DNA from: Spirochaetia bacterium
GTDB lineage: Bacteria; Spirochaetota; Spirochaetia; Treponematales; Breznakiellaceae
DNA length: 33,635 nucleotides
Assembly (NCBI GenBank): GCA_026002305.1
Contig: BOBI01000003.1
Coordinates: forward strand, 1 to 33,635
Direction: 5' to 3'
The notes under the pieces are model-generated. The model was not told where the DNA came from. It worked only from the letters and a program-made list of their open reading frames with translations, and did no database searches. The stretch's first letter is position 1, and the number at the start of each line of letters is the position of its first letter. The position numbers were made by a program, and so were the translations under genes. Below are positions 1 through 33,635 of the stretch, in pieces.

Positions 1-65
1 ACTGTGTATTTCCCGTCTAGTGATCCGGTGATCAGGGTTAGCCGCCCCAGTTCTTCTTTGCTCAT
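1..65 (-). CDS. Transposase N-terminus (ISNCY/IS1202-like), runs off window
   Basis: Twenty-one N-terminal residues are visible, beginning MSKEELGRLTLITGSLDGKY, before the window ends. This opening resembles helix-turn-helix N-termini of ISNCY/IS1202-type transposases, which bind the element ends. The ATG at 65-63 has a strong ribosome binding site (AGGAGGG, complement of 77-83). The upstream bases to about 151 look like an IS terminus, and the neighbouring res frame is broken there, so this is the 5' end of the inserted element's own gene. The family call rests on few residues and is recalled rather than searched. Confidence 0.55.
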   Translation of the reverse strand, partial: MSKEELGRLTLITGSLDGKYT

Positions 66-151
66 AGTGTATTTCACCCTCCTAAGCTACCACGGGGGGT
101 GACATTTTCCCTCGTGGTTCTTAGGGGGGACATTATCACTTGTGATTCACA
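1..151 (-). mobile_element. End of an insertion sequence interrupting res
   Basis: Base 151 is the likely outer terminus. The res frame keeps family-like residues up to codon 299 and then reads nonsense from codon 300 (TGT, bases 151-149). The terminus carries the palindrome tgtgattcaca (141-151). Inside it, the minus strand has two related C-rich blocks, ATGTCCCCCC and ATGTCACCCCCC, as multi-repeat IS ends have. A transposase start with a strong ribosome binding site lies 86 bases inside. The rest of the element, the other end and the target duplication are left of the window. Confidence 0.7.
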
Positions 152-1048
152 CTTGATTTCAAAACCCTTAACCTCAATCTTCTTGACAAGCTTCTTTTGA
201 AAAGCGTCTAACGCATCAAGCACATAGACAAGGTTGTGCGCGCTCTTGTGTGTTGCCGAGTAATTCAATGAAAACAACGGATTAAAGTTGTTTTTTAGCG
301 CGTTTTGCGTTGCTAAACCGCCCATCTTCTGAGGTTCATCAAGAATGATGATTGGACGGTTTGCCTTGATAACATCAATCGGCCTGCGGGAGCCAAACTC
401 ATCGCGTTTTGAGTATATGATACGGCTTTCCTTGCTCCTGCCGTCCTCTTTTAGCGAAGTGGCAAAGGCTTGAATGTTGATAATCATCACGTTTATACCG
501 CTGCTTTGCGAAAACTCGTCAAGCTGATGGAGGTTTCCGGAATTGTAAACAAAGAATCGCGCCTTGCTGCCGTACAAATCCATAAAATGCTCCTGCGTGA
601 TTTCAAAGGATTTCTTCACCCCCTCACGAATGGCGATACTTGGCGCCACGACAATGTATTTACTCCAACCATACCGCTTATGCAGCTCAAACATCGTCTT
701 GATATAGACGTAGGTTTTACCGGTACCTGTTTCCATCTCAACATCGAGGCTGACCGCACCGAGTTCCTTGACAAGCGCCGGGGAGAGCTTGATATTGCTC
801 TCCGCCTGGATTTCGCGGACGTTCTTCAATAGCCCGGCATCGTCAATTTCTATCGCTGCATTGTGGTAGCCGGTCTCATCATCTGCATCAAACATCGTCT
901 TTTCATCGGCTTCTACAAATCCACTATCACGCCGGTAACTAATGCGGTCTTGCTTATATTGACCATTAAACACGCGGACTATGTTTTCCGTTGCCTCTGT
1001 TTGAAACGGTTGTATCTTAAAATTAAACTTCATCGCCCTGATCCCCAT
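74..1048 (-). pseudogene. res: Type III restriction enzyme Res subunit, truncated by IS
   Basis: This is the N-terminal third of a type III restriction endonuclease Res subunit, the ATP-dependent helicase/translocase that cuts DNA with Mod. Motifs seen: QTEAT near residue 16, Walker A METGTGKT at 105-112, and DEAD-type box DEPQ at 237-240. Family members have roughly 900-1000 residues, with a second RecA lobe and a PD-(D/E)XK nuclease domain; both are missing. Residues 300-324 are IS-derived, and the stop lies just upstream of the transposase start. The ATG at 1048 is preceded by GAGGA at 5-base spacing; a second ATG (codon 6) is possible. It overlaps the DUF1016 gene by 26 bases. The product should be inactive for cleavage. 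Confidence 0.85.
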
Positions 1049-2165
1049 GAGTTTCCTCGAATTCCTCTACCCATTCGGCCAGTTTGCGCTGTAACAGCGC
1101 CTTATCGGGTAAATACAGACTGTAGGCAGATGCGTAGATATTGGCATCTTTTGGAAGTGTCAATTCGACAATACTGTCATTTTGCTTCTTGCAAAGCAGT
1201 ATGCCGACTGTGGGTTTTTCAAAGTCCTGCTTAATGTGGCGGTCAAAATAATTGACATACATCTGCATTTGTCCCAAATCTTGATGTTTTAATTCATCAG
1301 TTTTCAGGTCAATAATGACGTAACATTGGAGTAAACGATTATAAAATACCAAGTCAACGAAAAAGTGTTGTTCATCAAAGGTAAATCTCTTTTGCCGCGC
1401 CTCAAATAGAAAACCCTTACCAAGTTCAAGCAGAAATTTTTGCATATTATCTATCAGAGCCTGTTCCAGTTCGCTCTCGCTGTATTTACTTCTTTCTTCC
1501 AAACCGAGAAATTCCAAAACAAGCGGATTTTTGAGAATATCCTGCGGTTTTTCGACTGTTTGCCCTTCATTTGAAAGACGCATGACTCCTTCTTTGTCGC
1601 GCGATAGTGCTAACCGTTCATAAAGACTGCTCCCGACTTGTCTGGACAACTGCTTGACTGACCACTGTTCTTTTGCGGCTTCGATTTCGTAGAATCGGCG
1701 TTCCTGTTCGTTTTCGATACGCATCAAAATTTGATAGTGTGACCAACCAAGTTTGAATGGGTTCAATCCGGCAGATAACGTCTGCCGAATTGGGACTAAA
1801 GTACTGCGTTCAGATTCGGCAGACAATATCTGCCGAATTGGGGCTAAGGCGCTGCTTTCAGATTCAGCAGATGCCATCTGCTGAATTGACGGTGCGTATA
1901 TTTGATAAAATTTTCTAAAATTTTTCAAATTCGTTTCCGAAAATCCCTTGCCAAACTTGTCGCCGAGATACGCCGATAATTCTGTCAAAAGTTTTTTACC
2001 GTACTTGGCGCGGCTTTCACCGCCTTGTTCTTCTTCTTTTATCATGCGCCCGATTTCAAAGTACGTCACACACATCGTCAAATCTGCGGTGCGCCCGACA
2101 TATTTTCGCGCCTGTTCAATAAGCCGCGCTATGCTGTCAAAAAACTCAAGCCCTTTCTTTTTCAT
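1023..2165 (-). CDS. DUF1016 (YhcG-like) PD-(D/E)XK nuclease family protein
   Basis: A 380-residue protein with the two-part DUF1016 layout. The N-terminal helical DUF1016_N region covers about residues 5-100 (GRMIKEEEQGG, GKGFSETNLKNFRKFYQ). The C-terminal nuclease-like region covers about 205-360 (FLGLEERSKYSESELE, FFVDLVFYNRLL, YVIIDLKT). The D in FFVDLVFY and the D-x-K of IDLKT are the expected metal-site residues. Such proteins often accompany restriction systems; their biochemical role is poorly known. The start overlaps the mod stop (TAATG), implying coupled translation. A 16-residue tandem repeat (about 110-140) sits between the two halves, where the nucleotide sequence forms three hairpins. 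Confidence 0.9.
   Translation of the reverse strand: MKKKGLEFFDSIARLIEQARKYVGRTADLTMCVTYFEIGRMIKEEEQGGESRAKYGKKLLTELSAYLGDKFGKGFSETNLKNFRKFYQIYAPSIQQMASAESESSALAPIRQILSAESERSTLVPIRQTLSAGLNPFKLGWSHYQILMRIENEQERRFYEIEAAKEQWSVKQLSRQVGSSLYERLALSRDKEGVMRLSNEGQTVEKPQDILKNPLVLEFLGLEERSKYSESELEQALIDNMQKFLLELGKGFLFEARQKRFTFDEQHFFVDLVFYNRLLQCYVIIDLKTDELKHQDLGQMQMYVNYFDRHIKQDFEKPTVGILLCKKQNDSIVELTLPKDANIYASAYSLYLPDKALLQRKLAEWVEEFEETHGDQGDEV
1769..1886. repeat. Three tandem 48-bp palindromic units inside the DUF1016 gene
   Basis: Three hairpins are spaced exactly 48 bases apart centre to centre (about 1778, 1826, 1874). Stems: cggcaga/tctgccg at 1769-1775 and 1781-1787; attcggcaga/tctgccgaat at 1814-1823 and 1829-1838; attcagcagat/atctgctgaat at 1862-1872 and 1876-1886. 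The third unit replaces a G-C pair with A-T on both arms, so pairing is preserved. The period is a multiple of three and encodes repeats of the type SAESExSxLxPIRQxL. The array keeps the frame open. Confidence 0.85.
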
Positions 2166-4042
2166 TACAGCACCTTCCTGATAGTCGTTGGGCTGTAGGT
2201 CTTGAAAATCTGCTCAAAGTTTACGAGGATGCTATCGGAGGCAAAACTACTATCGCGGAACACGGCGTAATATGGTTTGCCCTGCGCTATCGTCGTTACC
2301 GTCTTGTCGTCCACGCTCTCGAAACAAGCGATAAGGTAGCAACCATTTACATAGTACACCTGCTTGCCATCCAGATGCTTGACTTCGATGTTGCTTGACA
2401 AGGGTATGCCAAGGTCGAGCATGACCTGAAACAGCAAATCCTCTGCGGTGCGGTCGCTCTTGATGTTGTCCACAAACCCATCAAAATCAAGCCCTGCCTT
2501 CGTGTATTCCTGCGGCGTGTAGTATACGTCTTTCATATTGCTGCTGTCGAGTTTAAGCACGCGAAAACCGATGTCGCCTTTGCCGATTTTCGCACCGGCA
2601 CGGCGGATGCGCTCTTTACCGATTTCGCAGATTGTAGGATACTCCTTGTTGTCGGTTGTTTCAGGTAACTGTACCATTATGAATTTACGCTTCCCTCCGT
2701 CTTCTGCGTTGAGTTGCATCACTGCGTGGGCGGTGGTGGCAGATCCAGAGAAAAAGTCGAGGAATGTATCATTGGAATTAGCCATCCTTTCACATAAGTA
2801 ACGAATGAGTTCAACCGGTTTGGCATAACTGAATATTGAACCCAAGCCCATATTCTCAAGTAGTTTCGCCGCCTGTGTACTGGAATACTCGTCGATTATC
2901 CCCATTGGACATTGTGTTCTGGTGATAATGTTGCCCTCATTATCGCAATTTAGATACTGCTTACTGTAAACTATCCATATTCCGTTATTATCCTTTTTCA
3001 TCTCAATAAATCCATTTTCCAATCCCCATTCAAATTTAGGTTTTGACCAACGCCAACAAGCCTTGCGCCCATTATTGTTGTCTGCTGGCATAACGGTAGT
3101 TCCATCTGGTGTAGTTATCGGATAATCTAATGATTTGGAATATTGTATAGTTCCCATCCCCATTTTTTGGAGATAATACTTTCCGCGTGCTGAAACATAT
3201 GCATCTGAGGATTTGTAGCGTTCCTCGTTTCCTACTGGAAGTCCTTTAATATCGACGTTTTCTATATTCTTTGAGAAACAAAGTATATGTTCATGTTTAA
3301 TCCTGAACAATTTACTGTCCGAACTACCCCCTCCCTCTTTATTTGCCCACACTAAGTCAGCAACAAAATTTGTCCCACCAAATATCTCGTTACACATTTT
3401 CCTTAAATTATAAACTTCATTATCATCAATGCTGATAAAAATCACCCCGTCATCTTTCAGCAAATCCCTTGCCAATCGCAATCGTGGGTATATCATATTC
3501 AGCCAGTCGGTGTGGAACCGCCCGTTGCTATCTAGGTTGCGTACCATGCGGTTGCCGTCTTCATCGTATTGCCCATCGCGGCTCAAAAACTCACCCGAGT
3601 CCTCGGCAAAGTCATCATCGTAGATGAAGTCGTTGCCGGTGTTATACGGCGGGTCGATATATATCATCTTTATGCGGTTCAGGTAGGTTTCCTGTAGCAG
3701 TTTTAGTACGTCAAGGTTGTCGCCCTCAATGTAGAGGTTTTCGGTCGTATCAAAGTTCACACTTTCTTTGCGGCATGGGCGCAGGGTTGCGGCAATCGGC
3801 GCGTTTGCGAGCAGGACGGACTTCTTCTTGTCCGGCCAGGTAAACTGGTAGCGCTCCTCTTTGCCTTCGACGACATGGGTGTTTATCTCTTGCCTCAGCA
3901 CATCGGCATCAATGGCGCGAATCACCGCGCCGTTTGCGTCTACGGTTTCCGTGACGGCATTGGGGAATAGCTTGCTAAGGGCGGCGAAATTGCGCTCGGT
4001 GCGGTCGGAGGTGCGGAGTTTTAGGTTATCGGGTTTAGTCAT
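2165..4042 (-). CDS. mod: Type III modification methyltransferase Mod
   Basis: A beta-class DNA N6-adenine methyltransferase of about 625 residues, the usual Mod length. It transfers a methyl group from S-adenosylmethionine to adenine in an asymmetric site and gives a type III complex its specificity. Catalytic motif IV DPPY is at residues 130-133 (IDPPYNTGNDF) and the SAM-binding motif I FLDFFSGSATTAHA is at about 427-440. That order is typical of the beta class. The 230-420 interval between motifs is the likely target-recognition region. I prefer the ATG at 4042 (AGGAG at complement 4053-4057); an in-frame ATG at 4072 would add ten residues. The gene is intact although its partner Res is broken, so it may act as an orphan methyltransferase. 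Confidence 0.93.
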   Translation of the reverse strand: MTKPDNLKLRTSDRTERNFAALSKLFPNAVTETVDANGAVIRAIDADVLRQEINTHVVEGKEERYQFTWPDKKKSVLLANAPIAATLRPCRKESVNFDTTENLYIEGDNLDVLKLLQETYLNRIKMIYIDPPYNTGNDFIYDDDFAEDSGEFLSRDGQYDEDGNRMVRNLDSNGRFHTDWLNMIYPRLRLARDLLKDDGVIFISIDDNEVYNLRKMCNEIFGGTNFVADLVWANKEGGGSSDSKLFRIKHEHILCFSKNIENVDIKGLPVGNEERYKSSDAYVSARGKYYLQKMGMGTIQYSKSLDYPITTPDGTTVMPADNNNGRKACWRWSKPKFEWGLENGFIEMKKDNNGIWIVYSKQYLNCDNEGNIITRTQCPMGIIDEYSSTQAAKLLENMGLGSIFSYAKPVELIRYLCERMANSNDTFLDFFSGSATTAHAVMQLNAEDGGKRKFIMVQLPETTDNKEYPTICEIGKERIRRAGAKIGKGDIGFRVLKLDSSNMKDVYYTPQEYTKAGLDFDGFVDNIKSDRTAEDLLFQVMLDLGIPLSSNIEVKHLDGKQVYYVNGCYLIACFESVDDKTVTTIAQGKPYYAVFRDSSFASDSILVNFEQIFKTYSPTTIRKVL

Positions 4043-4077
4043 TTTTAATGGTCTCCTGTAATATTTATCCATTTACA

Positions 4078-5910
4078 TTAGTTTTTATCTTCCTTTTTCT
4101 CATCACCATTGTTGCAAAATATTGTATCTATCAATCCAAACAAAGGATTAAATGAATCAAACTTATTAGCCTCTATCACAATAGATTTTTTCCAAAAATC
4201 ATCCTTGTTTTTGATTTTGGGGATTTCTAGTCCCTCAATTATTTTTTCTTTTGCTACAGTTTGTGTGCTATAAGCAGATTGTATATCTTCATCCCGTAGT
4301 AAGAGTTCTGCTTCCAATTTTTTGACAGCTTGATCCTTGTTAGCTATACTTTTTCTAAAATCCGGGACTGGCAACATAAGAGCATAAATATCTTCATCTT
4401 TTCTTTTTTTATACATTCCAGTTTTTTCATCAGTTGACATTATTTCCCAGCTAATGGCTAACTCTTTATCATCTTTCAAATTTGTGTAGCACAAATAGGC
4501 ATCATCAAAATCAAAAAGCCCAATTATCTTTATACCTTTTAACTCACTGAGCAATCCGCTCAAAAACCCTTGTAGTTTATTACAACTACCTTTGCTTATG
4601 ATTTGGAAAACAGCATTCTGTTCAAAAACTGTTTCAATAGAGCTTTCTTCAAAATCAATATTTTTGCATTTTAGATAAGCCACTTTATATATATTTGTAT
4701 ATTTATCTTCGACAAACAATATAGGCTTAGTGCTTGCCGATATGGCTAAATTCTCTGCATTTTGTTTTTCAAGCTCAGCTATACGCTCTTTTTGCTTGCC
4801 TATTTTATCATAAAATTCTTTGTTTGCTATTCTAAGCTCTGCATATTCTTCTTTCTTTACTTGAAATATCTTAGGGCTTTCACTGGCATTGCTTTTAAAT
4901 ATTTCATAGAATTTTGCAACTTCTGGTGCAAGTGAAATTGTTGCCGGTGAATGAGTGGCCATTATCACCTGAATATCTTTTTTAATAAAGAACTCATCTA
5001 AAACAATGTAAAACATCTCGACAAGCGATGGATTAAGTGGTGCATCAAACTCGTCGAGTAAAATTACTTTTACAGAATGATTCTCGCTCAGAGTTGCAAA
5101 AGTCAATGATAAAATTGCTTTTTCTCCATCAGATAAATCTATCAAATTTCTAACAGAATTTGTACTGATTTCGCCAGTATCTTTTAGCTCATATAATTTA
5201 GGTGGCTCATCAAGATTTGGAGTTTGTATTATATACTTTTCTTTAAATCGGTAGCTAAAGTTAAGTCTTTTAAATAGACTATTTAATTTAGTCCAAGGTG
5301 CATTTTGTGTCCATTTATTCTGGTTAAAAAGAATATTGTTTCTTCCACATTTTGCTGCCTCGTCTTGTTCTTCTGCAGCGTATTGGTAAAAAATATCACC
5401 TACATTACTAGTGAATATGTCGTCTTTAATAAACACAAAATCATTTGGTAATGCATCACGAAAACTATTTAAATCAGTAAATTTTAATTTTGGTGTCACT
5501 GCTGATGATAAAACAGTAAACAACTTATTAAAACTTCCCCAATATTGCAAACCTTTAAGTTGCTTATAACTTCTTTGGCGACTATAATCAATATAGTTAT
5601 TCCAATTCTGATATATTTGTTGAAGTTCTTGGTCTTTTTCAGTAGCAGTTCCTGATTTGAATGCAGGGATGTTAATATTATCACGAAATGACCTGTATAC
5701 AATATTATCCTCGGTTATTATGATTCCATTGGACTTTAATTCAGTGTCAATTGTAATATTAGCAGTTTTTTTATTAATTAAGCTCAAAAGTTGTGTTTTT
5801 CCTGAACCGTTAGCACCTGAGATAATAATTAAATCACCTTCAAGTTCTTGCTCAAAGTTTTTTTTGAATAATCGATATTCTTGATTTAGTTTGATACTTA
5901 GCGTTTTCAT
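4078..5910 (-). CDS. OLD-like AAA ATPase with C-terminal TOPRIM-like region
   Basis: A 610-residue ABC-type ATPase. Walker A GANGSGKT is at residues 32-39, the signature-like LSDGEKAILSL is near mid-protein, Walker B is VILLDEFDAPLNP, and the H-loop is ATHSPATISLAP. A charged, probably coiled-coil stretch follows (KIGKQKERIAELEKQ). The C-terminal part has PILFVEDKY and GLFDFDDAY, which fit the acidic positions of a TOPRIM nuclease as in OLD proteins. That part is the less certain. The start at 5910 is chosen because it has a G-rich ribosome binding site and forms an ATGA overlap with the DUF4391 remnant; an upstream in-frame start at 5964 would lie inside that remnant. Probable role is DNA or phage sensing and cleavage in the type III cassette. 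Confidence 0.8.
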   Translation of the reverse strand: MKTLSIKLNQEYRLFKKNFEQELEGDLIIISGANGSGKTQLLSLINKKTANITIDTELKSNGIIITEDNIVYRSFRDNINIPAFKSGTATEKDQELQQIYQNWNNYIDYSRQRSYKQLKGLQYWGSFNKLFTVLSSAVTPKLKFTDLNSFRDALPNDFVFIKDDIFTSNVGDIFYQYAAEEQDEAAKCGRNNILFNQNKWTQNAPWTKLNSLFKRLNFSYRFKEKYIIQTPNLDEPPKLYELKDTGEISTNSVRNLIDLSDGEKAILSLTFATLSENHSVKVILLDEFDAPLNPSLVEMFYIVLDEFFIKKDIQVIMATHSPATISLAPEVAKFYEIFKSNASESPKIFQVKKEEYAELRIANKEFYDKIGKQKERIAELEKQNAENLAISASTKPILFVEDKYTNIYKVAYLKCKNIDFEESSIETVFEQNAVFQIISKGSCNKLQGFLSGLLSELKGIKIIGLFDFDDAYLCYTNLKDDKELAISWEIMSTDEKTGMYKKRKDEDIYALMLPVPDFRKSIANKDQAVKKLEAELLLRDEDIQSAYSTQTVAKEKIIEGLEIPKIKNKDDFWKKSIVIEANKFDSFNPLFGLIDTIFCNNGDEKKEDKN

Positions 5911-6080
5911 AACTTTCCCCCCATCCTCTCTTTCATTCTCTTCACTTCCTTCGCCAATTCCCACTTGCGGCGTGGTTGTTTTTCTATCCGAGCTTGCTTT
6001 TCAAGCTGCTCTATGCGCCTGTTCAATTTAGCGCGTTCTTCATCAGCGGCGATCTGTTCATCAAGCGTGTTGCTCTGAAC
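5907..6080 (-). pseudogene. DUF4391 C-terminal remnant (57 codons)
   Basis: Reading the minus strand one base out of frame from the helicase gives 57 codons, including LDEQIAADEERAKLNRR and EKQARIEKQPRRKWELAKEV, and ends in TGA overlapping the next gene's ATG. This charged helical tail matches what I know of DUF4391 proteins, which are encoded between a helicase and Mod in related type III-like cassettes. The globular N-terminal part of the protein, about 150 residues or more, is absent. No start codon or ribosome binding site remains, so it can be translated only through a frameshift from the helicase. Confidence 0.7.
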
Positions 6081-7975
6081 TTTGGAATGGTCGTTCTGCC
6101 GTCTATGGAGCCTGTTACCATTGCGGTATCAAGGGTAAAGTTATTTTTTACAAATACGCTTACCATATCGTAAAGGTATTCTGTCGTATCGGAGAACGCA
6201 GAGAATATAAGGATTTTCTTATTTGCGCCATTAATCGGATGTTCTATTTTGCCAGCAATCAGACCGAGGAGCGTTTGCAACTTTGTATCATGTTCCGGTG
6301 TAATGTTAATACTAGCGTCAATGTATTTTACCACCGCGCTTGGTAACAAAAAATCAGTCGGTATATACATGGCTAGATTTAGATTCATCAGCTCCGTAAA
6401 AATCTGGTTATAAGTTATTGCGCTGTTTAAGTCTGTTAGGTCAGGACGCAGGGTGATTGGCTTTAATCTGTCCGGGAACCTGCCTATTTCATCCATGTTG
6501 TAATACTTCTCGATATGTTTGCGGGAGCGGGCTATCGTCACGCTGTCAAGCATCTCAAAAAAGTCAAAATCGAGTGCTTTGAGCATGGCTGTGGTGGTAC
6601 GATTTTCCGGCTCCTGTTTACTCCATTGGTTAAACACCCTTTGTGCATTGCGGAATATATCATCGATTGGTTTTTCCGTATTGAGCTTTTCATTGATGAG
6701 CGCACTCTTGCCTTCATAGGCGAGCGCAAGTTGATTTCTCAAATCATTGAATCGATTATTGACAGGTGTTGCCGATAACATGAGCACTTTCGTTTTCACG
6801 CCCTCACGGATAACTTTTTTCAGAAGAACGTTATAGCGGTTGTCGCGTTCATTTTCTCCATACACTTCACCGCCGTTGCGGAAGTTGTGTGATTCATCAA
6901 TAACAATGAGGTCATAGTTTTCCCATCGAATCTTTTCAAGGTCGATACTGCCGGACATTCCGTGTTCTCTCGAAAGATCTGTGTGAAACAAAACATCGTA
7001 ACGTAGACGGTCTGCGGCAACAGGGTTATTCTTGTAATTCTCACGGAAAGTACGCCAGTTGTCACTCAATTTCTTCGGGCAAAGCACCAATACACTGCGG
7101 TTACGGTTCTCGTAATACTTGATGACTGCAAGTGCTGTGAAAGTCTTACCAAGCCCTACACTATCGGCGAGAATACAGCCGTTATACTGTTCCAACTTAT
7201 TGATGATAGCGAGAGCCGCATCACGTTGAAACGCATAGAGCATATTCCAAATCTTGCTCTGCTTGAAACCTGTCGCTTCATTCGGTAGAACGTCCTCCGA
7301 TATATCCTCCAAGAACTCGTTAAAGATATTATAAAGTGTGAAAAAATAGAGAAAATCAGCGGGATTTTCATTGTAGGCTGCGGTAATGTTGTCGATAACT
7401 TGTTCGGTCACGTCCTGCAACTTGCTTCTGTCGCACCAAACCGAATCAAACAATCGAACAAACTCCCCACTCGATGGCGTCTCAAATCGCGTCATCATAT
7501 TATAGCTGTTGTTACCGCGCTCACAGCCGATGTCAACCGTCGTAAATCCGTTTAATGGCATATAAGTCATTTCATTCTTTGCAGTAATGACATTTAAAAA
7601 CCCACCCATATTCTCACTAGTGGTATTAGACATGAACTTGACTTTTTTGCCTATCCATTCTGCACACTCGCGAGCTATCGCTTTTTGCGAAAGCTCATTG
7701 CGGAGCTTGACTTCAAACTCCGTTCCATAGAGGCTGCGCTCACGATGGAGGCGCGGAATATAAAACTCGCGCCTCTCTTTGGCGGCTTTCTCCGTGACAA
7801 AGGCAGGGGACGTAAAGATAAATCGTAATTCATCTATACCGTCAAGCTGTTTTTTCAACACTTGATAGGCATATATAGAGAAACAGGCAGCGGCTATTCG
7901 AAGTTTGCTGCCTTTTTCAATTGTCATCATCAAATCATCTTTGACGGTCTTATTGATATTGTCGAATATCTCCAT
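6023..7975 (-). pseudogene. SNF2/DEAD-type helicase of type III-like cassette, C-terminally deleted
   Basis: The N-terminal region (1 to about 200) resembles the PLD-like domain found on these helicases; no clear HKD motif is visible. The first RecA lobe is complete: Walker A DSVGLGKT at 271-278, DESH box at 360-363, SAT at 401-403. The frame stays family-like through VTGSIDGRTTIPKF (about residue 633), the beginning of the second RecA lobe. It then shifts into 17 unrelated codons and stops at 6023. Intact relatives run to about 1000 residues. The lost part holds helicase motifs V-VI, so strand translocation should be abolished. The ATG at 7975 lies 8 bases after a 26-codon ORF with an AGGGA ribosome binding site. 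Confidence 0.85.
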
Positions 7976-7983
7976 ACCGTTCC

Positions 7984-8064
7984 CTACCCCACCACATTCC
8001 GTAAATAGTCGCTGGCGTTTTCTTTAGAGATGAATGAGAATGTATTAGTATCGAGTACTATCAT
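7984..8064 (-). CDS. 26-residue ORF coupled to the AAA ATPase gene
   Basis: An ORF starting MIVLDTNTFSFISKENAS and ending in NVVG. Its ATG overlaps the TGA of the upstream AAA ATPase gene (ATGA), so it would be translated by coupling. The first seven residues look like the opening strand of a PIN-domain RNase, where the Asp is the first metal ligand, but nothing else of a PIN domain is present. It may be a remnant of a toxin gene or a real micro-protein. Function unknown. Confidence 0.4.
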   Translation of the reverse strand: MIVLDTNTFSFISKENASDYLRNVVG

Positions 8065-9269
8065 AAGCCGAGGTTCTCCATTGCTTCGGTTAAGAAAAAA
8101 TCCCGAAACTCAGGCGGTTGTTCATTTGGATAATTGCCGCTTTGGTCAATTCCAATAGATTGCGCTTTATTCAAACCGTTTGTACGACTGAAAAACAAAA
8201 CCTGTGCTGATGCCTTCTTGGCTGCTTTCTTTTGCCTTTGCCGGAAGCGGTCTATAAGGTAATCGCTATGAGTTTCGATATAAAACTTTTTTTCTTGCTT
8301 TTCTATCGTTATATCAAAAAACACATCCCCTAATGCCGCCTGCGCCTTCGGATGCAGATACACTTCCGGTTGTTGTATCTCAAACACATCATCCTTGCCG
8401 GTGAAGATATTAAATAAAACTGGGAACACCTGAGAAACACCGTATCCGAGGTTGACAATATTGATAGGTATCTTATCCAAAAGAAAATTAAGACGAAAAA
8501 GTACATCATCAATGCCTGAACCATAGTCTTTTATCTCGATGTCGTTAAACAAGCCGCTTTGTTTACCAAAGTTATTAAGGCTTGTTCGTAATGATGCTCC
8601 GTTCTCGTTAAAGAGACGCCGTAAAAGATACGGAATATGCCCGCCTTCAGAAGAGACATGAGTTGCCGGTTCGTCATACGTTTTTCGCGGTTTGCTGCGG
8701 ATAGGGGCTGTAAAATCGATGCTTTGTTGGCGAGAATCAAAAACAAAAACCGGATTATTAGAAGCAATGATATTCACAAGCACAATAGGAGAAATATCTT
8801 GTTTTACGTTTTTGAGTTCATTCCACGCATGGCATGATTCAAACTCATCAAATGTGAGTGTTTTTTTATTGCTATTTTTATAGGTTATAGTCTTCTTATT
8901 TTCGGCAATATTGATATAAATTGTGTTATCACATTGAGATAAGACCGCTTTTGACAAAGATGGTTTACCACCGTCATTGACAAATTCAAACAGAAACGAG
9001 GTTTTATTTTCATTTTCAAATATATATCCTAGACGAAAGTAGCTTTTATTTGTTTTTGCCGCAGACACCAAGTCATCAAAAGAATACCCCTGCCCTTCAC
9101 TTACGCTAAAATCAAGAGCAGACCAAAACTTCTCACTAAAAATAGTTTTAAGTGCAAATAACACCGAGCTTTTACCGGTGCTGTTCTCTCCAACGAGAAA
9201 GTTTACATCGCAGATTTCGATGTATTGGTCTGTGAACCCTCTGTAGTTGTCCAAATATAATTTTTCCAT
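8061..9269 (-). CDS. AAA family ATPase (RecF/OLD-like, no nuclease seen)
   Basis: A 402-residue ABC-type ATPase. It opens with the strand MEKLYLDNYRGF and Walker A GENSTGKS (27-34). Near the C-terminus are the Walker B-like EIQQPEVYLHPKAQAALG and the switch motif ETHSDYLIDRFR. The D-loop and H-loop fit AAA_15/AAA_21-type proteins of defence loci. It ends soon after the ATPase core, so it lacks the TOPRIM module of full OLD proteins and probably relies on a partner. The start has a GGGGAG ribosome binding site. It follows a 70-residue gene by 10 bases and overlaps a 26-residue ORF downstream. Function in defence is inferred from context. Confidence 0.8.
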   Translation of the reverse strand: MEKLYLDNYRGFTDQYIEICDVNFLVGENSTGKSSVLFALKTIFSEKFWSALDFSVSEGQGYSFDDLVSAAKTNKSYFRLGYIFENENKTSFLFEFVNDGGKPSLSKAVLSQCDNTIYINIAENKKTITYKNSNKKTLTFDEFESCHAWNELKNVKQDISPIVLVNIIASNNPVFVFDSRQQSIDFTAPIRSKPRKTYDEPATHVSSEGGHIPYLLRRLFNENGASLRTSLNNFGKQSGLFNDIEIKDYGSGIDDVLFRLNFLLDKIPINIVNLGYGVSQVFPVLFNIFTGKDDVFEIQQPEVYLHPKAQAALGDVFFDITIEKQEKKFYIETHSDYLIDRFRQRQKKAAKKASAQVLFFSRTNGLNKAQSIGIDQSGNYPNEQPPEFRDFFLTEAMENLGL

Positions 9270-9279
9270 AACTACTCCC

Positions 9280-9492
9280 CTACCCTTTCAGTTCAAGTTC
9301 TCGGCTTAATTCCTCGGCAAGATAACCATCACTGCGGCAATGCATATCGGAGATGCCTTCACGGACTTCGTGATAAAGCTCAGAGTTGTAAAACAAATCA
9401 AGCGCGGTACGAAAAGCTGTGTCGTATTGGCTCGCATAGGCTTCTACGATAGATGGGTACTTTATGTGTAGAATTATCTTGTGTTCTGTCAT
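9280..9492 (-). CDS. Small protein downstream of DUF3990
   Basis: A 70-residue acidic protein beginning MTEHKIILHIKYPSIVEAYA. I do not recognise a named domain, although the first strand (HKIILHIKYPSIVEAY) suggests a compact alpha/beta fold. It overlaps the DUF3990 gene by 4 bases (ATGA). I recall genes of this type as a third member beside DUF3791/DUF3990 pairs, possibly a regulator or second antitoxin. That role is inference only. Confidence 0.65.
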   Translation of the reverse strand: MTEHKIILHIKYPSIVEAYASQYDTAFRTALDLFYNSELYHEVREGISDMHCRSDGYLAEELSRELELKG

Positions 9493-9965
9493 GTAACCTC
9501 CTCATTATTTGAATACCGTAAGTATTCATCCATTACGGCTTGAGTTCTAAGGCAGTATTGTTCGTTCGGTTTCATAAAACGCAATCTGCGTACCGCTTCT
9601 CTTTTGTTGATATAGTTACTAAGAAATAGTGTAATTGTTGGAAACACTCTATCGTCTGCGACTCCGCCTGTAACAATATCGTAATGACTATCATCTTTGC
9701 CTCTTCGGCATCTTACCACGAAATCAAACCATTCTCTTGAATATGATTCAAACCTTAAAACAGTAGCGCTATTTAGTACCGTTTCGTCAAACTCGTAAAT
9801 TGAGACAATTCCATGCTCGTATTTTTTGATAAACCGTTTAGACCAGTTTATTGACTGCTCTTTTATCGGTGTAAGATAAAAGCCATTGCCGAAGTCCGTT
9901 CGATTGCGACAGAACGACAAGTCAGGTTTTTCGATTGCGCAATAACCACCGTGATACAGGATCAT
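9489..9965 (-). CDS. DUF3990 protein, probable ADP-ribosyltransferase-fold toxin
   Basis: A 158-residue protein with the DUF3990 signature: LYHGGYCAIEKPDLSF at the start, then DFGNGFYLTPIKEQSINW. The HG and the GFYLT strand correspond to the first two conserved segments of the ADP-ribosyltransferase fold, to which DUF3990 is related. A modified cellular target has not been identified from the sequence. It is flanked by 4-base ATGA overlaps with both the DUF3791 gene and the 70-residue gene, so the three should be made in fixed ratio. A toxin or abortive-infection role is inferred from fold and location. Confidence 0.8.
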   Translation of the reverse strand: MILYHGGYCAIEKPDLSFCRNRTDFGNGFYLTPIKEQSINWSKRFIKKYEHGIVSIYEFDETVLNSATVLRFESYSREWFDFVVRCRRGKDDSHYDIVTGGVADDRVFPTITLFLSNYINKREAVRRLRFMKPNEQYCLRTQAVMDEYLRYSNNEEVT

Positions 9966-10198
9966 ATCTTAGTCCCTTTTTTTCGCATAAGTTCGATTAG
10001 TTCGCGAACGATATACTCCCGGCCTTGCGTGTGAAGCGTGCTGTAAAATTCAATCACATAATCATCAAGCACATTCAACCCCGGACAGTTCATCATTAGC
10101 TCGTAGACCTCGTTGCCTTTTAGACCGACTTCATCTGCTACACATTCCACACAGAAAATTGCAAACTCAAGTTCATCTTTTGTAATTGATTTTTTCAC
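9962..10198 (-). CDS. DUF3791 protein, probable partner of DUF3990
   Basis: A 78-residue helical protein with the DUF3791 pattern: an ELEFAIFCVECVADE helix, GNEVYELM, then FYSTLHTQGREYIVREL. Such genes usually precede DUF3990 genes, and an antitoxin or adaptor role is inferred. Three GTG codons are candidate starts at 10207, 10204 and 10198. The Shine-Dalgarno sequence GGAAGG (complement 10208-10213) directly abuts the first, so 10198 with a 9-base spacer is preferred. About 50 bases separate it from the YoeB-like toxin stop upstream. Confidence 0.8.
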   Translation of the reverse strand: MKKSITKDELEFAIFCVECVADEVGLKGNEVYELMMNCPGLNVLDDYVIEFYSTLHTQGREYIVRELIELMRKKGTKI

Positions 10199-10247
10199 CG
10201 ACACCACCCTTCCGGCAGATTCGCTTTGTTACTCATACGCCGATCCC

Positions 10248-10532
10248 TTATTCATAATGCGTCCACATACGAATAATTTTTACAGTGCCATCATACGGCA
10301 CGTCATCATTATTTACAGCATTATTCAACACCTGATATACAAGCCTGTGTTGGATATTTATTCTACGCGAATAGGTGGCAGAATATCCTTGTAGTTTCTC
10401 ATAGGGCGGAGGATTCTGTACAGGATTTTTCTGAATCACTCTAAGAAGGAATGCCGCTTTTGTTTTTAATCCGGCTTGTTCCAATTTTTGAGAATCTTTT
10501 ACTGCTTGCCTTGTAAGCAAAAGGTTATACAT
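10248..10532 (-). CDS. Txe/YoeB-like RelE-family toxin
   Basis: A 94-residue type II toxin of the RelE/YoeB superfamily, predicted to cut mRNA on the ribosome. Typical elements are visible: LTRQAVKDSQKL near the N-terminus, NPPPYEKLQG in the centre, then YSRRINIQHRLVYQV and the C-terminal KIIRMWTHYE. The Arg/His residues in RRINIQHR and the terminal HYE are in the positions of YoeB active-site residues. The ATG at 10532 lies inside the antitoxin's last codons (8-base overlap), which argues against the in-frame start 27 bases upstream. Confidence 0.88.
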   Translation of the reverse strand: MYNLLLTRQAVKDSQKLEQAGLKTKAAFLLRVIQKNPVQNPPPYEKLQGYSATYSRRINIQHRLVYQVLNNAVNNDDVPYDGTVKIIRMWTHYE

Positions 10533-10749
10533 CAGCCCACACCTTAGAGAGCGGCACACATTCAGACAAAGGTGTCGCTATGCCTTCGTTTATAGATTCC
10601 GCCATTCCGGGGATTGAGTTTAAGTAAGTTGTGTCATCCGTTTCTAAAAGCTCACGGTGTTTTTGAAACAACACAAAATCTCGCACTGCAACCAGCACTT
10701 CATCAGGCAATGTGTCGATGTCGTGTTTTACCGATTCTCGAATATTCAT
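10525..10749 (-). CDS. Antitoxin of the YoeB-like pair
   Basis: A 74-residue protein upstream of and overlapping the toxin gene, as in type II systems where the antitoxin is made first. The N-terminal half (IRESVKHDIDTLPDEVLVAV) is helical and may dimerise or bind the promoter. The C-terminal half (YLNSIPGMAESINEGI, then PLSECVPLSKVW) is the likely toxin-neutralising tail. This C-terminal pattern recurs in antitoxins of Txe/YoeB toxins. It has a very strong AGGAGG ribosome binding site that overlaps the fic stop codon. Confidence 0.82.
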   Translation of the reverse strand: MNIRESVKHDIDTLPDEVLVAVRDFVLFQKHRELLETDDTTYLNSIPGMAESINEGIATPLSECVPLSKVWADV

Positions 10750-10758
10750 AATATCCTC

Positions 10759-11364
10759 CTATATCTCCACTTTCGCTAACTCCTCAATGAGCGCCGCCAG
10801 CTTCGCTACATCGCCATCTATCGTGCCTGACATATAGCGTTCATATACATCGGCGTTATCGGGTGGGTTTAAGTTAAGCGTCAATCCGTGTTCAAGGGCA
10901 AGAACACGAATAAACTCACGCTGGGTGCGACCATTACCTTCCCTAAACGGATGCAGAAAATTAACCGCATCAAGTATTTCGGCTAGTTTTTGTGCTATAC
11001 GTTTCAAATCTGTTTTTTCCAAACTATGATAATCACCTATAAGCGTATCGATATAGTTTAAACTTGTCGCAAAAAAGTTCGTCTCAATGAACGGTTTACC
11101 GGCTTTGCTAATGTTGACTGTTCGCGGCTTCCCTGCCCATTGGTAAACATCTTGAAACAAATATTGATGAATAGCCAGAAGCGCCTTTACATCTTTTATT
11201 TTGATAGGTTTTTTTGCAAGTTCCTTTGCACGTTTTAATACAGATGCGCTTTCAAGAAACAATAAATCGTCCTGATTGGTAACGTTTGCTAAATTACGCA
11301 ATACGCCTGTTTGCGGGTCAGTGTAAGTATAATCAGGGTCGAGATATTGATACGCATTACGCAT
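10759..11364 (-). CDS. fic: Fic-domain AMP transferase (FicT-type toxin)
   Basis: A 201-residue class I Fic protein that transfers AMP, or another nucleotide part, from a nucleotide to a hydroxyl on a target; DNA gyrase and topoisomerase IV are known targets of FicT toxins. The complete catalytic loop HPFREGNGRT is at residues 138-147, with H138 as the general base. The upstream beta-hairpin region (TVNISKAGKPFIETNF, about 82-97) is the usual target-docking flap. The gene starts inside the last codons of the VbhA-like antitoxin gene (8-base overlap). No internal inhibitory helix is evident, which fits inhibition by a separate partner. Confidence 0.93.
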   Translation of the reverse strand: MRNAYQYLDPDYTYTDPQTGVLRNLANVTNQDDLLFLESASVLKRAKELAKKPIKIKDVKALLAIHQYLFQDVYQWAGKPRTVNISKAGKPFIETNFFATSLNYIDTLIGDYHSLEKTDLKRIAQKLAEILDAVNFLHPFREGNGRTQREFIRVLALEHGLTLNLNPPDNADVYERYMSGTIDGDVAKLAALIEELAKVEI

Positions 11365-11581
11365 ACGCTTTTTCCTTCGTAAGCTGAGCTAATTGCTGAA
11401 ACGTAATTTTGTTACATACATAATCGCGTATAATCGAGACGCTTTTTTCAGTCGGCTCAAATCCTTCAAACATATTTGAACCCAGAGCATCCGCCGTACT
11501 GTCCAGCGTCTCTATATCCGGAAATACCACGCCCATAATGGTCAAACGAGTTCTGTCTACTGTTACCGGTCTATATGCCAT
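11357..11581 (-). CDS. VbhA-like antitoxin of Fic
   Basis: A 74-residue inhibitor of the adjacent Fic toxin. The inhibitory helix motif (S/T)xxxE(G/N) is present as SNMFEG (S35 to G40); its Glu blocks the ATP gamma-phosphate site of the Fic enzyme in trans. The tail FEPTEKSVSIIRDYVCNKIT is the typical VbhA helical part. It is the first gene of the long minus-strand defence series. Its ATG at 11581 follows AAGGGATAAGAT, and a promoter is visible just upstream. Confidence 0.9.
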   Translation of the reverse strand: MAYRPVTVDRTRLTIMGVVFPDIETLDSTADALGSNMFEGFEPTEKSVSIIRDYVCNKITFQQLAQLTKEKAYA

Positions 11582-11603
11582 ATCTTATCCCTTTATCAAA
11601 GTT

Positions 11604-11632
11604 ATTCTACACTATTTTGTATGTTTCCGCAA
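11604..11632 (-). promoter_or_regulatory. Candidate sigma-70 promoter of the defence island
   Basis: On the minus strand, a -35 TTGCGG (complement 11627-11632) and a -10 TAGAAT (complement 11604-11609, five of six consensus bases) are separated by exactly 17 bases. Transcription would begin about 15 bases upstream of the VbhA-like ATG. The -35 is weak. No comparably good promoter was noticed inside the downstream series. Confidence 0.45.
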
Positions 11633-11684
11633 GGTATACATATATTATTTGTCAAGCCAAAGTGAAAATATCCCCTTTTTGAAA

Positions 11685-11807
11685 TTAAGCCGCATTATTA
11701 ACATGGTCTTTATATTCCTGTTTATCTAACTCCTTAACGAGGATTTGATAATACCCGCAATCGTGCCGAATCACAAAATCATTTGTTACTGTTCGTGTGT
11801 ATTCAAA
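11685..11807 (-). pseudogene. Second coding remnant, possibly a transposase C-terminus
   Basis: A 40-residue open stretch without start codon: FEYTRTVTNDFVIRHDCGYY and then QILVKELDKQEYKDHV. The pattern resembles C-terminal segments of ISNCY-type transposases (RTV..DF.I...YYQ), which would match the family of the element at the left edge, but the assignment is weak. It overlaps the end of the IS5-like fragment in another frame, so the junction between the two lies near 11805. Confidence 0.3.
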
Positions 11808-12075
11808 ATGAAACCGGATATTACTTTTGCGTCATAACCCGCATCCATAAGACTGTAACAAGAACGGACTTTTTCTTCGAGCATCTTTTCCATGGGAATC
11901 GCAAGCCGGTTGTCATGGACATTCGCTCCGGTAACAACCGCGTTAAGCGGAAATCCGCTGTCGCTTACATCAAGATGCAATTTATAACCTTTCCAGAAAT
12001 AGACGTTACCATGGCTGTTCTTTTTGCATCCGTACGCGCAGACAGATCAACGAACCTGCCAAAGGAGCAGAATTT
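11786..12075 (-). pseudogene. IS5/IS1182-type DDE transposase fragment with frameshift
   Basis: The minus strand reads GRFVDLSARTDAK in one frame and then KNSHGNVYFWKGYKLHLDV, SDSGFPLNAVVTGANVHD and YSLMDAGYDAK in the next. These are conserved pieces around the catalytic Asp residues of IS4/IS5-superfamily transposases. The shift occurs at an A-run near 12021-12025; one extra A would restore the frame. Both ends of the gene are missing. It is inactive debris of an old insertion. Confidence 0.8.
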
Positions 12076-12083
12076 CAACAGCA

Positions 12084-12112
12084 TTGTCATAGTTTTAATT
12101 TACCTTTAAACT
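12084..12112 (+). promoter_or_regulatory. Possible promoter of the LuxC/LuxE operon
   Basis: TTGTCA (12084-12089, five of six consensus bases) and TAAACT (12107-12112, four of six) are spaced by 17 bases. Predicted transcription start is almost at the ATG of the MFS gene (12120), and no Shine-Dalgarno sequence precedes that ATG, so a leaderless mRNA is possible. Weak evidence; an upstream promoter in the IS debris is an alternative. Confidence 0.25.
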
Positions 12113-12119
12113 AGAACTA

Positions 12120-13346
12120 ATGAACTCCACCAGCGTTTTTGCGGTTCCGGATTTTAGAAACCTTTATGCCGCACGTTTTATTTCCACAGTAGGCGCAAGA
12201 TTTTTCTCTCTGGCCATATCATGGTGGGTGTTGGATAGCGGCTTTAAAAACGCATCCTCGCTTTTGGGGATTATTATGGCGGCTACGGCGGTTGGCACTT
12301 TTGGGTTTGCCCCTTTTATGGGCGCGCTGGCTGACAGTTACAGCAAAAAGACAACAATGATTGCGGCGCTTGCCGGAAATGTTATTGTTGTAGGAATTAC
12401 AATTTTGCTTTTTGCGCTGGGTGTGTTTAATTCGTTTCCGCTTTTGTTCGCGTTATTCGCAATACTGATTTACGCCTTTGAGCCGCTGGCTGAAACTTCA
12501 ATGCAGGGCAGCTTGAATTACATTGTACCGGCCAGCCTCTTACCCGCTGCGGTTTCGGTAGTGTCCGGCATCACGTCTTTTTCCCAAGCTATAGGGGCGG
12601 CCTTTGCCGGCGCCGCAATCGTTGTGTTAGGTGTTGCGGGCGCTTTTTCGTTTGACGCCCTCTGTTATATTGTTTCTATATTTTTTGCACTCCGCCTGAC
12701 TACAGCGCTGCCTGCCGCCCCTAACAATGATAAGAAAACATCGTTTTGGGAAAACCTTGCAGAAGGTTTTAAATATGTAAAAGATGATAAGGCGTTGTTA
12801 GCATTGCTTGTTTTTTTTGCGGCGATCAACCTGTTTGTTTCCCCGATTGTTTTGGCGCTGCCGATAATTGCAAAAACAATTTACAACGGCACCGCGCTTC
12901 TTATGTCAGGTTACGAAATTTCTCTAGGCGGCGGCGTTGCCCTGATTAGCACCATAGCGGGATTTATAAAAAAGAAGTACAACAGATACAGTGCGGGGTT
13001 TTTTGCCATTATTTTCTGCGGCGCATCTTTAGTTGGGCTGGCTGTCTTTCATAATCTGATAGTGTCTTTTGTCTTTGTTTTTTTGTTCGGCTGTGGAATG
13101 GGCTTTGTAAATGTTTCGATGATGACGCTTTTTCAATCTTACGTACCGCCTTTTATTCAAGGCCGTTTCTTTTCCATACTAAATACTGTTGCGGGGGCGG
13201 TTATTCCGTTGAGTTATGCGATTGTAGGTTTTGTAAGCAACAAAATAAATATTATGGATCTAATGTTTATAAATGGCTGCGTTTTAGCGGCATCTTCTTT
13301 TGTGATGCTTTGCATAAAAAAAATTGATGGAGAATATGTTTTATGA
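12120..13346 (+). CDS. MFS transporter (MFS_3/EntS-like exporter)
   Basis: A 408-residue membrane protein with about 12 hydrophobic segments, the normal MFS size. The N-terminal half has RNLYAARFISTVGARFFSLA and the loop 2-3 motif GALADSYSKKTT, which corresponds to the conserved MFS motif A. Members of this branch export small molecules such as siderophores. It is the first gene of the five-gene operon and its stop overlaps the next start by 4 bases (ATGA), so it probably exports or imports the pathway's substrate or product. The ATG at 12120 has no clear ribosome binding site; an in-frame stop lies 24 bases upstream, so the start cannot be further away. Confidence 0.85.
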   Translation: MNSTSVFAVPDFRNLYAARFISTVGARFFSLAISWWVLDSGFKNASSLLGIIMAATAVGTFGFAPFMGALADSYSKKTTMIAALAGNVIVVGITILLFALGVFNSFPLLFALFAILIYAFEPLAETSMQGSLNYIVPASLLPAAVSVVSGITSFSQAIGAAFAGAAIVVLGVAGAFSFDALCYIVSIFFALRLTTALPAAPNNDKKTSFWENLAEGFKYVKDDKALLALLVFFAAINLFVSPIVLALPIIAKTIYNGTALLMSGYEISLGGGVALISTIAGFIKKKYNRYSAGFFAIIFCGASLVGLAVFHNLIVSFVFVFLFGCGMGFVNVSMMTLFQSYVPPFIQGRFFSILNTVAGAVIPLSYAIVGFVSNKINIMDLMFINGCVLAASSFVMLCIKKIDGEYVL

Positions 13347-14608
13347 TAAAACTATACAGCGAAGAATATATAGTCCGCTACGCGAGACAACATTCGCCTT
13401 TTTATCGTGCTTTATACAAAGATGTACAAAGCGATCGCCCTGTTGTCCAGGATGTTCCTTTAATAAACCAAAGTGATTTTTGGGCGGCAAATACTAATGG
13501 CAGCAACAATACTGTTCTTACAGGCGCCATAGAAAACGGTGTCGTATTTAAAAGCGGAGGCAGTACAAGCGCGCCGAAATTTTCCGTATTTGCACATGAT
13601 GAATACGAAACCTTTTGCCATGTCAGCGGGCTTGCGTTTATGTACAATGGTGCGCAAAGCGGCGACAGAATAGCAAACCTTTTTTACGGCGGTCTTTTGT
13701 ATACATCATTTTTATATGTACACGATTTTGTGCGATACTGCCCTATGCAGCTTATTGAATATCCTATAATGGGATCAACGCCAATACCGGAAATGCTTTA
13801 TCTAATAGAGCAGCATAAATGTAATGTTATAAACGGCGTGCCTACAACAATTATTTCTCTGTTTGAACACGCAAAGAAAACCGGCGCCGATATATCTTTT
13901 GTAAATAAAATATATTTTGGCGGGGAAACTTTTTTTCAAGACCAGCGTGATTTTATACATTCGGTTAATAGCAAAGTTGAAATACGTTCCGCCTCTTACT
14001 CACTTGTAGACGGCGGTCTTGTAGGTTTTGGTGACAGCTCTTGCGGTTTTAACGAGCACCGCGCCTTTGATTATGTTTGCCGGTTAGAAATTGTAGACAG
14101 CGATACAGGGGAAGTTATCAATGAAACAAACAAAACAGGCAACCTTGTTGTAACATCTTTGTATAGACTGTTGCAGCCGATGATACGCTATCCTCTTGGT
14201 GACCGTGGAATGTGGCTGGAACCACAAAATGTCAGGGACCGCAAATTCCTGCTGCAGGGGCGCAGCGAAGAGGGTGCGCGTGTTGGTGTTGTATCTTTTT
14301 ACTATGATGATTTACATGCGGTTTTACAGTCTGTAAGCGGTGTGCATATTCTAAACTACCAGCTTATAATAACACATTTTGATGGTAAGGATGCCCTTAC
14401 CGTACGTGTTGCAACTAACGAAACAGCACTTGCAAACAATCACAAAAAAGAGTTCCTTTTAAGCTTGTATAAAGAGCGCGTTTTTTTTAAGGAAGAATAC
14501 GAGAAAGGTCATATTCACGAACCTGTCTTTGAATTTATTCCGCCTGATAAACTAGAATACAACCCGCGTACAGGAAAAATTAAACGTATAATAGACCGGA
14601 GGTTATAA
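13343..14608 (+). CDS. PaaK/F390-synthetase-like adenylate-forming enzyme
   Basis: A 421-residue member of the phenylacetate-CoA ligase/coenzyme F390 synthetase branch of adenylate-forming enzymes. The phosphate-binding loop is SGGSTSAPK (71-79). Later motifs are NVINGVPTTIISLF, KIYFGGETFF, the A5-like SASYSLVDGGLVGFG, and RYPLGDRGMWLE, whose D is the ribose-binding Asp. The end PRTGKIKRIIDRRL holds the A10-like lysine of the small C-terminal lid. It should activate a carboxylic acid as acyl-AMP; substrate and acceptor cannot be read from the sequence. It overlaps both neighbours (ATGA upstream, TAATG downstream). Confidence 0.85.
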   Translation: MIKLYSEEYIVRYARQHSPFYRALYKDVQSDRPVVQDVPLINQSDFWAANTNGSNNTVLTGAIENGVVFKSGGSTSAPKFSVFAHDEYETFCHVSGLAFMYNGAQSGDRIANLFYGGLLYTSFLYVHDFVRYCPMQLIEYPIMGSTPIPEMLYLIEQHKCNVINGVPTTIISLFEHAKKTGADISFVNKIYFGGETFFQDQRDFIHSVNSKVEIRSASYSLVDGGLVGFGDSSCGFNEHRAFDYVCRLEIVDSDTGEVINETNKTGNLVVTSLYRLLQPMIRYPLGDRGMWLEPQNVRDRKFLLQGRSEEGARVGVVSFYYDDLHAVLQSVSGVHILNYQLIITHFDGKDALTVRVATNETALANNHKKEFLLSLYKERVFFKEEYEKGHIHEPVFEFIPPDKLEYNPRTGKIKRIIDRRL

Positions 14609-15747
14609 TGATGTACAATAATATAAGCACTGTAGAAAAATTATGCGCTGTTAAAGACGCTTACAAACACGACGGCGAAACTGATAAAATGTTTGTACAG
14701 GCAATGAAAGAGATTGTGATTTTTCATAAAGAGCATAGTGCTTTTTATTCACGCCTTTTAAAAAAAGACAAATTTGATATAAACACACTGTGTACCGTAG
14801 AAGATTGTGCCGCAATTCCTTATGTCTATGCCGACTTTTTTAAAACACACATCGTGAAAAGTGTTGGCGATGAACAAATTACAGATCATTATACATCTTC
14901 GGGTACTACAGGACAAAAAAGCCAAATGTTCTTTGATGAACGTACTTTAGGCAGTGCTATTAAAATGATTGATTTTGAAGTTGATTATCTTGGTTTTAAT
15001 TCACCTGATATTAAATCAAATTACATAATGTATTCGTATCAGATTCCGGCAGACTCAAAATTGGGAACGGCAAATACCGACAAACGCATGACAAAATATT
15101 CGCCTCCTGCAGAAATTGAATACGCGCTAAAACAAAACGGCAGAGGCGGCTACGACTTTGATGTATTCGGGATAATAAATGCTTTACAGCGTTATGCCGC
15201 GCAGGAATTGCCGGTGCGTATTTTAGGCTTCCCGTCTTTTTTTTATTTTACATTGCAGCAGATGCGCGACCTTAAAATAAAGCCTGTCAAACTAAATCCT
15301 CTTTCGGCAACATTATTCGGCGGCGGCTGGAAAGGGGCCGCAGGAAAAGAAATATCAAAAAAAGAATTATACGAATTGGGCGAAGAGATGTTGGGCATCC
15401 CGAATAATAGATTTTGTGACGGCTTTGGCTCTGTTGAGCATTGCATACCGTATATGGAATGCAGCAATCATCATTTTCATGTACCTGCCTGGTCGCGTGT
15501 TTTTATACGGGATGTCCGCACACTTGATGTACTGCCATTCGGCAGCAGCGGCTTTTTACAATTTGTATCCCCCTATATAACATCCGCCCCCGCACACAGT
15601 GTACTCATGGGGGATTTAGCTGTACTTCAACCCGCATCAAAATGCGGCTGCGGCATAAAAACGCCATACTTTGAAATATTGGGACGTGCCGGAACAAGTA
15701 AAAACAAAAGCTGCGCTATCGCCGCCGCAGAATTATTAAAACGGTAA
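14608..15747 (+). CDS. LuxE-family acyl-protein synthetase
   Basis: A 379-residue homologue of LuxE, which activates a fatty acid as acyl-AMP, holds it on a Cys, and hands it to the reductase LuxC. Phosphate loop TSSGTTGQKS is at 96-105. The LuxE-specific stretch FGGGWKGAAGKEISKKELY, then GFGSVEHCIPYMEC, HFHVPAWSRVFIRD, LPFGSSGFLQF and the final ILGRAG are all present. The C-terminal KSCAIAAAELLK contains a Cys where LuxE carries its acyl-accepting Cys. Start ATG at 14608 follows GGAGG with good spacing. Length matches LuxE. No luxAB is nearby, so light production is unlikely. Confidence 0.9.
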   Translation: MMYNNISTVEKLCAVKDAYKHDGETDKMFVQAMKEIVIFHKEHSAFYSRLLKKDKFDINTLCTVEDCAAIPYVYADFFKTHIVKSVGDEQITDHYTSSGTTGQKSQMFFDERTLGSAIKMIDFEVDYLGFNSPDIKSNYIMYSYQIPADSKLGTANTDKRMTKYSPPAEIEYALKQNGRGGYDFDVFGIINALQRYAAQELPVRILGFPSFFYFTLQQMRDLKIKPVKLNPLSATLFGGGWKGAAGKEISKKELYELGEEMLGIPNNRFCDGFGSVEHCIPYMECSNHHFHVPAWSRVFIRDVRTLDVLPFGSSGFLQFVSPYITSAPAHSVLMGDLAVLQPASKCGCGIKTPYFEILGRAGTSKNKSCAIAAAELLKR

Positions 15748-15779
15748 TTACCACAGATGTTTTATAGGAGTTTAATGAA

Positions 15780-18260
15780 ATGAACAAACTACATTTAGTT
15801 GAGGGGATCCTTACAAACGATTTCAATATTGAAAAGATATTCAGCGGTATTCATAGAGATATTACAACACAATTGGAGACGCAAACTTTACTTGATTCAG
15901 GCGATGCTCTTTGCGGTATATTAAAAAACGGCGATGCGGATTTAGAAAGGACGCTTGTCGAAAATAATACCGATCCAAAAACCGCCAAAGAAACTGTCAT
16001 GGGACTAAGCGGTGTGTTTTCAAAAGAGTATATGTTAAACAAACTTGAACACGAGCTTGGCAGCATAACGCCATTTGTTCCAAGACGTTTTAATTTGGAA
16101 AATAATATTTTGGAATGTTACAAACCATTAGGAGTTTTATGTCATGTTGCCGCCGGAAACTCGCCGGGTATGGGCGCCCTTAGTGTGCTGGAAGGTCTTT
16201 TAAGCGGCAATATCAACATTGTAAAATTAAGCAGCAAGGAAAATGGATTCTCAGCAATTCTATTACACAAACTAATCCTCTGCGACAAAACAGGCATCCT
16301 TTCTAAATATATTTACGCTTTGGATATTTCATCAAAAGAACAGGATCTGTTAAAAAGGTTATTTGATTTTTCTACAGCGGTTGTCGCTTGGGGCGGTACG
16401 GACGCGATAGACAGCGTCCGAAACGCGACATCAACACCTGTAATTGCATGGGGGCATCATTTAAGTTTTGCGTATTTAACAGCAAAAGGCGTAACGGATA
16501 AAACACTGGAAAATCTTGCCCGTGATATTTGCGAAGAAAATCAACAAGCGTGCGCAAGCCCGCAGTGCCTTTTCTACGAAGGCAGCTTTGAGGAACTTCC
16601 CGCATTGGCGCTTCGTTTAAAAGATGCACTTGCAAAAATATCGCCGCTCTATCCCCTGCCTGTTCTGGATGTACACGAGGCCGCGCAAATAACACAGCAA
16701 AATATAATGGTACGGCTTGGAAGCTGCATGGACGAAGGTGATATTATCGAGGCGGATGATAAAAGTTTTCGCATTTATATAAACAGAGAACCTGCTATTA
16801 CGCCATCCCCGCTTTTTCGTACGATTTGGTTAAAGCCTATGCAAAGACATGAGCTTGTTAAATATATAATGCCTATGTCACGCTTTATGCAGACCGTATC
16901 GTTGGGATGTGCCGTAGATGAAGTATACGATCTGTCGGAAATACTAATGAAATGCGGGGCAACCAGAATTGTATCGTGCGGGAATGTGTTTGCATCCTAC
17001 GCGGGAGAACCGCACGACGGTGTGTTCGCGTTATCAAGATATTGCAAACGTATCTCCATACAAATTGACTCCTTAAAAAAGATTGCAACATTCGACGCAC
17101 TCTCACCATGGACAAACAACAATCAAAACGGCCTGCCTATCATGGACAAAGATGCTTTTATGGCAACCGCAGGCGATGATGAAAAATCAAAACTCTATGT
17201 AAAAAGCGGAGGATCAAGCGGAAAGACAATTCTTTCATCATACTCATACCGCGACTATCATTTTGAGATGAGTGCTCTTGCGGAAAGCCTTGTACTTATC
17301 GGATTAGAGCCAAAGACAGATCGTGTTATTAACTTATTAAGTGCGGGGCATCTTTACGGCGGCTTTATAAGTTACAGTTGTATTCTTGAACTTGCAAACG
17401 CAAAACATTTCCCTATGGCAGAGGTAACACCAAGTGAGGATGCGGCAAACGCGATTATCGAACACAAAATAAATGTAATTATGGGTATGCCTTCCTACAT
17501 ATTAAAACTTTTCCGCGAAAACGAAAAAGCACTAGCCGCTTATAGAGGCGTGCAAAAAATATTCTTCGGCGGCGAGTTTTTAACGGACGAAAACAAAGGG
17601 TGGTTAAACAATACTTTCGGCGTACAAATTTTCGCGTCAATGGGATACGGCAGCAACGATGTAGGGCCTATGGGTTATGCCTGCTCGCATTGTTCAGACG
17701 GTGAACATCATCTTTTAAAATCTATTATGGATATGGAAATTGTCAAAATAGACAGCGATGAACCTGTCGAAAAAGGTGAAACAGGAAGGATATTAGTAAG
17801 CCCCAAATACAGGGAAGGACGCAAAGTATCACGCTACGAAATAGGCGATTTGGGCTGCTGGATCGACGGCCAATGTGAATGTGGCAGCACATCGCCGCGC
17901 TTCCGCCTTATGGGGCGTTACGGTGATATTATCCGTATTGCCGGCTGCTTTTTAGATTACAGAAGGATAAGCGGTATAATTACGTCAAAATTAGAAAATA
18001 CACAAGTGCAGCTTGTTGCGGAAAATATCACGGGCTCCAACAAAGAGCGCCTTATAGTACGCACAGGAAATGTCCTGTTCGGTAATGATGACCTTGTCCA
18101 AACATTAAACGACAACGATCCGGCAATCGCGGAAGCGTTATCATTCGGCTACATCGAAATAATTTTGCAAAAAACAGAAGAGTCAAAAATGGAGTACGCT
18201 CAAACAAGCGGAAAACTAAAACACATAATAGATAAAAGGATAATTAAATCACCCTCATAA
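15780..18260 (+). CDS. LuxC acyl reductase fused to PaaK-like adenylating domain
   Basis: An 826-residue two-domain protein. Residues 1 to about 435 are a LuxC-type, aldehyde-dehydrogenase-fold, NADPH-dependent acyl reductase: GVLCHVAAGNSPGMGALSV near 118-136, VVAWGGTDAI at 201-210, and the nucleophile region ENQQACASPQC with probable catalytic C258. Residues about 440-826 form an adenylating domain like the gene two upstream: phosphate loop SGGSSGKT (476-483), KIFFGGEFLT, ASMGYGSNDVGPMGY and YEIGDLGCW, ending TSGKLKHIIDKR. Free LuxC has about 480 residues, so the fusion is real rather than a read-through artefact; both halves have intact motifs. AGGAG at 15766-15770 supports the start. It probably makes an acyl aldehyde and then activates a second acid or transfers a product. 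Confidence 0.88.
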   Translation: MNKLHLVEGILTNDFNIEKIFSGIHRDITTQLETQTLLDSGDALCGILKNGDADLERTLVENNTDPKTAKETVMGLSGVFSKEYMLNKLEHELGSITPFVPRRFNLENNILECYKPLGVLCHVAAGNSPGMGALSVLEGLLSGNINIVKLSSKENGFSAILLHKLILCDKTGILSKYIYALDISSKEQDLLKRLFDFSTAVVAWGGTDAIDSVRNATSTPVIAWGHHLSFAYLTAKGVTDKTLENLARDICEENQQACASPQCLFYEGSFEELPALALRLKDALAKISPLYPLPVLDVHEAAQITQQNIMVRLGSCMDEGDIIEADDKSFRIYINREPAITPSPLFRTIWLKPMQRHELVKYIMPMSRFMQTVSLGCAVDEVYDLSEILMKCGATRIVSCGNVFASYAGEPHDGVFALSRYCKRISIQIDSLKKIATFDALSPWTNNNQNGLPIMDKDAFMATAGDDEKSKLYVKSGGSSGKTILSSYSYRDYHFEMSALAESLVLIGLEPKTDRVINLLSAGHLYGGFISYSCILELANAKHFPMAEVTPSEDAANAIIEHKINVIMGMPSYILKLFRENEKALAAYRGVQKIFFGGEFLTDENKGWLNNTFGVQIFASMGYGSNDVGPMGYACSHCSDGEHHLLKSIMDMEIVKIDSDEPVEKGETGRILVSPKYREGRKVSRYEIGDLGCWIDGQCECGSTSPRFRLMGRYGDIIRIAGCFLDYRRISGIITSKLENTQVQLVAENITGSNKERLIVRTGNVLFGNDDLVQTLNDNDPAIAEALSFGYIEIILQKTEESKMEYAQTSGKLKHIIDKRIIKSPS

Positions 18261-18281
18261 GGATGTGCGAAGACTAAATCT

Positions 18282-19838
18282 ATGAAAATAAAACTTATTC
18301 TGGAAAGCAAAATAGAATCTATCGAACCTTCTCTTTCACTTGTAGAGACACTATGTAAGCAAAAAGGTTTCTCGCAAAAAGAAAACAACGATCTGCGCCT
18401 TGCATTGGAAGAAGTTCTTTCTAATATTGTTGATTATTCTTTTGATCCGCATGATACCGATACGGATATTGCGATAACAATAAATGAAATTTCAGGCGGT
18501 ATGGAAATTCGTATACACCAAAACGGTATACCTTTCACCCTTGATGCCGCTCCGCATTACAATCCTCAAAAAATAAAAACCGTAGATGACGCGCTGCAAG
18601 AAAAAGGATTGGGGCTTTTTCTTGCTTCCAAAAAGGTGGATAAATTAGAGTGCAGGTATTTAGGACAAAAGGGAAATGAAAGTCTGATAGTAAAGTATCA
18701 AAGTGATCCTAAGGTAATAGGACACAAACTTTCGGAAAATAAAATGCTCGCCGAAATACAAAAGTTAACGGAAGACGATATTAAAATTGTTTTGTTCCGC
18801 CCCGCCGACGCGCTTAATGTTGCGCGCTGCCTATACGCTACTTATGGCTACACATATCTTAAAGCCGCTCTCTATAATCCTGAATACCTAAAAGAATACG
18901 CGCAAAGTGAGAATACAATCATCGTTACGGCAGTGTCGGAAAAAATTACAACACCATCTGATATACATTCCGAAAAATCTTCCTTTGTAGCCGGTGTTGC
19001 AATAGGCAGCGAAGATTCCGCTTTTGCCGGTATTATGGAAATCGGTTCCCTTGTAGTTTCATGGCAGCTGCGCGGTATGCACATATCCGACAAATTATGC
19101 ATCGATCTGCTTGACAGAATTATTCAGGCAGGTAAAAACGGCGTATACACCGAATGTGTAACACTGCACACCGCAAGCCAGAAAGTAAGCCTGCGGCTGG
19201 GATTGTTTCCTTGTTGTTTCTATTTGAATTTTATCCCAAACGAGGTACACTTCAAAAACTTTGATGTGCAGAAATCAAAGCGTCAAACCTTTGTTGTTTA
19301 TTACAAATCTATAAAGAGCAATAACGCGCAAATATGTTTTGCCGAAAATACCGGCGCCCTTTCAGATGATCCGCAAGGTACCGCTCAACGTAAATTGCAG
19401 GATAAAATATTGCGCATATACAAACGCTTACATATTACGCCAAATATTGTTTTCAAAAAGAATTGTTTATCAGAAAAAAGCAACATAGACGTAAGCAGAA
19501 ATGAAACCTTTAGAATTTGTTTAATGTTTGCCAAAAGCATATCGTCTGACTTTGCGGATTCGATAAAAAAAATTATGGCAACCCGGTCTTTCTCTATTGT
19601 TGAAACTTGGATGTTATACTTAAATTTATCCGATGCCGCATGGTTCTATGCCTACAGTGATTTAAAAAAACTGGGGTTTGTATGGAGCGGAATTCTACCC
19701 GGCAGTGCAAACGGGGACTTTCTGGTTATGCAATATGTAGAAAATGTAGTATTTGAAGAAATCAATATGGCCTGCCCAGAGGACGACAGTTGGATGCTGG
19801 AAAGCGTTAAAGAAGAATATGAGAACAGGGTGTATTAA
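18282..19838 (+). CDS. RsbW-like ATPase fused to GNAT-like region
   Basis: A 518-residue protein. Residues 1-145 match the anti-sigma factor/serine kinase (HATPase_c_2) fold: N-box ALEEVLSNIVDYSF (41-54) and a G2 loop EKGLGLFLASKKVD (107-120). The G1 position, normally DxGxPF, reads QNGIPF (80-85), so the Asp that contacts adenine is replaced by Gln. The middle region resembles a GNAT acetyltransferase: GIMEIGSLVVSWQLRGMHIS is the acetyl-CoA loop area and TLHTASQKVSLRLGL the following strand. The rest (about 350-518) resembles a second, degenerate copy. Last gene of the operon; a regulatory or N-acyl-transfer role is inferred. Confidence 0.75.
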   Translation: MKIKLILESKIESIEPSLSLVETLCKQKGFSQKENNDLRLALEEVLSNIVDYSFDPHDTDTDIAITINEISGGMEIRIHQNGIPFTLDAAPHYNPQKIKTVDDALQEKGLGLFLASKKVDKLECRYLGQKGNESLIVKYQSDPKVIGHKLSENKMLAEIQKLTEDDIKIVLFRPADALNVARCLYATYGYTYLKAALYNPEYLKEYAQSENTIIVTAVSEKITTPSDIHSEKSSFVAGVAIGSEDSAFAGIMEIGSLVVSWQLRGMHISDKLCIDLLDRIIQAGKNGVYTECVTLHTASQKVSLRLGLFPCCFYLNFIPNEVHFKNFDVQKSKRQTFVVYYKSIKSNNAQICFAENTGALSDDPQGTAQRKLQDKILRIYKRLHITPNIVFKKNCLSEKSNIDVSRNETFRICLMFAKSISSDFADSIKKIMATRSFSIVETWMLYLNLSDAAWFYAYSDLKKLGFVWSGILPGSANGDFLVMQYVENVVFEEINMACPEDDSWMLESVKEEYENRVY

Positions 19839-21898
19839 AAATACCCCAGTGAATCGCGGCCGGAGCGTTCCAGAAGGTAGACTTCGGCTTCTATGTTTTT
19901 AAAACTGCCTGCGTCTTGTCCGCTTGTAAAACTTAAAATATACGTGCCGCTGGGTACGGAGTTAAGTTTTTGTAAATCCTGAACAATGCCCTGCCGTCTG
20001 TAAAGCGGAAAAGCGGCGCCGCCTGTTACGTCGCAAAGGTATTTTATGTCGTCGCCCGCGCGCGAACCGCCTACGATGATCGCGTTAAAAACTATGCCGT
20101 TATTTGCCAGATAGGAAGCTAGGTCGTTAAGACTGTACTGTTCAAACGCAAGCGGGCCCAGGTCGCCAGTTGTTACGAAAAGCACGGCGCGCTTTTTGGA
20201 AAGCGGCAAAAGATCTCCTGCGGCAAGGCGCAATCCCAGATCGAAACGCCACCTGTCCGTGTATGCGACGGCGCCTGTCCGCGCCGCCTGCGCAAGGGTG
20301 GCGGGGTTGTTGGTGTTAAAGCGCTCGTGCACAGGATCTGCCCCCGCCGACACCATCGAGGCAATGTTGCCCCGTAAACCGGCCTTTATGTCGCGGATTG
20401 CCGCCTCAAACTCGTCTTTTAAACGGGAAGCCGCAGGGGATCGCTCAAAAAGTACCGAAACATCAACAGTTTCCGACTTGCTGCCCGCTCCCAGAAATAC
20501 TTGATTTTGCACGGGGCGGCCACGATCACTTAAAATAAAGTTGCTTTGATCCAGCCCCACAACGGGACGGCGGCGGCTGTCCTGTACATTTACTTCCACC
20601 GTAACAACAGGAAAACCCGATGAAACAACACGGTCTATTTGTACAAAAAGACCGGAAGAAATCTCGTCTAACGGGGCAAGCACGGTAACTTCGTTGGAGC
20701 TAAAATCGGCGGCAAGCAGGTTATTGTTGATGTCCAACTGTGCGCCGGTAAGCCGCACACGCGAATTGCCGGGGGCCGTAAGCTCATTAATTATCGTGGT
20801 TTGCAGGTCTACAAGCAAAATTCGCTTGGTATCTGTAACCAAAAGCTGATTTTCGCCATATAGTTTAATACTTTCAGGCGCCGTAAGCCCCTGTGCCGTT
20901 AAAATTCCTAAATACATTCCGTTTTTATCAAACATGTAGATTGATTTTGCGACACTACAGGCGACATAAATGATCCCGTTAATTGCCGCAATACCCGTTG
21001 GGGCCTTTAACCCTTGAAAATCCTGTGTGCGGGATGCGAAATTGTGAATAAAAACGCCATCGGGACTGAATTTTGATACACGGCGGTTCCCGAATTCCGT
21101 AACATAGATATAACCTTCTTCATCAACAGCCAATGACGAGGGGCCGGAAAGCTGCCCATCTCCTATGCCTTTGCCGCCAAAACTGGAAAGCCACGCCCCC
21201 TCCGGCGAAAGGACGCTTACCCGCCCTCCGCGAAATTCCGAAAGGTAGAGTCTGCCGTCCAAACCCCTAACAAGGGCGTAGGGGCGGTCGAAACCGGTAA
21301 GCGGGCCGCGTTCCCTCTGGCGGACAATGCCGTTTACATCCAACCGGACAATTTCGTTACTGCCATAGCAGACAATCCACGCGGAGCCATCGTCAAGGGG
21401 CAGCACCTCTGTCGGGGTTTTAAAGCGCGGGACGCCGTCGTCCGTTACCCCGCTGAAATGGCCTATTTCCACAAAAGGTCGTTGGCCGGACAGGCTTGAA
21501 AAAAGGCTCATGCGGGCGCGGACGCTTTCTATGCGGCTGCCGATTAACACCGATTCGGGAGCGGCGCCGTAGGCTTCCGTTGCCGCCTGCCATTGACGGA
21601 GGGCTATGTTTTCCATGCCGGAGCGGTAGTAGGCGCGTCCCAGCCAGTCTAAAATTAAAGGCTCACCGGGTTTGTAGAAAAGCGCCTGTTCCAGCGTAAG
21701 TATTGATTCGTTAAAGGCAAAACGGTTGTAAGCCTCAACAGCTATGCGGAACGATTCGGCGGCGTTAAGTGAATTTTGGTCGCTGCCAAAGGAACCGGCG
21801 CCTGCACCGTTACCGCCCGCCTGCCCGCCATCTTGCGCTATGGAGAAATGAGTAAGCGTCAACATCAAAAGGACGCAAAGAAAAAACTTATGAGGCAT
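19835..21898 (-). CDS. Secreted TPR/NHL-repeat protein with VWA-like C-terminus
   Basis: A 687-residue exported protein. A signal peptide ends near FSIAQ (residue 22). Residues about 45-115 hold TPR helices (AYNRFAFNESILTLEQALFY). Residues about 140-410 contain NHL-type beta-propeller repeats, seen as recurring SLAVDEEGYIYVTEFGNRRV and LVRGLDGRLYLSEFRGGRV units. Residues about 470-680 look like a von Willebrand A fold (VDVSVLFERSPAASRL), but the D-x-S-x-S metal site is altered to V-L-F-E-R-S. Spirochaetes have many such periplasmic or surface proteins. The start lies inside the TPR gene's end (11-base overlap), and its 3' end overlaps the convergent RsbW-like gene by 4 bases. Confidence 0.8.
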   Translation of the reverse strand: MPHKFFLCVLLMLTLTHFSIAQDGGQAGGNGAGAGSFGSDQNSLNAAESFRIAVEAYNRFAFNESILTLEQALFYKPGEPLILDWLGRAYYRSGMENIALRQWQAATEAYGAAPESVLIGSRIESVRARMSLFSSLSGQRPFVEIGHFSGVTDDGVPRFKTPTEVLPLDDGSAWIVCYGSNEIVRLDVNGIVRQRERGPLTGFDRPYALVRGLDGRLYLSEFRGGRVSVLSPEGAWLSSFGGKGIGDGQLSGPSSLAVDEEGYIYVTEFGNRRVSKFSPDGVFIHNFASRTQDFQGLKAPTGIAAINGIIYVACSVAKSIYMFDKNGMYLGILTAQGLTAPESIKLYGENQLLVTDTKRILLVDLQTTIINELTAPGNSRVRLTGAQLDINNNLLAADFSSNEVTVLAPLDEISSGLFVQIDRVVSSGFPVVTVEVNVQDSRRRPVVGLDQSNFILSDRGRPVQNQVFLGAGSKSETVDVSVLFERSPAASRLKDEFEAAIRDIKAGLRGNIASMVSAGADPVHERFNTNNPATLAQAARTGAVAYTDRWRFDLGLRLAAGDLLPLSKKRAVLFVTTGDLGPLAFEQYSLNDLASYLANNGIVFNAIIVGGSRAGDDIKYLCDVTGGAAFPLYRRQGIVQDLQKLNSVPSGTYILSFTSGQDAGSFKNIEAEVYLLERSGRDSLGYF

Positions 21899-22571
21899 CG
21901 CCTACAACAGCCTTCATGTGACCGGCGATTTCTTTTTGGCGCGGGGCAATATCAAGGGCGCGGCGCAGATAATTACGGGCATCGCTAACTTCGCCGGATT
22001 TAAAATATGCCCAGCCAAGCGAATCAAGGTAGGCGGCGTTCTGCGGCTTTTTCTCGACGGCTTTTTTACAAAGCTCAAGGCCGCGCGGCAGGTCGATATT
22101 TGCCTCTACCAGAAGGAAGCCAAGGCCGTTAAGCGCTGTTGTGTTTGCGCTGTCAATTTGCAGCGCCTTTTCGTAGTAATCAACCGCCTGCGCGTGTTGT
22201 TCCTGCACCAAAGCGGAGTAGGCAAGCAGGGTATAGATTTGCGGCGATGAAAAGCCGTTTTTTACAAGGCGTTCAAGCTCGAACTGCGCCATTTTAGGAC
22301 GGCGGGTAATCATGTAAATATAAGCAAGGGTCAGCCGGCATTGGCATATACGCAGGGACGAAGTATTACCGGTTACCACCTGTTCCAAATAAAGAAGCGC
22401 GTCGTTGTAGCGCTCCATTTTTGTGTAACAAAGGCCAAGATAATAGGCCAATTCCATTTTTTCTTCTTCTTTAAACTCTTCGCTTTCCACCATAAGAAAG
22501 GTTTGTAAAGCGATGTCCCACCGCTTCATTTTATAATAGCGTACCGCTTCTTCAAAAGTATCGGATGCCAT
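21888..22571 (-). CDS. Tetratricopeptide repeat protein
   Basis: A 227-residue protein built almost wholly of TPR helix pairs, for example ALLYLEQVVTGN, AVDYYEKALQIDSANTTALN and ARNYLRRALDIAPRQKEIAG. No signal peptide or membrane segment is seen, so it is likely cytoplasmic and a scaffold for protein contacts. It precedes and overlaps the secreted NHL protein gene, suggesting a shared function such as envelope assembly. The ATG at 22571 has AAGGAG at good spacing and a clear upstream -10. Confidence 0.82.
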   Translation of the reverse strand: MASDTFEEAVRYYKMKRWDIALQTFLMVESEEFKEEEKMELAYYLGLCYTKMERYNDALLYLEQVVTGNTSSLRICQCRLTLAYIYMITRRPKMAQFELERLVKNGFSSPQIYTLLAYSALVQEQHAQAVDYYEKALQIDSANTTALNGLGFLLVEANIDLPRGLELCKKAVEKKPQNAAYLDSLGWAYFKSGEVSDARNYLRRALDIAPRQKEIAGHMKAVVGDAS

Positions 22572-22597
22572 GACGTCTCCTTAAATTTGCAATTCCC

Positions 22598-22603
22598 ATT
22601 ATA
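22598..22603 (-). promoter_or_regulatory. -10 element of the TPR/NHL operon
   Basis: A perfect TATAAT on the minus strand (complement 22598-22603) lies 26 bases before the ATG of the TPR gene, with AAGGAG (complement 22577-22582) between. A -35 at 17-base spacing is poor (TGAAAA), so the promoter may need an activator. Predicted start of transcription is around 22591. Confidence 0.45.
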
Positions 22604-22661
22604 CAGTATCGGCATAATTCTTTTCACTCCCCCTATTGAGCGTCAAATTATCCGGGGCGGC

Positions 22662-23846
22662 TCATTCCTTCGCGTTTATGCTTAAATTGCCGCCGAAAAC
22701 TTCTGTAATGGTCCTGTTAAAGTAGGCTGTGCTTACGTCGTTTTTTTCGCTGCGCGAGCCGTGGGTTTTTGACTTTTCTTCGCTGTAATTGTCCAAGGTG
22801 TAAACGCTGAAGTTCTTATAGCCTCTGTCATAATGTGTTACAAGCGGGAGAAATTCGGCGTTATCAATATACACCCCTGCGCTGTCTTTAATAAACCTGA
22901 CTCGCATCATGCCGCCGAGCAGTGTGTAGTTTTGCACCTGAGCGGAAATAAAGTTACCGAGCGAAAAAAATACTAATGTTGTTTTTCCGTCACCCCGGTT
23001 AAATGTTTTTATAGGCTGCACAACATGGGGGTGGTGGCCTATAACAAGATCGACATTATGTGCCGAAAGGAATTCCGCAAGCTCCAATTGACGTTTGGAC
23101 GGCTTGTGCTCATATTCATTGCCCCAGTGCATCGAAACAATAAGAATGTCGCATAACGGGCGCAGCGCGTCTATTTCCCGCGCCATAACTTCGGTATCAA
23201 TAAGCGAGACAAGCCATGGTTTATCTTTAGGAAGGCTAATACCATTTAGTCCATAAGTGTATGATAAAAACCCAAACCTGATATTGTTTTTTTCGATAAT
23301 ATTTTTTGTTGTAATGGTTTTTTCGTTTCTGTCATCGGCGCTACGGTTTAACCCCAGCATTAAAATTTCAGGCCGTTTATCCCAATATTCAATAACTTTA
23401 TAGACAGCCTTTTCACCTTTGTCCATTGAGTGATTGGTTGCGTGGTTTACAACATCAAAGCCAAGCCCGGCTATGGCGTCGCCTAACGCGGCAGGCCCGT
23501 TAAACGCAGGATAACCCGAATAAACAAATTCGGATCCGGCGATTAATGTTTCCTGATTGATAAAGGCAATGTCGGCGGTTTCGATCAACGGGCGGACATT
23601 TTTATAGTAAGGTAAAAAGTTAAACTCATCGTTGCCGGTTTTCGCGTTGTTGATTAGCTCAATATGTATAAGGTTGTCTCCTACCGCAATCATTGTTACT
23701 TCGTTGTTTTGCTGCGTAACAAGCTGCTGCGGTTTTTCATCTATTACCGGTTTGTTATGCGCACACGAGAATAATAAGAAAATAAAAGCAAAAAGGAATG
23801 AGGAATGAAAAGAAAGATTTTTCTTTTTGTAGTACTTCGTTATCAA
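22662..23846 (-). CDS. CapA-like lipoprotein (PGA_cap metallophosphoesterase fold)
   Basis: A 394-residue protein of the CapA/PgsA family. An N-terminal hydrophobic segment ends in the lipobox-like FLLFSC (Cys about 28), so it is probably a lipoprotein. Family motifs: TMIAVGDNLIHIELI, ADIAFINQETLI, VNHATNHSMDKG, IVSMHWGNEYEHKPS and DLVIGHHPHVVQPI; the Asp, Asn and His residues are metal ligands of this calcineurin-like fold. Family members act in poly-gamma-glutamate or surface-polymer handling, but no capB or capC is nearby. The start is a TTG at 23846 with AAGGAAG upstream; the closer ATG at 23851 is out of frame and stops after two codons. Confidence 0.85.
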   Translation of the reverse strand: MITKYYKKKNLSFHSSFLFAFIFLLFSCAHNKPVIDEKPQQLVTQQNNEVTMIAVGDNLIHIELINNAKTGNDEFNFLPYYKNVRPLIETADIAFINQETLIAGSEFVYSGYPAFNGPAALGDAIAGLGFDVVNHATNHSMDKGEKAVYKVIEYWDKRPEILMLGLNRSADDRNEKTITTKNIIEKNNIRFGFLSYTYGLNGISLPKDKPWLVSLIDTEVMAREIDALRPLCDILIVSMHWGNEYEHKPSKRQLELAEFLSAHNVDLVIGHHPHVVQPIKTFNRGDGKTTLVFFSLGNFISAQVQNYTLLGGMMRVRFIKDSAGVYIDNAEFLPLVTHYDRGYKNFSVYTLDNYSEEKSKTHGSRSEKNDVSTAYFNRTITEVFGGNLSINAKE

Positions 23847-23891
23847 ATCATGTCTTCCTTTTCACTTTCCACCCTACACTTTTTCTAACCT

Positions 23892-25118
23892 CTAAACTTT
23901 AACTAATCTGTTACACGCTTCTATAACATCATCGCGGTGTCCGAATGCGGAAAACCGGATAAAGGATTCACCTTCCGGGCCAAAGCCAACACCGGGCGTT
24001 GTTACAATGTGTTTCTTTTCCAGAAATTCGTTAAATACATCCCAACTTCCGCGTCCGGGAAAATGCGCCCATATATAAGGCGAGTTCTCTCCGCCATAAC
24101 AGGTTATGTGCAATACTTGTAATGCTTTGCGTATTAAAGCGGCGTTGCCTAAATAAAAATCTGTAAGCGTTTTTATTTCGGTTCTACCCGCGTCATCTAA
24201 AGCCGCTAACGCTCCCCATTGAGCAATGTTCGACGCGCCGTTAAAAATTGTAGACTGCACGCGCGACCAGTCGGCATTAACGCTTTCGCCGCCGGAATAG
24301 AGCAGCTCTTTTGGGACAACCGTCCAGCCAAGCCGCACGCCTGTAAACCCGGCATGTTTTGAAAATGAATTTACTTCTATGGCGCATGTTTTCGCGCTGC
24401 TAATTTCAAATATAGTTTTAGGCAGGGACGGATCGCGGATATATTCGGAGTATGCGGCATCAAAAATAATTATTGAGTTTGTTCGTTTAGCCGCCGCGAC
24501 CAGTGCCGCAAGCTGTCCTTTTGACGCAACCGCGCCCGTTGGGTTATTTGGCGAACAAAAATAAATAAGGCTGTTATACGGTATTTGCGAAAGGTCGGGG
24601 AAAAAATTATTTTCCGGTGTACACGGCAGGTATTCGATACCGCCGTATCTTGTATCGTCGCAGTCCGGTCCGTCACACGATGATATGCGTCTACCTGCTG
24701 CGCCGTGTAAAACGGATCCGTCAACATAAACCGGATACGAAGGATCCTGCACCACAGGTTTTACGCTGCTGCCGAATAATAGTTGCAGCCGTCCTATGTC
24801 GCACTTTGCCCCGTCGCTTATGAAAATTTCATCGGCGGCAAATGTGTCGTTATAAAAAACACGCGAGATCGCGCCCCGCAGCTCTGAAAAACCTTCGTCG
24901 GCATAACCGGAATATGTTTTCGCGTCTCCTAATTTTTTAGCGCCTTCTACAAGACCCTCGCAGGTATGCGGTAAAAGCGGCTCGGTGGTATTCCCGACAC
25001 CTAAACTAATTATTTTTTTGTCAGGATTTTTTGCCGCAAACTCGCGGCGTAGACGCGCAATTTCCGGAAATAGATAACCGGCTTTAAGCGCAGATACATT
25101 TTTACTACGAACTGGCAT
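23892..25118 (-). CDS. dapL: LL-diaminopimelate aminotransferase
   Basis: A 408-residue fold-type I PLP aminotransferase. It converts tetrahydrodipicolinate directly to LL-diaminopimelate using glutamate, giving lysine and cell-wall precursors. Visible marks are GVGNTTEPLLP near 41-50, GYADEGFSELRGAI, DPSYPVYVD, CSPNNPTGAV, FDAAYSEYIRD and SFSKHAGFTGVRLGW with the PLP lysine K254. The combination is typical of DapL, the variant used by spirochaetes, chlamydiae and plants. AGGAGG precedes the ATG, and it follows lepA by only 14 bases. Confidence 0.93.
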   Translation of the reverse strand: MPVRSKNVSALKAGYLFPEIARLRREFAAKNPDKKIISLGVGNTTEPLLPHTCEGLVEGAKKLGDAKTYSGYADEGFSELRGAISRVFYNDTFAADEIFISDGAKCDIGRLQLLFGSSVKPVVQDPSYPVYVDGSVLHGAAGRRISSCDGPDCDDTRYGGIEYLPCTPENNFFPDLSQIPYNSLIYFCSPNNPTGAVASKGQLAALVAAAKRTNSIIIFDAAYSEYIRDPSLPKTIFEISSAKTCAIEVNSFSKHAGFTGVRLGWTVVPKELLYSGGESVNADWSRVQSTIFNGASNIAQWGALAALDDAGRTEIKTLTDFYLGNAALIRKALQVLHITCYGGENSPYIWAHFPGRGSWDVFNEFLEKKHIVTTPGVGFGPEGESFIRFSAFGHRDDVIEACNRLVKV

Positions 25119-25132
25119 ATTTTATTCTCCTC

Positions 25133-26938
25133 CTAATCGTCTTTTGTTTTAAGCACGGCAAGGAAGGCGTTCTGCGGAAGTTCCACATCGCCTACCATCC
25201 TCATGCGTTTTTTCCCTTCTTTTTGTTTTTCCAAAAGTTTTCTCTTTCGCGTAACGTCGCCGCCGTAACATTTTGCAAGCACGTCTTTACGCAGTGCGTT
25301 AATTGTTTCGCGGGCGATTATGTTGCTGCCGATGGCGCCTTGTATTGGTATCTTAAATTGCTGACGCGGTATTTCCTCGCTCAACCTTTCGCATACCATA
25401 CGGGCGCGATCATAAGCGCGTTCTTTAAACACAAGTTGTGAAAGCGCGTCCACAGCTTTTCCGTTTAACAGTATATCAAGTTTTACAAGCTGCGTCGGCT
25501 TATATTCGGTTATGTCGTAATCGAATGATGCATAACCACGGCTTGTACTTTTTAGTTTATCGTAAAAATCAAACAAGACTTCAGCTAACGGCATATCGTA
25601 AATAATTTCCACGCGCTTTTCGTCAAGGTATGTCATATTTGTCTGCACCCCGCGTTTCTGTAAGCACAGTGTCATTATGTTACCAAGATAATCTGCGGGT
25701 GTTATAACAGAAGCGCGGATATAAGGCTCTTCGGCACTTTGTATCTGCCCATCGTCGGGGTAGTCGGCGGGGTTATCGACAAATATTTCCTCGCCGCGTA
25801 TAAGGTGAATTTTATATTTAACAGAAGGGGCGGTAAAGATTATAACCTGGTTGAATTCGCGCTCAAGACGCTCTTGTATAACTTCCAAATGTAACAATCC
25901 CAAAAACCCGCAGCGGAAACCGAAACCCAGCGCCGCCGATGAATCTTTTTCGTATACTAACGAAGCATCGTTTAATTTTAGTTTTTCCAAACTCACTTTG
26001 AGTTCTTCGTAGTCGTTTGAATCCACAGGGTATATTGAGGAAAAAACAACCGGCTTTACCTCGCGGAAGCCGGGCAGTGCATCCGTACAGGGATTTACCG
26101 CCCCCGTTACGGTGTCGCCCACGCGGACATCGCTTACCGTTTTAATACCGGCTATAATATAGCCGACACCGCCTGCGGAAAGCTCCTGTGTTTCGCATAA
26201 AGCAACTTTAAAAAGACCGAGGCTTTCAACTTCGTATTCGCTGTTATTCGACATAAAGCGGACCTTCATGCCTTTTTTGATATTGCCGTCAAAGAGGCGC
26301 AGATGAACAACAACGCCGCGATACGGATCGTAATGGCAGTCGAAAATTAAAGCGCGTAACGGAGCGTCCCGCGAACCTTTAGGAGGTGGAATTCGCATAA
26401 CGATTGCGTCGAATAATTCATCTACACCGGTACCGTTACGCGCCGAAACAAGCAGCGCGTTCTCCGCGTCCAACCCAAGGTCTTTGTCAATTTGCGCTTT
26501 AGTCGCGGGAATATCCGCAGCAATCATATCAATCTTGTTTATAACAGGAATGATTTCAAGGTCGTGCTCCATCGCCAAAAACATATTTGAAAGTGTCTGC
26601 GCCTGCACCCCCTGCGATGCATCTATTAACAGAAGCGCCCCCTCGCACGAGCTTATTGCGCGCGACACCTCGTAGGTAAAATCGACATGCCCGGGCGTAT
26701 CCACAAAGTTAAGCTCGTAGAGGGCGCCGTCTGCGGTTTTGTATGGAATTGTAACGGCCTGACTTTTTATCGTTATGCCGCGTTCCCTTTCTATGTCCAT
26801 TGTGTCAAGAATTTGGTTCTGAAAATCGCGGTCTTCCACAAGATGAACCTTCTGTATAAGCCTGTCTGCAAGTGTAGACTTGCCGTGGTCGATGTGCGCG
26901 ATTATACAAAAATTACGAATACGTGAAATGTCGTTCAT
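25133..26938 (-). CDS. lepA: Elongation factor 4 (LepA)
   Basis: A 601-residue translational GTPase of normal LepA length. It acts on stalled or mis-translocated ribosomes. G1 AHIDHGKSTLADRL, G2-region DIERERGITIKSQAV, G3 DTPGHVDFTYEV and G4 NKIDM are complete. The C-terminal LepA-specific domain ends ARETINALRKDVLAKCYGGD and TRKRKLLEKQKEGKKRM. It follows the ygiT-type zinc-finger gene by 5 bases and is co-directional with dapL. Confidence 0.98.
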   Translation of the reverse strand: MNDISRIRNFCIIAHIDHGKSTLADRLIQKVHLVEDRDFQNQILDTMDIERERGITIKSQAVTIPYKTADGALYELNFVDTPGHVDFTYEVSRAISSCEGALLLIDASQGVQAQTLSNMFLAMEHDLEIIPVINKIDMIAADIPATKAQIDKDLGLDAENALLVSARNGTGVDELFDAIVMRIPPPKGSRDAPLRALIFDCHYDPYRGVVVHLRLFDGNIKKGMKVRFMSNNSEYEVESLGLFKVALCETQELSAGGVGYIIAGIKTVSDVRVGDTVTGAVNPCTDALPGFREVKPVVFSSIYPVDSNDYEELKVSLEKLKLNDASLVYEKDSSAALGFGFRCGFLGLLHLEVIQERLEREFNQVIIFTAPSVKYKIHLIRGEEIFVDNPADYPDDGQIQSAEEPYIRASVITPADYLGNIMTLCLQKRGVQTNMTYLDEKRVEIIYDMPLAEVLFDFYDKLKSTSRGYASFDYDITEYKPTQLVKLDILLNGKAVDALSQLVFKERAYDRARMVCERLSEEIPRQQFKIPIQGAIGSNIIARETINALRKDVLAKCYGGDVTRKRKLLEKQKEGKKRMRMVGDVELPQNAFLAVLKTKDD

Positions 26939-26943
26939 ACCCG

Positions 26944-27183
26944 TTATGCTGCTTGCTCCGTGTAATTTACGATAGATATTTCGGTGTGTAGTTTAATCCC
27001 GGGTTTTATAGCTTCAACAATTTGTTCAAGCTGAAGCGCTATAGTAGCGGTATAAGAAACCTCTCCGCATTGACTACATATTTGTGACGGAACATTTTTG
27101 ATAATGACTATTGAATTTTCAATCTCAACCATGAATGTTGATGTTTTATTCTCTAATTGTCCTTTACATAAAAAACAATTCAT
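26944..27183 (-). CDS. YgiT-type (MqsA N-terminal-like) zinc-finger protein
   Basis: A 79-residue protein with two CxxC pairs, C3-x2-C6 and C36-x2-C39 followed by GE, the zinc-binding pattern of YgiT-type proteins and of the MqsA antitoxin N-terminus. The C-terminal helix-turn-helix of full MqsA is absent. YgiT-type genes commonly sit beside a small RNase-like toxin (DUF4258 or MqsR), but none is next to it. Its ATG overlaps the activase stop by 4 bases (ATGA), and lepA follows at 5 bases. Possibly a lone antitoxin or zinc-binding regulator. Confidence 0.82.
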   Translation of the reverse strand: MNCFLCKGQLENKTSTFMVEIENSIVIIKNVPSQICSQCGEVSYTATIALQLEQIVEAIKPGIKLHTEISIVNYTEQAA

Positions 27184-30100
27184 TTTGTTTTTTCCTTTTG
27201 GGTTTCAATCGCTAAATGGTTATCTTCCGTCGAAGTGCTGCTGTCCACCAGCGCCGAGAGGTCGGTGCCGCCGCGGAAGCGGAGGACGTTTACCATAAAA
27301 ATATTCAGTTTGTTGATGATGTTAGGCGGCAAAAGGTTACCGTCCACTTCTACAGAGAGAATGGGGTAATTGTGCTCGCGTGCCCACGGTGTGTAAAGCC
27401 CCTCGATTACGCGGCCTATAAGACAGGCAAACGGGGAAATGTTGACAACACCACTGTAGCCGCTTTCCATTGCTGTTGCCGCCGCGCCGCTTGAAACAGC
27501 AATCTCGCTGTTAAGTTCCAGATTTACAAAGTGCTTTTGGCACATTTCCATTATTTGGTGCATATCGTGAGGGGTGGGCGGAATTAAACCGGTTGGGCCC
27601 AGAATGGCCAATGTCTTTTTTTCGACGCTGTGTTTCCACCACTGTTCTATGTTGAGTTTAAAAAGCTTCCGGCGGTTGCCGCCCTGCCCTAGTTTTATCA
27701 ATTTTTTTAAGGAATATTCGCGGACAAAGTCCAGATAGTGTATCCACTCGGAGATACCGGCAACCTTTACCACAATGCCGCGCTCGCTCATAAGATCGGT
27801 CAACTCGCCTACGGCAAAGTCATCGCGGCGTACATAAATTTCGCCTACCACCAAAACACGGGGGCAGTCTAGGAGGCGGCGCTTTAACGGAATCTTTTTT
27901 ACTTCCTGCGCCACAAACTTTAGCTCTTTCCAGATGCGTTTAGGCTCGTGTTCAACGGCGTCCATTACGCGCCGCCATGAGCGCTCAAAACTGACAAGCG
28001 CCGTTTCCGTATCCGTCGCGCAGGTTTTTAGTGCATTTTGTATATCTTTAAGGTAATCCGATAGAACAAGGCCCCTCCACATTTCTTTTGAAAAATCAGG
28101 CCCCAGCTCGTTGTATGAATTATCCGCCGAAAGAATTAACACAACCACATTTTCCAGCTGCAGGTCGCGGAAAAGATTTTCATAATAAACAAAGTACTGC
28201 CCCGTGCGGCACGGGCCTGTTGTTATTGGCACAAAGATTATATAAAGCTCATCTTTGCGGTATTTGGGGCCGGATAAAAACTGCAAAACACTGCCTAAAA
28301 GAAGATGGCTTGGCACACATTCCTTGCCGGAAGCATGGGCGCGCGCCACCTGAACGGTTTTTGCCGTGGCTACAGGCATGGCTTCCGCGTTTATGCCAAT
28401 GCTGCGGACAGCTGCGGCCATATATTCGGTGGAGATAAGCCCCATGTTGGAAAGTAGCAGCTTTACCCGCTTATTATTGCGAATTTCCACTTTTTCACCG
28501 GTCGTTTCATTTAAAAGCGTAAGGTCGGACTGCTGGAATTTCCAGCCGTTGCTGTAGCGCTCGGCTTCCAGCTTGTCCTTTTTGCCCCGGTAGCCGTCAA
28601 TAATGTCCAAAAACGCTTCTACACGGGTATCGATACCGGCATCCGCCGAGTGTGAGTCCAGCTCCAAAATAAGGAATGGTTTTTGCCCCATTGCCCACTT
28701 TAAGTAGTGCAAAATAAAGGAATCCGGCGCACACGAGAAGTTTGTAATGTAGGTAACATAGATATTCGGCTCTTTTTTAAGGAAATTTGCCGATTTTACG
28801 TCCTGTTGACCATAATACCAGTACATATTTGAGAAAATTTTCGTGTCTTCAAAGGGTAAAATGTCAAAAGGAACGATAGAAAAGCCCCGCGTTGTGAATT
28901 TTCGCGGAATTCCCATGTTTGCCTCCCCGGTAAAGGCATTATAAGGCCGCCCCAGCAGAGCAATTACCGGCCTGTCGGCATTTCGTGCGTCTTCTAACGC
29001 CTGAACACCTAGTTTTTTGCAGGCGTCAAAGTATTCTCTTTGTTTTGCCAGAGCTTTTGTAAACGCGGCGCGGGTTTCTTCTTTGCCAATTCCAAGCTGC
29101 TCGGTTAGAACGCAAAAAAGTTCCAGCGCTTTTTCATCGCCAAATTTAAATGACACCACCAGCGGCAACAAACGCCTTTCCTCAATATCGGGAAAGGCCT
29201 TTTTTATATAGTAGGGCAGAGCCTGCGTTATAGGGCAAAAGTTCGCGTGAACATCGTTTTCGTAAGAGGGCATATCCCTAAAATGGGGCAATAAAACATA
29301 ATCGGCGCCCTTGTCCAAACAATCCTGCACGGCGCCGTGGGCAATTTCCGCTGGAAAACAGTACGTCGATTCCGCGCGCGCGACACCGGCGTGCGCCACC
29401 TCCTGCGACAAAAATGTCTTAATGCCAAGCTCGTAAAAAAACCACGAATAAAGCGGATAAAGGGTATGCACCGAAAAAGCGCGGGGTATACCGATGGTGT
29501 AATTTCTCGATTTTTTTGGGGGGGTAGGAAAAGGATTTTTTGGGGGGAAGTCTCCCCCCCTGCCCGCACTTCGTTGCGGGCTGCCCCCCTCTGCGGGGAC
29601 ACCCCGCAACGCCCCGTCCGTGGTTACAGGCGGGGGTTCGGGGGCGGCAGCCCCCGATAAGGGGGTAGCGGAAGACGCCGCAGGCGGCTGTAGCGAGGGG
29701 GACTTTTCCCCCTTCATATCCTCATTCCCCATCACCGGAGCCGCATATTCATGGAAAAGCATCTGCTGGCGCTTTTCGACATAATCAAAAACCGGCACAT
29801 CTTTTTGCTGTTTACGCATATTTGTGTATTTGTTGCAGCGGCCGCCGAACATATACTTGTTGCCGCCGACACCAAGCACCTGAATGGGGCAAAGGTTGTC
29901 GCAGGAATGGCAGGTGAACACACGCTCGTAGATAATTTCGCGCGCAATCAGGGCGTCAATATCCACGGGTTTTTCATCAAGAAGGCCGTCGGCATGTTTA
30001 CGTTTGGCAAGAAGGGCAACGCCAAAGCAGCCCATTAGCTCCGGGGCGGGCGGCACGAGTATTTCTTTGTCCAGCATCATGGCGAAGGCCAGAGGCACGC

Positions 30101-31688
30101 CCGGGTTTTTTGCCACCCCGCCCTGCAAGAAGATTTTGCCGCCTATGGTGCGGTTGCCTACAACGCGGTTAAGGTAATTTGCAACGATGGAGCCGATAAT
30201 TCCCGCCGTTATGTTTTCTTTGGAAGCGCCCTGCTGTACCGCCTTGCGAATATCACTGTTAATAAAAGCCGAGCAGTGTTCGCCGAATTTTAGCGGGCTG
30301 TCGGCTTTTAGGGCGATGGGGCCGATGTCGGCGGCGCTTTTTATCGAAAGGTCGCCGGAGGCGGATTCTTCAAGGAAGCTGCCTGTTCCGGCGGAACAAG
30401 CTTCGTTCATCGCGTAGTCTATCGGGACGCCATTTTTCAAGAGTACGTATTTTGCATCCTGCCCGCCAATCTCGAAAATTGTTTCTACTTCCGGATCAAA
30501 ATAAGTGGTGCCCACAGCGTGAGCGATTATCTCGTTATAAACACCGGGGGTTTCTAAAAACACGCCGAGTATTTCGCGGGAGGAACCAGTTGTCGATACA
30601 AGGCGAATATCAATTTCCTTGCCGCCCGTGTCCTCTATAATTTTGTCCTGAATTATTTTTAAACATTCTTTAAGCGCCTTAACAGGATCGCCATGTGTGC
30701 GCCCGTAGTGGCAGGCGGCTATTTCGTCGGTTTCGGCGTCGGTAAGACATGCTTTTGTAGTTGTGGAGCCGCCGTCAACACCCAGAATGTAGCGCTTTCC
30801 CGCCACCACCTTAACCTGCGGTTTTTCAAAAAAATGCACCTTTTTTTGCCATTCGTTTAAAGGCTTTAACGTGCCGAAGCGGATGGCGCTGTGTTTTAAA
30901 AGCTTTTCGGGCGCGGGCATGGGCGTGCCGCTTTTTTCTGCAAGAACGGAGGCGCCAAAGGCCTCGAAAACAGAGGCGCATTCGGGAATAATAAATTCGA
31001 TGCCGGGCGCTTTTTCTTTTATAAACCTGATAATGTGGCGGTTTAAAGTTATACCCCCTGTCAGCACAACACGGCCCCGCATTACCTTTGCCCGTTTTAA
31101 AAAGTCGATAACTTTTACAGCCATTACATCGGAAAGTGAAAGCACAATGTCGTCTTTTGTTGCCTCGCGCTTGTTAAGGCGGTGGGTACAATCGCTCTTC
31201 ATGAATACAGAGCAGCGGGTCGAAAGCGGGTAAACTTTGGCGGTGTCGGAAACATTGTTGATGTCCGCAAGCGTCATGTCCATGCGGGCAAGCTGCTGTT
31301 TTAAGAACTCCCCCGTGCCCGACGCGCATTTATTGCCCGAAAAATTGTTGACAATCTTGCCGGAAGAATCCAGCGAATATACGATAAGGTCTTCGCCGCC
31401 CATACTGACTACCGCGTTAGGCGGCTCGCCGCTAATATTTAGCGCCTTTAACGCCGCTTCCACGCATAACGGCTCCAGTGTGCCCGCCACCTGAAACATA
31501 AACCGGCCCTCGTTTCCGGTTACAAGGGTGGGGATATTTTTAGGCACGCTGCCGTTTTTTAATAAATTTGCGCAGGCAACCGCAAAGTCACCCTCATGTG
31601 GCAGACTGCCACTATATATTATCCGTGTTGAATCGGATAAAACCATCTTCAAACTTGTTGAACCAATATTAATACCCAGTGTTTGCAT
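27180..31688 (-). CDS. Fused acyl-CoA dehydratase activase / HgdB-like protein
   Basis: A 1502-residue protein of the 2-hydroxyacyl-CoA dehydratase activator group. Two BadF/HgdC ATPase domains are in tandem: the first begins LGINIGSTSLKMVL, the second ILGVDGGSTTTKACLTD with GGQDAKYVLL and NEACSAGTGSFLEE. Cysteine-rich segment CHSCDNLCPIQVLG and GGRCNKY follows. After a low-complexity insert come a DUF2229 domain (YTIGIPRAFSVHTLYPLYSW) and an HgdB-like half with CxPxE-type and GRPYNAF motifs. Such proteins drive ATP-dependent electron transfer through a 4Fe-4S cluster. Start at ATG 31688 is preferred over TTG 31706 because homology begins there, though neither has a clear Shine-Dalgarno sequence. 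Confidence 0.88.
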   Translation of the reverse strand: MQTLGINIGSTSLKMVLSDSTRIIYSGSLPHEGDFAVACANLLKNGSVPKNIPTLVTGNEGRFMFQVAGTLEPLCVEAALKALNISGEPPNAVVSMGGEDLIVYSLDSSGKIVNNFSGNKCASGTGEFLKQQLARMDMTLADINNVSDTAKVYPLSTRCSVFMKSDCTHRLNKREATKDDIVLSLSDVMAVKVIDFLKRAKVMRGRVVLTGGITLNRHIIRFIKEKAPGIEFIIPECASVFEAFGASVLAEKSGTPMPAPEKLLKHSAIRFGTLKPLNEWQKKVHFFEKPQVKVVAGKRYILGVDGGSTTTKACLTDAETDEIAACHYGRTHGDPVKALKECLKIIQDKIIEDTGGKEIDIRLVSTTGSSREILGVFLETPGVYNEIIAHAVGTTYFDPEVETIFEIGGQDAKYVLLKNGVPIDYAMNEACSAGTGSFLEESASGDLSIKSAADIGPIALKADSPLKFGEHCSAFINSDIRKAVQQGASKENITAGIIGSIVANYLNRVVGNRTIGGKIFLQGGVAKNPGVPLAFAMMLDKEILVPPAPELMGCFGVALLAKRKHADGLLDEKPVDIDALIAREIIYERVFTCHSCDNLCPIQVLGVGGNKYMFGGRCNKYTNMRKQQKDVPVFDYVEKRQQMLFHEYAAPVMGNEDMKGEKSPSLQPPAASSATPLSGAAAPEPPPVTTDGALRGVPAEGGSPQRSAGRGGDFPPKNPFPTPPKKSRNYTIGIPRAFSVHTLYPLYSWFFYELGIKTFLSQEVAHAGVARAESTYCFPAEIAHGAVQDCLDKGADYVLLPHFRDMPSYENDVHANFCPITQALPYYIKKAFPDIEERRLLPLVVSFKFGDEKALELFCVLTEQLGIGKEETRAAFTKALAKQREYFDACKKLGVQALEDARNADRPVIALLGRPYNAFTGEANMGIPRKFTTRGFSIVPFDILPFEDTKIFSNMYWYYGQQDVKSANFLKKEPNIYVTYITNFSCAPDSFILHYLKWAMGQKPFLILELDSHSADAGIDTRVEAFLDIIDGYRGKKDKLEAERYSNGWKFQQSDLTLLNETTGEKVEIRNNKRVKLLLSNMGLISTEYMAAAVRSIGINAEAMPVATAKTVQVARAHASGKECVPSHLLLGSVLQFLSGPKYRKDELYIIFVPITTGPCRTGQYFVYYENLFRDLQLENVVVLILSADNSYNELGPDFSKEMWRGLVLSDYLKDIQNALKTCATDTETALVSFERSWRRVMDAVEHEPKRIWKELKFVAQEVKKIPLKRRLLDCPRVLVVGEIYVRRDDFAVGELTDLMSERGIVVKVAGISEWIHYLDFVREYSLKKLIKLGQGGNRRKLFKLNIEQWWKHSVEKKTLAILGPTGLIPPTPHDMHQIMEMCQKHFVNLELNSEIAVSSGAAATAMESGYSGVVNISPFACLIGRVIEGLYTPWAREHNYPILSVEVDGNLLPPNIINKLNIFMVNVLRFRGGTDLSALVDSSTSTEDNHLAIETQKEKTK
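29516..29730. repeat. In-frame GC-rich hairpin array inside the activase gene
   Basis: About 215 bases of G- and C-runs with successive hairpins: gggggga/tcccccc (29542-29548, 29553-29559), gcccgca/tgcgggc (29562-29568, 29575-29581), tgcgggg/ccccgca (29592-29598, 29602-29608), ccccc/ggggg (29651-29655, 29661-29665) and aggggg/ccccct (29696-29701, 29708-29713). The translation is Pro/Gly/Ser-rich and unrelated to the flanking domains. It resembles a mobile palindromic element that inserted without breaking the frame. Composition is far more GC-rich than the neighbourhood. Confidence 0.8.
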
Positions 31689-31821
31689 AATACTTGATAA
31701 TAACAATTTTTTAGAGAAGATATAAGCAACTAGGGTAAAACCATGAGCGATCCTTTACAAACCAATGAAAACAGGGACTTGATGTGTTTAGCGCTTAAAT
31801 TGCCGTAGTTTTGCCCCTTAA

Positions 31822-31850
31822 TAGACGAAAAGTCAAAATATGGGTAGAAT
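31822..31850 (+). promoter_or_regulatory. Candidate efp promoter
   Basis: TAGACG (31822-31827, four of six -35 bases) and TAGAAT (31845-31850, five of six -10 bases) are 17 bases apart. The transcript would begin about 31857, leaving a leader of roughly 23 bases with AGAGG before the ATG at 31880. The 191-base gap between the divergent activase gene and efp contains no gene. Confidence 0.45.
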
Positions 31851-31879
31851 TACCAAATCAGTATATTAAAGAGGCTTAT

Positions 31880-32443
31880 ATGATTCGTGGTGTTGATATT
31901 GTAAAAGGTACGTGTTTGCTGCAGAAAGGGCAGCCATATTTGGTGGTGGATAGGGAGTTTCATACGCCCGGCAAGGGGACGGCGATAGCGCGCGTCAAGA
32001 TGAAGAGCATTAAGGATGGCTCGGTGTTAAGCCTGACAATTCCTACAATGCAGGAAATTGAGGATGCTCAGGTTGATGTACATAGCTGTCAATACCAGTA
32101 TTCGGATGCGGACGCCTATCATTTTATGGACGGCGAGACTTTTGAACAGCACGAGGTGCCGGTTGAGGGCATGGAAGACAAGAAGTATTACCTGCAGGAA
32201 AACGAAAGCTACGAGCTTACCATTTGGGAAGGCAATGTTATTGATATAAAGATCCCTTACAAGGTTGTTTTTACCGTTGCCGAAAGCGAAAACTACGTTA
32301 GGGGCGACACGGTTTCCGGCGCGACAAAACCTGTTACCACAGAGACCGGCCTTACGGTGCGCGTTCCGCTTTTTATTAAGCAGGACGAAAAGATTCTTGT
32401 AAACACCGAAACCAATGAATATGTCGAAAGGGTAAATAACTAA
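31880..32443 (+). CDS. efp: Elongation factor P
   Basis: A 187-residue EF-P with its three beta-barrel domains. It binds between the P and E sites of stalled ribosomes and promotes proline-proline bond formation. The N-terminal domain has VDREFHTPGKGTAIARVKMK, in which K32 at the loop tip is the usual site of post-translational modification. The C-terminal signature VRGDTVSGATKPVTTETGL is present. The ATG at 31880 with AAAGAGG upstream begins the family N-terminus MIRGVDIVKG; a longer frame from 31811 adds 23 residues not found in EF-P. It is convergent with rarD. Confidence 0.97.
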   Translation: MIRGVDIVKGTCLLQKGQPYLVVDREFHTPGKGTAIARVKMKSIKDGSVLSLTIPTMQEIEDAQVDVHSCQYQYSDADAYHFMDGETFEQHEVPVEGMEDKKYYLQENESYELTIWEGNVIDIKIPYKVVFTVAESENYVRGDTVSGATKPVTTETGLTVRVPLFIKQDEKILVNTETNEYVERVNN

Positions 32444-32445
32444 CT

Positions 32446-33366
32446 TTAACGCTGTCGTTGAAAGTAACTTTTTTGTACAAGCGACAGCGTGTATAAAAGG
32501 ACTCCGCCCGCAACAAAAGAGAAGGTAACGGCGTTTGCGGCGCCGAAAGGCTCGTGGAAGATAAATATGCCGATTATAAGCGTTATCGTGGGCGATATGA
32601 ATTGGACAAAGCCCAGCGCGGAAAGCGGGATAAGGCGCGCGCCTTGTGAAAAAAGTAAAAGCGGCAGGGCGGTAACGGGGCCGGCTAAAATCAAAAGAAC
32701 TATGTCCCGCAAGCGGATGCCGGACATATAAAATTTTTCGCCAAACAACGCCGTGGTTTCAGGCGATGCGTTTATTGCGGCAAACGGAATTAAAAGCAAA
32801 AATGCGGCAATGGGAAGCGCTGCCAAGGTTTCGCAGCATAGGGTTTCCAGCGTATCGGCAACGATCTTTTTTTTAAACAACCCGTATAATCCAAAGGTAA
32901 GAGCCAGCAAAACAGAAATCCACGGGAATGTACCGGAAAGCACGGTTGGAATAGATACCCCTATGGCGCAGAGAATAAAGGCAGCCCACTGCAGCGGCGT
33001 TAGGCGCTCTTTTAAAAAAAAGAAACCCAGCAAAATTGAAACCAGCGGATTTATGTAATAACCAAGCGAAGCTTCAATCGTGTGCCCTGAATTTATCGCC
33101 CAGATGTAAAGTCCCCAGTTACAACTTATGAACAACGCGCCAAGCAAAAAATAATTTCGTTTTCCGGCGGTTTTAAAATGTGCCAACCATTTTGTTTTTT
33201 TTAAAACCAGCAAAAGAGCGGCGACAAAAACAAACGAGAAAATAATTCGTGACGCAAGAATTTGCATCGGCGGGATGTTCAGCAATAAATGCCAAAACAA
33301 CGGCAGCGTGCCCCATATTGCGTAAGAACCTACGGCGCATAACACGCCGCTTTTAAACGAAGTCAT
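32446..33366 (-). CDS. rarD: RarD-like EamA drug/metabolite transporter
   Basis: A 306-residue inner-membrane protein with about 10 hydrophobic helices, the RarD length. RarD marks are the N-terminal GVLCAVGSYAIWGTLPLFWH, ILASRIIFSFVFVA, the first-half end SLGYYINPLVSILLGF, and the second-half GFVQFISPTITLIIGIF. RarD proteins are DMT-superfamily transporters of uncertain substrate. Its ATG directly follows the TAA of the upstream gene with no gap, so the two are coupled. The final codons overlap a long-looped inverted repeat. Confidence 0.92.
   Translation of the reverse strand: MTSFKSGVLCAVGSYAIWGTLPLFWHLLLNIPPMQILASRIIFSFVFVAALLLVLKKTKWLAHFKTAGKRNYFLLGALFISCNWGLYIWAINSGHTIEASLGYYINPLVSILLGFFFLKERLTPLQWAAFILCAIGVSIPTVLSGTFPWISVLLALTFGLYGLFKKKIVADTLETLCCETLAALPIAAFLLLIPFAAINASPETTALFGEKFYMSGIRLRDIVLLILAGPVTALPLLLFSQGARLIPLSALGFVQFISPTITLIIGIFIFHEPFGAANAVTFSFVAGGVLLYTLSLVQKSYFQRQR
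32449..32490. terminator. Inverted repeat between efp and rarD, possible bidirectional terminator
   Basis: acgctgtcg (32449-32457) pairs with cgacagcgt (32482-32490), extended by ttg/caa after a one-base bulge. It begins 6 bases after the efp stop and lies within the last codons of convergent rarD. The loop is about 18-24 bases and the T-run is inside the loop rather than after the stem, so it is not a canonical terminator. Confidence 0.35.
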
Positions 33367-33635
33367 TTACCACGAAACTTCCATAATAACTGTTTTATCA
33401 GATGCCGCAATTTGATCCATGCCGGCAGTATACGAAATCTTGCTTCCGGCAATTTTTACTTCGCCTAATGCCGGTTTAGCCGTCCCGCGCCCCTCCCCGT
33501 CCAGCAGCTTAAAGGATGCGGCTGCGCCCCGTACATTAACCGAAAAGCCGAATTCGTAAGGAGAGAGAATTCCGGCGGCGGTTTTTGTCAAGCCGCTGTC
33601 ATTAATTGCTCCGTTGTTTGAGCCGTTAACCGGGC
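33367..33635 (-). CDS. C-terminal end of an unidentified protein (partial)
   Basis: The frame is open from the right edge of the window to a TAA at 33367, giving about 88 residues of a longer protein. Readable parts include SPYEFGFSVNVRGAAASFKL and GSKISYTAGMDQIAASD. I do not recognise a family; alternating hydrophobic residues suggest beta-strands and perhaps an exported or surface protein. The TTG at 33591 is not a likely true start because the frame continues upstream without a stop. It abuts rarD with no gap. Confidence 0.6.
   Translation of the reverse strand, partial: PVNGSNNGAINDSGLTKTAAGILSPYEFGFSVNVRGAAASFKLLDGEGRGTAKPALGEVKIAGSKISYTAGMDQIAASDKTVIMEVSW

What the first reader, a model, noticed from the sequence alone, without database searches (positions are those of the whole stretch)
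12120..19838. LuxC/LuxE operon without luciferase, with extra adenylating enzymes, exporter and RsbW-like fusion
Seen: five tightly spaced genes coding for an MFS transporter, a PaaK-like ligase, LuxE, LuxC fused to a second PaaK-like domain, and an RsbW-GNAT-like fusion. Known: LuxE and LuxC together reduce fatty acids to aldehydes, and PaaK-like enzymes activate carboxylic acids. Inference: two or three acids are activated in one pathway, one is reduced to an aldehyde, and the product is exported. This would be an uncharacterised secreted lipid, aldehyde-derived or aryl-acyl metabolite. Absence of luxAB makes bioluminescence an unlikely purpose.
Basis: partly seen in the sequence, partly recalled or inferred. 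Interest (0 to 1): 0.85.

Follow-up and report, generated by a model that had tools for sequence, protein, structure and literature searches.

The report
Mobile acid-to-aldehyde gene cassette, no luciferase
A spirochaete carries a five-gene cassette that probably turns organic acids into an aldehyde-derived small molecule and exports it; much the same uncharacterised gene set recurs in unrelated bacteria, which suggests an undescribed metabolite rather than light production.

Summary
In detail: five intact, same-strand, tightly packed genes at 12120-19838 encode an MFS exporter, a PaaK-like ligase, LuxE, a LuxC-PaaK fusion and an RsbW-GNAT fusion. Key residues are kept (LuxE Cys369, LuxC Cys258, both ligase C-terminal lysines), dN/dS is 0.067-0.134, and no luciferase-family gene was found in the (64.5% complete) genome. 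The set is not a local oddity: LuxE + LuxC-PaaK + separate PaaK + GNAT (+ MFS) recurs in two sister Spirochaetia contigs, three Streptomyces-type plasmids and two Salmonella plasmids, and the fusion and the ligase share contigs in Bacteroidales. Fourfold sites of the operon agree at 503/876 between two Spirochaetia, against 18-34% in four control genes, so the cassette moves horizontally. Best reading: a self-contained cassette that reduces one carboxylic acid to an aldehyde, activates a second (perhaps aryl) acid, acyl-transfers and exports. Substrates and product are unknown. The RsbW part may link it to partner-switch regulation: sister loci have a sensor SpoIIE phosphatase upstream that the window lacks, as it lacks their promoter; a decayed transposase lies there. 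New variant of a known kind (luciferase-free acid reductases such as GriC/GriD).

The parts
12120..13346 (+). MFS exporter (408 aa); first residues and upstream region differ from the sister loci
   Evidence: Pfam MFS_1 9.5e-32; TIGR00900 7.9e-42, below its cut-off; 86% identical to L001
13343..14608 (+). separate PaaK-like adenylate-forming ligase (421 aa)
   Evidence: [ST]GG[ST] loop, RYPxGD and the C-terminal GK lysine kept in 14 of 14 aligned sequences, window included
14608..15747 (+). LuxE-type acyl-protein synthetase (379 aa); SSGTTG loop, C-terminal Cys369
   Evidence: PF04443 2.3e-31; aligns to 7xc6 LuxE with its C-terminal Cys
15780..18260 (+). LuxC reductase (about 1-428, Cys258) fused to a PaaK-like adenylation domain (about 431-820)
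   Evidence: PF05893 4.6e-71 and PF00501 9.3e-10; AlphaFold2 mean pLDDT 82.6; matches 7xc6_A, 4r1m, 2y4n; 14 of 15 checked residues invariant in 19 sequences
18282..19838 (+). RsbW-like GHKL domain (about 1-141) fused to a GNAT domain (about 165-350) and a further C-terminal alpha/beta region (about 365-515)
11640..12080 (-). decayed transposase-like remnant directly upstream (stops in every frame), where the sister loci have a sensor phosphatase gene, promoter and ribosome-binding site
   Evidence: six-frame reading, family assigned by eye only; comparison with L001/L002
12084..12112 (+). weak promoter-like match TTGTCA-17-TAAACT (9 of 12), possible replacement promoter
   Evidence: 30 such sites in 11300-20200 against a mean of 22.4 in shuffles, so not evidence of function

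Best explanation
The five genes form a self-contained, horizontally moved small-molecule cassette. Step 1 (inferred from homology and intact residues): LuxE adenylates a carboxylic acid, holds it as a thioester on Cys369 and passes it to Cys258 of LuxC, which reduces it to the aldehyde. Step 2 (inferred): the PaaK domain fused to LuxC and the separate PaaK-like ligase adenylate one or two further acids, more likely aryl than long-chain. Step 3 (inferred, weakest): the GNAT domain acyl-transfers, joining the pieces or capping an amine. Step 4 (inferred): the MFS protein exports the product. The RsbW-like domain is a regulatory add-on seen in the Spirochaetia/Bacteroidales branch; in two sister loci a SpoIIE phosphatase (with dCache and HAMP in the one whose gene is complete) is encoded just upstream. 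Shown by calls: the gene set, its recurrence, the motifs, the folds and the horizontal movement. Not shown: the chemistry.
For: Recurring set: L001 and L002 (the same five genes in the same order); Streptomyces NBC_00158 L026 (PaaK, MFS, GNAT, LuxE, LuxC-PaaK); S. cattleyicolor L024 and Streptomyces BHT-5-2 L028 (same order, tblastn); Salmonella plasmids L025 and L027 (LuxE, LuxC-PaaK, PaaK, GNAT, with an MdfA-like MFS fragment in front). LuxE of these five loci is 45-49% identical to the window's (L027 by tblastn, 45%), against 27% and 23% for Rhizobium and Priestia LuxE. 14 longest-contig lengths are shared between the best 120 LuxC-PaaK and best 120 PaaK hits, about 0.3 expected (13 without the window). 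Catalytic residues. Constraint: dN/dS 0.067-0.134. Aryl-acid lead: solved relatives of the fused domain include ClxA bound to 3-amino-4-hydroxybenzoate, NatL2 with salicylate and phenylacetate ligases. Sensor phosphatase upstream in both sister loci.
Against: No substrate or product evidence. The best solved match of the fused PaaK domain (BT_0428, 4r1m) is itself only a putative acyl-CoA ligase. The GNAT loop that binds CoA pyrophosphate (canonical R/QxxGxG/A, recalled) reads R[GN][ML][HRK][IL][SAG] in the 11 aligned members, so transferase activity of the fused form is doubtful. The RsbW G1-box Asp (adenine contact, recalled) is Gln in the window and Glu in the other 10. The window copy lacks the clear promoter and Shine-Dalgarno-like site of L001/L002, so it may be silent. 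Profile matches between the fused GNAT and the Streptomyces and Salmonella GNATs are moderate (hhalign E 2e-4 and 6e-5, probabilities 46% and 64%), so 'the same GNAT' is probable, not proven.
Confidence: 0.5

Rival explanations
1. Surface-glycan or flagellin decoration: LuxE/LuxC make an acyl or aldehyde group for a sugar, as suggested for Aeromonas polar flagellin islands.
For: luxE and luxC sit in Aeromonas group II flagellin glycosylation islands with an ACP, a 3-oxoacyl-ACP reductase and an AMP-dependent synthetase (PMC7874193, passages); a Rhizobium plasmid has LuxE and LuxC near an aminotransferase and a glycosyltransferase. A PGA_cap gene lies 2.8 kb downstream in the window.
Against: No glycosyltransferase, ACP or ketoacyl enzyme among the proteins tested in and around the cassette in the window and L001, or among annotated neighbours in L025-L027 (not every flanking ORF was tested). 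The Rhizobium LuxE is only 27% identical; the Aeromonas LuxE was not compared.
Confidence: 0.12
2. Detoxification: the cassette reduces toxic aryl or short acids to aldehydes or conjugates them with the GNAT and pumps them out.
For: Exporter and GNAT in the set; PaaK-like ligases; plasmid-borne in places. GNAT fold matches include phosphinothricin acetyltransferases, a fold resemblance only.
Against: Three activating domains and an energy-costly reduction to a reactive aldehyde are an unlikely way to detoxify (argument, not a call); no aldehyde-consuming enzyme was recognised in the cassette.
Confidence: 0.15
3. Fatty-aldehyde supply as in lux, for a fatty alcohol, wax or hydrocarbon.
For: LuxE and LuxC match the Photobacterium fatty acid reductase complex 7xc6.
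Against: The NCBIfam fatty-acid LuxE and LuxC equivalog cut-offs are missed by far (79.5 of 550 and 89 of 750 bits); the two PaaK-like domains and the GNAT stay unexplained.
Confidence: 0.15
4. Decaying passenger: the window copy is a non-expressed remnant after loss of its promoter to an insertion element.
For: Decayed transposase-like remnant upstream; no SpoIIE gene, no TTGACA-17-TATAGT promoter and no GGAG site where L001/L002 have them.
Against: All five frames intact with dN/dS 0.067-0.134, though that may mostly reflect history before the insertion.
Confidence: 0.2

Closest known systems
GriC/GriD carboxylic acid reductase of grixazone biosynthesis (Streptomyces griseus)
   Same: An AMP-binding activator plus a reductase turn 3-amino-4-hydroxybenzoate into its aldehyde without luciferase (as described in passages of PMC10179220; the original 2007 paper is not held)
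   Different: Sequences of GriC/GriD were not compared; I know of no LuxC-PaaK fusion, GNAT or RsbW there (recalled)
LuxC-LuxE fatty acid reductase of luminous bacteria (PDB 7xc6)
   Same: LuxE and LuxC homology with both cysteines aligned
   Different: No luciferase gene found in the genome; LuxC carries an extra adenylation domain; extra PaaK, GNAT, MFS
PaaK-like aryl-acid ligases ClxA, NatL2, AjiA1
   Same: Fold of residues 431-820; aryl acids named as ligands in the 9s45 and 6tm4 titles
   Different: Here fused to LuxC; only about 16-21% identity in the structural alignments
LuxE/LuxC pair in a YcaO-like + DUF692/MNIO cluster, S. europaeiscabiei plasmid (L063)
   Same: LuxE 42% identical with the same Cys motif, LuxC next to it, no luciferase among annotated neighbours
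   Different: LuxC there has no PaaK domain (457 aa); a peptide-modifying context
RsbU-RsbW-RsbV partner switch
   Same: GHKL kinase fold with N-box Glu and Asn; SpoIIE phosphatase beside the sister operons
   Different: RsbW fused to a GNAT; no STAS gene in the operon; altered G1-box residue

Membership tests
Bacterial bioluminescence (lux) operon | LuxA/LuxB luciferase present | tested here: not met
   No PF00296 match in G000 (assembly 64.5% complete); none among annotated neighbours in L025-L027
Bacterial bioluminescence (lux) operon | LuxC and LuxE homologs with acyl-carrying cysteines | tested here: met
   Cys258 and Cys369 align with the 7xc6 cysteines; conserved in relatives
Two-part carboxylic acid reductase in specialised metabolism (GriC/GriD type) | adenylating protein plus reductase, clustered, no luciferase | tested here: met
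   LuxE and LuxC-PaaK adjacent; no PF00296 match
Two-part carboxylic acid reductase in specialised metabolism (GriC/GriD type) | ATP- and NADPH-dependent reduction of an acid to an aldehyde | not testable with these tools
   needs an enzyme assay
Two-part carboxylic acid reductase in specialised metabolism (GriC/GriD type) | sequence homology to GriC and GriD themselves | not tested
   their sequences were not obtained; paper not held
PaaK-like adenylate-forming ligases | adenylation fold with intact phosphate loop, GD, GR and C-terminal Lys motifs | tested here: met
   fused domain: residues, fold; separate ligase: motifs, its fold was not predicted
PaaK-like adenylate-forming ligases | aryl-acid and CoA specificity | not testable with these tools
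   no substrate evidence; relatives' ligands are only a lead
RsbW/SpoIIAB switch kinases | GHKL fold with N-box Glu/Asn and G2 box | tested here: met
RsbW/SpoIIAB switch kinases | Asp of the G1 box (DxG; adenine contact, recalled) | tested here: not met
   Gln in the window, Glu in the other 10 of 11
RsbW/SpoIIAB switch kinases | cognate STAS and SpoIIE partners nearby | tested here: inconclusive
   SpoIIE beside the L001 and L002 operons, not seen beside the window's; a separate phosphatase-RsbW-STAS set lies on G000 C46
Active GNAT acyltransferase | R/QxxGxG/A CoA-binding loop (recalled motif) | tested here: not met
   R[GN][ML][HRK][IL][SAG] in 11 of 11
Flagellin/O-glycan LuxC-LuxE islands | glycosyltransferases and ACP in the cluster | tested here: not met
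   none among the 23 window proteins scanned with Pfam

The most novel reading that the evidence does not exclude
A cross-phylum, horizontally spreading cassette makes an undescribed exported aldehyde-derived aryl/acyl metabolite, using an acid reductase in which LuxC carries its own adenylation domain; in Spirochaetia and Bacteroidales its acyltransferase has been wired into a sensor-driven partner switch, so that metabolite output follows an environmental signal.
Probability: 0.3. Interest if true: 0.78.

Novelty: new variant of a known kind. Interest (0 to 1): 0.6.

Why it matters
If right, it names a compact and widespread biosynthetic cassette whose genes carry labels such as 'bioluminescence', 'acyl-CoA reductase' or 'phenylacetate-CoA ligase' in annotated records, found in Spirochaetia, Streptomyces and Salmonella plasmids and, by shared contigs, Bacteroidales. 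Because Streptomyces strains carry it, the product could be sought by ordinary deletion and mass spectrometry. It would also give a natural LuxC-adenylation fusion to test as a one-chain acid reductase.

Tried and rejected
Bioluminescence: rejected, no luciferase-family match. Phage cargo: the viral-contig scan gave 30 pattern matches and no confirmed relative; phages gave 2 records with partial matches only. No near match of the Salmonella set in E. coli genomes. RsbW-GNAT fusion on plasmids: no match. Anti-phage defence role: 0 of 5 operon proteins match PADLOC. RNA features: no Rfam match at gathering cut-offs and no tRNA in the window. A search of 58 relatives with the fusion rang in 39, but every listed match outside G000 covers only the PaaK part at 22-29% identity. 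Treponema-order genome G389 was first taken for another LuxC-PaaK; tblastn shows a LuxE-LuxC fusion instead. In one search the row 'Trep59' used wrong coordinates and is discarded. A 345-aa ORF after the C46 switch genes was tested as a GNAT and is TsaD. BLASTP of the fusion protein against the Salmonella and Streptomyces GNATs was near chance (E 0.013 and 0.017); only profiles linked them, moderately. Literature: ten searches of open-access PMC texts (two of them about the organism, and 97 about RsbW) listed no title that I recognised as describing this gene set; I saw listings only, except passages of PMC7874193, PMC10179220 and PMC11429834. Where the listings were capped, papers further down were not seen. 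Contexts of the Bacteroidales, Azorhizobium and Bacteriovorax relatives could not be opened; co-occurrence there rests on shared contig lengths.
Full report
What is there. The window encodes five intact genes on the + strand from 12120 to 19838 with overlaps of 4 and 1 nt and gaps of 32 and 21 nt. They are an MFS protein, a PaaK-like ligase, LuxE, LuxC fused to a PaaK-like domain, and an RsbW-like domain fused to a GNAT.

Intactness. The LuxE C-terminal cysteine (Cys369) and the LuxC cysteine (Cys258, in QQACASPQ) align with cysteines of the Photobacterium LuxC-LuxE complex 7xc6; that these carry the acyl group is recalled knowledge. In 19 LuxC-PaaK proteins 14 of 15 residues checked are invariant and the fifteenth (Asp716) is kept in 18. 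The separate PaaK keeps its phosphate loop, RYPxGD and C-terminal GK lysine in 14 of 14 aligned sequences, itself included. The predicted structure of the fusion (mean pLDDT 82.6) gives a LuxC fold over about 1-428 and a PaaK fold over about 431-820. dN/dS between the window and L001 or L002 is 0.067-0.134 for the five genes.

Who else has it. A scan of the species genome collection with six peptide patterns, which reaches close relatives only, gave 2 loci: Spirochaetia MS499-42 (L001) and MS499-28 (L002), with the same five genes in order. Among 147 relatives searched with LuxE, 3 match: the window's own genome, G455 (89%; its contig is that of L001) and a distant one at 27%. Of 392 Spirochaetota genomes searched with the LuxC family, 51 match; only G389 besides G000 scores over 105 bits, and its protein is a LuxE-LuxC fusion. 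In the protein collection the fusion gives 378 proteins at E <= 0.001, best 120 listed; the closest with named hosts besides the Spirochaetia are Bacteroidales at 57-63%, then about 35-43% in Azorhizobium, Pseudochelatococcus, Bacteriovorax and unnamed metagenomes. The RsbW-GNAT protein gives 12: itself, 10 close relatives and one weak match. In a tree of 28 fusions the Spirochaetia and Bacteroidales rows form one supported group (100/100) on a long branch.

The recurring gene set. Of 80 plasmid records with a tblastn match to the fusion, 6 cover at least 80% of it. I opened 5 of these 6 (the sixth is a second record of the same S. cattleyicolor strain). All 5 have LuxE just before the fusion, a separate PaaK and a GNAT (in L027 the GNAT gene lies in two pieces). 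The three Streptomyces-type loci have an MFS match; the two Salmonella loci have a 121-aa protein, tested in L025, matching the start of MdfA-family MFS proteins. The best 120 hits for the fusion and for the separate PaaK share 14 longest-contig lengths against about 0.3 expected. So LuxE, LuxC-PaaK, PaaK, a GNAT and an MFS protein go together in at least three phyla. No other biosynthetic gene common to the annotated loci was seen. The equivalence of the GNATs rests on moderate profile matches.

Horizontal movement. Between the window genome and L001/G455, fourfold-degenerate sites agree at 503 of 876 positions summed over the five operon genes, but at 58 of 206 in lepA, 186 of 541 in the DUF2229 gene, 44 of 138 in the aminotransferase gene and 23 of 129 in tsaD. 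I infer that the operon moved after these lineages split. No significance test was run, and four control genes are few.

Regulation. In L001 a dCache-HAMP-SpoIIE phosphatase gene ends 64 nt before the MFS gene, and a second GNAT protein is encoded before it that matches the GNAT and C-terminal parts of the fusion (hhalign 1.5e-14). L002, cut by its contig end, has the end of the same phosphatase (93% identical over 135 residues). Between phosphatase and MFS both sisters have TTGACA-17-TATAGT and a GGAG site (read by eye). In the window a decayed transposase-like remnant takes this place. The genome has a separate phosphatase-RsbW-STAS set on contig C46. The RsbW domain keeps the N-box Glu and Asn but its G1-box Asp is Gln; the other 10 members have Glu. 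The GNAT CoA loop is atypical in 11 of 11.

Mechanism. Best supported: an acid-to-aldehyde reductase (LuxE, LuxC) with two further acid-activating domains, an acyltransferase-like protein and an exporter. Reduction is inferred from homology; the aryl preference is a lead from solved relatives ClxA, NatL2 and phenylacetate ligases, behind the unassigned BT_0428; acyl transfer and export are inferences. Closest known principle: GriC/GriD of grixazone (PMC10179220, passages). LuxE and LuxC also occur in Aeromonas flagellin islands (PMC7874193, passages) and here in a YcaO-like + DUF692 cluster, so the pair looks like a general reduction tool.

Verdict. New variant of a known kind, interest 0.6.

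Noticed in passing
window 74-9269: Defence-like island on the - strand: piece of a type III restriction subunit, PDC-S02/YhcG nuclease, type III methyltransferase, AAA ATPase with low GC (31.5%), SNF2-type helicase, AAA_15 ATPase.
   Followed up: partly
window 9489-11364: A DUF3990 protein and a Fic protein (best NCBIfam model VbhT, below its cut-off) lie between the defence-like island and the operon.
   Followed up: no
L063 4025-12483: S. europaeiscabiei plasmid: YcaO-like protein (weak SagB/SagD matches), DUF692/MNIO protein, LuxE and LuxC close together, a possible peptide-aldehyde cluster; the NCBIfam matches are below cut-offs.
   Followed up: partly
L064 10022-12423: Chloroflexota plasmid with a bare LuxE-LuxC pair (LuxE 39% identical to the window's); a heliorhodopsin gene lies 3 kb further on.
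   Followed up: no
L059 8680-11163: G389 (same order) encodes LuxE and LuxC fused in one 827-aa protein.
   Followed up: no
L001 11938-14961: 1007-aa ORF overlapping the end of the RsbW-GNAT gene on the same strand; no Pfam family, no tblastn match in the window or L002.
   Followed up: no
window 19835-22571: Convergent pair after the operon: a protein with NHL/ScyF-like and VWA-like matches, and a TPR protein.
   Followed up: no
window 25133-26938 and L001 16741-18459: lepA lies about 5 kb downstream of the operon in both genomes but in opposite orientation, although synonymous sites suggest that the operon itself was exchanged.
   Followed up: no
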